A stretch of DNA of 64,000 nt, taken from positions 930,001 to 994,000 of the forward strand of contig NZ_CP087588.1 of the NCBI RefSeq assembly GCF_020985305.1, read 5' to 3'. This document shows positions 1-64,000 of the stretch, one piece after another. The translations under genes and the position numbers were made by a program. Positions within the stretch are counted from its first letter, which is position 1. Each line of letters begins with the position of its first letter. Source of the DNA: Croceicoccus sp. Ery15 (GTDB lineage Bacteria > Pseudomonadota > Alphaproteobacteria > Sphingomonadales > Sphingomonadaceae). Below the pieces are notes generated by a model. The model worked only from the letters and a program-made list of their open reading frames with translations, was not told the DNA's origin and did no database searches.

Positions 1-2
1 TC

Positions 3-3000
3 ACCGATCGCTCCGTCCTTGCCTCCACCCAGTCCAAAGGGCGGTACGCGGCGGCGGTTCGATAATATTCCCGCTTCCATCGGCTCGCGGAAACGAATGC
101 GCCTGACGATTCCGTCGCCGCCGCGCCATTGCCCTTCGCCGCCGGAACCGCGCCGGATCGCGAATTCCTGCAGCACCACGGGAAAGCGGCTTTCCAGTAT
201 TTCGGGATCGGTCAGGCGTGAATTGGTCATGTGCGTCTGCACCGCGTCGGCGCCGTCAAACCCGCCATCGGGCAGCGGGCCAGCGCCAGATCCGCCAGCA
301 ATCGTCTCGTAATACTGGTAATTCTCGTTCCCGAAGGTGAGATTGTTCATCGTCCCCTGCGCGCCCGCCATTGCGTCCAAAGCGCCGAAAATCGTGTCGG
401 TGACGACCTGGCTGGTTTCGACATTGCCTGCCACCACGGCAGCAGGCGATTGCGGGTTCAGCATCGACCCTTCGGGCACGACCAGTCGGACCGGCGCAAG
501 GCACCCCTCGTTCATCGGCACATCGCCGTCGATCATGGTGCGGATCGCGTAAAGGACGGCGGCCTTCACAATCGGCAGCGGCGCATTGAAATTCCCTGCA
601 TGCTGGGGGCTGGTGCCGGTGAAATCGAACACAGCCTCGCCCTTGGCGCGGTCGATGGCGACAGCCAGCCGGATGACCGATCCGTCATCCATTTCATAGG
701 CGAATGCACCATCATGCAGCCTGCCCAGCAAGACGCGAACGGCTTCCTCCGCCTGCGCCATGACATGCCCCATATAGGCATCGACCACGGCGCGCGATTG
801 CGCTTTGGCCAGCCGGTTCAGCTCGCTCGCTCCCTTGATACAGGCGGCAAGCTGGGCTTTCAGATCGGCAATGTTGCGATCGGGATCGCGCGCCGGATGC
901 GGGCCGGTGCCCAGCATGCTGCGCATGCCCGCCTCCAGAAAACGCCCTTCGTCGACCAGCAGCACATTATCCAGCAATATGCCTTCGTCTTCGACGCTGG
1001 TGCTGGATGCGGGCATGGAGCCCGGCGCGATGCCGCCAATGTCCGCATGGTGCCCGCGCGCCGCAGCCCACCACGCGGGCGCGCTGTCGTCGCCATCGGC
1101 AAATACCGGCAGCACGACGGTTATATCGGGCAGATGGGTGCCGCCGTCATACGGAGCGTTAAGCGCATAGGCATCGCCCTTGCGGATGCCGCGCCCGTCC
1201 GCGCCGCGCCGCCGTGCCACGGTGCGAACGCTTTCGCCCATAGAGCCCAGATGCACCGGCATATGCGGCGCATTGGCGATCAGATTACCCTGACCGTCGA
1301 ATATGGCGCAGGAAAAATCGAGCCGTTCCCGTATGTTGACCGAGCTGGCGCTGGCCTGCAGCGCTGCGCCCATTTCCTCGGCAATGCCCATGAACAGCGC
1401 GCCCATGATGGCGGTTCGCACCGGATCGCGCGCGGTGGAGGCGGCCTGTCTGGTGACATTGCCGGTCCGGCGCAGGATCAGATTGCCAATGGTGTCGACC
1501 GTCAGGCTCCAGCCCGGTTCGACCACGATGGTCGAGACATCGTCGACCACCAGAGCGGGGCCGGTCGCGGTAAAACCGGCAGCCAGACCGGCGCGGCGGA
1601 AAAGCGGAATGCGGCGGGTTTGACCGGCCAGATGGCTTTCCACCATCGCGGCAGGATCGGCTGACCGGTCGGGCAAGGGCAGGGGCGGCCCGTCACGCCG
1701 CTGCGAGCGATGGATCGCCTCTACGCGTGCGGTGGCGACCATGATCGCGCCTTCGGGCTCGAAACCGAACCGCTCGCGCCAACCGGAGCGGAAGCGGGTT
1801 TTCATTTCGTTCAACGAGAGGAGGGGGATTTCCAGCGTGTTTTCGGTTCCGGCAGGCCGCAGTTGCAAGCTGTGCTCGACCGTAATTCCGGCGCTCTCGA
1901 TACCCTGATCGGCCAGTTCGCTGCGGGCTTCCCGCGCCAGAATACCGGCCTGTTCCGTGATCTCGGCCTCGTTATGCGCAGTCAGTTCCACGGCCATGCT
2001 CGCCTCGCGCATGGCGCGGCGGTCGGCAAGACCCATGCCATAGGCGGAAAGCACGCTGGCCAGCGGATGGCATTGCACGACATCCACTCCCAATGCCTCG
2101 GCAACAAGGCACGCGTGCTGGCCGCCCGCTCCGCCGAAAGCGGCAAGCGCGGCGCCGCCGATGTCATGACCGCGCCTGATCGAGATTGCCTTGATCGCTT
2201 GCGCCATGTCCTGCACCGCGATGGCGATAAAGCCCTCGGCAGCGTCGAGGGGTGACAACTTGCGACCCGTTTCGGACGCGATTTGTGCGCAAAGTGACGC
2301 CAGCTTGGCCATCACGATGTCGCGATCGGGGGGTAGATTGCCCTCCGGCCCGAACACGGTCGGAAAATGGCTTGCCTGCAATTTGCCCAGCGCCAGATTG
2401 CAATCGGTCACCGTCAGCGGCCCGCCATTGCGATAGCAGGCCGGGCCGGGGAACGCGCCTGCCGATTCGGGCCCGACATGGAACCGCCCCGCCTCGAACC
2501 GGCAGATCGAACCGCCGCCCGACGCGACCGTATGAATGCGCATCATCGGGGCAGCGATCCGCACGCCCTCCAGCCGCGTTTCGCTGTCACGTTCATATTG
2601 GCCCGAATACCACGACACATCGGACGACGTTCCGCCCATGTCGAAGCCGACAACGGCGGGAAAGCCCGCTTCTTCCGCCGTGGCGGCCATGCCGACGATG
2701 CCGCCCGCCGGTCCCGAAAGGATCGCATCCTTGCCGTGAAACTGCTCGCGCGCGGTCAACCCGCCGTTCGATTGCATGAATAATGCATCGCCTGCGTGGC
2801 CCAGTCCCCGCGCCACGGTGGAGGTATAGGCCCGCAATGGCGGCGAGACATAAGCGTCGAGCACGCAAGTATCCCCGCGCGATACCAGCTTGATGAGAGG
2901 CGCCAGCGCGTGACTGACCGAAATTTGCGCGAAACCGGCTTCGCGCGCGATCCGGCCCAATGCCTCTTCATGCGCATGATAGCGATAACCGTGCATCAGG

Positions 3001-3476
3001 CAGATCGCGATGGCATCGATGCCAACGGCTCTGGCCTGTTCCAGCGCCGCGCGGGCCTGTGCCTTGTCCAGGACGCGTTCGACCGTGCCATCGGCCAGCA
3101 CGCGTTCGTCGATCCCGATCACGCGGTCATAGATCGGTTCGGGAAGCACGATCTGACGGGCGAACAGGTCAGGGCGTTCCTGCGATCCGATCCGCAGCGC
3201 ATCCTCGAACCCCGCCGTGATCGCCAGCGCCACCCGCGCGCCCTTGCGTTCCAGCAAGGCATTGGTGGCGACCGTGGTGCCGATCCGCAACTCGCATGGC
3301 GGCAATGGCCCTTCGGGCGTCGCCGTGATGGTCCGGATTGCGTGGATCGCGGCATCTTCGGCGCGTGCCGGGTCTTCGGACAGCAGCTTGGTGCGTTGCA
3401 ACGTGCCATCGGGGGCGATGGCCACCACATCGGTAAAGGTCCCGCCGCGGTCGATCCAGAATTGCCATTTGTCCAT
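3..3476 (-). CDS. Fused 5-oxoprolinase / hydantoinase A+B family protein (3' end outside window)
   Basis: An uninterrupted minus-strand frame of about 1,158 codons runs from an ATG at 3476 to the window edge, so the last part of the protein is missing. The N-terminus reads MDKWQFWIDRGGTFTDVVA, the ATP-binding start of Hydant_A_N proteins. A hydantoinase A region follows, and the second half (from roughly residue 680) is a hydantoinase B domain ending at the edge in a Gly-rich PPFGLGGGKDG stretch. A single chain carrying both halves is the layout of ATP-dependent 5-oxoprolinase (5-oxoproline + ATP to glutamate), usually about 1,200-1,280 residues. N-methylhydantoinase activity is the main alternative; sequence alone does not separate them. 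It is divergent from the YitT-like gene, with about 90 bp for both promoters. Long opposite-strand open frames over it are by-products of GC-rich codon use. Confidence 0.88.
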   Translation of the reverse strand, partial: MDKWQFWIDRGGTFTDVVAIAPDGTLQRTKLLSEDPARAEDAAIHAIRTITATPEGPLPPCELRIGTTVATNALLERKGARVALAITAGFEDALRIGSQERPDLFARQIVLPEPIYDRVIGIDERVLADGTVERVLDKAQARAALEQARAVGIDAIAICLMHGYRYHAHEEALGRIAREAGFAQISVSHALAPLIKLVSRGDTCVLDAYVSPPLRAYTSTVARGLGHAGDALFMQSNGGLTAREQFHGKDAILSGPAGGIVGMAATAEEAGFPAVVGFDMGGTSSDVSWYSGQYERDSETRLEGVRIAAPMMRIHTVASGGGSICRFEAGRFHVGPESAGAFPGPACYRNGGPLTVTDCNLALGKLQASHFPTVFGPEGNLPPDRDIVMAKLASLCAQIASETGRKLSPLDAAEGFIAIAVQDMAQAIKAISIRRGHDIGGAALAAFGGAGGQHACLVAEALGVDVVQCHPLASVLSAYGMGLADRRAMREASMAVELTAHNEAEITEQAGILAREARSELADQGIESAGITVEHSLQLRPAGTENTLEIPLLSLNEMKTRFRSGWRERFGFEPEGAIMVATARVEAIHRSQRRDGPPLPLPDRSADPAAMVESHLAGQTRRIPLFRRAGLAAGFTATGPALVVDDVSTIVVEPGWSLTVDTIGNLILRRTGNVTRQAASTARDPVRTAIMGALFMGIAEEMGAALQASASSVNIRERLDFSCAIFDGQGNLIANAPHMPVHLGSMGESVRTVARRRGADGRGIRKGDAYALNAPYDGGTHLPDITVVLPVFADGDDSAPAWWAAARGHHADIGGIAPGSMPASSTSVEDEGILLDNVLLVDEGRFLEAGMRSMLGTGPHPARDPDRNIADLKAQLAACIKGASELNRLAKAQSRAVVDAYMGHVMAQAEEAVRVLLGRLHDGAFAYEMDDGSVIRLAVAIDRAKGEAVFDFTGTSPQHAGNFNAPLPIVKAAVLYAIRTMIDGDVPMNEGCLAPVRLVVPEGSMLNPQSPAAVVAGNVETSQVVTDTIFGALDAMAGAQGTMNNLTFGNENYQYYETIAGGSGAGPLPDGGFDGADAVQTHMTNSRLTDPEILESRFPVVLQEFAIRRGSGGEGQWRGGDGIVRRIRFREPMEAGILSNRRRVPPFGLGGGKDGAIG

Positions 3477-3569
3477 GGGGACAGCGCCTAACGAATTTTA
3501 CGCTCGATGGCACGGGTTGAGATATGACACCCTCTCGTCTAGCGGGCGCGGAGAGGAAGGACCCCCGTG

Positions 3570-4220
3570 ATGACCAGCACCAAGGCCGCCGAGCGCAGCG
3601 GCCCCATCGAACCCGAATTTCCCGAACCCAAGGCCCATAGTCTGGCCGAGGATGTCTATGGCCTGTTGAGCGGCGCATTGCTGATGTCATTGGGTCTGGT
3701 GATCATGAAGGCCAGCGGGATCGTCACGGCAGGTATGGGCGGCGTGGCGCTGCTGTTCAGCTATCTTTTCGGGATGACGGTGGATTTCTGGTTCTGGTCG
3801 CTCAATGTGCCGTTTCTGGTGCTGGCGTGGAGCGCGATGGGGCGCGGGTTCTTCGTGAAAACCGTCTGCGCGGTCGCCGCCGTGTCGCTTACTGCCGCCC
3901 TTACGCGCATATCGCTTGATATCAGCGATGTGCATCCGGCCTTTGCTGCCATCGCAGGCGGAACCGCCGCCGGGGCAGGGGTGATGGCCATGTTGCGCCA
4001 CCGTTCGGGCGTGGGCGGGGTGACGATCGTGTCGGTCTGGCTCAACCGCAAAAAGGGATGGAGCGTCGGCTGGCTGACCTTTGCGCTCGACGGTGTGATT
4101 ATCCTTGCCGCGATTACGACGCGCCCGCCTGAACTGGCGGCGTGGTCGGTGCTGAGCGTGGTGGCGATGAGCGCAGTGCTCATCGCTTTCCACCGCCCGG
4201 GGCGTTACACCGGCTATTGA
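3570..4220 (+). CDS. YitT family inner-membrane protein
   Basis: A 216-residue, strongly hydrophobic protein with about five to six membrane segments after a short polar N-terminus (PEFPEPKAHSLAEDVYG, typical of this family). Length and spacing of the segments fit the YitT/DUF161 family, integral membrane proteins of unknown transport role. GTG at 3567 and ATG at 3570 are both possible starts; the purine-rich GAGAGGAAGG at 3551-3560 serves either, and the ATG is chosen. The gene stands alone, divergent from the 5-oxoprolinase gene and convergent with the next gene, only a few bases away. The family call is good; no substrate can be named. Confidence 0.8.
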   Translation: MTSTKAAERSGPIEPEFPEPKAHSLAEDVYGLLSGALLMSLGLVIMKASGIVTAGMGGVALLFSYLFGMTVDFWFWSLNVPFLVLAWSAMGRGFFVKTVCAVAAVSLTAALTRISLDISDVHPAFAAIAGGTAAGAGVMAMLRHRSGVGGVTIVSVWLNRKKGWSVGWLTFALDGVIILAAITTRPPELAAWSVLSVVAMSAVLIAFHRPGRYTGY

Positions 4221-4224
4221 CCAG

Positions 4225-4818
4225 CTAAACGGCCGGTTCGGCAATCCGGTCGCGTTGCGTGTTGGGAACCGCGACTTCGCGGATCAGCACATTGAACAGC
4301 ACTTCATAATGGATCATGGCCTGACGCAGATCCTCGGTCGCCACTTCCGTACCGCTGGGATCGCGGCCCTGGCGCATCGCGATATCGTGACCCTCGCGGT
4401 AATGGCGCGCGACATCGGGATAATCGACGGTCAGATCGGCATGACGCTGGTCGAAATCCGACACCGGAAAGCCGCGGGCCTGCATCAGCGCGCCAATGCT
4501 GCGGTCCGCATGCAGGACTGCTTCGGCGGGGCTATTGACGAAGATGCTTTTTACCTCGGTCCATTCCTCGGCAAAGCGGTCGTGTTCTTTCGCAGTCAGC
4601 GGGCGAATGTCGAACGCGGCCACGCGGCGCTGGCGGTCTTCCAGATCGTGCTCGGCCTTGCCGGTGCTGCCGGTGACTGCGACCGTACGGTCATATTCGT
4701 CACCGAATCGCTGGCGTAGCCGGTTGGTGCGGCTGCGCGCGATGAAATACCAGATCAGCAGTGCAGCGATGACCGCGCCCGCGATGGCAAGCCAGACCAG
4801 TGGATTGACGGTGTCCAT
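4225..4818 (-). CDS. Membrane-anchored protein of unknown function
   Basis: A 197-residue protein with one N-terminal membrane segment (about residues 8-27, rich in Ala, Ile and Leu) followed by a basic stop-transfer stretch (RSRTNRLRQRFG) and a soluble, mostly helical, charged domain that would face the cytoplasm. It contains the pattern GDEYDRTV followed by KAEHDLEDRQRR, seen in hypothetical proteins of related bacteria. There is no enzymatic motif. It is convergent with the YitT-family gene and divergent from the PilZ gene. No function is assigned. Confidence 0.7.
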   Translation of the reverse strand: MDTVNPLVWLAIAGAVIAALLIWYFIARSRTNRLRQRFGDEYDRTVAVTGSTGKAEHDLEDRQRRVAAFDIRPLTAKEHDRFAEEWTEVKSIFVNSPAEAVLHADRSIGALMQARGFPVSDFDQRHADLTVDYPDVARHYREGHDIAMRQGRDPSGTEVATEDLRQAMIHYEVLFNVLIREVAVPNTQRDRIAEPAV

Positions 4819-5149
4819 AGTACATCCTCAATTACCTGTCCCGTCGGGCGGATAACGAGGGAGCGTGCGCGCCAGTTCCCGATGCGCTCTTTGGCAAGCG
4901 CGTTTACCGCTTTGCTGCCACCTGTGCCGCCGCGATACAGCGGGCGACAAGTGCTTAAGAAACAAGGTTACCGAAATTGAAGATTCGGGCTGGCGCGGTC
5001 AAACAGGCGTCAGTCACCCGCTGGGGGCAGGGGTGACAATTATTTATGCAGGGGCGGCCCCGCCAAACGGGGCCCATTAACAACGGTAAGGCCAAGTCGT
5101 CCGTGGTGACGGGCAAAACGGCCAGCATTTGCAGCAAAGAGGTCTGGGA
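4819..5149. other. Intergenic region between divergent genes; one hairpin, otherwise nothing seen
   Basis: This 331-bp gap separates a minus-strand and a plus-strand gene, so it should hold both promoters. The only structure I see is a 7-bp hairpin (GGCCCCG / CGGGGCC, loop CCAAA) at 5056-5074, in the likely leader of the PilZ gene, without a T-run. An open minus-strand frame crosses from the PilZ gene into this gap, but it is the antisense of the PilZ gene and is not called. Confidence 0.5.
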
Positions 5150-5542
5150 ATGTCGAACACGAAAGATCAGTTTCGGATGCTTGAGCGGCACGAATTCGTG
5201 GCGCAGTGCCGTCTGCGGGCCGCAGGCTGCCTGGCGCGGATTTCGATCGTTCGCAATCTCACCAGCGAGGGGTGCGCGGTAGAGTGCATTCCCGTCACCC
5301 TGCAACGGGGCGACACCATCTATCTGCAATTCGGCAATGTCGGTCCTGTCGAAGGGCGCGTCATCTGGCTGCGCAAGGGTGTCGAGGCGGGCGTGCAGTT
5401 CGAACAGGGGCTGCATCCGGCGGTGTTCGATCGCCTGCTGCATATCGCGCATCGCAACATGATCCTCAGCGACGATCCGCAGGAGATGCTCGACGATCTG
5501 CCAGCCTATCGCAAGACCGGCCCGCGCGTCGCCGCTTGCTGA
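5150..5542 (+). CDS. PilZ domain protein
   Basis: A 130-residue single-domain protein. The core reads NLTSEGC (the [D/N]xSxxG motif of PilZ), then RGDTIYLQFG, EGRVIWLR and EAGVQFEQ, the usual beta-strand pattern of PilZ. PilZ domains bind cyclic di-GMP when an upstream RxxxR is present; here the preceding arginines are in RLRAAGCLARISIVR and do not form a clean RxxxR, so ligand binding is uncertain. ATG at 5150 is chosen because AAAGAGG lies 7 nt upstream; an upstream TTG at 5129 lacks a ribosome site. The gene is monocistronic. Confidence 0.8.
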   Translation: MSNTKDQFRMLERHEFVAQCRLRAAGCLARISIVRNLTSEGCAVECIPVTLQRGDTIYLQFGNVGPVEGRVIWLRKGVEAGVQFEQGLHPAVFDRLLHIAHRNMILSDDPQEMLDDLPAYRKTGPRVAAC

Positions 5543-5736
5543 TTGGCCAGGCTTTCCGCGCCGCCATTGGGGAGAGCCGGCGTGGATTGGATCGGGGATG
5601 CCAGCAAGGCGTGTTTGCGCCGGAAAATTGCAAATGAAACCGGTTCGGGGCGCGCTGCACCATTGCGGCGCGCCCTTTGCTCTGCCATCGTCGCGCAATG
5701 AATACGGAATTTCGTGTCGAGAGGACTGCTTGCCGG

Positions 5737-7404
5737 ATGCCCCCCCGCTCCAAATCCGCCGCGGGATTCACCCGCCGCGCCTTCGCCGCCTTGTCACTGA
5801 TGTTTTCCGCCGGCCTGCTGGCGGCCTGCGGTTCGGGTGAACGATATACCGATCAGGCTGCGCGCGACGGTATCCTGCTGTTCGGCAATGGCAGCGAGCC
5901 AAAGGGCCTCGACCCGCATCTGGTCACCGGCGTGCCCGAGAACAAGATCATCTCGGCTCTGCTGGAGGGTCTGATCGCCTATCATCCGACCGACGATCTT
6001 CAGCCCGAACCCGGCATGGCCGAAAGCTGGGAAAGCAACGAGGATTATTCGGTGTGGACCTTCCATTTGCGCGAGGCACAATGGACCAATGGCGATCCGG
6101 TCCGGGCCAGCGATTTCGTCTATAGCTGGCACCGCATGCTTACGCCCGAACTGGGCGCCGAATATGCGGAGATGCTCTATATCCTGAAAGGGGCAGAGGC
6201 GTTTCATCAGGGCAAGACGACCGATTTCTCGACCGTCGGGGTCAAGGCGGTGGACGACAAGACGCTGGTCGTCACGCTGGAAGGGTCGGCGCCATTCTTC
6301 CTCAACATGCTGAAACATTACAGCTGGTTCCCCGTAAACCCCCGCGCGGTCGAGGAAAACGGCGGAATGGCCAACCGGCAAAGTGGATGGTCTACGCTGG
6401 AGAATTATGTCGGCAACGGACCGTTCGTGCTGGACGACTGGGTCACGAACCAGATCATCAAGGTGCGCAGGAACCCGAATTACTGGGACGCCGACAGGGT
6501 CAAGCTGAACGGCGTGGATTTCTATCCGGTCGAGAATGTGACGACCGAAGAGACCATGTTCCGCGGCGGGCGGTTGCATCTGACCAATACGGTGACACCT
6601 GACAAGATACCCGTCTTCCTTGAGAAAATGCCCGGCGAGATGATGATCGAGCCCTATCTGGGCAGCTATTTCTATCGCATCAATGTCACCCGCAAGCCGT
6701 TCGACGATGTGCGCGTGCGCAAGGCATTGGCCTATTCGATCGACAAGAAGCTGCTGGTGGACAAGGTGACCAAGGGCGGGCAGATTCCCGCCACCGGTTT
6801 CACCCCGCCCGGCATGGTGGGCTTTGATGCGTCGACCGCGGCGCAGTTCCAGCCCGATCTGGCGCGGCAATTGCTGACAGAAGCCGGCTATCCGGGTGGC
6901 AAGGGCTTTCCCGACGTCGAAATCCTGATCAACACGAACGAAGCGCATCGCAAGATCGCCGAAGCGTTGCAGGCGATGTGGCGCAAGGAACTGGGCGTCA
7001 ATATCGGCATCTATAACCAGGAGTGGAAGGTCTATCTCGATAGCCAGAGCAATCTGGATTACGACCTTGTCCGCGCGGGCTGGATCGCCGATTACGCCTA
7101 TCCCAATACGTTCCTCGACATTTTCACTACCGGCAATGGCAATAACGATACCGGCTGGGCCAACCCGCGTTACGACAGCCTGATAAATCAGGCCCGCACC
7201 GCGAAAACCGATGATCAGCGTCTGCAACTGCTCCACGATGCCGAGGAGGTGCTGATGGAGGATATGCCGATTATCCCGATCTATTGGTATACCCGCACCT
7301 ATCTGAAGAGCCCGCTGATCGAAGGCTGGTACCCCAAGGCGCTGGACAACCATCCGCTCAAATATGTGTCGCTAAAGGCCCCTGCGGCCCCCGCCGCCGA
7401 ATAA
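5737..7404 (+). CDS. oppA: Oligopeptide ABC transporter, substrate-binding lipoprotein
   Basis: A 555-residue family 5 solute-binding protein (SBP_bac_5). The N-terminus carries a twin-arginine-like pair (TRR, residues 12-14), a hydrophobic stretch and the lipobox LLAAC with Cys31, so it is probably an exported lipoprotein facing the periplasm. The body shows SEPKGLDPHLVTG near the N-terminus and the WTFHLREAQWTNGDPV and ASDFVYSWHRM motifs typical of peptide-binding OppA/DppA proteins. ATG at 5737 is preferred because AGAGGA lies upstream at suitable distance; in-frame starts at 5698 and 5677 lack a ribosome site. It is the first gene of the importer operon. The exact peptide class cannot be read from the sequence. 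Confidence 0.9.
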   Translation: MPPRSKSAAGFTRRAFAALSLMFSAGLLAACGSGERYTDQAARDGILLFGNGSEPKGLDPHLVTGVPENKIISALLEGLIAYHPTDDLQPEPGMAESWESNEDYSVWTFHLREAQWTNGDPVRASDFVYSWHRMLTPELGAEYAEMLYILKGAEAFHQGKTTDFSTVGVKAVDDKTLVVTLEGSAPFFLNMLKHYSWFPVNPRAVEENGGMANRQSGWSTLENYVGNGPFVLDDWVTNQIIKVRRNPNYWDADRVKLNGVDFYPVENVTTEETMFRGGRLHLTNTVTPDKIPVFLEKMPGEMMIEPYLGSYFYRINVTRKPFDDVRVRKALAYSIDKKLLVDKVTKGGQIPATGFTPPGMVGFDASTAAQFQPDLARQLLTEAGYPGGKGFPDVEILINTNEAHRKIAEALQAMWRKELGVNIGIYNQEWKVYLDSQSNLDYDLVRAGWIADYAYPNTFLDIFTTGNGNNDTGWANPRYDSLINQARTAKTDDQRLQLLHDAEEVLMEDMPIIPIYWYTRTYLKSPLIEGWYPKALDNHPLKYVSLKAPAAPAAE

Positions 7405-7438
7405 GCCCGCCCGAAAAGCGTATAGGGAGAGCAGAGAA

Positions 7439-8356
7439 ATGTTCCGCTTTGTCGCCGTCCGGCTGGTTCAGGGGCTGTTGGTGCTCCTTGCCATCTATGC
7501 GGTCACCTTTTTCCTCGTGGCGGCAACGCCGGGCAGCCCGTTCAGCACCGAACGCGCCATCCGCCCCGAAATCCTCGCCCAGATCGAGGCATTTTACGGA
7601 TACGACAAGCCGGTGGGCGAGCGTTTCGTGACGTCGGTCACCAATGCGCTGCGCGGCGAATTCGGGCCGAGCGCGGTCTATGCCAACCGATCGGTGACCG
7701 CGATCATTGCCGAAAGCTTTCCGGTATCGCTGAAGCTGGGATCGATCTCGCTGGGGCTGGCGCTGTTTCTGGGCATCCCGGTCGGTACTCTGGCGGCGGT
7801 CCGTCAGAACAGCTGGCTGGACTATGTGCCGATGTCGGTGTCGATGGCGGGTATCTGCCTGCCCACCTTCGTCATGGGGCCGCTGCTGGCGCTGGTATTC
7901 GGCCTGATTTTCGAAGTGCTGCCGGTCGCGGGCTGGTTCGGGCCCGAATATGTGATCCTGCCCGCGCTGACGCTGGGCCTGTATTACGCGGCCTATTTCG
8001 CGCGGCTGACGCGTGGCGGCATGCTCGAAATGCTCAATCAGGACTGGGTGCGGACCGCGCGCGCCAAGGGCGTGTCGGAAACGACCATCGTGTTCAAGCA
8101 CTGCCTCAAAGGCGGGCTGATCCCTGCCATCACCTTCCTCGGCCCTGCGCTGGCCGGGATTATCTCGGGCAGTTTCGTCGTTGAAACGATCTTCCAGATT
8201 CCGGGGCTGGGGCAATGGTTCGTGAAGGGCGCGCTCAACCGCGACGACTTTCTGATCCTTGGGCTTACGGTCCTTTTTGCGGCGCTGATCGTGGTGATGA
8301 ACCTTCTGGTCGACATCGTTCAGGTCGCGCTCAATCCGCGACTGAAATACGAATAG
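7439..8356 (+). CDS. oppB: Oligopeptide ABC transporter permease (OppB type)
   Basis: A 305-residue integral membrane permease with about six membrane segments. The N-terminus MFRFVAVRLVQGLLVLL is the standard OppB/DppB opening, followed by a large periplasmic loop. The EAA loop that docks the ATPases is near residues 200-228 (DWVRTARAKGVSETTIVFKH). It lies 34 bp after oppA, preceded by a GGGAGAG-rich ribosome site. It pairs with the following OppC permease to form the inner-membrane channel. Confidence 0.92.
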   Translation: MFRFVAVRLVQGLLVLLAIYAVTFFLVAATPGSPFSTERAIRPEILAQIEAFYGYDKPVGERFVTSVTNALRGEFGPSAVYANRSVTAIIAESFPVSLKLGSISLGLALFLGIPVGTLAAVRQNSWLDYVPMSVSMAGICLPTFVMGPLLALVFGLIFEVLPVAGWFGPEYVILPALTLGLYYAAYFARLTRGGMLEMLNQDWVRTARAKGVSETTIVFKHCLKGGLIPAITFLGPALAGIISGSFVVETIFQIPGLGQWFVKGALNRDDFLILGLTVLFAALIVVMNLLVDIVQVALNPRLKYE

Positions 8357-8372
8357 GCGCTGGGTAGAATTT

Positions 8373-9311
8373 ATGAGCGATCATTCCGAAACCGCCGTAC
8401 TGGCCAACGAACCCGTCCCGCCGCCGACCGAGGCGAGCGAGATTGCCGCCGAAGAGCTGGAGGAGGGCTCCTCCCTCTGGCGCGATGCATGGCACCGGCT
8501 GAAACGCAATCGGCTGGCGGTGACCAGCCTGTTCATCTTTATCTTCATCACCCTGTTCTGCGTGGTCGGGCCATGGCTTTCGCCTTATGACAGCCAGACG
8601 CAGGACCTGTTCCTTGGCGCGGTGGGCCCGTCGGCGGATCACTGGTTCGGCACCGACACGCTGGGCCGCGATCTGATGGTGCGCGTGATGGAAGGCGGGC
8701 GGATTTCGCTGCTCGTCGGGCTGGTCGCCACGCTGGTCGCATTGTTGATCGGCGTGATGTATGGCGCGGTCGCAGGCTATCTGGGTGGCAAGGTCGATAG
8801 CGCGATGATGCGCTTCGTCGATCTGCTCTATGCGCTTCCGTTCACGATCTTCGTCATCCTGCTGATGGTTGCTTTCGGGCGTTCGCTGTGGCTGATTTTC
8901 GTTGCCATCGGTTGCATCGAATGGCTGACCACGGCGCGTATCGTGCGTTCGGGCGTGATCAGCCTGAAGAAACAGGAATTTGTCGAGGCTGCCAATTCGC
9001 TCGGCTTTTCGCATATGCGGATCATCGTGCGACACCTGATCCCCAATGTGCTTGGCCCCGTGATCGTGGTCGCTACGCTGACGGTGCCCGCTGTCATGCT
9101 GCTGGAGGCTTTTCTGTCCTTCCTTGGCCTTGGCATCCAGCCGCCCAATGCATCGTGGGGCGTGCTGATTAACGAGGGGCAGCAGAACATGGAAATCTTC
9201 CCGTGGATGCTGATGTTCCCTGCATTCTTCTTTGCGCTGACGCTGTTCTGCCTGAATTTTTTGGGCGACGGACTGCGCGACGCGCTCGATCCCAAGAGCG
9301 CGAAGGACTGA
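8373..9311 (+). CDS. oppC: Oligopeptide ABC transporter permease (OppC type)
   Basis: A 312-residue permease with a cytoplasmic N-terminal extension of about 45 residues, then the OppC_N signature (WRDAWHRLKRNRLAVTSL) and six membrane segments. GTDTLGRDLMVRVMEGGRIS is the conserved first-loop motif of OppC/DppC. The EAA loop is EFVEAANSLGFSHMRIIVRH near residue 203. It lies 16 bp after oppB and 4 bp before oppD, so translation of the operon is tightly linked. Confidence 0.92.
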   Translation: MSDHSETAVLANEPVPPPTEASEIAAEELEEGSSLWRDAWHRLKRNRLAVTSLFIFIFITLFCVVGPWLSPYDSQTQDLFLGAVGPSADHWFGTDTLGRDLMVRVMEGGRISLLVGLVATLVALLIGVMYGAVAGYLGGKVDSAMMRFVDLLYALPFTIFVILLMVAFGRSLWLIFVAIGCIEWLTTARIVRSGVISLKKQEFVEAANSLGFSHMRIIVRHLIPNVLGPVIVVATLTVPAVMLLEAFLSFLGLGIQPPNASWGVLINEGQQNMEIFPWMLMFPAFFFALTLFCLNFLGDGLRDALDPKSAKD

Positions 9312-9315
9312 TCTG

Positions 9316-10370
<1,055 letters not shown>

Positions 10371-10374
<4 letters not shown>

Positions 10375-11360
10375 GCGATTTCCTCGTCCTGAAAGATGTG
10401 AAGACCCATTTCGACCTAGGCAACAAGCCGTTCAGCCGTGCAAGCAAAGGGGTGGTAAGGGCCGTCGACGGCATTTCGCTCACGATCCACGAGGGTGAGA
10501 TCCTTGGCCTGGTCGGCGAATCCGGCTGTGGCAAATCGACGCTGGGCCGCACGATCATGCAATTGATCCGCCCCACTTCGGGCAGCGTGTTTCTGGAAGG
10601 GCGCGAAATCAGCGCCTTGTCGGACCGTGAATTGCGGGCGGCTCGGATCGATTTCCAGATGATCTTCCAGGATCCCTATGCGTCGCTCAATCCGCGCATG
10701 ACGGTTCTGGATACGCTGGCAGAAGCGGTGCGGACGCGCCATCCCGAGCTGAAGGGTGACGCATTGCGCGCCCGCGTGGGCGATCTGATGCGCACTGTCG
10801 GCATGAATCCGGCACAAATGCGCCGCTATCCGCACGAGTTTTCGGGCGGACAGCGCCAGCGCATCGCCATCGCCCGCGCTCTGGCGCCCGAGCCCAAGCT
10901 GATCATCGCGGACGAGCCTGTATCCGCGCTCGACGTGTCGATCCAGTCGCAGATTTTGAACCTGCTTAAAGATCTGACGAAACGGATGGGCCTGACGATG
11001 ATCTTCATCAGTCACGATCTGTCCGTCGTCCGCTATATCGCCGACCGCATCGCGGTGATGTATTTGGGCAAGATTATCGAATTGGGTAGCGCGGAAGAGA
11101 TCGTCGATAATCCGCTGCATATTTACACCCGCGCTTTGATGAGCGCGATCCCGATGCCCGATCCCAGGTTGGAGCGAACGCGCAGCCGCATCGTGTTACA
11201 GGGTGATCCGCCAAGCCCGTTGAATCCGCCGTCGGGGTGCAATTTCTGGCCGCGCAGTCCCGTTCCCCATGATGAGCATATGAAGAAGCATGTCCCTGAA
11301 TTTAAGGAAATAGTTTCAGGCCATTTCGCATCGAACTGCCCGTTCTGTTTGGAGAAATAG
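10371..11360 (+). CDS. oppF: Oligopeptide ABC transporter ATPase (OppF type)
   Basis: A 329-residue ABC ATPase with Walker A GESGCGKS (residues 49-56), signature SGGQRQR, Walker B LIIADEP and a C-terminal oligo_HPY extension ending [15 protein letters not shown] and NCPFC. It is the second, non-identical ATPase of the importer and the last gene of the oppABCDF operon. About 210 bp of AT-richer sequence follow before the OmpA-like gene, without a clear terminator. Confidence 0.92.
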
Positions 11361-11571
11361 TTCACTCCCCTAGCTGTGCCATGCATCTGACGCTTTGACC
11401 TGGCAGGTATCATGGATGGCGATAAAGCCTTGAAATTGAGGTCGCCTTCGAAACTACAATCGATTCCAAAGCCATTAGCCATCTTTGGAAATTAATTGCT
11501 CTTGATTGTAGCTTTCTGGCAATCTTAATATTAGATTTGCTTTGTTCAATACGGCATCTCGGGGAAACGCA

Positions 11572-12633
11572 TTGAAAAATCGCATTTTAATCGGGCTCAT
11601 TGCCACATCGATGCTGTCGACAGCAGCGCAAGCACGCGAGGGTAGCTTTTACATCGGTGCCGATGGCGGGCTGATGCAGGCTGAGACGAGTGATGTTTAT
11701 CTGGACAGTGCCGGTCTTGCAGGGGAGATCGACTGGGATGTCGGTTATGACTTCGACATGATCGCCGGTTACGACTTTGGCGGATTCCGTCTGGAGACCG
11801 AAGCTGCGTACAAGGGCGCCAATGACGACGGCGGGATGACCCGCAATGGCGAATTTGAAGACGACGAAGCGGCGATCGATTTCACCACTCTGTCATTCAT
11901 GGTCAACGGGATAGTCGAATTCGGCCGTGACGAGGGGCTGCAGGGCTTTCTTGGAGGCGGTGCCGGCGTTGCGCGCACTAAAATGCGCATGCCTGGCGAT
12001 ACGGTCTATTTTTCGGATTCGGACACGGGCTTTGCATGGCAACTGATCGCGGGCTTCCGTGCGCCCTTGTCCGATAACTGGGATGCGGGTTTCAAATACC
12101 GCTATTTCAGGCATGACGGGATTGAAATGTCGGATGCGGGGGCATTCGACGACGGGTATGAGGTCGATCTGCGCACCCACTCACTCATGGGATCGATAAT
12201 CTATAATTTCTGGTCTCCGGAACCGGCACCAATCCCGCCACCACCACCTCCTCCTCCGCCACCGCCTGCTCCGCAGGTGGTGTGCAATACGGGGCCCTAC
12301 ATTGTGTTTTTCGACTGGGATTCTTCTGACATCACTAGCGAAGCTGCAGGCATTCTGGATAGCGCCGTCGCGTCTTATGCCGATTGCGACAGCGTGCCGA
12401 TCATGGTCGCGGGCCATACCGACCGTTCGGGTCCATCGGGCTACAATGTTCGCTTATCCGAAAAGCGCGCCAAAGCGGTCAGTGATTATCTGATCGCTCG
12501 CAATATTCCGGCGGGCGAGATCGCGACGCAAGGCTTTGGTGAAAACCAGCTGCGTGTTGAAACGGCCGACGGCGTGCGCGAACCTCAGAACCGAAGGGTT
12601 GAGATTATCTATGGATCAGGATCGGGATTGTAG
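11572..12633 (+). CDS. OmpA-type outer membrane protein (beta-barrel, proline linker, peptidoglycan-binding domain)
   Basis: A 353-residue exported protein. From the TTG at 11572 (GGGGA about 7 nt upstream) the N-terminus is a signal peptide ending TAAQA. An 8-stranded barrel-like domain (about residues 20-205) with alternating aromatic strands follows, then a run of 11 prolines near residue 222, then an OmpA C-terminal domain with IVFFDWDSSDIT, AGHTDRSG and LSEKRAKAVSDYL, which bind peptidoglycan. It would tie the outer membrane to the cell wall. An upstream in-frame TTG at 11542 has no ribosome site. An intrinsic terminator follows directly. Confidence 0.85.
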   Translation: MKNRILIGLIATSMLSTAAQAREGSFYIGADGGLMQAETSDVYLDSAGLAGEIDWDVGYDFDMIAGYDFGGFRLETEAAYKGANDDGGMTRNGEFEDDEAAIDFTTLSFMVNGIVEFGRDEGLQGFLGGGAGVARTKMRMPGDTVYFSDSDTGFAWQLIAGFRAPLSDNWDAGFKYRYFRHDGIEMSDAGAFDDGYEVDLRTHSLMGSIIYNFWSPEPAPIPPPPPPPPPPPAPQVVCNTGPYIVFFDWDSSDITSEAAGILDSAVASYADCDSVPIMVAGHTDRSGPSGYNVRLSEKRAKAVSDYLIARNIPAGEIATQGFGENQLRVETADGVREPQNRRVEIIYGSGSGL

Positions 12634-12660
12634 GTTTCGGTCAAGCTACAGATGATTTGG

Positions 12661-12686
12661 GGGGTGGAGCGATCCACCCCTTTTTT
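12661..12686 (+). terminator. Rho-independent terminator of the OmpA-like gene
   Basis: A perfect 8-bp stem GGGGTGGA / TCCACCCC with loop GCGA is followed directly by six T residues, 28 bp after the stop codon of the OmpA-like gene. This is the cleanest intrinsic terminator in the window. Confidence 0.9.
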
Positions 12687-12762
12687 CTGCGCGAAAGACT
12701 GCTGTGGCACGCAGCCAAGCAATGCGAAGTTTACGCACACCAATCTGTAAAGGCTTGAAAAA

Positions 12763-12808
12763 TGGTGGACGCACTAGGGCTCGAACCTAGGACCCGCTGA
12801 TTAAGAGT
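12763..12808 (-). repeat. Left attachment site (attL): displaced tRNA-Lys 3' end, 46-bp direct repeat
   Basis: The sequence is identical over 46 bp to 39688-39733. It contains CCA, the T-arm and part of the anticodon arm of tRNA-Lys on the minus strand, then diverges (TTGAAA instead of CAGCTG). There is no 5' half, so it cannot form a tRNA. Confidence 0.93.
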
Positions 12809-12901
12809 TTGAAAAAGTCAGTATTCAGACAGGTTCACTACTGTTCATATGCGTTCTCAAGTGTCCATTTTTATCACTTTATAATCATGCAGTTATCGTC
12901 G

Positions 12902-12917
12902 AAATGCATTTGCATTT
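12902..12917. promoter_or_regulatory. Perfect 16-bp palindrome in the integrase upstream region
   Basis: AAATGCA / TGCATTT with two central T residues lies in an AT-rich stretch between the attL core and the integrase. It could be an operator for integrase control or a site for a directionality factor such as the AlpA-like protein encoded at 37028-37246. No experimental analogue is claimed. Confidence 0.35.
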
Positions 12918-12960
12918 ATGCTCTATTTTGTCCATAGTGGAACAGCCTTAGCTTTTCCGT

Positions 12961-12985
12961 GGTGGAACCTAAATGGAACCTAGAA
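12961..12985 (+). repeat. Left arm-type repeat (GGTGGAACCTA, 3 nt, GGAACCTAGAA)
   Basis: The two half-motifs are 14 bp apart start to start, exactly as at 39600-39624 near the other end of the element, with only the 3-nt spacer differing. Position just inside the att core at both ends fits arm-type binding sites of the integrase. Confidence 0.7.
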
Positions 12986-13007
12986 ATTGGATCGGGCAGG
13001 CAGTCCG

Positions 13008-14309
13008 ATGACGAGTTCGATCACAAAACAGGCCATCGATGCCATGGCTGCACGCGCGCACCGGACCGGTGACGCGCAACTGGAGCTGGTCGATGATCGC
13101 GAGCCGGGCCTGCGCGTGCGGGCTGGCAAGCGCACGGTAACCTGGTCGCTGCTCGTGCGGCTCAGGAACGGAAAGAGGTCGCGTGTCACGCTGGGCACCT
13201 GGCCATTGATGTCGATTGCCGAAGCGCGTGACGCGGCGCGACTGCATCGCCAGCAGGTGATGGAAGGCGTCGATCCCAATGAAGTGAAGCAGGCGGAAGT
13301 CGAAACCGCCAAGCGCGAACTGGAATGCCGTTTGACGGTGAAGGACGCTCTCGACAAATACGAGGCGATCAAGCTGGCCCAGCTTCGCCATGGGCCGGAG
13401 CGGCGGCGCTCGCTCGACGGCAAGCGTGGCATCATTTCCGATCTGGTTGACCGGGAACTGGCATCGCTGACACGTGCGGAACTGACTTCACGGATCAGGG
13501 AGCTGGCCGTCACGTCGCCCACGGCAGGCAACCGCAAGCTGGCGCATCTGAAGGCCTTCCTAAACTGGTGCGTCAACGAGGATTTCATCGAGACCAACGT
13601 CATCGACAAGGTCAAGAAGCCGGGCCGCGAAGTGCCGCGCACCCGCTGCCACAGCCTTGATGAATTGAAGGAAATCTGGGCGGCTGCTGGCAGGCTTGGC
13701 TACCCATTCGGGCCGATGATCCGGTTGCTGATCGTGATCCCGATGCGGCGCGAGGAAATCGCATCACTCCCGATCGATGAGCTCAAGATCGACTGGGACG
13801 AAGAAAGCGGGGAAGGGAAGTGGACCATCCCCGGCGAGCGGGTGAAAAACGGCAGGGCGCTGAACGTTCCGTTATCCCCACTGGCAACGCGCATCATCCG
13901 CACGGTGATCGACGATCCCGCCCGGCCCAAGGAAAGCCGCTTCCTGTTCACGACCACCGGCACGACATCAGTATCGGGCTTCCGCAAGGCCAAGGACCGG
14001 CTCGACCGCTACATCCATGACGCGCGCCAGAAAGCGGCAACGAAGGCCGGGACTATGGCAACCGAAATGCCACATTGGCGGGTCCATGACCTGCGCACCA
14101 GCTTCGCAACACAGGCTGCGGAAATCCTTCACATCGATATTTCGGTGGTGGACCGCATGCTCAACCATGTCGCGACGGCGACAACGTCGAAGGTCGCCCG
14201 CATCTACAACATGTCCGAACTGTTCGAGCAGCGCCGCGAAGCATCGAATGCCTGGGCCGACCTGCTTGAGCGGGAAGTGATCGAATGCAAAAAAAAGGGA
14301 ACGGGTTGA
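13008..14309 (+). CDS. Tyrosine site-specific integrase of the element
   Basis: A 433-residue phage-type integrase. It has an N-terminal DUF4102-like arm-binding domain (DREPGLRVRAG, RVTLGTWPLMSIAEAR), a core-binding domain and a C-terminal catalytic domain with the recombinase residues Arg247 (IPMRREEIASL), His360-x-x-Arg363 (HDLRTSF) and the nucleophile Tyr400 (ARIYN). It catalyses integration and excision at tRNA-Lys. ATG at 13008 is taken; an in-frame TTG at 12987 would put the start within the arm repeat. The gene reads away from the left att site. It ends about 180 bp before an unrelated minus-strand operon. Confidence 0.93.
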   Translation: MTSSITKQAIDAMAARAHRTGDAQLELVDDREPGLRVRAGKRTVTWSLLVRLRNGKRSRVTLGTWPLMSIAEARDAARLHRQQVMEGVDPNEVKQAEVETAKRELECRLTVKDALDKYEAIKLAQLRHGPERRRSLDGKRGIISDLVDRELASLTRAELTSRIRELAVTSPTAGNRKLAHLKAFLNWCVNEDFIETNVIDKVKKPGREVPRTRCHSLDELKEIWAAAGRLGYPFGPMIRLLIVIPMRREEIASLPIDELKIDWDEESGEGKWTIPGERVKNGRALNVPLSPLATRIIRTVIDDPARPKESRFLFTTTGTTSVSGFRKAKDRLDRYIHDARQKAATKAGTMATEMPHWRVHDLRTSFATQAAEILHIDISVVDRMLNHVATATTSKVARIYNMSELFEQRREASNAWADLLEREVIECKKKGTG

Positions 14310-14490
14310 TTGACTGGCTTTGGGTCAAGTTTCATAGTAAAAATGCATCGAGCTGCTGTTCTCGGTACTAAATCGTCGACCGGCACTTTCTGTCAACTTT
14401 GCAAACGTTCGATCGTTCAACCATAAGCCTTGAAGCGGTCGTTCATTCAGGCGACGAAGACTCGAAGGCTACAGGCGCAGATTCATGCGA

Positions 14491-15471
14491 TTAGCGACCA
14501 CCGTGGAGTTTTAGAACCTTTGAGATTACAGCGTCATTGCGGATAAAGTTTCGAACCTTTGACGCCGCAATGTCTAGTGCCGCCAGTTGGGCATCTTCCT
14601 CCAATGTGGCGTGTTCGTCGAGCGCTTCTGCAGGAGCGAGCGAGGCAAGGAGCTTTCGCTTCTTGAGGATGTCAACCACACGGTCAGCGATTAGATCCCT
14701 TGGGTTCGGGATCGCAGAGACCATTTCCTTGACGATCTCTCTGGTCAGTGGTCCGAGTTCATCCACATCGTGCCGTGCAAGCGCTTTGGTCAACTCATCC
14801 CGTTCGAACGGAGAGAGCCAGAGCATATTGCCTAGGCCGAGTTCATCGAAAAACTCGGCTTTGTAGGTTGAGGCAGCGGCGCTTCCAACTTCCTCAACTA
14901 AGTCCGGCGTCGCTACCCTGCCATAAAGATTGCTGGCTAAGGAACCGATCTTGGCTGCGAATATGGGGCGGGCCTGCGCAACCTTCGCGTTGAGACATAC
15001 GTCGTAGTGATCGGTCTTGAGAGCTATCGACAGTGGAAGGAACGCGCACATATGCTCATCGACCGTGTTGGCAGAACCCTTTGGAACGAAAAAGAGACCG
15101 TCAACAGTGTTGTTGAGGACGCGCTCCAGATATTGCTTCGCGAGCACCTCAGATTGGCTGCTGCCGACAGGCACTGGGCAACCGCCAAGCTGGTCTATCA
15201 GCGAGGTGAGTTCTCGGTCTACTGCGATCGTCAGCGGGCGGACCGCGCAGATCGTAATATACGGTGCCTTGCATTTTTTCGGCCGCCGTACGAGGTCGCA
15301 TGACTGCGTTAGGACTAGGAAATGAGTGTAGCTCGGTGCGTCGGCGTAGTGGGCGTGTGCCTGCCGAATTGCTGCCGCCAATTCGGGTGTGCGATGGAGC
15401 AGATCGCCTTGGGACAACTCGTCTTTGTTGATCCCACTTTCACTCTCAAAGATGTAGTCGATGCTGCCCAT
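14491..15471 (-). CDS. Unknown protein with LTQSCDLV motif, third gene of an unrecognised operon
   Basis: A 326-residue soluble protein that I cannot place in a named family. Near the N-terminus it has SQGDLL (20-25) and a hydrophobic strand with Cys-Asp (VLTQSCDLV, 53-61). The C-terminal third is helical and charged (RDLIADRVVDILKKRKLLASL). There are no membrane segments and no recognisable nuclease or ATPase motif. It is the last gene of a three-gene minus-strand operon with the 86- and 232-residue proteins, 17 bp after the previous stop. Base composition is lower in GC than the chromosome on either side. A defence role is only an inference from its position in a mobile element. Confidence 0.7.
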   Translation of the reverse strand: MGSIDYIFESESGINKDELSQGDLLHRTPELAAAIRQAHAHYADAPSYTHFLVLTQSCDLVRRPKKCKAPYITICAVRPLTIAVDRELTSLIDQLGGCPVPVGSSQSEVLAKQYLERVLNNTVDGLFFVPKGSANTVDEHMCAFLPLSIALKTDHYDVCLNAKVAQARPIFAAKIGSLASNLYGRVATPDLVEEVGSAAASTYKAEFFDELGLGNMLWLSPFERDELTKALARHDVDELGPLTREIVKEMVSAIPNPRDLIADRVVDILKKRKLLASLAPAEALDEHATLEEDAQLAALDIAASKVRNFIRNDAVISKVLKLHGGR

Positions 15472-15488
15472 CGCGCCTGATCGGTCGG

Positions 15489-15749
15489 TCAGTCAGTCCG
15501 ATCACCAGCGGCGTCGCAGGTCGACACCTCCAGCGGCTCGTCCCTACGCTTCAGCATGCGGTTCAAATTGCGGATTTCGACACGATCCGGATCGTCCAGT
15601 CTGAATATCTTCGTCGCACTCTTAACGACATGGGGCAATGAACTCAGGGCCACAAAATCGGCAGTGACGGTGGGCGCGACAGCCGGGGCTGCGACGACGA
15701 GCCTGGCCGCACGAACAGACTTAATGCTCGGCTTCAATTGGTTGCTCAT
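15489..15749 (-). CDS. Small unknown protein, middle gene of the three-gene operon
   Basis: An 86-residue protein that starts inside the end of the 232-residue gene (29-bp overlap) and ends 17 bp before the 326-residue gene. It has a basic N-terminus (MSNQLKPSIKSVRAARL), an Ala/Val-rich stretch, and a C-terminal half FRLDDPDRVEIRNLNRMLKRRDEPLEV. No family is recognised. The tight overlap is the main argument that it is real and co-translated. Confidence 0.55.
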   Translation of the reverse strand: MSNQLKPSIKSVRAARLVVAAPAVAPTVTADFVALSSLPHVVKSATKIFRLDDPDRVEIRNLNRMLKRRDEPLEVSTCDAAGDRTD

Positions 15750-16419
15750 CTGCTTTTTCTCCGGGTTCGACTTCGGTCACAAAGCTCAATTTCTCAAAGG
15801 CTTCATACCCAAAAGTTGTAGCTAGTAAATGCGCGGCATGGTCGAGATGAGCCTTCACCATGCCTGGCACGAAATCGGCATACTTCTGGGCATCGGTCTC
15901 ATCACGATGATAATTGAAACTGAAGTCGCACCCCGCATCAGACAAGGTGCGCGAGAAATTCAGCACCCCGCCCTCGACCTGCAATTGCGTCGTCGACTGG
16001 CGGGAGTTGATGGTGAATTCGCCTTCGAGTCCCTCGGGAGTGTCGAACAGCTCGATGATATCCTGCGGCGGCTGCGGATCATTGAATCTGAAGTTACATC
16101 CGATCGCCGCGACTGGCGTATGGGGAAGGACTTCCAATAGTTTCGTCAGCCTGTCTTCGGCAGCCTTGAATGAATCAGCGTCACCGTTCTGAACGAGGAG
16201 TTCAGTTCGGCCAGGCTGTACGTTGATCGCGACGCCTTCGAAAAATTGAAGCCGCATCCCAACATTACCTAGTTGCATGATCACTTCGAGGGCTTGGACG
16301 GCGTCTCCTTCGTCAGCTTCCAAGATATGTTTGGCGATCCAAGGGAACTCGAAAATTGCGGGATTGAACTGCCCGACCACAACAAGGAGCGGGCTGCGTA
16401 GGTCGAGCGCTAGTGCCAT
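15721..16419 (-). CDS. Unknown protein, first gene of the three-gene operon
   Basis: A 232-residue soluble protein beginning MALALDLRSPLLVVVGQFNPAIF. It seems to be a mixed alpha/beta protein with a strand-rich middle (AAIGCNFRFND, LQVEGGVLNFSRTL, CDFSFNYHRDE) and a helical end with an acidic tail. I see no catalytic motif and recognise no family; a sensor or phage-structure-binding role would be speculation. It heads the operon and is preceded by about 120 bp and a broken antitoxin remnant. Confidence 0.65.
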   Translation of the reverse strand: MALALDLRSPLLVVVGQFNPAIFEFPWIAKHILEADEGDAVQALEVIMQLGNVGMRLQFFEGVAINVQPGRTELLVQNGDADSFKAAEDRLTKLLEVLPHTPVAAIGCNFRFNDPQPPQDIIELFDTPEGLEGEFTINSRQSTTQLQVEGGVLNFSRTLSDAGCDFSFNYHRDETDAQKYADFVPGMVKAHLDHAAHLLATTFGYEAFEKLSFVTEVEPGEKADEQPIEAEH

Positions 16420-16539
16420 TGCAACTCTGCCATTATCAATGGACTCTCCTCAGCACGATTCGTGCTGCCGACCTACACGATTTCCAACATATCCCAAATA
16501 CGCCGATCTCGACATGCCAACCAAAATGTAAGTTCGCGC

Positions 16540-16617
16540 CTACGATTTGGCGTCCATAGCCCCAACGGCACGGAGGTCCTTCGCCATGTCATCGGCCATG
16601 TCGAGTATGTCGCTCAT
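16540..16617 (-). pseudogene. Remnant of an XRE-type antitoxin gene (N-terminus only)
   Basis: A 25-codon frame with a good ribosome site (GGAGAG about 6 nt upstream) encodes MSDILDMADDMAKDLRAVGA and then MDAKS before a stop. This resembles the first residues of HigA-like antitoxins of the type that continue with a VTMREFDAL-like stretch and a helix-turn-helix domain. That remainder and any toxin partner are absent, so I read it as a decayed toxin-antitoxin module. The match rests on memory of the family, not on an alignment. Confidence 0.45.
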
Positions 16618-16665
16618 GTGCTGCTCTCCAATTCCAATTTCGCTCCTCTGGCCTTCGCTCGCCGA

Positions 16666-17037
16666 TCACGCCGCCTTGGATCGCAATGGCAGATCGAGCC
16701 GGATATCGTCATAGGTGACGCGCGGGGCGAGGGCGCGATTGGGGCGCTTTTCGAAGCGGACCAGGCCATAGTGCTCCATCGTTTTCAGGGTGCGCGAAAG
16801 GTTGGACTTCGCGCGCCCGGTTCGCTCGGCAAGGTCCTGAAGTGATTCCGGCTTCTCCTCGGCGATCAGCGCCAGCAGCTCGCGGTTGCGGTCGGACAGC
16901 ACCTTGGCAAGGCTCTCGATGGAGGTGAACCACACCTTCGGCCCTTGCGCCGATGGCTTCAGTTCTCCCCGCGCAATCGCCATGGTCCGCGCCTTGTAGT
17001 CAGCCGGATTGGCAATGCCGATCTTCAACGTCTTCAT
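16666..17037 (-). CDS. TumA-type antitoxin, winged-helix DNA-binding protein (HVO_A0114-like)
   Basis: A 123-residue protein with a winged helix-turn-helix at about residues 55-100 (LLALIAEEKPESLQDLAERT, then SNLSRTLKTMEHYGLV). The N-terminal segment MKTLKIGIANPADYKARTM is usual for HVO_A0114-family antitoxins found next to TumE toxins. It would neutralise the toxin and repress the operon. Its ATG overlaps the toxin stop (ATGA), so the order is toxin first, antitoxin second. Confidence 0.75.
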   Translation of the reverse strand: MKTLKIGIANPADYKARTMAIARGELKPSAQGPKVWFTSIESLAKVLSDRNRELLALIAEEKPESLQDLAERTGRAKSNLSRTLKTMEHYGLVRFEKRPNRALAPRVTYDDIRLDLPLRSKAA

Positions 17038-17405
17038 AGTTTCACTCCTCTTTCCGCCAGCACGGCTTCGACTTCCTTCCAGAAATCGGCCAGCAGACTG
17101 GCGGCGTCGGCATAATCGTATGGCCTGATCGTCCGCAGTCGGTGCTTGTGATCGAAAGCCGCAGGCCGTTTGGCTCCCGGCCCCGAACCCGAGGCCACCG
17201 GGTGGGCGTTGTCGAAGCCAACCAGACGCTCGCCATCGCTGCCGTGCAGGGTCAGCGAATAACGCAGACCATGCGGCCTTTCGGTCGATGGTTCGACACG
17301 CTTGACCTCGAACTTGACCCAGTGATCGCCCGCAGGATCGATCACGAAAATCTCGCCATCGAGCGGGAGCAGGGCATCAAGGCTCGAATCATGCGTTTCG
17401 TCCAC
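17034..17405 (-). CDS. TumE family (DUF6516) toxin
   Basis: A 123-residue protein of the DUF6516/TumE type: ALLPLDGEIFVIDPAGDHWVKFEVKRVEP, RYSLTLHGSDGERLVGFDNAH, then FDHKHRLRTIRPYDYADA and a C-terminal helix DFWKEVEAVLAERG. The family is the toxin of a recognised toxin-antitoxin pair. The partner is translationally coupled through a 4-bp overlap. As is common, it probably stabilises the element. Confidence 0.78.
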   Translation of the reverse strand: MDETHDSSLDALLPLDGEIFVIDPAGDHWVKFEVKRVEPSTERPHGLRYSLTLHGSDGERLVGFDNAHPVASGSGPGAKRPAAFDHKHRLRTIRPYDYADAASLLADFWKEVEAVLAERGVKL

Positions 17406-17542
17406 TGGTCAGTGTTATCATAAACTGATAACAAATGAAAGGGCGTGAGCGGCATGGGGGATGGAATCAATCAAACATCGATCCGGAGCAGGCGTTCGAG
17501 TGGCCATCAGCAGCCACTCAGCAAGGCGTCCAGATTGTTCGG

Positions 17543-18007
17543 CTAAATCTGCAGACCGAGAAATGACGCGCCGGGAACCGGATTGACCGAGATCGGCTCG
17601 GCATCGACAAACCCGAATTGTTCGTAAAGCCTGCGTGCGGTGGCGGACTTCTCCATGACGTCGAGCCTGATTTCGCGATACCCAGCCTTGCGTGCTTCTA
17701 CGATCAAACGGCTGACCAGCGCGTGCCCCAGGCGGTTTCCGCGTGCATTGGGCCGGACATAGAGACGCTTCATTTCGCAAATGTCCTTGCTGACCATCCG
17801 AAATGCGACGCAGCCATCGATTCCGCCGTCGCGTTCAGCGAGCAGAACGCACCCTTGCGGCGCAGCATATTTGCCCGGCAGGTTCGCGAATTCGGCGTCA
17901 TTCCCCTGATAGTCGAGATTGACGGGAGAGTTCGTGATAAACTCGCGCCAGATGTCTAGCAGCGAAGCTGCATCATCCGGGAAGATGGCCTGCCTTATCA
18001 GCGTCAT
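17543..18007 (-). CDS. GNAT family N-acetyltransferase
   Basis: A 154-residue acetyltransferase. Motif A of the acetyl-CoA site is RLYVRPNARGNRLGHALV, preceded by the strand GCVAFRMV and followed by the motif B region LYEQFGFVDAEPI. The start MTLIRQAIFPDDAASLL at 18007 is a standard GNAT opening. It is flanked by the TumE pair and ssb, all minus strand. The substrate is unknown; some GNATs act as tRNA-acetylating toxins, but this one has no adjacent ribbon-helix-helix antitoxin, so an ordinary acetyltransferase is more likely. Confidence 0.85.
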   Translation of the reverse strand: MTLIRQAIFPDDAASLLDIWREFITNSPVNLDYQGNDAEFANLPGKYAAPQGCVLLAERDGGIDGCVAFRMVSKDICEMKRLYVRPNARGNRLGHALVSRLIVEARKAGYREIRLDVMEKSATARRLYEQFGFVDAEPISVNPVPGASFLGLQI

Positions 18008-18135
18008 GCAAATGATGATTGGCGAATGATTGTGGCGGCATTGCGGCATCTGCCACCTGCATCGATTGCGCACGGCACTGCCCGGCGGTGGAGAAGATGC
18101 TCAAGCGGCGGCTCGCGCCGCCGCCCAGCCGGGTA

Positions 18136-18474
18136 CTACTCCCCGACGTCTTCGTCGGCAGGCTTGCCGCTCGCTTTGGCGAGGATCGCCAAGCCATCGG
18201 CGATCATGTCCACGCAGTAGTGGGTCGTGCCATCGGTCTCGTAGCTGGTCTGGCGAACCCTTCCGGTGATCCGCACGAGATCGCCCGTCGCGGCGTTGGC
18301 GAGGCGATCACGCAACTTGCCGAACAGGGTGACGCGGTTCCAGTGGGGATCGTTCTTCCACTCGTTGCCATCGCGGCGGTTGTAGTTGGCTGCGACCGAA
18401 AGGTGGGTGACCTCCTTGGTGGCATCGATCCTGCCGATGCGTCCGATGATGTGGAATTCTGCGATGTTCTGCAT
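18136..18474 (-). CDS. ssb: Single-stranded DNA-binding protein, element-encoded
   Basis: A 112-residue OB-fold SSB without the long acidic tail of chromosomal SSBs. Recognisable features are MQNIAEFHIIGRIGRI at the start, THLSVAANYNRRDGNEWKND, WNRVTLFGKL and GDLVRITGRVRQTSYE. It starts at 18474 with AGGAG about 7 nt upstream. Such short SSBs are common on conjugative and mobilizable elements and protect transferred single strands. The C-terminus DEDVGE is acidic but lacks the canonical DDDIPF-type tip, so recruitment of partners may differ. Confidence 0.88.
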   Translation of the reverse strand: MQNIAEFHIIGRIGRIDATKEVTHLSVAANYNRRDGNEWKNDPHWNRVTLFGKLRDRLANAATGDLVRITGRVRQTSYETDGTTHYCVDMIADGLAILAKASGKPADEDVGE

Positions 18475-18694
18475 GGGTGTTCTCCTGATCGTGCCAGGCA
18501 ATCTGTCCTGACGGACTTGGAGGGGCCGCTCGCCGCCCGCGCGCAAGCCAAAAGACGGAGGCTCCATTCATGGATACCGTAGGCGCATCGCGCCGGTTTT
18601 TTGCTTGCGCGCACAAGGGTGGTGCACAGCGGCCATAGGTCCGTTGATCAAGGGCAGGGCCGACGCGATCTGCCAACACACGACATTGCACGAC

Positions 18695-18730
18695 TTGACA
18701 TTTGTTGGCAAATATGACTACATACCGCGA
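18695..18730 (+). promoter_or_regulatory. Promoter and likely operator of the HigB/HigA-type pair; probable leaderless start
   Basis: TTGACA (18695-18700) and TACATA (18719-18724) are 18 bp apart. A perfect palindrome ATTTG-TTGG-CAAAT (18700-18713) sits between them, the usual place for an antitoxin operator. The transcript should begin about 6 nt after the -10 box, on the A of the ATG at 18730, and no ribosome site precedes that ATG, so a leaderless mRNA is expected. Confidence 0.6.
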
Positions 18731-19080
18731 TGCCTCGCCCCACACTTCGGACGATCTCATGGGTCAAGGCGGCGCGGAAGGATTTCGAGGCGTTTCCGTC
18801 CCGTACGATCGATCGGGCGCTTGATGCGCTGACGATTGTGGCCGATGTTGGCACGCCGGATGTGGCCAAGCCGTTGACTGGACTTGGTGCCGGTGTCTGG
18901 GAACTGGCAATCAAGGAGCGCGGCGATGCCTATCGCGTCGTTTATGCGCTGCAACTGGGCGACGATATCTGGGTGGTCCATGCCTTCCAGAAGAAATCGA
19001 CCAAGGGAATTTCGACGCCGCGTCACGAAATCGACCTCGTGCGCGAGCGGATCAAACGATTGAAGGAGATTCTGGCATGA
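18730..19080 (+). CDS. RelE/HigB-like toxin (phage Gp49-like family)
   Basis: A 116-residue basic protein of the Gp49/HigB type in the RelE superfamily. Typical features are ISWVKAARKDFEAFP, KPLTGLGAGVWELAIKERGDAYRVVYAL and VVHAFQKKSTKGISTPRHEIDL. Members cleave mRNA on the ribosome. It precedes its antitoxin, the usual HigBA order, with a 4-bp ATGA overlap. Transcription probably starts at the first base of the ATG (see promoter entry). Confidence 0.9.
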   Translation: MPRPTLRTISWVKAARKDFEAFPSRTIDRALDALTIVADVGTPDVAKPLTGLGAGVWELAIKERGDAYRVVYALQLGDDIWVVHAFQKKSTKGISTPRHEIDLVRERIKRLKEILA

Positions 19081-19421
19081 CCGACAAAACCGATGACATC
19101 GAGCTGGTGCGCGGGTCCGGCAATGTCTTTGCCGACTTCGACGCGCCCGACGCAGGCCTGCGCCAGCTTCGTGCGACGCTTGCCGCCGAAGTGATTAAAA
19201 CGCTCGACAAGGAGCGGCTGACCGTGCGCGACGCCGAGGCGCGCACCGGCATTGCGGCAGCCGATTTTTCGCGCATCCGCCAGGCCAAGCTCGACCGGTT
19301 CACGGTCGACCGCCTGATGCGCATCCTTGACCGGCTAAACCGCGATGTCCGGGTCAGGATTTCAGTCGCGCCGCGCGCCGCAAGCGGGAAGCGATCCGGC
19401 CCTTCGCATCTGGCTGCTTGA
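19077..19421 (+). CDS. XRE/HTH_37-type antitoxin of the HigB-like toxin
   Basis: A 114-residue helix-turn-helix protein. The DNA-binding part is LTVRDAEARTGIAAADFSRI followed by KLDRFTVDRLMRILDRL; the N-terminus VRGSGNVFADFDAPDAGLRQ is the usual opening of antitoxins of this subfamily. It neutralises the toxin and likely binds the ATTTG/CAAAT palindrome upstream. It is translationally coupled to the toxin. Confidence 0.9.
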   Translation: MTDKTDDIELVRGSGNVFADFDAPDAGLRQLRATLAAEVIKTLDKERLTVRDAEARTGIAAADFSRIRQAKLDRFTVDRLMRILDRLNRDVRVRISVAPRAASGKRSGPSHLAA

Positions 19422-19483
19422 GGTAGATCGATCCGAATAAGTCGCGGCCCGCCCGTGGGCGGGCCGCAAATCCGGCGCTCCTG

Positions 19484-19678
19484 TCAGAACATCTCCAGCT
19501 GATCGCGCATGGGATCCCAGAACCCAATATCCATCGGCTTTTGCACCCGGGGTGGCAGCATCGGCATATCCGCCCGGCATTGCAGCCGCTCTGCTAGAGA
19601 TACAGGCTGCACGCCGGGCATGGTGATCTGGTTCGGATCGGGTCCGGCGATGCGAACCGGCTGCTTTCGCCTAGACAT
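19484..19678 (-). CDS. Small conserved-looking protein of unknown function
   Basis: A 64-residue protein beginning MSRRKQPVRIAGPDPNQITM and ending PMRDQLEMF. It has no recognised domain. It is the last of three small minus-strand genes (62 aa, DUF3768, this one), 13 bp after the DUF3768 gene. The shared operon context with DUF3768 makes it plausible. Confidence 0.5.
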   Translation of the reverse strand: MSRRKQPVRIAGPDPNQITMPGVQPVSLAERLQCRADMPMLPPRVQKPMDIGFWDPMRDQLEMF

Positions 19679-19691
19679 AGGTCTGCCTCCC

Positions 19692-20075
19692 TCAATATTC
19701 GCTGGCCAGCATTATCGTGAGCACCCGCCGCGTAACGGCAGGATTGGCCGGCTCCTCACTGCCGAACTGCAAATCGCGGTCGTATGCATCGATCTTCCAG
19801 AACACGGTTTCGGCAGACCGCGTGGGTCGCGTCGTCGTCCAGCGACCTTCGCCATCCCGATAGATCGCCCCGAAATCGCGCTCGCCATAAGGATCATTGT
19901 CCGGCGTGAAGGCGTCGAAGGTTTCGACCAGCTCGCGCACACGCGACTGATCTTGCTCGGGCAAGGCCCGGAACCCCTCGGTTGCCACGGCAACGCAGGC
20001 CAGGCCCATCGCCTGCCGGGCCCTATCATTGAGCCGGGCAATCCGGTCGCTGCGGGAGAGGGTGTCAGCACTCAT
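19692..20075 (-). CDS. DUF3768 domain protein
   Basis: A 127-residue protein starting MSADTLSRSDRIARLNDRAR. The pattern DNDPYGERDFGAIYRDGEGRW followed by VFWKIDAYDRDLQFGSEEPA is characteristic of DUF3768, a family common on plasmids and integrative elements of Alphaproteobacteria. Function is unknown. GGAGGG lies upstream of the ATG at 20075, which overlaps the preceding stop by 4 bp (ATGA). Confidence 0.82.
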   Translation of the reverse strand: MSADTLSRSDRIARLNDRARQAMGLACVAVATEGFRALPEQDQSRVRELVETFDAFTPDNDPYGERDFGAIYRDGEGRWTTTRPTRSAETVFWKIDAYDRDLQFGSEEPANPAVTRRVLTIMLASEY

Positions 20076-20260
20076 TGCACTGCCCTCCCGCCGCATTCGC
20101 AGATGTGAACCAGCTCGCCGAAATCTTCCCGCTCGCCCAGTTCCTCGGCAAGCCGCCGCACTGTCCCGAACGGCAAGCCGTTCTCGTTTGCCAGCATCCG
20201 CAACCAGTCCTCGCGGCATTCGGCCCCGCAAGCCCGGTAGTTCAAGATTTGATCGTCCAT
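20072..20260 (-). CDS. Small protein, partner of the DUF3768 gene
   Basis: A 62-residue protein starting MDDQILNYRACGAECREDWL and ending ICECGGRAVQ. Four cysteines in two groups could bind a metal. The central NENGLPFGTVRRLAEELGEREDF looks helical. The gene overlaps the DUF3768 start by 4 bp, so the pair is co-translated. No family name is assigned. Confidence 0.6.
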   Translation of the reverse strand: MDDQILNYRACGAECREDWLRMLANENGLPFGTVRRLAEELGEREDFGELVHICECGGRAVQ

Positions 20261-20780
20261 CTGCCTAACTCCTTCCGGAAAAGCCGCATCCGACACGCGG
20301 CATGCGGCCTGCCTTCCGGCGAGGATGGGAGGGGGAGGGAAAACCGGAATCGATGCCCTGGCGCGGGCCAGCGGGCAAAGCCCGCCACACGGGGGTGTCT
20401 ATTTCCGGTTTCGGGAACGAGAGGGCAAAGCCTTTGGTGTTCCCGCCAGGGATCGCCCAGCGATCCAGAGAAAATCGGCACCCTTGCAACGGCGCGAAGC
20501 CGACGGAGGTCCTGCGCGCGCGATCAGTGCGCCAGCGGGCCTCCGGCAATGAGAGAGGCAAGAGTGCCTGCGGGTTAGCTCAGGAATACCGCGCCCTCAG
20601 GAAGCGCGAAGCGCGGGACAGAGCGCGTCCACCAGAAATTCCCGCTCTGCTTCGAACTGCTCCTGATCGTCACCCAGATGGGATGAAACCGCCACGCGGG
20701 TTCAGTCGAGCGCAGCGAGGTAGAGCAGGTTGCCCGAAGGGTAGCACAATTCTCATCGCATGAATTCCACGCCGTCTAAT
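20261..20780. other. 520-bp GC-rich block without a convincing gene
   Basis: A plus-strand open frame (20302-20763) is Arg/Gly/Pro-rich without domain-like patterning, and I do not accept it. The block contains the perfect hairpin GCGGGC-AAA-GCCCGC (20371-20385) and further partly repeated GC-rich words (GCGAAGCGCG near 20600). It sits between two minus-strand operons, so it should contain the promoter of the DUF3768 operon; an origin or transfer-related site cannot be excluded. Confidence 0.45.
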
Positions 20781-21833
20781 TCATTCCACCGAACGCAAGA
20801 CAGGTGATTGTCTCAATGGAGGCGAAATCGAACCGACCAAGCCAAATAGCAGGCTCTCAAGCTCACTGTCCGGAAGTAGAAGTTCCTTGGCAATATGCGA
20901 ACGGGACAATCCATCTTTCCAAAGGTCTGTGAGCACCATTTGCCAAACCACTGATCTTTCCGGGGCAATCCCGTCTGGCTCCGACGACCGATAGAGTCGA
21001 TTGACCTGAATATACTGCCATTCCGTCATTAGACCGAGTTTGTTGAGCCGGTAGGCGAGGGCGACTGCGGCCACACCCCAGCGCTTCTTCGCACTGACGA
21101 TCTGCTCAACGCTGGAAACATACGGAATAGTGGACAGGAGGTCTGCCTGCGGCATCAGAAAAGCAGAAGCAAAGTTGTTAGCTTCCGCCTCCGCTTCACG
21201 GCCTTGGGGCGCGCCGTGACGGTGCAGAACGAGGTGACCTAATTCATGCGCGGCATCGAAACGGCTTCGCTCGCTCGACTTGTAAGTGTTCAGAAAGACG
21301 AATGGCTCGTTGCCACGCCAGCATGAAAACGCATCGACATTCTTGGTATCCTCCGCAAGAGAAAATACGCGAACGCCCTTAGTTTCCAGCAGTTTGATCA
21401 TATGGGCAACCGGCTTTTCACCCATAGCCCAATGTTGTCGCAGCATGCGCGCCGCAGAGGCTGGACTGCGCTCGTGCCCCAGGTCGAGGATATCCGGTTC
21501 TGGAAGCGTGAAATGCGAATGAACCCAATCCATGACCTCGAATGCCAAAGAGCCAGCCGCCAATGCAGCATCGCGCTCGCGAGCTGTCATGCCGGTCAGA
21601 CTGCGAAAGCTGGCAGCTGACTTATCGATTGGATCGAAATCATCCTGCTCGAAAAATTCACGGGGGTAGCCGAGTGCCGCCACAAGAGCGACAACCGTCG
21701 CTTCATCCGGCACTTGTTGCCTGTTGACGATGCGAGAATACGTCACGGGCGCGATGCCCGCACGTTCGGCGAGCACCTTCGCAGTGTACCGGCGCCGCTT
21801 GCGGGCCAGTTCGAGCCGTTCTATATTGAACAT
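20781..21833 (-). CDS. XRE helix-turn-helix / ImmA-IrrE zinc peptidase protein
   Basis: A 350-residue two-domain protein. Residues 5-60 form an XRE-type helix-turn-helix (LARKRRRYTAKVLAERAGIA), and the second domain is an M78 peptidase with the zinc motif HELGH (196-200) and downstream EAEANNFASAFLMP, which supplies the third ligand. Such proteins both bind DNA and cleave repressors; ImmA of ICEBs1 is the known example. The start MFNIERLELA at 21833 is 2 bp after the previous stop. It ends the seven-gene minus-strand run and is a candidate regulator or damage sensor for it. Confidence 0.85.
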   Translation of the reverse strand: MFNIERLELARKRRRYTAKVLAERAGIAPVTYSRIVNRQQVPDEATVVALVAALGYPREFFEQDDFDPIDKSAASFRSLTGMTARERDAALAAGSLAFEVMDWVHSHFTLPEPDILDLGHERSPASAARMLRQHWAMGEKPVAHMIKLLETKGVRVFSLAEDTKNVDAFSCWRGNEPFVFLNTYKSSERSRFDAAHELGHLVLHRHGAPQGREAEAEANNFASAFLMPQADLLSTIPYVSSVEQIVSAKKRWGVAAVALAYRLNKLGLMTEWQYIQVNRLYRSSEPDGIAPERSVVWQMVLTDLWKDGLSRSHIAKELLLPDSELESLLFGLVGSISPPLRQSPVLRSVE

Positions 21834-21835
21834 AA

Positions 21836-22483
21836 CTACCGTTTGCGAATGACGACAGGCTCGAAATCCACAGCATCGGAATCGTCGTGGGTTCCAAGCC
21901 GAATGCGTTCCCACTCGCCCTTCTTCACGATGAAAATTCGCTCGATAAAACCCTTGAAATTGCCGCCGGAGACGCCGGAGGCCAGCGAAAGCTCGGCACG
22001 AACGTCATCGCCGTTGACCGAGACACAGAAGAACCACATTCCCGTATTGATCGGCCCCGCTTTCGGCGTGGCCGAGCGGTCCAGTTCTTCCTTTCTGAAA
22101 AGGGAAAGCTGCGCTTCTTCAATCGCACGTTCCGCGCCAGCGCCCTTACCAGAAATGGCCAGAGGCGAGTGATCAACGGAAGCTGCAAGATCGACGCTCT
22201 GATAGCTGATGGTCAGGCGGCGTTCGGGATGGCGCACCAGTTCGATGTTGTCTTTGCGATCCAGATGCCAGCCGCGCGTGCGAAACAGGGCGCGGACATT
22301 GCGGGTTCCGTGGATATATGCGAACTGGCCCGCTGCCGTGAGAGGATCATTCTCGACCGCGTCGGCACGTGCACCCACCACTTCCTTGACGATTTGAATC
22401 AATTGGTCGCGGGTCACACCAAAGGTTTCGCTGAGGCGGCCATCAACCGACCATTCCTCGTCAAAGATACGCGCAACGTCCAT
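21836..22483 (-). CDS. Protein of unknown function, paired with the XRE-ImmA gene
   Basis: A 215-residue soluble protein. ATG at 22483 is chosen since GAGGG lies 6 nt upstream; a GTG at 22513 is an alternative. Residues 1-50 look helical (EWSVDGRLSETFGVTRDQLI), the rest is mixed, with an EEAQLSLFRKEELDR helix and WFFCVSVNGDDVRAELSLASG strands. I recognise no family. It is 2 bp before the XRE-ImmA gene, which indicates joint function, for example as protease substrate or inhibitor; that is inference only. Confidence 0.6.
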   Translation of the reverse strand: MDVARIFDEEWSVDGRLSETFGVTRDQLIQIVKEVVGARADAVENDPLTAAGQFAYIHGTRNVRALFRTRGWHLDRKDNIELVRHPERRLTISYQSVDLAASVDHSPLAISGKGAGAERAIEEAQLSLFRKEELDRSATPKAGPINTGMWFFCVSVNGDDVRAELSLASGVSGGNFKGFIERIFIVKKGEWERIRLGTHDDSDAVDFEPVVIRKR

Positions 22484-22567
22484 GATTCGACCCTCGATAA
22501 GATTTTCGACCACAAACGTGGCAGAAAAAATTATCGCCGTCTAGTCCCGCGTTGTCCAACTCGATTA

Positions 22568-24319
22568 TTATTCCTGCTCAATCGTAAGCACCCCTTGGAT
22601 GCGAGTTCGTAGGCGCTCGCGGCGCTCCGAATGAAATTGTTCAAAGCCTTCGAGCGCTTCGGGCACATCGCCAAGATCGTGGATGGCGCAATAGTGCGCT
22701 CGGTCACCAGCGTTTGGATAGTGATCCGCGAGCCATTCGCCGGGCAACTTGTCGCGCTTCTCTGTATTCGCTGTGCCTTCGAGCAATTGTAGATTTGGCA
22801 GCTCGTTTGCCATTCGGGAGAGATTCTCGATCCTGTCTTCGTCAATGCCTGCTTTGCGGAGCTTGGCGGCCGTGAACCGCGAAATGGGAAATACGTGGTC
22901 CATGTGGAACTGGTTTCGCAAATCGACGAACGGAAACAGCATTGAGAGCAGTGCGAACATGCGTTTGTCGCCATACTGCATCGTGAGCATGTCTTCGACT
23001 TCCGCAGGCGAGAATGCGAGCGACTTTCCACGTGCATCCATGACTTGTTCGAGTTCCCGCGCGGGGAAGGACGTTTCACCCTTCTGCTGAATCACTTCGC
23101 GCAATGCGGTGAGGAACGTATCAAGGCCGCTGCCCCAGATTCCCGATGCTTTCAGCAACGAGCGGGTCAGCCAGGAATGAATGACATTCCGGTCGGCGGC
23201 GAACTGGTTGCTGACGGCATAGTTCGCTGGGGCTCTACGGTGATAAAGGTAGTAGGCGATAGGCAGCAGGGCGCTGTCTGCACGAAGTGTCTGGCCGTTG
23301 AGGCCGAAGCTCGCCGCCAATTCCACAGTCCGGACCAAGGCAGCACGAATTTGCGGCCAGTTGCCTTCCAGCTTCTCCATGTTGGCTTGCGTGAAGTTCT
23401 CGACCTTGAAACCGACACTTGCGATGTCAGACAGCATCAGGCCGGCCTTCAATACAAAGTCCTGGCTCAGCGAAAAGCCAGTGCCAATTCTGTTGATCTC
23501 ATCGACAAGGCTGTGGATTTCAGATCGGGCATCCACCTTCTTCCACTGCGCAACTGCGATACTGAGCAGCAGGTCGGAATAGGAAAGCACTGTGCCACCG
23601 GAATTGAGGCGAATGAAGATGTTGAGCACCCGCTCAACGTCTTGGCTTTCTTCCTCATAGTAGAAGACCCTCTGGTCCACGTGGACAACCTGATGCAGCC
23701 GATCAAGGATTGTGTAGGCGCTATTGAGTGCATCGCCTTCGAGCTTTTTGGCAACCAGCCATGCAAGCATCGGCGGGCCGCCTTTCATCCCGAGAATCTC
23801 GGTCACGGGAAACCACAAGGCGGCTTCATCGCGCTCGACCTGTGCGTCATCGAGGAAACGGAAATCGTAAACCGCTCCTTCTTCGTCGGGTTCTAACGGA
23901 GCCAAGAGATTGAGGCGCAATGTCCTTTTCGGAAATGCGTCAGGGTTGGTCCACCATTTGCTCGGCAGCTTCATCGCCATCGAACCGCGCAGACCAATGT
24001 TTAGCGCGGTCAGCCGCTGCTGCCCGTCCAGAACGGCGGTGACCGTCTGGTCATGCAATGTCGGCAGTTCCGGGCAATGGGCGGCATCACGCTGATGGTA
24101 GTTCAGCACGAAGTCGTAGAATTTGAAGCTGCCGCTTGTCTCAGGCTTCACAGTCCAGAACAGAAAGGTGCCGAAAGGGTAGCCTTGCATAAGGCTGTCA
24201 AACAGACGCTCGATCTGCTCGGGCTTCCACACGAATTCGCGTTGGATCGCCGGAAGCACGTAGGATTTCTGCTGGATCTTCTCCAGCGCTGCAGCAATCG
24301 TTCCCCCGGGCTTGTACAT
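22568..24319 (-). CDS. DUF262 / HNH nuclease protein (GmrSD-like)
   Basis: A 583-residue protein. The N-terminal DUF262 ParB-like NTPase region has PAIQREFVWKPEQIERLFDS (residues 23-42) and DGQQR (98-102). The C-terminal part carries an HNH/DUF1524-type nuclease: HMDHVFPIS (472-480) and NLQLLEGTANTEK (509-521). This domain pair is that of GmrSD/BrxU-type enzymes that cut modified phage DNA using nucleotide hydrolysis. The gene is 55 bp after the helicase gene and 84 bp before the next gene on the same strand. Whether it acts alone as a type IV enzyme or as part of the neighbouring methylase/helicase system cannot be told from sequence. Confidence 0.88.
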   Translation of the reverse strand: MYKPGGTIAAALEKIQQKSYVLPAIQREFVWKPEQIERLFDSLMQGYPFGTFLFWTVKPETSGSFKFYDFVLNYHQRDAAHCPELPTLHDQTVTAVLDGQQRLTALNIGLRGSMAMKLPSKWWTNPDAFPKRTLRLNLLAPLEPDEEGAVYDFRFLDDAQVERDEAALWFPVTEILGMKGGPPMLAWLVAKKLEGDALNSAYTILDRLHQVVHVDQRVFYYEEESQDVERVLNIFIRLNSGGTVLSYSDLLLSIAVAQWKKVDARSEIHSLVDEINRIGTGFSLSQDFVLKAGLMLSDIASVGFKVENFTQANMEKLEGNWPQIRAALVRTVELAASFGLNGQTLRADSALLPIAYYLYHRRAPANYAVSNQFAADRNVIHSWLTRSLLKASGIWGSGLDTFLTALREVIQQKGETSFPARELEQVMDARGKSLAFSPAEVEDMLTMQYGDKRMFALLSMLFPFVDLRNQFHMDHVFPISRFTAAKLRKAGIDEDRIENLSRMANELPNLQLLEGTANTEKRDKLPGEWLADHYPNAGDRAHYCAIHDLGDVPEALEGFEQFHSERRERLRTRIQGVLTIEQE

Positions 24320-24374
24320 TCATTTCCCCCAATACTCGCCGGACGTTGCATCCTGCGCTCCCAGCCATTTCCGA

Positions 24375-26933
24375 CTAAGAATCAAATTCCTTCGCAACCA
24401 CAGTGTCATACAGGCCATAATGCGTCAGCCCTTCGTGGCTCTCGATGCCGGTATAGCGAAGCGACGCATCCTCGTAGCGGCGGAACGCGAACACCGCTTC
24501 GTTCATCCGCTCGGTGTTGAAGACGCGAAGGCGAACCAGCAGGTGGAAATCCGCTACAGTCAGGCCGGTGACTGCATGAAACAGGTCCGGTTCCAACTTG
24601 GTAATCACGTCCTGTAGCTTGTTCTCGCGGAAATCTGTGAGATACATGAAGGCCGGGATGCGGGTGGCGAACTTTATCAGCTTTTCCTGAACCAGCTTGC
24701 GCTTGGATTTGAATTCCTTTTCCTCGGCGGTCAGTTCTTTCTTCTCTTTCGGGGTCAGTTCCCCGTCATTGGCTTTGGCCTTGTCCTTGATGTCCTTGAT
24801 TTTCTCGCTCTTGTTGATGATCGTCTCGATGATGTTGTCGCCCAAGGCGCGCCAACCTTCGATCCGCTCAACAGCGGCCATCGCTTCGGGGTTTTCGAGA
24901 ACGCGGCGCAACGTGTCGTTGTCCACGTTCACCAGCATGGCCGATTCCCATTTGCGGGCTAGCAGGGTCGCGGACGTTCCCGCCATCGCAATGTCAAGGA
25001 TGCCGCCCGCGTCGATCTGCATCATCTTCGCGCCGTCATAGGCGAGCACGGGCAGGAACGAGACAAGCTCCTTCACCGCGTTTTCCGGGTTCGCTTCTCC
25101 CGGCGAAAGCCCGATGCCGTATTCCGACAATTGCCGCAGCGCCCTAGTCGGGGCGAAATCGAACACGAAACAGACCGGCTTGATGATCTCTTCCTCGTTC
25201 GGATTGTCCCCGTTGGGATTCTTGATCGACCAGGGCGACTGCACCCGAAACGCCGCCTGAAAATACGTCTCCGGCGATTGAAGATTGCGCAGCATCAGGA
25301 TCGATGACCATTGCTTGACCGTAACCCCGGTGGTCAGCTTGCCGCAGGAAAGCGTGATGGTCTTGGTGTCGAACCCGCTGCCAACTTTGTCCCGAACCGG
25401 CGGCAAGGCATCGAGGCCTATGCCCGCAGATGCGCCTGCCGCCACGATCACCTGATAATCGTGCCAGAACGTATTGTGCTTCTCTTCCAGCAAATTCGCC
25501 ATCGCGTGGCAGGCCGCGACATTGGGCAGAAACCAGAAGCTGTGCTGCAAGTGAGGCAGAAGCCGCGTGTCCGAATAGGGCCACGGCGGGACAACGCCGG
25601 TTTTGATACTGTCGAATGATCGCGGTGCATCGGGCGAGTTACGAATGACGTTGAGCCATTTCTGCACCTCGTCCTTGTGCTTGAACTGCGCAAGAACGCC
25701 CGTGCCGTTCGCCGCGAAAAACTCATTGAGGTCAAATTCGTCCAGCTCGCCGCCACTGGCGATATGGGTAATCTCCGGCGGCATCTGGTAGGTCAGCAAG
25801 TGCATTTGCGGCAACGCGCCGTAGGGATTGCGCTGCCCCGGATGCTGCGCAGCAAATTCTTCCTTGGCTCGCTGCTCGTCGGTGTAGGTCCAGTTGAATA
25901 TCTGTTCCTCAATGAACTCGCCCGTAGCCAGCGCCTTGAAAGGGGTGCCGGAAAGGTAGAGGTAAGCCCGCGTGGTGATCGGCAAAAAATCGGTTTCGCT
26001 TTCCGACATGACGCCAAGGTCTTCGTTCACATCGTCAAGACCATTGGCATACTCGGTCTTGGCTGCTTCCTTGGCAATCGAAGCATCCTCGCCCTCGAAA
26101 AGCTCCTTGGCCGTCTCGCGCCATGCGCCGAAATGATATTCGTCCAACACGACCAAATCCCAGTTGATCGTGTGGAGCCATTCGTTGCGGGCTTTGATAT
26201 TCCCGGCTTTGTCGCGCCCCAGCAGGTCTTGGAACGAGCCGAAATAGACCACCGGCTTGTCACCATCGATCTGGCTCGGATCACGCCCGGAATTGCGGGA
26301 GAGATACTGCCACCCGTCAAAATCGACATGGGATTCAAGGTCAGTCTGCCACGCATCTTCGACGGCAGGCTTGAAGGTCAGCACCAGCACCCGTTTCGCC
26401 CCAAGTTTCTTGGCAAGCTGATAGCTGGTGAAGGTCTTGCCGAAACGCATCTTGGCGTTCCACAGGAAGCGGGGAACGGCATTGGCATCCTGCTGCCAGC
26501 GCGAATGGTAATAGGCGTAAGTTTGCTCGACCGCTTCCAACTGCTCCTTGCGCGGCGGAAAATCCTCGTGATGCGTGCCGGTGAATTGTTGTCCGCTGCG
26601 CAGTTCGGTCAGCACGGTTTTCACATCGGCCAGCGAACATCGCATCCATTCAAGCTGCGGATTGGCAAAGCCCTTGCGCCTGAGCGCATCGCGCACGGCA
26701 TGATCGGTGATGATTGACCCGTCATCGGCCTCGCCGGGTTCGTCGAGTTCGATGGTGTAATTGGCAATCGCCGCCGTCTTTAACTGCTCGGCCACGCGCT
26801 GCTTTACATCGCGCGTGGTCTGTCCAACCTTGAGCAGCCCGTCATGCGCCTCATCCGCGATGGAGTAGGCATAGATGCGCGGGCGCACATCGGGTTTCGG
26901 AGTAAGGATTTCCTCGATTGAAGGCCTATTCAT
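24375..26933 (-). CDS. GIY-YIG nuclease / DEAD-like helicase fusion, restriction subunit
   Basis: An 852-residue fusion. Residues 19-50 contain a GIY-YIG/T5orf172-like core (RIYAYSI, LLKVGQTTRDVKQR). A superfamily 2 helicase follows, with Walker A-like KMRFGKTF (161-168), DEYH (264-267), SGTPF (328-332) and a late QAAFRVQSPW motif VI. A Lys/Glu-rich helical segment (KIKDIKDKAKANDGELTPKE) lies near residue 720. It is probably the translocating nuclease of a restriction-type system, with the methylase genes next to it supplying specificity. The start overlaps the upstream methylase stop by 8 bp. The catalytic Glu of GIY-YIG is not identified with certainty. Confidence 0.85.
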   Translation of the reverse strand: MNRPSIEEILTPKPDVRPRIYAYSIADEAHDGLLKVGQTTRDVKQRVAEQLKTAAIANYTIELDEPGEADDGSIITDHAVRDALRRKGFANPQLEWMRCSLADVKTVLTELRSGQQFTGTHHEDFPPRKEQLEAVEQTYAYYHSRWQQDANAVPRFLWNAKMRFGKTFTSYQLAKKLGAKRVLVLTFKPAVEDAWQTDLESHVDFDGWQYLSRNSGRDPSQIDGDKPVVYFGSFQDLLGRDKAGNIKARNEWLHTINWDLVVLDEYHFGAWRETAKELFEGEDASIAKEAAKTEYANGLDDVNEDLGVMSESETDFLPITTRAYLYLSGTPFKALATGEFIEEQIFNWTYTDEQRAKEEFAAQHPGQRNPYGALPQMHLLTYQMPPEITHIASGGELDEFDLNEFFAANGTGVLAQFKHKDEVQKWLNVIRNSPDAPRSFDSIKTGVVPPWPYSDTRLLPHLQHSFWFLPNVAACHAMANLLEEKHNTFWHDYQVIVAAGASAGIGLDALPPVRDKVGSGFDTKTITLSCGKLTTGVTVKQWSSILMLRNLQSPETYFQAAFRVQSPWSIKNPNGDNPNEEEIIKPVCFVFDFAPTRALRQLSEYGIGLSPGEANPENAVKELVSFLPVLAYDGAKMMQIDAGGILDIAMAGTSATLLARKWESAMLVNVDNDTLRRVLENPEAMAAVERIEGWRALGDNIIETIINKSEKIKDIKDKAKANDGELTPKEKKELTAEEKEFKSKRKLVQEKLIKFATRIPAFMYLTDFRENKLQDVITKLEPDLFHAVTGLTVADFHLLVRLRVFNTERMNEAVFAFRRYEDASLRYTGIESHEGLTHYGLYDTVVAKEFDS

Positions 26934-28506
26934 CAGCAGCCGCCATCGGACGGATCATGCTTTCGATATAGGCAATCTCATCCTGATCTATGCCATATTT
27001 CTCATACAGCATTTCGTCAGTCCATGCTCGATCCCAAGCCTGTAGCGGCACCCAAGAATATGTTGATCGCAATGCGTGCTGTGTGATCTTCCGAAGCGAG
27101 ACCAGAAATCGGAATAGCCGGGTGCAATAGTAGCTCTTGAAGTTTTGGGCCTCAAACTCGGATTCAAATGGGCCAGCCACCAAATACGTCTGCGTGCACA
27201 CAGAGTTGGGAACAGCCACGATAGGCGGGCCAAGCACCATTGCGGGAATTGCTCCGCGTTCGCCGTATGCTTCCGGAAGCAATACTTTCCAACCAGCTAT
27301 TAGTTGGCGGTTCTTCCTGATGAGGTCGTCATCTACCCAGCCTTGAGTTCGCCGCCCTTTCACTGTCAGGTAAATCGACAGTGCGCCGCCTGTCTCGGAC
27401 ATTGAATAGTCTGCAAAATTCGTCGCAAGCCCGAATGGGGTGTCGCCGCTCACAATCGTTTCAAGGGTGCTCTCATCTTTGGATAGCACCTTATTCAAGA
27501 TTGCCAGTGCTCGCGTATCGCGGACAAAAATATCGTGTTCGTCTAACTTACGTTCGACGGTGGGAAGTTGCTCGTCCCCTTGAAACAATGTGTAACGACA
27601 GGGGCCGGAATTTTCTCGATTCCAAAGAAAATAGCCAACACCACCCTCAAAATCGACACCGGGGAAGGCCGTGCTCATCTTCGTATAATCAACTAGTTCG
27701 CGAACATGGCCATCAGTGAACATACGCTGCCTAAAGGCACCCATATCCCTACCACCAGCAAGCCAGCGGGATGGAATAACCATGACAAGAAATCGAGGTT
27801 CCAAGTCCATCGCCTGCTCGGCGAACAGTTGATAGATCGACGAGTCATTCGATCCGCCCCCGCCACCCTTCAATTGATATGGTGGATTTCCAATGATTAC
27901 ATCGAACTGCATATCGGCTCCGAACAACTCGCCGAGGCGAGCCTTGATGTCGTTGGTATGGATGAAGGCATAGGCGTGGTTCTCTAACTCCGGCCCTCGG
28001 TCAAAGATCGCACGGGGGGCACCACAAAACTCGCATTTGTCATTCTTCCACGAATGCTCGGTGCGCTCGAACCAGATATTGCCATCGTCTTTGGTAAATG
28101 CCGTGGCGACGGAATGCCCCCCGGTCGCGTGCTTGGAGCAATAGAGGCTGCGGCGCGCGAGCAGGCTGGTCAGCCGGGTGATGCCGATACCGAAGACCTG
28201 CTGCGTCAGGATATGGTCAACGCGGGTCTGCAAATCCGGGATTTCCGTTTCAAGGCCAGCGATCAGCCGCTTGGCGATCTCCCGCAGAAAGACACCGGAT
28301 TTCGTGAATGGGTCCAGAAACCTGACCGAACTGTCCGCCCAGATGCTCGCGCCACCATTGTCCGCCGCCCATGCCTCTGCCAGCGTATCCAGCATCCGGT
28401 TGGCGAACTCCGGCGGCGTGAACACCTCGTCGTTTGACAGGTTGGCTATGCAGGTCAGCACATCGGGGTTACGCCCGCGTAGCGCAAAGCTGGCCTGTTC
28501 AATCAT
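26926..28506 (-). CDS. Eco57I-like N6-adenine DNA methylase, large subunit
   Basis: A 526-residue protein with FTPPEFANRML (29-39), a motif I region written DPFTKSGVF (65-73) instead of the usual DPxxGSGxF, a Cys pair CEFCG (158-162), and the catalytic motif IV NPPY (207-210). A target-recognition-like C-terminal half follows. It belongs with Eco57I-type methylases of restriction systems. It lies between the small methylase and the helicase with overlaps of 4 and 8 bp, so the three form one translational unit. The altered SAM-binding motif suggests that SAM binding may depend on the small partner; this is inference. GC content falls through its middle. Confidence 0.85.
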   Translation of the reverse strand: MIEQASFALRGRNPDVLTCIANLSNDEVFTPPEFANRMLDTLAEAWAADNGGASIWADSSVRFLDPFTKSGVFLREIAKRLIAGLETEIPDLQTRVDHILTQQVFGIGITRLTSLLARRSLYCSKHATGGHSVATAFTKDDGNIWFERTEHSWKNDKCEFCGAPRAIFDRGPELENHAYAFIHTNDIKARLGELFGADMQFDVIIGNPPYQLKGGGGGSNDSSIYQLFAEQAMDLEPRFLVMVIPSRWLAGGRDMGAFRQRMFTDGHVRELVDYTKMSTAFPGVDFEGGVGYFLWNRENSGPCRYTLFQGDEQLPTVERKLDEHDIFVRDTRALAILNKVLSKDESTLETIVSGDTPFGLATNFADYSMSETGGALSIYLTVKGRRTQGWVDDDLIRKNRQLIAGWKVLLPEAYGERGAIPAMVLGPPIVAVPNSVCTQTYLVAGPFESEFEAQNFKSYYCTRLFRFLVSLRKITQHALRSTYSWVPLQAWDRAWTDEMLYEKYGIDQDEIAYIESMIRPMAAADE

Positions 28507-29153
28507 GCGCTTGCCCCCGTTCCGTCATTTGCCGCCGCGAGATCGCGCACGCTCATGGGCGGATATGTCTGCGAAGGCGTGAATATCTCGTGCTTACCCA
28601 GTGTCGAAAACAAGGAGTCTTCGGCGCTGAAACTCGCCATGCCGGTCAGCACATCAAGCCGGAAATCACGGCGCTGGAATTTTCCTTTGCCCAGATAGCC
28701 CCATTCGACCACGCGGATCGGCGCGTCATCAATAGCGCGCATCGTCATCGCATCGCCGTGAACGAGATTGAGCGAAAGGACGTGAGAGGCGGCACGGTAG
28801 AGATCGTCGTTCGCATCCAGCGCCAGATAGTCCGCGAATACCTCAAGCATATTGGCGCGGCATTCCGCGATATTGTCGGCCAGTAACTCGATGCCGTAGC
28901 AGCACATCAGGCCCAGCAGCGCATGATGCCGCTTCTCGAAGTCCGACTTGCCGAATTTCAATTCCACGGCGGCCAGCTTGCGTTGCAGGATCGGCACGAG
29001 GAAATTGCCGCTGCCGCAGGCGGGTTCAAGAAAACGGGAATCAATCCGCTCCGTTTCACCCTTCACAAGGTCGAGCATCTTTTCGACCAGCCAGGGCGGT
29101 GTGAACACCTCCCCGTGATCGGCGACACGCTGCTTGGATTTAATGAGGCTCAC
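28503..29153 (-). CDS. N6-adenine DNA methylase, small subunit with SAM-binding motif but no NPPY
   Basis: A 216-residue protein. With GTG at 29153 as start (AGGA just upstream) it begins MSLIKSKQRVADHGEVFTPP, a typical opening of short N6-methylases beside Eco57I-like genes. A TTG at 29195, overlapping the preceding gene, is the alternative. Motif I is canonical (FLEPACGSGNFL), followed by YGIELLADNIAECRANML, but there is no NPPY catalytic motif. It ends FTPSQTYPPMSVRDLAA. It overlaps the next gene by 4 bp (ATGA). Motif content complements the large subunit. Confidence 0.82.
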   Translation of the reverse strand: MSLIKSKQRVADHGEVFTPPWLVEKMLDLVKGETERIDSRFLEPACGSGNFLVPILQRKLAAVELKFGKSDFEKRHHALLGLMCCYGIELLADNIAECRANMLEVFADYLALDANDDLYRAASHVLSLNLVHGDAMTMRAIDDAPIRVVEWGYLGKGKFQRRDFRLDVLTGMASFSAEDSLFSTLGKHEIFTPSQTYPPMSVRDLAAANDGTGASA

Positions 29154-29172
29154 GAGTTCCTGCTCACAAGGA

Positions 29173-31179
29173 TTAGCGACCGAGATGCTTTTCAAGTGCG
29201 GCGTTGATGGCCCTAAACAGACGTTCAAATTGACCTTCGCTTCCCGCTGGCAGCACTGATGCCGGGTCCGTCGCCATTTTCTGCAAGAATAGCTTTGAAG
29301 GACGCGTCTTGTGGAAATCGATAGAAAGCGCGTCGAATGCAGCTTCAAACCGGCGGGCTATGCGAGGAATGTGGGCATTCAGTTCCAACTTCTTGCCTTT
29401 AAGTTCCTTCGCGTAGGCCTCTCGAACAAGGGCTTCGTAAATTGCCGGGTCCAATATATCTTCAATGTCGGCTTCGGCGGGTGGCGTTTCGAACGCTTCG
29501 CTTGCGAAAATGACATTGTCCGACCGTATCAGCTTGCCTTTGACCAAATCGTCGCGCGTGGCCTTTGCGTCCTTTTCATCGTCGAACAGGACAAGCACCT
29601 TCAATTGCTCCGACGTTAGCAACGCCACCATGTAATGCACTTTCTGCGCGCCCCCGGCGGGCGTGATGGTTAGGCGTTCATCAAGACCAACTTTGCCTTG
29701 GTCGTTCAGATGCGCCGATACCGCCGACAACACCCAAAAATCCGTCACGCCTTCGACGACCAAGTTGTTCGGGCCTACAAACAGACTTTGCGCTAGGTCG
29801 TAACCTAATGCGGCCTGCAACGGAAACAGGGTTCTGGCGTCGCCTGTCGGGTCGTTCGATACGGTCGTGCCAGCTTCTTCGGCTATGTTGACCGTGCGAA
29901 CCCAATCCAATTGATGAGTCGGCACCATGAAGGGGGAGTGCGTCGTATAGACGATTTGGTTGGCAAAGTCGTCTTCAAGGTGACGCAATAAGTCGCCTTG
30001 CGAACGCGCGTGGAGATACAAGCCGGGTTCGTCCAACAGCAAAATCGCACCTTCGGCCTCGCCATCGTCGGTATCCGCTGCGAAGACGATATAAAACGCG
30101 AAGAACCATTGGAAGCCACGGCTTCGTTCATCAAGGTTCACTTCAACGTCATAGGTGCTGTTCGGGTCGGAAATCAGCGTGTCGAAGTGTTGTGCGTCAA
30201 GGTTGAAGCGAACCTTCAATTCTCGGTCTTTCCAACGCTTGCGAATAGCGGTCGTTACAACGGCACCGGCACGATTGGCCAGCTGCCCACGTGTCTCTTG
30301 GTCGTTTTGTTGAAGTAGCTCTTGGAGTTGGTCGGGACTTAATCCGGCGACTTTGCAAAGCTTTTCAAAGTTGGTGTCCGCTTGGGTCGGAGTGCCTTGA
30401 CTCTTGCGCTGCAGGAACTGCGCAATGTCTTGATGACCCTTAATTTCGGGATAGTCTTCAAGATACATGAACACTGGCAGGCGTTCGATAACCCACTTTC
30501 GTGCCGCCTTATGTGCTTCCTCATTTTGCGGTATTGCTTCGGCCATTTCCTCAAGCGCAACGACCTTTTGGTCTTGCGCATCGGTCAACTCGGTGTCCGC
30601 TGCTGCGAGTGCTTGTCGAAGTGCGGCTAAGGCGGGCGTTGCGGTTTCAGCCCATTTGGCCCCAGTCTGTCCGACGCCAATTGCGCTCACAAACGTGTCC
30701 GCCGCCTTTTCCAATTCGGCCTTCGTGTCGTCGGCCAACTTCGCCGCTTTGGCTTTAACGGCAGCGTCGATCTTGCGTGCTTCGGATTTAACGGCAGCTA
30801 GGTCAAATTCCGTTGTCGAGCCTGCGATTCCCACGGTTCGGGTTTCATCGTAGCGACGGCATACGTCAACTTCGGTCACACCATCGGCTGCGGGCCAAAT
30901 TTCTGCAATTCGCTGCTGTTCATACTTGGTGAGTTGCCAAGTGGAATCGACTACTGGCGTCCAATCGCGACATTCCGACAGTTTGCGATGGCGAGGAAAG
31001 TCCTTAATCGGGCTAAGTGCTTCAAATCCATCCGCCGGATTCAAACTGTGTAGCGCCCGAAGGATGTTAGACTTTCCGCTCTCATTGCGCCCCAACAGTG
31101 CAGTGATGCGCGAAACATCAATTTCGCCACTATCATTGATTGAACGAAAGTTTCTAACGCGAAATGACTTGAGTTCCAT
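29173..31179 (-). CDS. OLD-family ATPase/TOPRIM nuclease-like protein
   Basis: A 668-residue protein. An SMC/OLD-type ATPase opens with MELKSFRVRNFRSINDSGEI and Walker A GRNESGKS (29-36); after a long helical middle come Walker B AILLLDEPGLYLH and the H-loop YTTHSPFMV. The C-terminal third has a TOPRIM pattern: LVVEGVTDFWVL (acidic Glu) and LVLFDDEKD (Asp pair). OLD proteins such as GajA cut DNA and take part in phage defence. It has its own strong ribosome site (AAAGGGGGTG) 58 bp after the relaxase stop, and leads into the methylase-helicase genes. No UvrD-like GajB partner is adjacent. Confidence 0.85.
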   Translation of the reverse strand: MELKSFRVRNFRSINDSGEIDVSRITALLGRNESGKSNILRALHSLNPADGFEALSPIKDFPRHRKLSECRDWTPVVDSTWQLTKYEQQRIAEIWPAADGVTEVDVCRRYDETRTVGIAGSTTEFDLAAVKSEARKIDAAVKAKAAKLADDTKAELEKAADTFVSAIGVGQTGAKWAETATPALAALRQALAAADTELTDAQDQKVVALEEMAEAIPQNEEAHKAARKWVIERLPVFMYLEDYPEIKGHQDIAQFLQRKSQGTPTQADTNFEKLCKVAGLSPDQLQELLQQNDQETRGQLANRAGAVVTTAIRKRWKDRELKVRFNLDAQHFDTLISDPNSTYDVEVNLDERSRGFQWFFAFYIVFAADTDDGEAEGAILLLDEPGLYLHARSQGDLLRHLEDDFANQIVYTTHSPFMVPTHQLDWVRTVNIAEEAGTTVSNDPTGDARTLFPLQAALGYDLAQSLFVGPNNLVVEGVTDFWVLSAVSAHLNDQGKVGLDERLTITPAGGAQKVHYMVALLTSEQLKVLVLFDDEKDAKATRDDLVKGKLIRSDNVIFASEAFETPPAEADIEDILDPAIYEALVREAYAKELKGKKLELNAHIPRIARRFEAAFDALSIDFHKTRPSKLFLQKMATDPASVLPAGSEGQFERLFRAINAALEKHLGR

Positions 31180-31237
31180 TCGGCACCCCCTTTGACGCTC
31201 ACGCTAGCGCGTTCGATGAATGTTCTCAATAGATTGC

Positions 31238-33988
31238 TCACCCCAATCCGGCACTGGTCGACTTCCCTGCGGATAACGAGGGTAAGGCCGCCTGCTCGCT
31301 GGCTGTTTGCTCCAATCCCGCCCGTTCGCTGATCGCTGAAACCAGCTTTTCCCGGTCGTTGGTGTAGATTGCCACCGATTCCTTCGCCCGCGAAAGGCTG
31401 ACATAGAACGACTTCTGATCGACCAGATTGGTCGCCTTGCTGTCGGCGTGGATCATGACACGATCTGCTGTGCGGCCCTGGGCGGCGAAGGCGGTTTCGA
31501 CGTAGGCGTGTCGGATGTGCTGATCGCGGGTATTTTCCAGATTCAGGGTTTCGGTCTGGCCGCGCGGATTGCGGATGGTGGCGGTGCGGGATTGCTGGTC
31601 GATGGCTGACACGGTGCCGCGCCCGCCGTTGATCCGTCCAAGCTCGCGGTCGTTGCGGGTGAACTGGATGCGGTCACCTGCTTTCAATTCGAGCGGCTGC
31701 GGCGAGAACGCCTGAACCTTGCTCGCGCCCCATTGCCGCAAGCGCCAGTCTATATCGCGGCCATCCTCTGCCTTGAGGGTGATTGCGGCTTTGGCCGGGT
31801 CGATTTGCTCGACGCGATAGGTTTGAGCGCGTGCTACGCCTTTGTCGGCATAGTCGCGCGTGAAGCGCACCAAGTCGCCGCGTTCATAGCTCGCGGGGTC
31901 GCGCGCCTCGGCACGGGACAGGCCCTTGTTGACCAGACTTTGCATCGTGATCGCGGGGCCTGTCAGCGCTCCGACCTTTGCCAACTCAGTCCGGATTTCT
32001 GCGGTGAGGGCATCGCGCCCTTCGCGCGAGGGCTCGATGACCAGTGTTCTCGCTCGCGCCTTTTCGTTGAGGGACGCGTAGGCTCTGGCGATGGCGGCAA
32101 ACCGGTCTGTGCGCTCATTGTGCTCGAAGATGGTGCCGCCGCCGCGATCAAGCGCGGCCAAGGCCTTGCGGGCATCGCCTTCGATGGAGGCCTGCACCGC
32201 GTCTTTCGTTGCGACATTGGTTTGGCGGACAATCTCATCAAGTTTGGCAGTTTGCATCCCTGCATCCTGCAGCTGCTTGAATGCGGCACCGGCATCGACC
32301 GATCCGAGCTGCTTCACATCGCCGACCAGCACGATCCGGGCATTGGCCTTTTCGCCAAGCTCAAGAAGCGAAGTCATGTCGCGGGCGGACAGCATCGAAG
32401 CCTCGTCCACGATCCATACGCCGCCACGGGTTTTGTCCGGGCTTCCTAGCAAGTGCTTGGCAACGGTTGCGCCGCGCATGCCCAAGGCATCGCTCAGCGT
32501 TCGCGCCGCCGATGCAGTTGGCGCGAGTGGTGTGACGGAGAGGCCCTTGGCCTTTGCCTCGGCGGCAAAGGTGGCAAGCACGGTGGTCGTCTTCGCCGTC
32601 CCGGCATAGCCTTGCACAGCGATCACGCGGTTAGTGCTGGTCAGCAGCGCCCGCGTCGCGTCGCGTTGGCCGCTATTCCAGCGATGGTCGGATCGCAGTT
32701 CTGCCTTCGCTACAGCGCTGCCCGCTTGCCGCAACGAATGGATCGGCCTGACGACACCGCGTCCGTCGACTTCAGCGCGCAGCATGCGGCGCTCGTTTTC
32801 GATGTTCGTCGCGGTTGTGAACCCGGCAAATTCCGCGCCGCGCTTGTCGAGATAGGATCGGGGCACCAACGCGCCATCTGCGCTGGCGCGCACAATCGCC
32901 TGGCCGATCTGGGTGGCGGTCACCTTGCCCATGCCATACCGCCCCGCCTCCTTCTCAAGATCGGCGGCGGAGAACACGGACTGACGTTCGCCGAGATTCT
33001 CGGCGGCAAGGGTGACGGCGCGTTGCGCGGCCAAATTGCCTTCAGCTTGGATGGCCAAGCCGTGATCCGTATTGGCGGCATTGGCTTCGGAATTTTTCAC
33101 CAACTGCTGGCGTTCCGCCTGCCCGAACCCGGCGTGATCAGCGGTTGCGCGCCATTCTCCGACAAGTTCTGCCCGGTTGGCGGCCTGCTTCGCCTCTCGT
33201 GTGTCGAGCGCGGCAATCTGCTTTTGCTCTGCCGATGCCGTTTCACGGGTCTGGCCGCGTTCCGCCAAACGCGCCTCGACCTGCGCCGCACGCTCGCTGA
33301 AAGCGCGGATGACATCTGGCGAAACACCCTTGATCTCGAACAGCGAATCCTTGCTGGTTTCAATTTCGTAGCCAAGCTCCCGCACCCCAACCGCCAGTTC
33401 CTGTCGGTAGATCGCACCGATAGCCTTCTGCAATTGGTAGAAGGCGCGCGGCTCAAGGCTGCGCCAGTTTCCATCCGCGTCACGCGTCATATTCATGATG
33501 ACATTGTGTGTGTGAAGCTGCGGGTCTTGCGCCCGGCTGGTGTCGTGCAGGAAGCTGGCGACGACAAGGTTGCCGGTCTGATGTCTCTCGACCTTGCCAT
33601 CCTCCCTGATACGGGTGGCGGAGGCGTGACGTTCGGCGAAAGCCAACGCCGCTTTCACAGCCCGGTCGTGCGCTCCTACCAATCGACGGTCGCCAGCCAC
33701 CTCTGCCATAATCGATACGGACTTGGGGGCGCTCATGGTCACATCCCAGCCGGGGCGATGTTCGAGCTTGCCGTCGCGGGTGGTGCCAAGCTGCTGGTCA
33801 TCGGGCAAGCGCCCGTCAAGCATGTCGCGGAAAGCGTCACGCTCGACCTCGCCGGCAAGACCAAGTTCTTTCGCACCTTCGCCCTGCCATTCGCTCGGCG
33901 AAAGTCCGCCATCGGCATAATAGTCATCGGCCTCGTAGTAGCTCGATGCCTGTGCCGATGAGCCGATTGCACTGATCGTGGCGACCAT
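31238..33988 (-). CDS. MobF-type conjugative relaxase/helicase (TraA/TrwC-like)
   Basis: A 916-residue relaxase. The start MVATISAIGSSAQASSYY gives the catalytic tyrosine pairs (Tyr17-Tyr18 and Tyr23-Tyr24). The metal-binding histidines are His148, His159 and His161 (FLHDTSRAQDPQLHTHN). A RecD-like helicase follows, with Walker A GYAGTAKT near residue 459, VWIVDEASML, and a final YVSLSRAKE motif. It nicks oriT, stays bound to the 5' end and unwinds the strand. ATG at 33988 overlaps the coupling-protein stop (TGATG). It is somewhat shorter than plasmid TraI/TrwC forms but carries both domains. Confidence 0.93.
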   Translation of the reverse strand: MVATISAIGSSAQASSYYEADDYYADGGLSPSEWQGEGAKELGLAGEVERDAFRDMLDGRLPDDQQLGTTRDGKLEHRPGWDVTMSAPKSVSIMAEVAGDRRLVGAHDRAVKAALAFAERHASATRIREDGKVERHQTGNLVVASFLHDTSRAQDPQLHTHNVIMNMTRDADGNWRSLEPRAFYQLQKAIGAIYRQELAVGVRELGYEIETSKDSLFEIKGVSPDVIRAFSERAAQVEARLAERGQTRETASAEQKQIAALDTREAKQAANRAELVGEWRATADHAGFGQAERQQLVKNSEANAANTDHGLAIQAEGNLAAQRAVTLAAENLGERQSVFSAADLEKEAGRYGMGKVTATQIGQAIVRASADGALVPRSYLDKRGAEFAGFTTATNIENERRMLRAEVDGRGVVRPIHSLRQAGSAVAKAELRSDHRWNSGQRDATRALLTSTNRVIAVQGYAGTAKTTTVLATFAAEAKAKGLSVTPLAPTASAARTLSDALGMRGATVAKHLLGSPDKTRGGVWIVDEASMLSARDMTSLLELGEKANARIVLVGDVKQLGSVDAGAAFKQLQDAGMQTAKLDEIVRQTNVATKDAVQASIEGDARKALAALDRGGGTIFEHNERTDRFAAIARAYASLNEKARARTLVIEPSREGRDALTAEIRTELAKVGALTGPAITMQSLVNKGLSRAEARDPASYERGDLVRFTRDYADKGVARAQTYRVEQIDPAKAAITLKAEDGRDIDWRLRQWGASKVQAFSPQPLELKAGDRIQFTRNDRELGRINGGRGTVSAIDQQSRTATIRNPRGQTETLNLENTRDQHIRHAYVETAFAAQGRTADRVMIHADSKATNLVDQKSFYVSLSRAKESVAIYTNDREKLVSAISERAGLEQTASEQAALPSLSAGKSTSAGLG

Positions 33989-35808
33989 CAGACCGGTCCA
34001 GCGGTCTTGATCGTCGCTTCGGCCTTCGCACCCTTGACCGGCAATTTGCCCCACAGCGAACGACTGACATCGACCGGAACGAACCCTCGATGCTCCGGTG
34101 CGCCGCGCGCGTCGATATGGTCACGCGTGAGCCTGATCTTTGCTACCGGAAGAGCATCGGGCAGTTGCAGGAAGCCCTGATGCGGTTCGAGCCGCATGTT
34201 GCTTTCGATCACGGCTGCGCGAACATGCCGGGTGCTGCCTACTGACGAACGGCCACTGTTCGGCCCATAGTCGAAGCTGTCGGATGCGCTGCGCACCTCC
34301 ACCTCGACATCGCCGATGTTGCGCGATGCCCACTCGCGTGTTTCGCGGTCTATGAGCTGGAGATAGAGCTTGGAATTGCAGCACCCCAGGATCGCCTCGG
34401 CGCTGTCACGGCCATAGCGTCGATGCATCTGGCCGATGGCCTGAAAAGTCAGCGTGACGCTTGCACCGAACTTGCGCCCTTCGGGCAAGAGGCGGGTGAG
34501 GTTGTCCACGCGCGGCAGGTCGGCCAATTCGTCAAGGAAGAACCACAGGCGGCGGTCGGACGATGGCTCCAGCCCCAGAGTGGCACTGGCCGCGCACTCC
34601 AGCCAGCAGGCCAGCAAGGGCTTCATCGCCTCGAAATAGTCCTCCTTGCGCGGCACGAAGATCCATGGCTTCGGTCCCTCATGCCGGTCAATCCCGGCGA
34701 AGTAATCACGGAACGAAAAGCTCTTTGCATCGCCGGGTTCGCGCCAGAGGAACTGCAAGAGATTGGATGCCTTGGCGAGCATGAACAGGACCGAACCGGT
34801 CGCCCGGTCGGCGTCATCTTCGAATGTGCGGGCTGACGATGTTCCGGCAAGCCACGCCTTCATTTCTTCCTTGGTCTTGGCCTGCAAGGCATTGAGCAGG
34901 TCGGGCAAGGTGGTCTTCCCCTCGGCGCTCAGGACGCGCAGCACATTGGCGACAAGGATACGACTAGTTTCCAGCCAGACATCGTCATCGCGTTCGCCGG
35001 TTTCGGAAACAAGCTGGCGGGCGATGCGGTCTGCATCGGCGGGGTGCGCAATCTCCAGGAACGGGGACCAATAGGCCGACCGGGCATCGAACGGATTAAG
35101 AATGATGTCGCCGCGTTCGGGCCGGTAATAATGGGCAACGAATTCGCCGCTGGTATCGTAAACGAGGGCGGGTTCGCCCCTTGCCTCGACCGCGTCGAGC
35201 ATCTGCCGGAGGACGGTCGTCTTGCCAGCACCGGTCGTTCCCAGAAAGGCGAAGTGACGGGTTTCGAGCCAAGCCGGAATACCGACCGTGGCGATGCGCA
35301 ATGAGTACTCGTCGGTCACGCGTTTGGTCAGGCTTCGCAGTTCCCGTTCGGACACGATTTCGGTTCCCGAAACGATGCGATCCTGAGCCGCCTTGCGACC
35401 CTTGTCGCGCATCCAAACCGCAAGTCCAAGGCACGCGATAAGCCCGAACAAACCACCCGCCAAACCGCCAAGGATTGCCCTGCTTTGGATGTCCTGCCAA
35501 CACGCAATCCACATTGGATCGTTGGCGAGGACACTCGCAGGTATGCGACCCGTTCTGCCATCGAAATTGACCGTGACTTCGGGGTCGGTTTTGCCGCCTG
35601 AAACGATGCTCACAAGGCTACCCTGGGCATGCTGATAGGCGCAGGTCAATTGCCATGGTTCGACCGTCTGCATGGGCAGGCCAAAGCCGCCAAGGATGGC
35701 AGCGCCGCCAACCGTCCAAGCGTATGCTTTCCAGCGTGTGGCGAAGCCCGATATGGCTTGCCGGAACAGGCCTTGTCCGCGCAGCAGATTGTCGTGATCG
35801 TGGCTCAT
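33988..35808 (-). CDS. VirD4/TrwB-like type IV coupling protein (TraD)
   Basis: A 606-residue DNA pump. Two membrane regions lie near residues 28-50 and 110-132 with a periplasmic loop between; the cytoplasmic ATPase has Walker A GTTGAGKTT (about 190-198) and Walker B LWFFLDELADL (about 416), the TrwB_AAD_bind pattern. It links the relaxosome to a type IV secretion channel. No channel genes are present in the element, so a helper channel would be needed. It overlaps both neighbours (ATGA with the small accessory gene, TGATG with the relaxase). Confidence 0.92.
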   Translation of the reverse strand: MSHDHDNLLRGQGLFRQAISGFATRWKAYAWTVGGAAILGGFGLPMQTVEPWQLTCAYQHAQGSLVSIVSGGKTDPEVTVNFDGRTGRIPASVLANDPMWIACWQDIQSRAILGGLAGGLFGLIACLGLAVWMRDKGRKAAQDRIVSGTEIVSERELRSLTKRVTDEYSLRIATVGIPAWLETRHFAFLGTTGAGKTTVLRQMLDAVEARGEPALVYDTSGEFVAHYYRPERGDIILNPFDARSAYWSPFLEIAHPADADRIARQLVSETGERDDDVWLETSRILVANVLRVLSAEGKTTLPDLLNALQAKTKEEMKAWLAGTSSARTFEDDADRATGSVLFMLAKASNLLQFLWREPGDAKSFSFRDYFAGIDRHEGPKPWIFVPRKEDYFEAMKPLLACWLECAASATLGLEPSSDRRLWFFLDELADLPRVDNLTRLLPEGRKFGASVTLTFQAIGQMHRRYGRDSAEAILGCCNSKLYLQLIDRETREWASRNIGDVEVEVRSASDSFDYGPNSGRSSVGSTRHVRAAVIESNMRLEPHQGFLQLPDALPVAKIRLTRDHIDARGAPEHRGFVPVDVSRSLWGKLPVKGAKAEATIKTAGPV

Positions 35809-36185
35809 GACAGTGCCTCCGCTGCGAGCGCTCTTTGCCGCCGGTAGGCGGCCTGTGCAGCATCGCTGGTGACGGCATCGACGCGGTCGGCATCGCTGTC
35901 GTTTCGCAGTGCAGCGCGCCGCGAATAGGCGTAGGCGGCGCTGGCCGTGAACAGGCTGCGGTCGGTCAGGGATTCGATCATGGAAAGGCGAGATTCAATC
36001 GCGGCCAGTGCTTCTTCGCTGGCTATTTGCGAGCGGATTTGAGCGCCGCCAGTGATCGATGACAGGCCAGTTTCGATGACCCGCAGCAGCGCCTGATAGC
36101 GCGAGAGTCCGCGTGCCTTGGCGATGTGCCGGATCAGGGTTTCCTGCTCCGCCGGTATGCGGATCGAGAGTTTGATGCGGTTCAT
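35805..36185 (-). CDS. Ribbon-helix-helix-like accessory transfer protein
   Basis: A 126-residue protein opening MNRIKLSIRIPAEQETLIRH, a short beta strand plus helices typical of ribbon-helix-helix DNA-binding proteins, then a helical C-terminal region. Its place directly before the coupling protein and relaxase is that of TraY/TrwA/TraJ-like relaxosome proteins, which bind near oriT. ATG at 36185 has GGGAGGTG upstream. Function is inferred from context. Confidence 0.7.
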   Translation of the reverse strand: MNRIKLSIRIPAEQETLIRHIAKARGLSRYQALLRVIETGLSSITGGAQIRSQIASEEALAAIESRLSMIESLTDRSLFTASAAYAYSRRAALRNDSDADRVDAVTSDAAQAAYRRQRALAAEALS

Positions 36186-36299
36186 GGGAACACCTCCCGC
36201 AGCGCGCCATGCGCGCGCTGCGTTTTCGGCTGAATTGCGGGGATTGAGAGGCGAGGGCGCAACGAGCGCGCGCATCGCCCCCCAAGGAAATGGCGGAAA

Positions 36300-36360
36300 T
36301 CAGGCATGCACCCGTGCGTAGGGTGTGTATCTGATTTGCTGGCTCGATGCGCAGCATCGC
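36300..36360. other. Candidate origin of transfer (oriT)
   Basis: Directly upstream of the transfer operon, a dyad CACCC-GTGCGTA-GGGTG (36309-36325) is followed by TGTATCTG and then by a perfect hairpin CGATGC-GCA-GCATCG (36345-36359). A dyad next to a T-rich nick-like stretch in front of relaxosome genes is the arrangement of MobF origins. The nick site itself is not recognised by a clear match to known sequences. Confidence 0.35.
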
Positions 36361-36399
36361 AGCCTCTTTCGCGATCCGGAATTTTCGCCCGCCGTGGCA

Positions 36400-36897
36400 T
36401 CAGCCGACTCCTTCTGTCTTTCCGGTGGAACCCAGAAAGTCGCGGATGATCTGCGCGGTTTCGGCATCCGCTGCTGCCCGATCCGGGAATGGCTTTTCGA
36501 CGGTGGCGGGCAGGAATTTCATCGGCCTTCCGCCGATCCAATCGATGACGGCTTCATCGACTGCCTTGCGCAATTCACTTCGCAATTCGAAAGCCTCGAC
36601 GGGATCGATCCTGACCCATTCGAGCTCCCGAAGGATGAAGCCGCCGAGCGGAAATTCGGCTCCGTCAATGGAGAGGGCGGGGCCTTCGAACTGCACGTTG
36701 AAACGCTCACCGATGAACCGGTCGAGCATCGGTCGCTCGAAGTAGAGCCAGTCCTGAATGAATGCCCGGTAGGCTTTCCCGTCCGCTCCGGGGCGACTGA
36801 GGCGACGAACGAATTCGTCGATCATCGGCCCGATAATTTGCTGCTGGAACGACTCTGACGAGACAATGGCGAGGGCATCTGCTTGTGAAATCTGCAT
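36400..36897 (-). CDS. Conserved-looking protein of unknown function
   Basis: A 165-residue soluble, acidic protein. It starts MQISQADALAIVSSESFQQQ at 36897 and has a helical middle (EWVRIDPVEAFELRSELRKA) and a disordered end. I recognise no family. It lies upstream of the transfer operon on the same strand, after the AlpA-like gene; the intervening 214 bp contain the oriT candidate. A role in transfer is possible but not shown. Confidence 0.6.
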   Translation of the reverse strand: MQISQADALAIVSSESFQQQIIGPMIDEFVRRLSRPGADGKAYRAFIQDWLYFERPMLDRFIGERFNVQFEGPALSIDGAEFPLGGFILRELEWVRIDPVEAFELRSELRKAVDEAVIDWIGGRPMKFLPATVEKPFPDRAAADAETAQIIRDFLGSTGKTEGVG

Positions 36898-37027
36898 GGT
36901 GAAAACATCCTGGAACTGGGGGGAGGAACTGCGACGCGCACAAGCCGAGAGGCGGTCTGTCGGAGCTGGCACGACAGACAGTTCCTGACCGGCAAGGGGG
37001 AGGGGGATTGGCGCTTGGAGCGGCGGT

Positions 37028-37246
37028 CTATTTCCGCCGCTTGGGCCGTGTTGGCAGCGACTCGATATAGCGGTTCACGTCCGATGCCTTGAAGCGGACG
37101 CGGCCACGGCGCACCCCGAACTTGCAGGGCTGCGGAAAGTCGGGAACCTCTTCGATGTACTTGTAGACGGTCGCCCGGCTGTTCACCGAAATGAGCGCCA
37201 TCAGGGTCTTCATCGAGACCAGTCCGTCTGGCTCGGCAGGTTGCAT
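37028..37246 (-). CDS. AlpA-family helix-turn-helix regulator / excisionase-like protein
   Basis: A 72-residue winged-helix protein: LVSMKTLMALISVNSRATVYKY followed by VPDFPQPCKFGVRRGRVRFKASDVNRYIES, the AlpA pattern. AlpA-type proteins activate or direct excision of integrative elements. GGAG lies about 7 nt before ATG 37246. Although close to the right end it is 25 kb from the integrase, so action as a directionality factor would be in trans. Confidence 0.85.
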   Translation of the reverse strand: MQPAEPDGLVSMKTLMALISVNSRATVYKYIEEVPDFPQPCKFGVRRGRVRFKASDVNRYIESLPTRPKRRK

Positions 37247-37323
37247 GTCAAATCTCCTTTCGCTGAATTGCGAAAGGTCAATCTGACCGCCGGACGCCGT
37301 TCAGGGCAGGCGCGTATCGCAGA

Positions 37324-38508
37324 TTATTGCAATAACAGACGATATTGTGCGTCGTCGTGCTCGGCTGGGTCGTAGGAGATTTCAGTGAACGCTGCGCGCA
37401 CGAAGGCATAGTTGCCGGTGCCGCCGATCACGGATTTGATCCAGCCGGTGGAATTTGACTGCTGCAACCCCGCCCAGCCATCGGTGTTCGATGCGATCAG
37501 CTTGCCAACCTTCTCTGCCACATCGGCGATGTCCTCATGCGGGTCGGCCAGCCAGAAGCGCCGGGCAGACAGGATCGCGATGACATACTTCTTGATCTGA
37601 AACGGTTTGACCGATGGCCTGGCATTGCACAGCGCCGTTGCCTCGAAGATTTTCAGCCGGATGTGGAAGTCGGTATCGTCGAACTGGCAGGGCCAGCGCT
37701 CCTCGGCCAATGCGGAGTCGGCGTCCTCTCGCGCATGGTCGATTGGAACGCCAGCAACCGCGTCCGCTTGTGCGGCGATCCGGGTGACGAACTCGAAATG
37801 ATTGCTGGTTTGGTGGATGGTGTTGTGCTGCGCGATTGTCAGGGTTTGGGTCCGCTGATCAATATTCGTAACACTGCGATCAACCATCACCGTCACGGGC
37901 GCAGAGCTACCGCTGGCCGCCTGTGGCACGGGCGCAGCCGGGGGTCTGTCAGCCATGAGCCATTTGGCGTAGCGGACCCGCCTGAGACCTTTTGATCCTG
38001 ACGTTGGCAATTGCCGCATGATCGCCTTTTCAGAGAAAAGCAGAACAGCCCATGGGCTGAGCAAAAACTCCGGCGCGACCGCATTGCCGTCTTGATCGTG
38101 CAGCAGTTGAGGAGCCTTGGCCGCGTGTTCGAGATAGGCCTTGAGCGGGGCAAGCCTGCTGTCATTGAGCGGCGTGCGTGAGGACCAATCGAAAATGGAA
38201 TTCTGCACCAGCACGGGGATCGCTTCGCACAGTCCCCAGACCAGCACGGAGCCTCCGATCAGAATGTCCGATGTCCACTCTGATGGCCAAGAGCCTAATG
38301 CGCTTGCAGCTTTGGCGGCGAGTGATGTGGCGAAAGTGGCTATGGCCGACCAACGTATCCAATCGAGCAATCTGATGCGCCGGTCGATCCAGCGCTCGCA
38401 ATCGGCAAGCGCATTGCGGATTTGTGCGCGCCCCTGAGAGATGTCATCCGGGCAAAGCTGAAATGCCAGATCGTCGAGGATGGTCCAGGAGTTGTCCGGC
38501 ACGACCAT
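37324..38508 (-). CDS. Unknown protein with two membrane segments, cargo near attR
   Basis: A 394-residue protein with two hydrophobic segments near residues 48-70 and 82-105, each hydrophobic enough to cross the membrane, then a large soluble C-terminal part rich in polar residues (PPAAPVPQAASGSSAPVTV linker). No catalytic motif is seen. ATG at 38508 is taken; the in-frame TTG just before it is less likely. It reads toward the AlpA-like gene, 77 bp away, and is divergent from the 38781-39440 gene. No family recognised. Confidence 0.6.
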   Translation of the reverse strand: MVVPDNSWTILDDLAFQLCPDDISQGRAQIRNALADCERWIDRRIRLLDWIRWSAIATFATSLAAKAASALGSWPSEWTSDILIGGSVLVWGLCEAIPVLVQNSIFDWSSRTPLNDSRLAPLKAYLEHAAKAPQLLHDQDGNAVAPEFLLSPWAVLLFSEKAIMRQLPTSGSKGLRRVRYAKWLMADRPPAAPVPQAASGSSAPVTVMVDRSVTNIDQRTQTLTIAQHNTIHQTSNHFEFVTRIAAQADAVAGVPIDHAREDADSALAEERWPCQFDDTDFHIRLKIFEATALCNARPSVKPFQIKKYVIAILSARRFWLADPHEDIADVAEKVGKLIASNTDGWAGLQQSNSTGWIKSVIGGTGNYAFVRAAFTEISYDPAEHDDAQYRLLLQ

Positions 38509-38780
38509 CAATCAACTGCCGCGCCGCCCGGCAGGCCAGTTCTTGCGAAAAAATCTGGTTGTCTGACGTGGTTTCATGGACCGGAGATTACCACCGCGCG
38601 GCGTTCAGTAAAGCGCACGGCGGTGACGGTTTGGCCACGACCGTCCGGTTCAATGCTTCCGGCCAAAATGATTCATAGGTCCGGTTACGGTCTTTATGAT
38701 GTACGCAGTGATGGGCGACGGGCAGGGGCATCGTCGGGAGCCGGTAAACGGCGGTATGGAACCGCACAGGGGTACGGACG

Positions 38781-39440
38781 ATGACTTGCGTGACGACAAT
38801 CGACTGGGTGGCGACCGGGGCCATGCTCTCTGGGATAGGCACTGTGGTAGGCGCGCTGGCCGTAATCGGCGCGGCGGTCATAGGCTCGCGCACCTTCGAT
38901 AACTGGAAGCGGCAAAAGCTTGCTGAGCGGCACATCGAACAGGCCGAGCGCATTCTGACAGCGACCTACAAGGTGCGACGCGGGCTGTCGCGCGTCCGTA
39001 GCCCCGCCATGTGGGGGCACGAGACCGACGCCGCCGAGGAACATCTCAAGGCCAACGGCGAGTGGGAGAAGACCTTCCCCGAAAGCGAGCGCAAGAGCCT
39101 GGCGACCACACAGGCCTACTACAACCGCCTGAACGCGACCCGCGACGACCAGCGGGCGCTGGAGGAGTGCCAGCCCATGGCGCGAGCATTCTTCGGCGAG
39201 GAGCTGGAGATGGCGCTGGAGAAGCTGAACCACCAGTTCTGGACGGTGAAGGTCTACGTGGATGCAAACCACAACGACAAGACCGGCGCAGACGCCGACT
39301 TCCGGCGGAAGATCGAGAGCACGATTTGGGAGGGATACCCGAACGCCGAAGAGAACGAGGTGGACCAGACCATCGCCGCACAGGTCAAGCTAATCGAGGA
39401 CACCTTGGTGCCCGTGCTGCGGACTGCCAAGCTGAAATGA
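38781..39440 (+). CDS. Unknown protein with N-terminal membrane anchor, cargo next to attR
   Basis: A 219-residue protein with one membrane segment (about residues 9-35, AMLSGIGTVVGALAVIGAAV), then a helical, charged cytoplasmic part (KLAERHIEQAERILTATYKV). The layout of a single anchor and coiled helical domain is frequent among accessory membrane proteins of mobile elements. It is the last gene before the right attachment site and one of few plus-strand genes in the element. No function assigned. Confidence 0.6.
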   Translation: MTCVTTIDWVATGAMLSGIGTVVGALAVIGAAVIGSRTFDNWKRQKLAERHIEQAERILTATYKVRRGLSRVRSPAMWGHETDAAEEHLKANGEWEKTFPESERKSLATTQAYYNRLNATRDDQRALEECQPMARAFFGEELEMALEKLNHQFWTVKVYVDANHNDKTGADADFRRKIESTIWEGYPNAEENEVDQTIAAQVKLIEDTLVPVLRTAKLK

Positions 39441-39599
39441 TCGAGCCCCAACGAAGGGCCTACTTTGAACGCACCGCAACGAACCCAATAATGTCGCTTA
39501 GGGCCAGACCAAGGGTGCAGTCCTGAGCAGTCAGGATGGCCAATCATACCGCGCAGACCATTCTCGTTCATCGCCGTTTGCCGACGTTCAAATGGGCAG

Positions 39600-39643
39600 G
39601 GTGGAACCTATACGGAACCTAGAATGACTTTCTAGGTTCCACC
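39600..39643 (+). repeat. Right arm-type repeats, direct pair plus an inverted third copy
   Basis: GGTGGAACCTA (39600-39610) and GGAACCTAGAA (39614-39624) repeat the left-end pair with identical spacing. TCTAGGTTCCACC (39631-39643) is the inverted copy, so the block is also a large palindrome. It lies about 45 bp inside the right att core. Probable integrase arm sites. Confidence 0.7.
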
Positions 39644-39687
39644 CCGTCATCGGTCGTCTCGTAACTCATTGATTTTCTGAGAGTTTT

Positions 39688-39763
<76 letters not shown>

Positions 39764-39894
39764 ACATCGTCTGGTTTTCGACGATTGCGGCGTATTCCGA
39801 AAGGAGCGATTCGCCGCGGGAGGCCTCCCTATAAAGACTGCGCGCCGCGATGGAAGGGGAAATTTCGACTTTCCGAAAATTTCTTCACGAGGCC

Positions 39895-41010
39895 TCAGGC
39901 AAAACTGCCGGGTTCGCGCCGGTTCCAGCGTTGAACGGCCATGATCACACCGACACAAATCATGATCGTCAGCATCGACGATCCGCCATGGCTCATGAAG
40001 GGAAGGGGGATTCCGACCACTGGCGCAAGTCCCATGACCATCATCAGATTGATCGCTGCATAGAAGAAAATCGTCGCCGTCAGCCCAGCCGCCATCAATT
40101 GCCCGAACCGGTCGTTGGTGCTGGTGGCGACCTTCAACCCCCAGCGCAGCAGGAGACCAAAAACAAACAGCACGAACAGACCGCCGATCATGCCCCATTC
40201 CTCGGCCATGGTGGCAAAAACGAAATCGGTATGCGGCTCGGGCAGATAATTCAGATGGCTTTGCGATCCATTGCCGAACCCCTTGCCAAACAGTCCGCCC
40301 GATCCGATCGCAATCTTGGACTGGGTGATATGGTATCCTGCGCCCAGCGGATCGCTTTCGGGGTCCAGAAAGGTGAGAACGCGGCGTTGCTGGTAATCGT
40401 GCAGCGCGAAAAAGAACGCCAACGGAATGGCGGCCAGCCCGGCCACACCGACGCCAACGAACCAGATCATCGGCAAACCCGCCAGAAACATCACCACAGC
40501 CGCACCGAAGACGATGGCAAGGCTCGTGCCCAAATCGGGCTGCAGCAGCACCAGACCGACCGGCAGGCCGATCAGCACGCCCGGCACGATCAGCGATGAA
40601 AACTCACGGGTCGCGGCAGGGGGCAGCATATCGTAAAAGCGGGCAAGGATGATGACGATGGCCGGCTTCATCAGTTCGGAGGGTTGCAAGGTCATGAATC
40701 CGAGATTCAGCCATCGCTGGCTGCCGCCGCCGACGAAGCCCATGGCTTCCACGGCCATCAGCATCAAAAGCAGGATGATATAGACCGGCAATGCCATCAT
40801 GCGCACGAATTCACGCGAGAAGCTGGCGATCACCATGGCCATCACCAGAAACACGGCAAAGCGGACGACATGCAATAACGCCCACGGCATCAGGTTCCCG
40901 CCCGCCGCCGAATAGAGCACTGCGGCGCCAAAGCAGACCAGCAGCATCAGCGGGATGATCACACCCCATGGCTGCAACGCGATGATGCGGGGCAGGAACT
41001 TGCGGTTCAC
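39895..41010 (-). CDS. rodA: Rod-shape peptidoglycan polymerase RodA (SEDS family)
   Basis: A 371-residue SEDS glycosyltransferase with about ten membrane segments. Diagnostic stretches are LQPSELMKPAIVIILARFY, LLQPDLGTSLAI, the extracellular loop ending PEPHTDFVFATMAEEWG, and GIPLPFMSHGGSSML near the C-terminus. It polymerises glycan strands for elongation with PBP2. Its start overlaps the PBP2 stop by 4 bp. It is the last gene of the mre/rod operon, about 130 bp before tRNA-Lys, which reads the same way. Confidence 0.95.
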   Translation of the reverse strand: MNRKFLPRIIALQPWGVIIPLMLLVCFGAAVLYSAAGGNLMPWALLHVVRFAVFLVMAMVIASFSREFVRMMALPVYIILLLMLMAVEAMGFVGGGSQRWLNLGFMTLQPSELMKPAIVIILARFYDMLPPAATREFSSLIVPGVLIGLPVGLVLLQPDLGTSLAIVFGAAVVMFLAGLPMIWFVGVGVAGLAAIPLAFFFALHDYQQRRVLTFLDPESDPLGAGYHITQSKIAIGSGGLFGKGFGNGSQSHLNYLPEPHTDFVFATMAEEWGMIGGLFVLFVFGLLLRWGLKVATSTNDRFGQLMAAGLTATIFFYAAINLMMVMGLAPVVGIPLPFMSHGGSSMLTIMICVGVIMAVQRWNRREPGSFA

Positions 41011-43133
41011 GGGTTCTCTCCCGCCGGAGACGCTGCGCCAGCGGATGGTGCAGGCGGAGAGGCGGCCTCTGCCGATGCGGCATCGGGGCTGCTGCCTGTC
41101 TGTGTGCCTCGGTCCTCGGCCGCGCGCTGGCTTTGCGCGGCGTTCAGTGGCGGCGGCGCGTCGGCCGTGGCGGTGCCGGTCGCCTGATCCAGTTCGGTCG
41201 ACGAAGGCTTGGGCGCACTGCCGCCATAGGCATTTTCATAGGCGCGATACTTCCGCGCCAGCCGCTCTTGCGCGGTGCCGCCCCATTGACGTTCGTAATC
41301 GTGCAGCACGTCCAGCGCCTTGCCCGGATCGAACAGGAACGTCATGACATCGCGCGCCACCGGATAGGCAGAGGACGAGCCCGCGCCATGTTCGATGGCG
41401 ACGGCGCAGGCGTAACGCGGATTGTCATAAGGGGCAAAGCTGATGAAATGGCCGTGGTCGCGGTATTTCCACGGCACATCCTTGCCGCCACGGCCATAAT
41501 TCAGCGACACGACTTGCGCCGTACCGGTCTTGCCCGAAAGCTCTACACCGGGAACGGGCAGGCGGGCGCGGCCCGCCGTGCCGCCGCCATTCACCACTTC
41601 CCACATGGCATGACGCACGATTTCCAGATGCTCGTCTGGGATGTCGAGATGGGGGGCGGGTTTTGGATCGTTGCTGAGTACAAGGCGCGGTTGCAACCGC
41701 CGCCCGCTGGCAATGCGCGACGTCATGACGGCCTGTTGCAACGGATTGACCAGCATATAACCCTGACCGATCGTCGCGTTCACCGTGTCGAACGTCTGCC
41801 AGTCGCTATCGTATTTTTTCTTCTTCCACGCCGGATCGGGCACGGTGCCATAGGACTGGCTTTCGACCGGCAGGGGATATTTCCAGCCCATGCCCAGCTT
41901 GCGGGCCATATCGGCAATCGCCTGCATGCCCACGCGCTGTGCGAAATAATAGAAATAGACGTCGCAGCTTTGATAAATGCCCTTGGCCATATTGACCGTG
42001 CCGTGCCCGCCGCGTTTCCAGCAGCGGAACACGCGATTGCCCACGCGCAGACCGCCGCCGCAGAATACGCTTTCCTCGGGGTCGATCCCTTCCTTCAGAA
42101 AGGCAAGAGAGACATAGGGTTTGACCGTCGATCCCGGCGGGTAAAGGCCCGACAGCACCTTGTTGCGCAAAGGCACATGGTCATCCTCGGACAGCATCTT
42201 CCATTCGAGCCGGCCGATACCGTCGGAAAAGCTGTTGGGGTCGAAACTGGGCATCGAGGACATGGCAAGGAGGTCACCCTTTTCCAGATCCATCACCACT
42301 ACCGAACCCGATTCAGGCCCCAGCCTGCGCGCGGCGTAATCCTGTAGCGGACCGTCGATGGTCAGTTGGACAGGATCGCCCTGCACGTCCTCACGCATCT
42401 CAAGGTCGCGGACGATCTTGCCTGCGGCGGTTACCTCTGCGCGTCGGGCGCCCGGTTGGCCGCGCAGGTTTTTTTCAAAGTATTTTTCAACGCCATCCTT
42501 GCCGATCTTGAAACCCGGCGTGATGAGAAGCGGGTTCTTTTCCTTCTCATACTCCTCGGCCGAAACGGTACCGACATAGCCCAGCAAATGGCCAACCGAA
42601 GGGCCGGTCGGATAAAAGCGGGAGAATCCGCGTTGCGGCACCACGCCGGGCAGGTCGGGCAGACGCACCGATAATGCCGCGAATTGTTCCCAATCGACGC
42701 CAGTGGCGACTTCGACGGGGCGAAACCCGCGTACTTCGGTGAGCTTGTCGCGCAGATCGGTTATGGCGGCGGGCGAAAGCTCCAGCACTTCGCCCAGTAC
42801 GGCCAGTGTGCGTTCGCGGTCGACGATGCGTTCGGGCACCAGATCGACGCGGAAATCGGCACGGTTCGATGCAAGCGGCACGCCATGCCGGTCGAGGATC
42901 CAGCCACGGCGCGGCGGGATCAGTGTCAGATCGACACGATTGCTCTCTGATGCGAGCTGGTATTTCTCGTTCTGCTCTACCGCCAGCCATGCCATGCGGC
43001 CGGCCAGCAACAGGCCGACCCCGCCTTGCAGCGCGCCGATCGCAAAAGTGCGGCGGTCGAATGCGTTCTGCAATTCGCCGGCGCTGACCCGCTTGGGCGC
43101 GCGGGGTCGCTTTCGCCACGTCAGGCTGACCAT
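41007..43133 (-). CDS. mrdA: Penicillin-binding protein 2 (elongation transpeptidase)
   Basis: A 708-residue class B PBP: one membrane segment near residues 30-50, a dimerization domain, and a transpeptidase with the SxxK nucleophile in PPGSTVKPY (near residue 335), SCD in the SxN position and KTGTA (near 532). It cross-links peptidoglycan in the rod complex with RodA. The C-terminal 80 residues are Ala/Pro/Ser-rich and look disordered. It starts with a 1-nt overlap with mreD (TAATG). Confidence 0.95.
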   Translation of the reverse strand: MVSLTWRKRPRAPKRVSAGELQNAFDRRTFAIGALQGGVGLLLAGRMAWLAVEQNEKYQLASESNRVDLTLIPPRRGWILDRHGVPLASNRADFRVDLVPERIVDRERTLAVLGEVLELSPAAITDLRDKLTEVRGFRPVEVATGVDWEQFAALSVRLPDLPGVVPQRGFSRFYPTGPSVGHLLGYVGTVSAEEYEKEKNPLLITPGFKIGKDGVEKYFEKNLRGQPGARRAEVTAAGKIVRDLEMREDVQGDPVQLTIDGPLQDYAARRLGPESGSVVVMDLEKGDLLAMSSMPSFDPNSFSDGIGRLEWKMLSEDDHVPLRNKVLSGLYPPGSTVKPYVSLAFLKEGIDPEESVFCGGGLRVGNRVFRCWKRGGHGTVNMAKGIYQSCDVYFYYFAQRVGMQAIADMARKLGMGWKYPLPVESQSYGTVPDPAWKKKKYDSDWQTFDTVNATIGQGYMLVNPLQQAVMTSRIASGRRLQPRLVLSNDPKPAPHLDIPDEHLEIVRHAMWEVVNGGGTAGRARLPVPGVELSGKTGTAQVVSLNYGRGGKDVPWKYRDHGHFISFAPYDNPRYACAVAIEHGAGSSSAYPVARDVMTFLFDPGKALDVLHDYERQWGGTAQERLARKYRAYENAYGGSAPKPSSTELDQATGTATADAPPPLNAAQSQRAAEDRGTQTGSSPDAASAEAASPPAPSAGAASPAGENP

Positions 43134-43690
43134 TAACCCAGCACCTTCACGCGGGCACGGCGCAGCACATCAAGAATGGCGACAAGGCGAGTGAACAAGG
43201 GAAAGGACAAAATCGAAATCAGCAATTGGGGCAGGATCAGCGAAGGATACCATATCGCACCTGCCATGACTGCAAACATATGGCCAATGGTCAGATACAC
43301 CCAGATCAGCACGATGGCGACGGCCCAGTCCTGCCAGAAACTGCGCCAGCGTTGCCAGCTGTCCAATGCCTCCAATCCGATCATGGTCAGCGACCATAAC
43401 AGCACGGCACTACCAAGGGGCTGGCCCGAAAACAGATCGTCGATCAGCCCCAAAGGCGCACCAGCCCAAATCGGCAGCATGCCCGGTCGAAACAGTCGCC
43501 ACGCGATCAGCAGCATAAAGCCGAGCGGCGGCAGTACCGGTGCCGATGCGATGATCGGCGACAGCGGCGCCAGCGAAATCAAAGCGATGGAGACCCACGG
43601 AATGATCGTCGCCAGCACGGGAGAGGGCGCACGATTGAGCCGTCGCTGGAACATGTCCTCGCCGGGAAGACGGTCCCCCTTCAGCGGCAT
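43133..43690 (-). CDS. mreD: Rod shape-determining protein MreD
   Basis: A 185-residue membrane protein with about five segments and the family's AGAPLGLIDDLFSGQPLGSAVLLWSL-type core (here split by position 75-100). It forms the elongation complex with MreC and RodA. Short in-frame alternatives to the ATG at 43690 exist (for example the Met at residue 13). It sits 25 bp after mreC and overlaps PBP2 by 1 nt. Confidence 0.9.
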   Translation of the reverse strand: MPLKGDRLPGEDMFQRRLNRAPSPVLATIIPWVSIALISLAPLSPIIASAPVLPPLGFMLLIAWRLFRPGMLPIWAGAPLGLIDDLFSGQPLGSAVLLWSLTMIGLEALDSWQRWRSFWQDWAVAIVLIWVYLTIGHMFAVMAGAIWYPSLILPQLLISILSFPLFTRLVAILDVLRRARVKVLG

Positions 43691-43715
43691 GGGCGCGGGC
43701 CGGATGCGGTGGATG

Positions 43716-44594
43716 TCACGGCGCGATCTCGCCGTCGATATTGCCCAGTTCGGTCATAGGTTGCCAAACCGGTTCGACCATGACGAAATCGGTGGCGGCA
43801 GGATCGGAAATGATGCGCGCAACCGCGCCGTCGCGGGTCACGTTTTCGACAATGGCGACAGGGACATTGGGTCGATATAATCCGCCCGAACCCGATGTGA
43901 CCATCAAATCGCCTTTTTCCAGCGGGTTGATGCCCATTTCGATAAGGCGGACAATCAAAGTGCCATCGGCCTGTCCCTGCGCGAAACCGGCGACATTCCC
44001 CTTGATCCGGCGCACCGGCACGATGCTTTGCCCATCGGTGACGAGGAGCACCCGTGCCGTGCGGCGACCCACTTCCAACACGCGTCCGACAAGGCCCGTG
44101 GCAGAGCGCACCGGTTGGCCCACCATCACTCCATCCACCGCGCCTGCGCCAATCAGTGCGAAACGGCGGGTGCTGCTGGGGCTTGAGCCGATCAGCCGCG
44201 CGCTGGCAACGGGGCGGATATCCTTTTCACGCAGCGAGAGGAGCTGTTTCAGCCTGCGGTTTTCGTCATAGATCGCTTCCGCCTCGGCGAGCTGGGCGCG
44301 GGCGATGCGCAATTCTTCCTGCAAGGCGGCGTTCTTGCTGCCTGCATCGATGTAGCCGGTGACAATATCGATGATCGAACGGCTGCTGTTGCGCGTAACG
44401 GCTGAAACCTCGCCAACAGGGCGCGCCACATCGCTTGCCGCCGTGCGCGCAAACGCGAAACTGCCCGGACTGAGCAGCGAGATCAGCAGCAACACGATCC
44501 CGACCACGCCGCCGCCAATGGCAGCGACATAGCTCGTGAAGATCGAGATGTGCGCCCTCTTGGAAAACCCGGGACGCCGCTCCGCCGACGCCAT
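43716..44594 (-). CDS. mreC: Rod shape-determining protein MreC
   Basis: A 292-residue protein with a single N-terminal membrane segment (about 15-40), a coiled coil (KNAALQEELRIARAQLAEAE, then YDENRRLKQLLSLRE) and the C-terminal beta-barrel domain (VRSATGLVGRVLEVGRRTARV, LVTDGQSIVPVRR). It scaffolds the elongasome in the periplasm. It follows mreB by 109 bp containing a hairpin. Confidence 0.93.
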   Translation of the reverse strand: MASAERRPGFSKRAHISIFTSYVAAIGGGVVGIVLLLISLLSPGSFAFARTAASDVARPVGEVSAVTRNSSRSIIDIVTGYIDAGSKNAALQEELRIARAQLAEAEAIYDENRRLKQLLSLREKDIRPVASARLIGSSPSSTRRFALIGAGAVDGVMVGQPVRSATGLVGRVLEVGRRTARVLLVTDGQSIVPVRRIKGNVAGFAQGQADGTLIVRLIEMGINPLEKGDLMVTSGSGGLYRPNVPVAIVENVTRDGAVARIISDPAATDFVMVEPVWQPMTELGNIDGEIAP

Positions 44595-44673
44595 GTCGTG
44601 CTACTCCCCTTCGGCCCGATGGCCGCGTCATGCTTGCGGGGGCCCGATGAACGGCCCCCAAGGTGCCCCGATC

Positions 44674-44697
44674 GCGGCAGCCCCGAAAGGCTGCCGC
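44674..44697 (-). terminator. Hairpin between mreB and mreC, possible attenuator
   Basis: A perfect 9-bp stem GCGGCAGCC / GGCTGCCGC with a 6-nt loop lies 7 bp after the mreB stop, without a T-run. It may partly end or stabilise mreB mRNA relative to the rest of the operon rather than act as a full terminator. Confidence 0.4.
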
Positions 44698-44703
44698 CAA
44701 TAA

Positions 44704-45765
<1,062 letters not shown>

Positions 45766-45958
45766 TCACCGGAGCCGCGTTAGCCCTTGCGCCTGACATG
45801 ACGCGAGCAGCGGTCCGTAAGTAGTTGCTGGTCCCTAGCGGTGCCTAGCCCAATCCTGCCACCTATGGAAAAAAATTCATGGGGTTCCGCGCGCTTTTCC
45901 ACATGGAGCATCATTCACTGGCCTCGAAAATCGGGCCGTTCGGCGCTAGCCTTGGTCA

Positions 45959-47812
45959 ATGCCTGTCATCAGACGACTTCCCGAGGCGCTGGTCAACCGC
46001 ATCGCCGCGGGCGAGGTGGTCGAACGTCCGGCCGCCGCGCTTAAGGAACTGGTTGAAAATTCGATCGATTCCGGCGCGAAAGAGATTGCCGTCACGCTGA
46101 CCGACGGCGGTCTGGGTTCGATCGAGGTGATCGACGACGGCTGCGGCATGTCGGCAGACGACATGGCACTGGCGCTGGAGCGGCACGCGACATCGAAACT
46201 GCCGGTCGAGCTGGTGGGAGAGGAAGGCGCGATCGAAGAGGTTGCGACTCTGGGTTTTCGCGGAGAGGCGCTGCCATCGATTGCCAGCGTCGCGCGGCTG
46301 ACTATCGAGTCGCGGCCCGCCAGTGCCGCGCAGGGTTGGAAACGCGTGACCGATCATGGCGAAACGGTCGCCGAAGGCCCCGCCGCCCTGCCACCCGGCA
46401 CGCGCATCAGGGTAGAGGACGTGTTCGCGCGGGTGCCTGCCCGCCGCAAGTTCCTGCGAACGCCGCGCAGCGAATATATGGCTTGTCACGATGTGATGCG
46501 CCGCCTCGCCATGGCGCGGCCCGACGTGGGTTTCCGCTTTGCCAATGACGGGCGGCGGATATTCGCGGTGCAAGCGGGCGAGTCGCTTGAAACCCGCGTG
46601 TCGCGTCTGGTCGCCCGCGAACTGGCGGACAACGCCGTCAGCATCGATTGCGAACGCGGTCCTGTCGATGCGCCTTTGCGGTTGACGGGTATTGCCGGCC
46701 TGCCGACCTATAATCGCGGCGTGGCCGACCATCAGTATCTGTTCGTCAACGGCCGTCCGGTAAAGGACCGTTTGCTGACGGGCGCGGTGCGCGGTGCCTA
46801 TGCCGATATGCTGGCGCGCGACCGCCATGCCGTGCTGGCGCTGTTCCTGACGGTTCCGCCGGGCGAAGTCGACGTCAATGTCCATCCGGCCAAGACCGAG
46901 GTGCGCTTTCGCGATGCCGCCGCCGTTCGCTCGCTGATCGTCGGCGGCTTGCGTGATGCCTTGTCGGCGGGGGACCGGCGTTCGGCACAGCAACCGTCCG
47001 CACAGGCCATGTCGGCATGGCGGTCCGAACCGCTTGTACCCGCCGCCGCGCCGACGGGCGATGCGCTGACACTGGCGCTGCGCGAACAGCGGCCCATGTT
47101 CGCTGCCCATCCGGCGCCGCAACACCCGCACAGCCCTGCGCAGAATGCATTTCGCGCGATGGAGGCAGCGATACTCGAACCCTCTGCCCGCGCGGAAGAG
47201 GCAGAGGATGGCGCGCCCGATGCCGATGAATTCCCCATGGGCGCGGCGCGCGGCCAGATTGCCGAGACCTATATCGTGGCCGAAGCGTCGGACGGGCTGG
47301 TGATCGTGGACCAGCACGCGGCGCATGAACGGCTGACACTCGAACGCTTGCGCGCAGCAGGGGCCGAAAGCGGCGTTGCGCGGGCACAGGCCTTGCTGAT
47401 GCCCGAAGTGGTGGAGATGGAAGAAGGCGATTGCGACCGCATCGAAAGCGCCGCCGACCGTTTGGGCGAGATGGGGCTGGCGGTCGAACGCTTCGGACCC
47501 GATGCGGTACTGGTGCGGTCCCTTCCTGCCGCGCTGTCGGGCGCGAATTGCCAAAAGCTGCTTCAGGATATCGCCGACGATATCGCAAATAACGGTGAAG
47601 CTTTGCTGCTGGGCGAAAAGCTCGATCTGGTGCTGGCGACCATGGCTTGCCACGGGTCGGTCAGGGCAGGGCGGCGCTTGTCGGTGGTGGAAATGAACGC
47701 CCTGCTGCGCGAGATGGAGCGCACACCGCGTTCGGGCCAGTGCAATCACGGGCGCCCCACCTGGGTCAAGCTGTCGATGGGCGATGTCGAGAAACTGTTC
47801 GGACGGAAATAG
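45959..47812 (+). CDS. mutL: DNA mismatch repair protein MutL, endonuclease type
   Basis: A 617-residue protein. The GHKL ATPase motifs are ELVENSIDSGA (30-40), DDGCGM and GFRGEALPSI; the middle is a variable linker; the C-terminal domain has the nicking motif DQHAAHERLTLE (DQHA-x2-E-x4-E) plus ACHGSVRAG and QCNHGRPTW. It nicks the strand to be repaired after MutS recruitment, so no MutH is needed. It is divergent from mreB. Confidence 0.95.
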   Translation: MPVIRRLPEALVNRIAAGEVVERPAAALKELVENSIDSGAKEIAVTLTDGGLGSIEVIDDGCGMSADDMALALERHATSKLPVELVGEEGAIEEVATLGFRGEALPSIASVARLTIESRPASAAQGWKRVTDHGETVAEGPAALPPGTRIRVEDVFARVPARRKFLRTPRSEYMACHDVMRRLAMARPDVGFRFANDGRRIFAVQAGESLETRVSRLVARELADNAVSIDCERGPVDAPLRLTGIAGLPTYNRGVADHQYLFVNGRPVKDRLLTGAVRGAYADMLARDRHAVLALFLTVPPGEVDVNVHPAKTEVRFRDAAAVRSLIVGGLRDALSAGDRRSAQQPSAQAMSAWRSEPLVPAAAPTGDALTLALREQRPMFAAHPAPQHPHSPAQNAFRAMEAAILEPSARAEEAEDGAPDADEFPMGAARGQIAETYIVAEASDGLVIVDQHAAHERLTLERLRAAGAESGVARAQALLMPEVVEMEEGDCDRIESAADRLGEMGLAVERFGPDAVLVRSLPAALSGANCQKLLQDIADDIANNGEALLLGEKLDLVLATMACHGSVRAGRRLSVVEMNALLREMERTPRSGQCNHGRPTWVKLSMGDVEKLFGRK

Positions 47813-47828
47813 GAAAAATCGGGAGAAG

Positions 47829-48326
47829 ATGATGAAGGCGTCGATCTGGGCCGTGCTGGCCGTGCCTGCCATGCTGGCCGGGTGCGGAGATAATCGCAGT
47901 CCCGCGCAAGATGCCGCCGACGTGGCGGAAATCCGTGCGATGCACGATAATCCGCCCGCCGTACCCATCGATCCGGAGCGTATTTCCTATACCGATATCG
48001 AGAAGAACGATCTGTTCGGCGCGGGCTGCGGGTTTGCGCCCGAAAACAGCCTGTCGGTCATCGCACTGGCCCAGCCGGAGCGCGGCTTTCTGAAAATCGA
48101 CGGGGCTATCGTGACCCTGTCACCCGACAAGGGCGGGGCATCGCTGCCGATGAGCAGCTGGCAAAATTACGCGGGCAGCGATTATGCCTTCGAATTAAAG
48201 CAGCTGCCCGGCGAGGGTGAGGAAAGCGGCGTGGAAAGCACCAGCTGGCCAGGGTCGCTCACCATTACCGACGCCAAGGGCAAGGCTGTCTATCAATCCG
48301 AAGGCACTTTGCAATGCGGGGCCTGA
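47829..48326 (+). CDS. Probable lipoprotein of unknown function
   Basis: A 165-residue protein with a signal peptide and a lipobox AMLAGC near residue 15-20. The mature part has CGFAPENSLSVIALAQPERGFLKIDG and ends GTLQCGA; the two cysteines could form a disulfide. ATG at 47829 follows GGGAGAAG; the next codon is also ATG. It is 17 bp after mutL and probably co-transcribed. No function known to me. Confidence 0.7.
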   Translation: MMKASIWAVLAVPAMLAGCGDNRSPAQDAADVAEIRAMHDNPPAVPIDPERISYTDIEKNDLFGAGCGFAPENSLSVIALAQPERGFLKIDGAIVTLSPDKGGASLPMSSWQNYAGSDYAFELKQLPGEGEESGVESTSWPGSLTITDAKGKAVYQSEGTLQCGA

Positions 48327-48330
48327 TGCC

Positions 48331-49137
48331 CTAGCCCAGCTTGGCGCGGAATGCGGGAATACTGCCCGAAGCATCCATGTCGGGCACGATGCGGTAACGC
48401 GCCAATACCACGCTGAACAGGCCAAACATCAGCAGGCCGATGGCGGTGAGGGTGAACCAGAGGCCGTCGTCGGCAAGGCTGGCGACTGCATTGCCCAGTG
48501 TCTTCACCTCGCCGCTGCTGCTGAACCAGCCCGAGCGGACGAGCGACCAGCCGATCACGGTAAACACCACCGCACGCGCCAGATATCCCGCGCCGCCCAG
48601 CCAGCGCGTGGCCGATGGCGCGCGCGCGCTGATACGGTGCATGAAACTGCCCGAAATGCCCTTGCGCGCCTGCGAGAAGGCCGCAGCGAAAAAGGCGAGG
48701 CCCAAAGCGCCCAGCAGTATGCCACCCAGCGGCATGGACAACAGGCCCGAAGCGGCTTCCTGCGCGCCGTCGCCCGAACCGCCGCTTTCGCTGGTGGCGA
48801 ATTTATAGGCCGAGTAGGCGAGAGCGAAATGGCCGATTGCGCTGCCGGCATGGCCGATCCGGTGCGCGATCCCCTTACCGTCGCTGCCCTGGTGCTCGAT
48901 ATCGAAGACAGTGGAGGCAAGGCGGAAGAGGCCGTATCCGGCCAGCCCGATCACCAGCAGCCACAATATGACCATGCCGCCGGGCAGTTCCTCGACCGTT
49001 TGAAACACGCCGTTCGTGCCTTGCTGGATGCTGCCGATGCTGGTCAGCGCGATCAGCCCGACGAGCGTGTAAAGCACGGCGCGCGAAAGATAGCCCAGCC
49101 TGACGAGCCATCTGAATTTTTCGGATTTGTCCACCAT
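48331..49137 (-). CDS. DUF1206 family membrane protein
   Basis: A 268-residue protein with three repeated pairs of membrane segments, each starting with a similar motif (RLGYLSRAVLYTLVGLIAL; HRIGHAGSAIGHFALAYSAY; LGGAGYLARAVVFTVIGWSL). That threefold repeat defines DUF1206. Function unknown. It is convergent with the lipoprotein gene (4 bp gap). Confidence 0.85.
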   Translation of the reverse strand: MVDKSEKFRWLVRLGYLSRAVLYTLVGLIALTSIGSIQQGTNGVFQTVEELPGGMVILWLLVIGLAGYGLFRLASTVFDIEHQGSDGKGIAHRIGHAGSAIGHFALAYSAYKFATSESGGSGDGAQEAASGLLSMPLGGILLGALGLAFFAAAFSQARKGISGSFMHRISARAPSATRWLGGAGYLARAVVFTVIGWSLVRSGWFSSSGEVKTLGNAVASLADDGLWFTLTAIGLLMFGLFSVVLARYRIVPDMDASGSIPAFRAKLG

Positions 49138-49222
49138 TTGCCAGTCCCACGGATTGCTGTCGATTGCCCATGGGAACGGGCGTCCGGCTCAAAAGTGCCC
49201 GCAAACCGTGCGGGCACCGCGA

Positions 49223-50323
49223 TCAGACGTTGAATTTGAAGTGCATGACATCGCCGTCCTGCACCACATATTCCTTGCCTTCCTGCCGCAATTTGCCTGC
49301 CTCGCGCGCGGCGCTTTCGCCGCCCAGCGTGACATAGTCATTATAGGCAATCGTCTCGGCACGGATGAACCCGCGCTCGAAATCGGTATGGATCTCGCCC
49401 GCGGCCTGCGGCGCCTTCGCGCCCGAGGGGAAGGTCCATGCGCGGGTTTCCTTGGGGCCTGCGGTGAAGAAGGTCTTCAACTGCAGCAAGTCGTATCCCG
49501 CACGGATCACGCGGGCGAGGCCGCTTTCTGTCAGCCCGATGGCTTCCAGGAATTCGGCGCGGTCTTCGGGTGCCATGGCCACGATCTCGCTTTCGATCGC
49601 GGCCGAAACGACGACGGCCTGCGCGCCTTCGGCAGCGGCCTTTTCGAACACCTTGGCCGACAGGGCGTTACCCTCTGCCGCGTCTTCCTCGGCCACGTTG
49701 CAGACATAGAGGACCGGTTTCGCGGTCAGCAGCTGCGCCTGTGCGAAAACGCGCGCCTCTTCGTCGTCCTTGGGCTCCGTCAGGCGCGCGGGCTTGCCGT
49801 CGCGCAGCAGTTCGAGTGCCTGACCGAGCACGCTGGCGGCAATTTTCGCTTCCTTGTCGCCGCCCGTCGCGCGCTTGGCGGCGGCGGGAACGCGCTTTTC
49901 AAGGCTTTCGAGGTCGCTCATCAGCAATTCGGTCTCGACCACCTCGGCATCGGCGATCGGATCGACCTTGTTGGCGACATGCTGGATGTCGTCATCCTCG
50001 AAACAGCGCAGCACATGGACGATGGCATCCACCTCGCGAATGTTGCCGAGGAACTGGTTGCCAAGCCCTTCGCCCTTGGACGCGCCCTTTACCAGCCCCG
50101 CGATATCGACGAAGGCCAGCTGGGTCGGGATGATCTTTTCGGATTTGGCGATGGCGGCGATCTTGTCCAGCCGCTCATCCGGAACGCCGACCTGCCCGAC
50201 ATTGGGCTCGATCGTGCAAAACGGATAATTCGCCGCCTGCGCTGCCTGCGTCTCGGTCAGCGCGTTGAATAACGTCGACTTGCCGACATTGGGAAGGCCG
50301 ACGATGCCGCAACGAAAACCCAT
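49223..50323 (-). CDS. ychF: Ribosome-binding ATPase/GTPase YchF
   Basis: A 366-residue Obg-family P-loop protein. The start MGFRCGIVGLPNVGKSTLFNA gives the P-loop (GLPNVGKS, 8-15), followed by YPFCTIEPNVG, the DIAGLVKGASKGEGLGNQFL switch, and the TGS-like end ending VVQDGDVMHFKFNV. YchF prefers ATP, binds ribosomes and is linked to oxidative stress control. In many bacteria it follows pth; here a VOC gene and a periplasmic protein lie between. Confidence 0.96.
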   Translation of the reverse strand: MGFRCGIVGLPNVGKSTLFNALTETQAAQAANYPFCTIEPNVGQVGVPDERLDKIAAIAKSEKIIPTQLAFVDIAGLVKGASKGEGLGNQFLGNIREVDAIVHVLRCFEDDDIQHVANKVDPIADAEVVETELLMSDLESLEKRVPAAAKRATGGDKEAKIAASVLGQALELLRDGKPARLTEPKDDEEARVFAQAQLLTAKPVLYVCNVAEEDAAEGNALSAKVFEKAAAEGAQAVVVSAAIESEIVAMAPEDRAEFLEAIGLTESGLARVIRAGYDLLQLKTFFTAGPKETRAWTFPSGAKAPQAAGEIHTDFERGFIRAETIAYNDYVTLGGESAAREAGKLRQEGKEYVVQDGDVMHFKFNV

Positions 50324-50434
50324 TTGAAACTCCGCTAGATGGTCTGGCAGGCCCGATAGGCGGTGCCGAACCGAAATGCCAGCAGGAGTTTCACAGCTTT
50401 GTCGCGGGCATCGCCGGCCCTTCCGAATTCAGGC

Positions 50435-50974
50435 TTAGCCTTCCGAGGGAATGGCAGCCTCGATCTGGGCCAGCGTTGCCAGCACGATCACCGCGCCATT
50501 GGCATCAAGCGCGAACATTTCCTTGCCCAGCGTGATCTTCTGCTCGTCGGTCAGCGCCAGAACGACGCCTTCTTCCGAAACCGTGTCGATCGTGCCCAGC
50601 GTCTGCGCATCCGCCGTGCCGACAGGCGCGCCCGCGACCATCGCTTCGGCCAAAGCGGCTTCGGCAGCGGCCAGCTGCTCGGCCATCATGGTGTCGAGCT
50701 CGGTCTTGGTGATGTTGAGCGTAAGGCCGTTGGCATCGGTGCCAAAGGCGTTGAGCGGCAAGGGAACATCATGCGTGCCGGTGTTCACGACGGCGCTGTC
50801 GGCGGAAACCTGCGTGACGGTGCCGATGGCGTTGCCGTCATTGCCGGTCACCGTGGCGCCCTGCGTCACCTCGACCGCCGCGGGAGCTGCGGCAGGAGCG
50901 GCGTCCTGTGCATAGGCGGTGGCGGGCACGATCGCGAGCGCAGCGGCTGCGGCAGCGAGCTTGGCAAATTTCAT
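50435..50974 (-). CDS. Periplasmic Ala-rich protein of unknown function
   Basis: A 179-residue protein with a clear signal peptide (cleavage near TAYAQ, about residue 22). The mature part starts with an Ala/Pro stretch, then VTGNDGNAIGTVTQVSADSAVV, a PRC-like beta pattern seen in sphingomonad secreted proteins, and repeats it less clearly in the second half (GTIDTVSEEGVVLALTDEQ). No enzyme motif. Monocistronic between ychF and the VOC gene. Confidence 0.7.
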   Translation of the reverse strand: MKFAKLAAAAAALAIVPATAYAQDAAPAAAPAAVEVTQGATVTGNDGNAIGTVTQVSADSAVVNTGTHDVPLPLNAFGTDANGLTLNITKTELDTMMAEQLAAAEAALAEAMVAGAPVGTADAQTLGTIDTVSEEGVVLALTDEQKITLGKEMFALDANGAVIVLATLAQIEAAIPSEG

Positions 50975-51384
50975 TCATCAGTCCTTTGTCTGTTCAAAAC
51001 GATACGGCACCCACCGGCAGGGCCGGGGCAGTGTTTTGCCGATGGCTGAATTGCGTCGGCGCGCTTTGGCGCAAAAGACGCGTCCCCAAAGGGAGGCCCT
51101 ATTGAAGCAAGGCAGAAGGCCGAGTGCAAGGGGGCGTTGGCCCCGTTTGCCAATTTCTCTCGCACATGCAGCAGGCAGCGACGAGATAAAAACGCGCAGC
51201 ACTCAGTCTTTTTTGTGATCTCGGGTCGGGGTTTCCGCCGCATTGGCAAACACTTCGATCCCGTCGTCGGTGGGTTGTGCGGGCACGTCGATCAATGCGC
51301 GCTTACCTGAATTCAAGGTGCAATCTAGCGGTCGAGTTTATCGGGCCGGAAACTGCCAATCTGGAGCGGGATGCCTGTTGGCGG
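50975..51384. other. Intergenic region; one possible small ORF, otherwise no gene seen
   Basis: A 410-bp gap between the periplasmic protein gene and the VOC gene. It contains GGGGGCGTTGGCCCC-like small dyads and longer low-quality open frames that I reject. A 37-codon minus-strand frame (51203-51316) is listed separately. Confidence 0.5.
51203..51316 (-). CDS. Possible small protein (37 aa)
   Basis: A TTG-initiated frame with protein-like composition: it contains SGKRALIDVPAQPTDDGIEV and ends TRDHKKD. No ATG and no strong ribosome site support it, so it may instead be the tail of a decayed gene. Noted because its composition is unlike random GC-rich frames around it. Confidence 0.3.
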   Translation of the reverse strand: MNSGKRALIDVPAQPTDDGIEVFANAAETPTRDHKKD

Positions 51385-51765
51385 TCAGGAGATGCGCCAT
51401 GGCGGAAAGCGTCGCGCATCGCCTGCGTGGAACAGGCATATCTCGTTACCCGCAGGATCGCGCAGCCGTGCCTCTCGCCACAGCCAGCTCTGATCCTGCG
51501 GCATGGTATCGAATGCCAGCCCGCTGGCGGCAAGCCGCGCGACGGTGCCGTCCAGATTGTCGCATTCGAAATAGACGATTGTCGGCGGCGCGGGAAAAAC
51601 CTCTGCCGCATGGATCGAGAATGTCTCACCCGTCGGCGTTTCGAAGCGGGCATAGCGCGGCGGGGAATCGACGATCTGGGTCAGCCCCAATGCGCGATAG
51701 AACGCGACCGATGCCATATAATCAGTGCAACCGACGGTGACCTGATTAAGCCGCATCATGTGCAT
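51385..51765 (-). CDS. VOC (glyoxalase/bleomycin-resistance fold) family protein
   Basis: A 126-residue protein with the paired beta-alpha-beta-beta-beta units of the VOC fold: LNQVTVGCTDYMASVAFYRALG at the start, YARFETPTGETFSIH, VYFECDNLDGTVARLAASG, and LRDPAGNEICLFHAG at the end with the metal-ligand Glu position. The substrate cannot be read. Start at 51765, with two nearby alternatives (Met3, Met4). It follows pth on the same strand and may be co-transcribed. Confidence 0.82.
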   Translation of the reverse strand: MHMMRLNQVTVGCTDYMASVAFYRALGLTQIVDSPPRYARFETPTGETFSIHAAEVFPAPPTIVYFECDNLDGTVARLAASGLAFDTMPQDQSWLWREARLRDPAGNEICLFHAGDARRFPPWRIS

Positions 51766-51771
51766 CCCGCA

Positions 51772-52338
51772 TCATTGCTGCCGTAGCGCGATATAGTTCA
51801 TGAAACGGGCATCGTCGCCCCTGGCCAGCCATTCGGCCTCTGCCGCGATGGCGCCCAGCATGGTAACCAGATCGTCCTGTTCTGCCTTGGCGTAATTGCC
51901 CAGCACATGGCCGGTCACGCGGTCCTTGTGCCCGGGATGGCCAATACCGATACGCACGCGGCGGAAATCGGGGTCAAGGTGCTGCACGATGCTCCTCAGC
52001 CCGTTCTGACCGGCCGTGCCCCCACCGTGCTTTACTTTGACTTTCATGGGGGCAAGGTCGAGCTCGTCATGGAATACGGTCAGATCGGCACCGGTCAGCT
52101 TGAAAAAGCGCAGCGCCTCGCCAACGCTCCGGCCGCTTTCGTTCATGAAGGTGGCGGGTTTCAGCAGCAGAATCCTAACCCCGCCGATGCGGCCTTCGCA
52201 AAGCCAGCCCTGAAACTTCTTTTGCGGGGGCGCAAAGCCGTGCACCTCGGCAATGGTGTCCGCGGCCATAAAGCCGACATTGTGACGGTTGAGCGCATAT
52301 TTCGCGCCCGGATTTCCAAGACCAACCCATAATTGCAT
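51772..52338 (-). CDS. pth: Peptidyl-tRNA hydrolase
   Basis: A 188-residue Pth: Asn9 (GLGNPG), catalytic His19 (NRHNVGFMA), PATFMNESG, VFHDELDL with the active Asp, and GGGTAGQNGLRSI. It recycles peptidyl-tRNA released from stalled ribosomes. ATG at 52338 is chosen over a TTG two codons upstream. It follows rplY with a terminator hairpin between. Confidence 0.95.
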   Translation of the reverse strand: MQLWVGLGNPGAKYALNRHNVGFMAADTIAEVHGFAPPQKKFQGWLCEGRIGGVRILLLKPATFMNESGRSVGEALRFFKLTGADLTVFHDELDLAPMKVKVKHGGGTAGQNGLRSIVQHLDPDFRRVRIGIGHPGHKDRVTGHVLGNYAKAEQDDLVTMLGAIAAEAEWLARGDDARFMNYIALRQQ

Positions 52339-52361
52339 GGCCAAGGCCGTTAGCGGCTAAT

Positions 52362-52404
52362 TCCCCAAATGAAAACGCCGGCCCTGCGAACAGGACCGGC
52401 GTTT
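52362..52404 (-). terminator. Rho-independent terminator after rplY
   Basis: On the minus strand, a 14-nt stem with one mismatch and loop TTCG (arms at 52373-52386 and 52391-52404) lies 30 bp after the rplY stop and ends in TTTTCATTT. It separates rplY from pth, although read-through could still join them. Confidence 0.75.
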
Positions 52405-52433
52405 CATGAATTCGGCGAAAAAGCCGGAGAGGA

Positions 52434-53084
52434 TCAGTCCTCGCCGCCTTCCTGCCCTTCGCCTTCCTCGCCTTCGCCTTCGCCTTCAGCGGCTTCGGCA
52501 CCTTCGCTCTTCTTCAGAGCCGAGGGAGCGACCAGCGTGGCGATGGTGAAGTCGCGATCGGTGATCGCGCTTTCCGAACCGGCGGGCAGCGTCACGTGGC
52601 TGATGTGGATCGAATCGCCCACATCCTTGCCGGTAACGTCGATCTCGATCTGGTCGGGGATCTTGTCCGCTTCGCAAACCAGTTCCAGTTCGTGGCGAAC
52701 GATGTTCAGAACGCCGCCACGCTTCAGGCCGGGGCTGGCGTCTTCGTTGACGAAGACAACCGGTACGGCCACGTCGACCTTGGCGTCCTTGGAAAGGCGC
52801 AGGAAATCGACATGCAGCGGGCGGTCGGTCACGGGGTGGAACGCGACGTCCTTGGGAAGGGTGCGCACGGCCTTCTTGCCGACTTCGACCATCACGATCG
52901 AGTTCGAGAAGTGACCGGTGCCGAGCAGCTTCACAAGGGCGCGCTCCTCGACGTGAATGGTGGTGGGTTCTTCCTTGCCGCCGTAGATCACGGCGGGGAC
53001 ACGGCCTTCACGACGCAGTGCGCGGGAGGCTCCCTTGCCTGCCTTGTCGCGCGTCTCGGCCGCCAGGGTCATCTGATCGCTCAT
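52434..53084 (-). CDS. rplY: Ribosomal protein L25/Ctc (general stress form)
   Basis: A 216-residue protein with the L25 RNA-binding domain ([27 protein letters not shown]) and the CTC C-terminal domain ([36 protein letters not shown]), ending in a Glu/Gly-rich acidic tail. It binds 5S rRNA in the large subunit. The gene precedes pth in the usual order. Confidence 0.96.
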
Positions 53085-53215
53085 TACCTTGGACCTTTAT
53101 CAATAAATCGGGTTCAACAATTCCCGCGCGAAACACGCCTCCAGGGATGACCATGCAGCACGGGAAGGGCGCGCGCATAGGCGTATCGCGGGCAGAAGGC
53201 AAGGCGAAACCGCGC

Positions 53216-54121
53216 CTATCGAATGCGCGACACCCGCCAGTCGCGCGCCGAGAGCAAGGCGATCAGCCCATCGCTGCCGCCGACATGGCCTGCGCCCACG
53301 GCCACGAATGGCTGTTCGCCGCGTTGCATGGCGGCAGTGATCGGTTCGACCCAGCGTGCATTGCGGTCGGTCAACAGCGCCTTGCGCAGCGAGCGGTCGC
53401 TTTCGCCATCGCCCAGACCCATGTCCATCAAGCCCGCCAGCGCATCGGTATCGCCTGCCAGCCAGGCATCGGCCATTTCCGCCGGATCGCTATCCCGATC
53501 GGCGAGCAACGATTCCAGCAGGTCTTGCTGCGCGTCCTGATCCATCCGGTCGAAGATCGCGAATTGTTCGTCTACCGTTTCCAGACCGACCACGCGGCGC
53601 GGCGCATAGCGGGCGATCAACGCCTTATCGACGCCGGCATCCGGATCGATGCCCGATTGCCCCTGGACCATCGCGGATAAAGATATGGCCGCGGCCCAGC
53701 TTTCGACATGGCGGAATTGCCGCCCGCTGACGCCCGCATCGTCGAGCAATTCGTCGAGTTCGTCGCGATATTCGGGCGAAACGCGCTGGTCCAGCGGGGG
53801 CAGGGTTGTATCGACCGACAGGCGGGCGAAACTGTCGCGTACCTGGTCGGGATCGAGATCGGCGATCTCCACCATCAGCACGCCCGATCGGGCCAGCGCA
53901 TCGTCGATGGCCGGCCGGTCCCACCGCGCGCCCGAAGGCAGCGCATGGATCGTGCCGAACAGCCAGCCCGCCGGTTCCGCGTCCGCAGCAGCATCTGCCG
54001 CATCGATGCGATAGAGCGCAGGCTCTCCGCCCGGCGTATCGTCCGAACCGCCGCATGCTGCCGCCAGCAAGGCCAGCGGCACAAGCCATAAAGCGCGCAG
54101 CAGGGGGCGGATCGGGGTCAA
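53216..54121 (-). CDS. TraB/GumN family protein (second of a tandem pair)
   Basis: A 301-residue exported protein: a signal sequence with an Ala-Cys lipobox-like stretch (LLAAACGG), the first family motif WLFGTIHALPSG and the late motif FVAVGAGHVGG. These GTxH and GxGH motifs are shared with TIKI-type metalloproteases; the function of bacterial members is unknown. It starts with TTG at 54121, overlapping the previous gene by 4 bp, and is a diverged duplicate of it. Confidence 0.8.
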   Translation of the reverse strand: MTPIRPLLRALWLVPLALLAAACGGSDDTPGGEPALYRIDAADAAADAEPAGWLFGTIHALPSGARWDRPAIDDALARSGVLMVEIADLDPDQVRDSFARLSVDTTLPPLDQRVSPEYRDELDELLDDAGVSGRQFRHVESWAAAISLSAMVQGQSGIDPDAGVDKALIARYAPRRVVGLETVDEQFAIFDRMDQDAQQDLLESLLADRDSDPAEMADAWLAGDTDALAGLMDMGLGDGESDRSLRKALLTDRNARWVEPITAAMQRGEQPFVAVGAGHVGGSDGLIALLSARDWRVSRIR

Positions 54122-55065
54122 TATGCGATCCGTTCGACGTTTAAACCGCGTTCGGCCAGCACTGCCTGCACGCTGTCAGCGCCTGCCAGATGGCCCGCAC
54201 CCACCGCGATGAACACATTGCCGGGCTGCGCCATGCGCTGTTCGATCCAGTCGGCCCAGTTGCGGTTCCGGTTCGTAATCAGCACCTCATAGATCTCGGG
54301 CGATTCCTCCAGCCCTTCGTTGATCAGCTTTTCGGTCGAGACGATGTCGCCCACGCCCCAAGCACGCTCGGACTCGGCGTAAAGCGCTTCGGCTTCATCC
54401 AGCGAATCTGCGGCTTCGATCAGGAAAGTGATCTGCTGCTCTTCGGGCAGGTTCGAGAAAAAGCCCATTTGCTGGTCGAAAGTCTCCAGACCGGCGATCG
54501 GCTTGCCCTGTTCCTTTGCGCTGCCCTGCAATACGGCTTCGGCGCCCGATTTCGGGTCGTATCCCAACTGGATAAGCGGGGCGGCAGACAGGGTGACCGC
54601 GGCAAACCACGGTTTCATCCGGTCCAGCGCCTGCATGGGAATGCCTATGGCGGCCGCGCTCTCTGCCAGCTTGGTGCGCTGTTCGTCGCTCAGACGTTCG
54701 GACAATGTGCTGCCGTCGGTATAGATCGCACTGGAGCCGATTACCTGCTGCATCGTCGCCATATCGGGCTCCAGCATTTCGATCACCAGCTCGTCCGAAC
54801 CGTTGAAGGCATCGCCCACCGCATCGTCGAACCACACCAGATCGGGTTTCAGCGCATGCATCGTGCCGAACAGCCAGATCGTCGTGTCCTCGTCCGCCAG
54901 CTTCCACAAGGCGGGATCGGCATCCGAACGGTCCAGTTCCACCACTTCTTCGGCCAGCGCGACCTGCGGGCTGGCCATCAGCCCGATTCCCGCCAGCGGC
55001 GCGGCAAAGCGCGTCAAAAATTTCCGAATACCCCCGGCAACCCGTTTTACATTCACTTTACGCAT
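54118..55065 (-). CDS. TraB/GumN family protein (first of a tandem pair)
   Basis: A 315-residue exported protein. The start at 55065 (MRKVNVKRVAGGIRKFLTRF) gives a normal signal peptide ending MASPQVALA; a much longer open frame upstream is not used because it would overlap the glyQ gene region antisense. Family motifs are WLFGTMHALKPD and IAVGAGHLAG. It is divergent from glyQ (86 bp apart). The paired arrangement suggests duplication within this lineage. Confidence 0.82.
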   Translation of the reverse strand: MRKVNVKRVAGGIRKFLTRFAAPLAGIGLMASPQVALAEEVVELDRSDADPALWKLADEDTTIWLFGTMHALKPDLVWFDDAVGDAFNGSDELVIEMLEPDMATMQQVIGSSAIYTDGSTLSERLSDEQRTKLAESAAAIGIPMQALDRMKPWFAAVTLSAAPLIQLGYDPKSGAEAVLQGSAKEQGKPIAGLETFDQQMGFFSNLPEEQQITFLIEAADSLDEAEALYAESERAWGVGDIVSTEKLINEGLEESPEIYEVLITNRNRNWADWIEQRMAQPGNVFIAVGAGHLAGADSVQAVLAERGLNVERIAY

Positions 55066-55151
55066 CCTTTTTGCCCGTTCCACCCTGTTACCAACGCCGC
55101 ATATGCGAACGGCGGTTGACGGTTTCCTAGCGCTTCGCCATTGCCCGCGCG

Positions 55152-56075
55152 ATGAACGAAAGTGCTTCTTCCCCGGTTCAGCCTTCCGGCGTCCTGTCGT
55201 TTCAGGACATGATCCTGACGCTCCACGATTACTGGAGCGCCAAGGGGTGCCTGATCCTTCAGCCCTATGATATGCGAATGGGGGCGGGGACTTTCCACCC
55301 CGCGACCACATTGCGCGCATTGGGGCCTCAGCCGTGGAACGCCGCTTTCGTGCAGCCGTGCCGCCGCCCGACCGACGGTCGCTATGGCGAAAACCCGAAC
55401 CGGCTGCAGCATTATTACCAGTATCAGGTGATCCTGAAGCCCAGTCCGCCGCAGATTCAGGACTGGTATCTGGATTCGCTGCGCGTGATCGGTGTCGATC
55501 CGCTGAAGCACGATATCCGTTTCGTGGAGGATGACTGGGAAAGCCCGACGCTGGGGGCGTGGGGCCTTGGCTGGGAAGTCTGGTGCGACGGGATGGAAGT
55601 GACTCAGTTCACCTATTTCCAGCAGATGGGCGGATATGACTGCAAGCCGGTGGCGGGCGAACTGACCTATGGCCTCGAACGTCTGGCCATGTATATCCAA
55701 GGCGTCGACAATGTGTACGACCTTGCCTTCAATAAGCAGGGCGTCACCTATGGCGAGGTGTTCCTTGAAAACGAACGCCAGATGAGCACGTGGAATTTCG
55801 AAGTGGCGGATACAGACGCACTGTTCGACCTGTTCCGCAAGGCCGCTGCCGAATGCCGCCTGTGCCTCGACAAGGGGTTGCCGATCCCGGCCTATGAGCA
55901 AGCGATCGAGGCGAGCCATATCTTCAACCTGCTGCAGGCCCGCGGCGTGATTTCCGTGCAGGAACGCGCCAGCTATATGGGTCAGGTCCGCGACCTCGCC
56001 CGCGGTTCGTGCGAGGCCTATATGGCGAAATATGCCGACCAGTGGGCGGCTGATTATCCGGAGTGGACGGCATGA
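55152..56075 (+). CDS. glyQ: Glycyl-tRNA synthetase, alpha subunit
   Basis: A 307-residue class II synthetase subunit. Motifs such as [25 protein letters not shown] opening (split at residue 33), [20 protein letters not shown], and [14 protein letters not shown] are diagnostic. It forms the alpha2beta2 enzyme charging tRNA-Gly. Its end overlaps glyS by 4 bp when the ATG at 56072 is used. Confidence 0.97.
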
Positions 56076-58168
56076 GCGACTTTCTGCTCGAACTCCTGTG
56101 CGAGGAAATACCTGCCCGCATGCAGGCCGGCGCTCGCGCCGATCTGGAACGGCTGTTCAAGGCCGAGATGGATGCTGCCGGTGTGGCTTTTGGCGCGATC
56201 ACCGTGTTCAGTACGCCGCGCCGACTTGCCCTGATCGCGGCGGACATGCCCGAACAGACCGAGGCGGTCAGCGAGGAAGCCAAAGGCCCACCCGAAGGCG
56301 CTCCCGATGCCGCCGTCGACGGGTTCTGCAAAAAGAACGGCGTTACCCGCGACCAGCTTGAACTGCGCGAGGTAAAGGGCCGCAATACCTGGTTCGCGGT
56401 CAGGAACGTGCCGGGCCGCGCGGTGGCCGATGTTCTTGCCGAAGCGATCCCCGCGATCATCCGCGCTTTCCCGTGGCCCAAGTCGATGCGCTGGGGCGCG
56501 GCGTCGATCAGCACCGAGAGTCTGCGTTGGGTTCGTCCGTTGCAAGGCATCGTCGCCATTCTGGGCGAAGAGCTTGTGCCGTGCGAAGTGGGCGGCGTGG
56601 CATCGTGCTATGCCACCGTGGGCCACCGTTTCCACCACAGCGGCGAAGTCACCATCGGCGGCGCGCATGACTATGCCGACAAGCTGCGGTGCTGCCATGT
56701 GATCGTCGATCACGAAGAGCGGCAGGACATCGTTCGCACTAGGGCGGGCGAGGCGGCGGAAGCGGCTGGCCTGAGTTTGGTAGAGGACGAGGGCCTCGTA
56801 ATCGAAAACGCGGGCCTGACCGAATGGCCTGAACCGCTGCTGGGTCGTTTCGACGAGGCGTTTCTGGAAGTGCCGCCGGAGGTGATCCAGCTGACGGCGC
56901 GGGTGAACCAGAAATATTTCGTGTGCGAGGATGCGGCCGGAAAGCTGGCCAATGCCTTCGTCTGCACCGCCAATATCAGCGCCACCGACCCCGCCGTGGT
57001 GGTCGACGGCAATCGCAAGGTGCTGGCCGCGCGCCTGTCCGATGCGCGCTTCTTCTGGGACACCGACCGTAAGGTCACGCTGGAAGAACAGGCGAAAAAG
57101 CTGGCCCGCATCACCTTCCACGAAAAGCTGGGCACGGTGGCCGACAAGGTCGAGCGCGTGGCGAAGCTTGCCCGCTGGCTGGCCGAAGAAGGCATCGTTC
57201 CGGGCGCCGATCCCGAGCTGACCGAACAGGCCGCGCGTCTTGCCAAGGCGGACCTCGTGACCGAAATGGTCGGGGAATTTCCTGAACTTCAGGGGCTTAT
57301 GGGCGGCTATTACGCCCGCGCCGAAGGTCTGCCCGATGCCGTGGCAGATGCAGTGCGCGATCATTACAAGCCGGTGGGGCAGGGCGACGATGTACCCACT
57401 GCGCCGGTGACGGTGGCGGTATCGCTGGCGGACAAGCTGGACAACCTTCGCAGCTTTTTCGCCATCGACGAAAAACCGACCGGCTCGAAGGATCCATTCG
57501 CTTTGCGCCGCGCAGCCTTGGGTGTCATCCGTACCGTGACACAAAACAAGCTGCGGCTTGCTATCGCGGAGGGTGACATCCTCGACTTCTTCGCCGACCG
57601 ACTCAAGGTCCAGCAACGAGAGGCCGGCGTTCGCCACGATCTGATCGATGCCGTTTTCGCGCTTGGAGGAGAGGACGATCTCGTCCGTCTGCTCGCGCGC
57701 GTTTATGCGTTGCAGAGCTTTATGGAGAGCGAGGACGGTGCGAACCTGCTTGCCGGCTACAAGCGCGCGGCCAATATCCTGAAGAAGGAAGGCTATGAAG
57801 GCGCCGACACCCGGATTGCCCGCACCGGAGAGGAAGACCCGCTTTCGCTGGTCGACGATCCCGAACTGGGCTCGATCGTGGCGCAGCGCGGCCATCTGCA
57901 TCCCGATTACACGCCAGAACCCGCCGAGGCCGCTCTGATCGCCGCGCTGGACAAGGCCGAGCCTGCCGCGACGCAAGCGGTGGAGAGCGAGCAGTTCGAA
58001 GCCGCGATGGCCGCGCTTGCCTCTTTGCGGGGGCCGATCGATGCGTTTTTCGACAATGTCACCGTGAACGATGCCGACCTCGCCAAGCGCGAGGCGCGGC
58101 TTGCTCTACTGGACCATTTGCGCGCTGCGGTGCACAAGGTCGCCGATTTTTCGCGGATCGAGAGCTGA
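56072..58168 (+). CDS. glyS: Glycyl-tRNA synthetase, beta subunit
   Basis: A 698-residue beta subunit starting [20 protein letters not shown], with [10 protein letters not shown] and the C-terminal anticodon-binding part. It contributes tRNA recognition to the GlyQS tetramer. ATG at 56072 overlaps the glyQ stop (ATGA); an in-frame ATG at 56063 is possible but less coupled. Length is normal. Confidence 0.97.
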
Positions 58169-58297
58169 AATCATGCGTTTCAACGCTCTATTTCGTGGCG
58201 GGAGGCGCCAAGCGGCTTAACGCTTGTGGGCAGTTTAAATTTTCCTGCCGCAGCGCAACATTGATATGCCAATCCAGGTCGGGGAGTTTTAGACCAG

Positions 58298-60964
<2,667 letters not shown>

Positions 60965-60968
60965 ACCG

Positions 60969-61760
60969 CTAGAAACGGGGCGCCGCGTTGCGCCCCGTCA
61001 GCGTCACGAATTCGAAGCGTTCGCGGATCAGCCCGTCGGCATCCCGCGATGCTTCGAAACGGGCGCGGGCCGTTGCGACCGCGGCGCGGAGCAATGGCGG
61101 GCCCGATCTGGCGAGAACATTGTTCAGCGCCTGCGCACGCAAATCGCCGACAAGCTGGTCAAAACTGTCGAAGCCAATATCGAAACCCCAGCCATCCACC
61201 ACCGGATCGGCATAACCAAGCCGCGTCAGCAATTGCCCCGCGGCGCGCACATCGACTTGCGGATGAATGCGCGGGGCAGGGCGGTCGCCATCGGCCTCCA
61301 GCATGGCAGCGCGCAGCGTGGGCAGGATACCGGCAGCGGCAAAACTGGCGATCATCAGTCCGCCCGGTTTCAATGCGCGGCGCATAAGTACCAGCGCGCC
61401 CGGCAAATCATTGACGGTGTCGAGCAGGCCGAGGGTCACGATCAGTGAAAACGGGCCGCCGTCGATGGGGGCTTCCTCGTCGATCTGCGCCATCCCGTCG
61501 AGCGGCGCGGGATCGGCGGGTATTACCTGCGTTCCCTGCGCCTCCAGATGGCGGATCAATGCTCCTGTCCGGTCACCCAGCACCAGCGCATTGTCGAATG
61601 TCTCGCGCAGGAAACCCAGCCGGTCGACGATATCTTCGGCCAATTCGCGCGCAATGGTCGAAACGCCGTGCCCTGCGCGCTCTCCCGCGGCCATGCGCTG
61701 GCGGGCGGCCATGCGGCGCGATCGGGCAAAGATAACGGGCGGAGAGGGCGGGATATCCAT
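60969..61760 (-). CDS. SAM-dependent methyltransferase (BioC/NDUFAF5-like)
   Basis: A 263-residue class I methyltransferase. The start MDIPPSPPVIFARSRRMAAR at 61760 is typical of alphaproteobacterial members annotated as BioC- or NDUFAF5-like. The SAM motif is ALVLGDRTGALIRHLEAQG, with FSLIVTLGLLDTVNDLPGAL and LKPGGLMIASF following. A role in malonyl-ACP methylation or in complex I arginine hydroxylation-type modification cannot be decided. It is convergent with ppdK (4 bp gap). Confidence 0.8.
   Translation of the reverse strand: MDIPPSPPVIFARSRRMAARQRMAAGERAGHGVSTIARELAEDIVDRLGFLRETFDNALVLGDRTGALIRHLEAQGTQVIPADPAPLDGMAQIDEEAPIDGGPFSLIVTLGLLDTVNDLPGALVLMRRALKPGGLMIASFAAAGILPTLRAAMLEADGDRPAPRIHPQVDVRAAGQLLTRLGYADPVVDGWGFDIGFDSFDQLVGDLRAQALNNVLARSGPPLLRAAVATARARFEASRDADGLIRERFEFVTLTGRNAAPRF
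60975..60998 (-). terminator. Hairpin in the 3' end of the methyltransferase gene, shared with ppdK
   Basis: A perfect 9-bp stem ACGGGGCGC / GCGCCCCGT with a 6-nt loop lies over the last codons of the methyltransferase gene and just after the ppdK stop. On the minus strand TTTCTAG follows. It may act as a compact bidirectional terminator. Confidence 0.4.
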
Positions 61761-61806
61761 GGCGCGCCTGTTGCAGTGCAAAGCGCGCTGACGCAAGCGT
61801 AACGGC

Positions 61807-62601
61807 ATGAGCATTCGCCAGGCCTTTGCCCCGTTGGTCGATTTCGCCTTCCCCGCGCGCTGCCCGTCGTGCGGAGAAGGCGTGATGGGCAGCGACACCC
61901 ATTGGGACGAAGGGCTGTGCGGTGCCTGTTGGGGCAGGCTGCAATTGCCTGGCCAGCCGTCCTGTCGAAACTGCCAGATTCCACTGGCCAGCGACGAATT
62001 GACGGCAGAGCGCATTTGCCGGTTTTGCGCGCTTGATGCACCGCTTCACGACGGCATCGCTGCGGCGACAATCTATGGCCCTGTGTCGCGCGAGATCTTG
62101 CTGGCATTAAAACATGCGGGCCGGTTCGCTTTGGCGGGGCCCATGGGGCGCTTTATGGCGTTGCGCTTTGCCGCGGCCGGTCTGGGGGAATTGGTCGATC
62201 CGCTTGTCATGCCGGTGCCTTTGCACCCCACGCGGCTTTGGAAGCGGGGATATAACCAGTCGGCTTTGCTGGGGAAAGCGTTTGCGAGGCAGCAGGGCTG
62301 GGCGTTCACGCCCGACGCACTGCGCAGGATCAGGCGGACACCATCGCTTGACGGGCTGGACCGGAAGGAAAGGCGCGATGTTCTATCGGGAGCGATCCGG
62401 ACCCGCGATGATGCCACCGCCTCGATCGCGGGGCGCGATGTGGTGCTGGTCGACGATGTGGTGACAAGCGGCGCGACCAGCGGGGCCTGTGTCGCGGCAT
62501 TGAAGCAGGCAGGCGCACGGCGCGTGGTGATCGCCTGCTATGCGCGCGTCGCGCCAGCGGCCGAGCCCAAGCCGGCATTTATCGATGACGATCCGGAATA
62601 G
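61807..62601 (+). CDS. comF: ComF family phosphoribosyltransferase-like protein
   Basis: A 264-residue protein with four paired-Cys zinc motifs in the N-terminal part (CPSC, CGAC, CRNC, CRFC) and a PRTase domain with the PRPP loop VVLVDDVVTSGATSG and the preceding KRGYNQSALLGKA. ComF supports DNA uptake in competent bacteria but is widespread in non-competent ones as well. It is divergent from the methyltransferase. Confidence 0.9.
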   Translation: MSIRQAFAPLVDFAFPARCPSCGEGVMGSDTHWDEGLCGACWGRLQLPGQPSCRNCQIPLASDELTAERICRFCALDAPLHDGIAAATIYGPVSREILLALKHAGRFALAGPMGRFMALRFAAAGLGELVDPLVMPVPLHPTRLWKRGYNQSALLGKAFARQQGWAFTPDALRRIRRTPSLDGLDRKERRDVLSGAIRTRDDATASIAGRDVVLVDDVVTSGATSGACVAALKQAGARRVVIACYARVAPAAEPKPAFIDDDPE

Positions 62602-62614
62602 GCAGAAGCGGGAA

Positions 62615-62655
62615 GCATAAAAAGTTGGCGCCCGGGACCGAAGTCCCGAGCGCCA
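62615..62655 (-). terminator. Intrinsic terminator on the minus strand
   Basis: Arms TGGCGCCCGGGAC (62626-62638) and GTCCCGAGCGCCA (62643-62655) form a 13-nt stem with one mismatch and loop CGAA. On the minus strand ACTTTTTATGC follows directly. The U-tract is on the minus side, although no annotated minus-strand gene precedes it. Confidence 0.75.
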
Positions 62656-62679
62656 GCGTGACGTTCGACCGGATGCGCA

Positions 62680-62823
62680 TCAGGGACCATGATCCCGAGC
62701 GGCTTTTCCGGCCGTTTGTCCGACGCGCCCCCCGGCACGCCGTTTTCCCTGAACGTTGACCGCTTTTGCAACCTGCTCCGCGACAACGCCAACCGCTGCG
62801 AAGAGCGGGTCCGGCTCCCTCAA
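62680..62823 (-). CDS. Possible small basic protein (47 aa) ending before a terminator
   Basis: The frame is open from 62880 to the stop at 62680 and contains no ATG; TTG at 62823 is the first usual start. The product contains EPDPLFAAVGVVAEQVAKAV and a basic C-terminal tail rich in Gly, Lys and Arg. The stop is 25 bp before a strong minus-strand terminator. Alternatively the transcript is a small RNA and the frame is chance. Confidence 0.35.
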   Translation of the reverse strand: MREPDPLFAAVGVVAEQVAKAVNVQGKRRAGGRVGQTAGKAARDHGP

Positions 62824-62960
62824 GCCGTGATTGCGTTCTTGCGCGTAGAGTGCAATTTGGAAAGGAGATTCCCGCGTTTGTCATGGAAATGATGCAACGC
62901 TGTGTTCCTTTTGCAACATTCGTGCGCCACAATCAGCAGGCGCGATAAGGACATTAGCCA

Positions 62961-63329
62961 ATGGGCGACATTTGCGCCGACAGCACTCTGCAATTCATCC
63001 CGCGTTTCGACGCGAGCGGATTGATTACCGCGATTTGCGTCGATGAAGGCGATGGAACGATCGTGATGGTGGCGCATATGAATGACGAGGCGCTGGCGCT
63101 CACACGTTCGACACGGCTTGCCCATTTCTGGTCGCGTTCGCGCCAGTCGCTTTGGAAGAAGGGCGAGACGTCGGGCAATATGCTGCGCGTTTCGGACATG
63201 CTGGTCGATTGCGATCAGGATTGCCTTGTCCTGCATGTCACACCGGCGGGTCCTGCATGCCACACCGGTCGGCGCAGCTGTTTCTATCGCCGCGTAATCG
63301 ATCATGGGCTGGAAATGGTCGGGGATTGA
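62961..63329 (+). CDS. hisI: Phosphoribosyl-AMP cyclohydrolase
   Basis: A 122-residue stand-alone HisI, not fused to HisE. All family motifs are present: [28 protein letters not shown], the metal site DCDQDC, and [13 protein letters not shown]. It opens the adenine ring of PR-AMP in histidine synthesis (third step) and needs zinc and magnesium. AAGGA lies upstream of ATG 62961. It is separate from the rest of the his genes in this window. Confidence 0.95.
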
Positions 63330-63343
63330 AGAAGTTTGGCCAG

Positions 63344-63366
63344 TAAATTATACTGACAATAATGTA
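63344..63366. promoter_or_regulatory. Inverted repeat upstream of the acyl-CoA dehydrogenase gene
   Basis: TAAATTAT-ACTGACA-ATAATGTA, eight-base arms with one mismatch, in an AT-rich stretch about 28 bp before the start codon. It looks like a TetR-type operator, a common control of fatty-acid catabolic genes; no regulator gene is in the window. Confidence 0.35.
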
Positions 63367-63393
63367 AGTAAAAATTGAGAGGAGTAGGCCACC

Positions 63394-64000
63394 ATGGCCG
63401 AGTATACCGCGCCGTTGCGCGACACATTGTTTAACCTGCAAAACGTGCTCAAAATCGGCGATTATGCCGGCAAACCGGGTTTCGAAGCGCTCGACGCCGA
63501 CATGGTCGAACCCATTTTGACCGAAGCGGGCCGCTTTGCAGCAGAAGTTTTCGCTCCCCTCAATGCGTCGGGTGACCGGCAGGGCTGCACCCGCCATGAC
63601 GACGGTTCGGTCAGCGTTCCCGACGGTTTCGCCGATGCCTATCGCCAGATGTGCGAAGCGGGCTGGACCACGCTGACTGCGCCCGAGGCGTTCGGCGGGC
63701 AGGCACTTCCCCATGCCATCGGTGTCGCGGTCGAGGAATTCCTGTCGGCTGCCAATATGTCGCTTGCCATGTATCCGGGACTTACCGACGGTGCGATCCG
63801 CGCTCTTCTGGCGCGCGGCAGCGAAGAGCAACAGCAAACCTACCTGTCGAAGCTGGTGTCGGGCGAATGGACCGGCACGATGAACCTGACGGAACCGCAT
63901 GCGGGCACCGATCTCGGCCTGCTTCGCACCCGCGCCGAACCCAATGGCGACGGCAGCTATGCGATTACCGGCACCAAGATTTTCATTTCCTGCGGTGAGC
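63394..64000 (+). CDS. Acyl-CoA dehydrogenase (3' part outside window)
   Basis: The first 202 residues are present. The N-terminal ACAD extension MAEYTAPLRDTLFNLQNVL is that of long (about 600-residue) DmdC-like acyl-CoA dehydrogenases; then comes the ACAD N-domain and the FAD-contact stretch MNLTEPHAGTDLGLLRT with AITGTKIFIS. GAGAGGAG precedes the ATG at 63394. It is flavin-dependent and acts in acyl-CoA oxidation; the substrate chain is not known. An inverted repeat upstream may control it. Confidence 0.88.
   Translation, partial: MAEYTAPLRDTLFNLQNVLKIGDYAGKPGFEALDADMVEPILTEAGRFAAEVFAPLNASGDRQGCTRHDDGSVSVPDGFADAYRQMCEAGWTTLTAPEAFGGQALPHAIGVAVEEFLSAANMSLAMYPGLTDGAIRALLARGSEEQQQTYLSKLVSGEWTGTMNLTEPHAGTDLGLLRTRAEPNGDGSYAITGTKIFISCGE

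Follow-up and report, generated by a model that had tools for sequence, protein, structure and literature searches.

The window analysed here is a stretch of 64,000 nucleotides from Croceicoccus sp. Ery15 (contig NZ_CP087588.1, positions 930,001 to 994,000). Positions 20781-31179 of the window hold seven intact, uninterrupted ORFs, all on the minus strand and spaced by -8 to +84 bp. In the direction of transcription they encode an OLD-family protein, two methyltransferase-like proteins (M1 and M2), a GIY-YIG helicase, a DUF262 protein and the two proteins of a RosmerTA pair, RmrT and RmrA. Three of the ORFs had been over-extended, and comparison with relatives placed the starts of M1, RmrT and RmrA at GTG 29153, ATG 22483 and ATG 21833, respectively. 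With these starts corrected, the OLD/M1 and RmrT/RmrA overlaps are only apparent and become gaps of 19 bp and 2 bp. The overlaps of M1/M2 (4 bp) and M2/helicase (8 bp) are genuine; 55 bp separate the helicase from DUF262, and 84 bp separate DUF262 from RmrT. Apart from the three starts, the run of minus-strand genes with overlaps or short gaps was as described in the original prediction, and its family assignments hold. The best PADLOC or Pfam model scores were 83 to 747 bits for six of the seven proteins and lowest, at 39.9 bits, for M1. The run is not a product of chance. Since the genes share one strand with short gaps and the OLD gene ends 19 bp before M1, co-transcription of all seven is likely, and some joint regulation may extend across them. 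Position 31179 is not a natural 5' boundary, as the conjugation genes traI and traD extend the series on this strand, beginning 58 bp further upstream.

The run lies within a 26.9 kb element that is integrated in tRNA-Lys and carries a MobF relaxase and 46-bp att repeats. The left repeat, attL (12763-12808), duplicates the 3' half of tRNA-Lys(CTT) perfectly over 46 bp. The right one, attR (39688-39733), is the corresponding half of the tRNA-Lys gene itself, which is intact (39688-39763, minus strand). Next to attL is the gene for the tyrosine integrase of the element (12987-14309, plus strand; Pfam Arm-DNA-bind_3 and Phage_integrase). The MobF relaxase/helicase TraI (31238-34054, minus strand; Pfam TrwC 323 bits, NCBIfam MobF 313 bits) borders the cargo slot and is accompanied by the coupling protein TraD (33988-35808, minus strand; Pfam TrwB_AAD_bind 404 bits). 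One of five congener regions, L196, has an empty site with contiguous flanks and a single copy of the repeat; in the remaining regions, the left flank aligned at its tRNA end only. The element is probably mobilizable.

The first gene of the run (29173-31179, minus strand) encodes a 668-aa OLD-family ATPase/TOPRIM nuclease in which an ABC-type ATPase (AAA_15, PF13175, 72.3 bits) is fused to an OLD-like TOPRIM domain (PF20469, 24.9 bits; cut-off 23.2). The gene is flanked by TraI and M1 and has no partner gene, an arrangement typical of the single-gene OLD type. The solved OLD protein 6p74 likewise has an N-terminal ATPase and a C-terminal TOPRIM domain in a single protein, although the window protein is only distantly related to it (37.7 bits). 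No helicase lies beside the OLD gene in the annotated relatives L005, L165 and L167. In a class-wide search of 385 genomes, 10 had an OLD relative; one of the 10 is the genome of the window, and the relatives in the others are distant, with 37% identity at most. Gabija was considered and rejected. No GajB gene adjoins the OLD gene, the sole GajB-model matches were weak (about 21 and 16 bits) and fell in TraI, which is a MobF relaxase, and the best GajA model scored 54.8 bits on the OLD protein compared to 83.3 bits for the PADLOC Old model.

The next three genes resemble DrdVI, a type IIG 'split methylase' restriction-modification (R-M) system of the Deinococcus wulumuqiensis plasmid pDrdVI. 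M1 (28503-29153, minus strand; 216 aa) is a small methyltransferase-like subunit with AdoMet motif I, no NPPY and weak methyltransferase matches. M2 (26926-28506, minus strand; 526 aa; Pfam Eco57I 112 bits) is a gamma-type adenine methyltransferase with NPPY and a recognition domain, and its fold is like those of CamA, M.BseCI and M.TaqI. The helicase (24375-26933, minus strand; 852 aa; Pfam T5orf172 and ResIII) is a DrdVI-type REase/translocase with an N-terminal GIY-YIG domain and an SF2 helicase, 75% identical to the DrdVI protein. All three genes are adjacent on pDrdVI in the same order and on one strand as in the window, and they are homologous over their full length (in L007, M1 77%, M2 52% and helicase about 74-75% identity). 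In contrast, the recognition part of M2 is only 26% identical to that of DrdVI over residues 301-400, suggesting that the target site of the window trio probably differs from that of DrdVI.

Downstream of the trio is a gene for a 583-aa BrxU-like type IV restriction enzyme of the GmrSD family (22568-24319, minus strand; PADLOC HEC-05 747 bits). It matches PDB 7p9k (BrxU) with 678.8 bits over residues 1-578, and its DUF262 domain carries the nucleotide motifs RLFDS38 and DGQQR98, followed by a C-terminal HNH motif (DHxxP) as DHVFP474; motif names follow PMC8565348, which also describes the ATP-dependent cleavage of cytosine-modified DNA by BrxU. The window gene differs from BrxU of the pEFER BREX island (PDB 7P9K/7P9M) in having DHVFP rather than DHIYP and in lying outside any BREX operon. 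The trio and RosmerTA flank it, and the PADLOC matches listed for the proteins of the run and for three neighbours upstream of it (for OLD, the best 25 of 108) included no BREX model.

The small gene that follows encodes the RosmerTA toxin, RmrT (21836-22483, minus strand; 215 aa; PADLOC RmrT 134 bits). It adjoins the gene for the antitoxin RmrA (20781-21833, minus strand; 350 aa; PADLOC RmrA 468 bits, Pfam Peptidase_M78), which combines an HTH with an ImmA/M78 protease-like domain with HELGH at 196. RmrA was next to RmrT in all seven RmrT loci retrieved. The pair thus has the adjacent toxin and HTH-M78 antitoxin of RosmerTA; the window RmrT has no Pfam match. The original prediction had suggested ImmA control as one part of the run; the XRE-ImmA gene is the RosmerTA antitoxin and does not control the whole run. 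A promoter-like site just upstream of RmrT (22530-22558, minus strand; TGGACA-17-GATAAT, 10/12 match) may give RosmerTA its own transcript, but the site is weak because three such sites were found against 4.2 expected by chance. In PMC10440598, the Kita phage toxin is described as depolarising membranes.

The leading suggestion of the original prediction was one composite, undescribed system. In such a system all seven proteins would form a working unit: the methylase-helicase would be the sensor and OLD the effector, DUF262 would provide a second nuclease, and XRE-ImmA would be the controller. The single strand and the gaps of -8 to 84 bp speak for it. The inheritance of the parts does not. 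Trio loci were retrieved via the helicase (the best 80 of at least 581 confirmed stretches plus 4 plasmids; the same 84 loci throughout). Among these, orthologues of OLD and RmrT were each found in 0/84 and a DUF262 orthologue in one (L011, 24-25% identity). Profile searches near the trio detected OLD in 2/84, DUF262 in 5/84, RmrA in 6/84 and RmrT in 0/84, most of these matches being partial or distant. Short contigs carry many of the trio loci and a few of the other loci, so that partners farther away could have escaped these counts. Conversely, none of the other modules was present within the DNA retrieved around 12 OLD, 10 DUF262 and 7 RmrT loci. The OLD loci came from 8 of 10 class-wide places (own and G199 left out) and 4 of 74 plasmid records, the DUF262 loci from 5 of 7 places (own and G199 left out) and 5 of 359 plasmid records, and the RmrT loci from 4 of 7 places (own, G077 and G300 left out) and all 3 plasmid records. 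Flanks of 7-8 kb were taken wherever the contig was long enough, and several contigs ended earlier. Not counting that of the window, there were 26 TraI places, and we also compared the 17 relaxase slots among them with at least 53% identity; L131, L140 and L145 were incomplete, the scan covered 69 of the 111 slot ORFs, and the families listed were the first 25 of 360 for PADLOC and the first 25 of 69 for Pfam. No second instance of the composite appeared in any of these sets. Among the loci compared, the proposed search for co-occurrence and gene order across genomes revealed no conserved seven-family set; the order of the trio was kept (66/66 loci).

DNA homology to three related elements (L008, L192 and L193) ends at the module edges. 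Alignments to all three covered the trio (24365/24388 to 29155, minus the recognition domain) and resumed on the TraI side at 31287/31383. With L008 and L192, 19680-20745 aligned as well. No DNA counterpart was found in the three elements for 29156-31286 (OLD) or for 20746-24364 (RosmerTA and the BrxU-like gene). The run thus consists of a shared R-M core and two distinct added blocks, the limits of which coincide with gene edges. L192 and L193 are from the same genus as the window. With each module also matching a system described on its own, we consider a composite system extremely improbable, and the candidate 'undescribed seven-gene system' is removed. We are highly confident that the run is a defence island in which four independently mobile anti-phage modules, namely OLD, the DrdVI-type R-M trio, a full-length BrxU homologue and the RosmerTA pair, are stacked behind TraI, in the cargo slot of an integrative tRNA-Lys element. 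Stacking had been raised earlier with two or three systems, a number that falls short of the four found. It is also correct that no single named system matches the complete set, but each part belongs to its own named system (OLD, DrdVI, BrxU and RosmerTA).

Judging from their families, the four modules would act as layers rather than as a single machine. M1 and M2 together would mark one short site with N6-methyladenine; the GIY-YIG helicase would move along DNA that does not carry this mark and cut it. The BrxU-like enzyme would cut cytosine-modified phage DNA, which the DrdVI-type R-M may not cut, and the OLD protein would attack DNA during infection. RmrA would hold RmrT until infection frees the toxin and the cell shuts down. 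A closer relationship would be a functional pairing in which the BrxU-like enzyme complements the DrdVI-type R-M by covering phages with modified cytosines, just as BREX is complemented by BrxU on pEFER; the seven genes would still not be one system. PMC8565348 presents BREX and BrxU as a 'belt and braces' arrangement, relatives of the gene lie within a BREX operon on E. coli p1658/97 and adjoin BREX-3 genes on a Roseomonas plasmid, and other DUF262 proteins are near the trio in L002 and L011. Yet these two, of the five profile matches, were the only substantial ones in the 84 trio loci, in three annotated plasmids the flanks shown around the gene lack both R-M and BREX genes, and complementation needs no physical or evolutionary coupling. 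We therefore regard such pairing as doubtful. The stacked modules remain a clear example of mobile elements assembling layered immunity.

In type I systems, a change of specificity in HsdS respecifies modification and restriction together. The M2 recognition domain (about residues 297-464; 27115-27618, minus strand) may offer a parallel. This segment shows a drop in identity and has no DNA homology to L192 and L193, while the surrounding DNA is 87-91% identical; the domain diverges sharply between operons that are otherwise near-identical, with M1 and the translocase-nuclease nearly constant. Alignments of M1 and M2, from which rows with fewer than 190 and 480 aligned residues, respectively, were dropped, revealed complementary motifs. 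M1 keeps the AdoMet-binding loop (ACGxG) but has no NPPY-type motif ([DNS]PP[YFW]) in 65/65 rows, and M2 has NPPYQ in 71/71 rows, with K-S-G replacing G-x-G of motif I in all 71. A tentative joint reading, plausible though short of our favouring it outright, is that the DrdVI family has one methyltransferase built from two proteins with partial motif sets, M1 supplying the AdoMet loop and M2 the NPPY and recognition domain. As the recognition domain is exchanged against a nearly constant background of M1 and translocase-nuclease, one M2 domain swap would then respecify modification and restriction together, HsdS-like, with a GIY-YIG nuclease on the motor. No description of this division of labour was found in the literature searched. 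A reading in which M1 and M2 are not subunits of one enzyme, each being instead a complete methyltransferase that acts independently on its own DNA strand, is unlikely given the missing M1 motif. Moreover, DrdVI modifies GCAGCC, whose opposite strand, GGCTGC, has no adenine, and yet both genes are credited (M1-2.DrdVI; PMC6430315). The Methanococcus pair M1-M2.MaeIV is said in PMC10113651 to be similar to DrdVI, is termed a 'split methylase' and was cloned as a pair. M1, M2 and the helicase were all found in 66/84 trio loci, in this order and on one strand in every one of the 66. The helicase family is widespread, with at least 581 tblastn-confirmed stretches in the genome scan, and contig titles place the 80 loci retrieved from it in many phyla. 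The trio points to a widespread family whose proposed methylase division of labour could be tested with three genes.

Seven intact genes lie on the minus strand at 20781-31179 of the window, which spans positions 930001-994000 of a single 3.63-Mb contig. In transcription order they encode an OLD-like ATPase-TOPRIM protein (668 aa), the methyltransferase-like proteins M1 (216 aa) and M2 (526 aa), a GIY-YIG helicase (852 aa), a DUF262-HNH protein (583 aa), RmrT (215 aa) and RmrA (350 aa). With the starts of M1, RmrT and RmrA corrected against relatives, the successive gaps are 19, -4, -8, 55, 84 and 2 bp, in line with the overlaps or short gaps noted in the original prediction. The genes for TraI, a MobF relaxase, and the coupling protein TraD are located upstream on the same strand.

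Taken together, the genes form a defence island that is well assembled but ordinary, made up of four kinds of module already known, and not an undescribed seven-gene system. M1, M2 and the helicase (the trio) correspond gene for gene to plasmid pDrdVI of Deinococcus wulumuqiensis; M1-2.DrdVI, cloned from it, was classed as type IIG with 6mA modification of GCAGCC (PMC6430315). The DUF262 protein matches PADLOC HEC-05 (747 bits) and, over residues 1-578, PDB 7p9k (678.8 bits), and contains the motifs RLFDS, DGQQR and DHVFP. 7P9K is BrxU, described in its publication as a type IV enzyme cutting 5mC, 5hmC and glucosylated 5hmC DNA and as sharing one island with BREX, an arrangement echoed here by the pairing of restriction-modification (R-M) with a BrxU-like enzyme (PMC8565348). 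Relatives of the BrxU-like gene were also found in or beside BREX loci, including one on the E. coli plasmid p1658/97 (53% identical) between brxC and pglX of a BREX operon; no R-M or BREX genes are annotated in the flanks shown of relatives on three other plasmids. In the OLD protein, an AAA_15 domain is combined with an OLD-like TOPRIM domain; by sequence, its only relative with a solved structure is the OLD-family entry 6p74. RmrA and RmrT match PADLOC RosmerTA models with 468 and 134 bits, respectively, and adjoin each other in all seven RmrT loci. RosmerTA has been described as an anti-phage toxin-antitoxin family whose antitoxin is an ImmA-like protease (PMC10440598). On a Paracoccus plasmid (L173), a RosmerTA pair lies just upstream of an annotated type ISP restriction/modification enzyme gene, and such placement beside R-M could recur.

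The original prediction left open whether the run is one composite system or two or three stacked ones; the distribution of the modules shows that the seven genes are not a single system. A genome scan with the helicase gave at least 581 confirmed stretches, of which the best 80 loci, together with four plasmids, made up 84 trio loci. OLD orthologues were found in 0/84 and RmrT, by both ortholog comparison and profile search, in 0/84; DUF262 was detected in one (L011, ~24-25% identity) and RmrA weakly in two (L010, L084). Profile searches raised the counts to two for OLD, five for DUF262 and six for RmrA, mostly as partial matches. The fetched DNA of 12 OLD, 10 DUF262 and 7 RmrT loci contained none of the other modules. 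Relaxase slots (the cargo place beside TraI) of the same bacterial order were fetched for 17 of 26 TraI places other than that of the window; these 17 had no M1, M2, helicase, OLD, RmrT or RmrA, and a single one carried a DUF262 gene (25% identity). Scanning 69 of the 111 ORFs in these slots identified, among others, type I R-M subunits, cytosine methylases and proteins resembling ArdC.

Module edges were located by comparison with elements of Aurantiacibacter zhengii (L008) and of two congeners (L192 and L193). The trio aligns with all three from 24365/24388 to 29155, as does the TraI side from 31287/31383, and 19680-20745 aligns with L008 and L192. Neither 20746-24364 (RosmerTA and BrxU-like) nor 29156-31286 (OLD) aligns with any of the three, and the corresponding genes were not found in these elements. 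L192 and L193 have in common a 7.4-kb block with the trio (98.3%), on backbones whose TraI proteins are only 58% and 69% identical to that of the window. The trio therefore moves between backbones. The slot behind the helicase is variable, holding the BrxU-like and RosmerTA genes in the window, a candidate defence ATPase (PDC-S06) in L192 and IetAS genes in a Sphingopyxis plasmid. The PDC-S06 (AAA_13) gene (L192 6090-8714) abuts the helicase, in the block common to L193.

A 46-bp perfect repeat of the tRNA-Lys(CTT) 3' half occurs at 12763-12808 and 39688-39733, with a tyrosine integrase gene immediately inside the left copy. In one of five congener regions fetched (L196), the window flanks 11000-12808 and 39688-41010 align to adjoining DNA and the 46 bp are present once, within an intact tRNA-Lys gene, representing an empty site; in the remaining four, the left flank aligned at the tRNA end only. 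It follows that the run is carried as cargo by an integrated element of 26.9 kb (12763-39733), which also contains the integrase, MobF relaxase and TraD. Among its scanned proteins, which represent part of the ORFs, no transfer gene was found besides those for the relaxase and coupling protein; the element is probably mobilizable. A second TraI (58% identical) is encoded at C1:2473819-2476581 of the same chromosome, which therefore has at least one further related element or remnant; the 19.8 kb fetched around it lacked OLD, the trio and RosmerTA.

From the families present, M1-M2 would label host DNA, and DNA lacking this label would be destroyed by the helicase-nuclease. The BrxU-like enzyme may deal with phages carrying modified cytosines, and OLD and RosmerTA would come into play later during infection. 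The split methylase, with its variable recognition domain, merits separate study. All three trio genes were found in 66 of the 84 loci, with order and strand constant in 66/66. The M1-M2 spacing exceeds 300 bp in 11 of these operons and the M2-helicase spacing in eight. Operons with wide spacing, including L018, L022, L032, L042, L050, L053 and L064, have ORFs in between, some of which, judged by eye, resemble DUF1016, Fic or RhuM genes; the trio operon seems to accept passenger genes. In M2 (26926-28506), C123, H151 and C161 were present in 71/71 rows and C158 in 70/71, between motif I and NPPY, and these four residues possibly form a zinc site.
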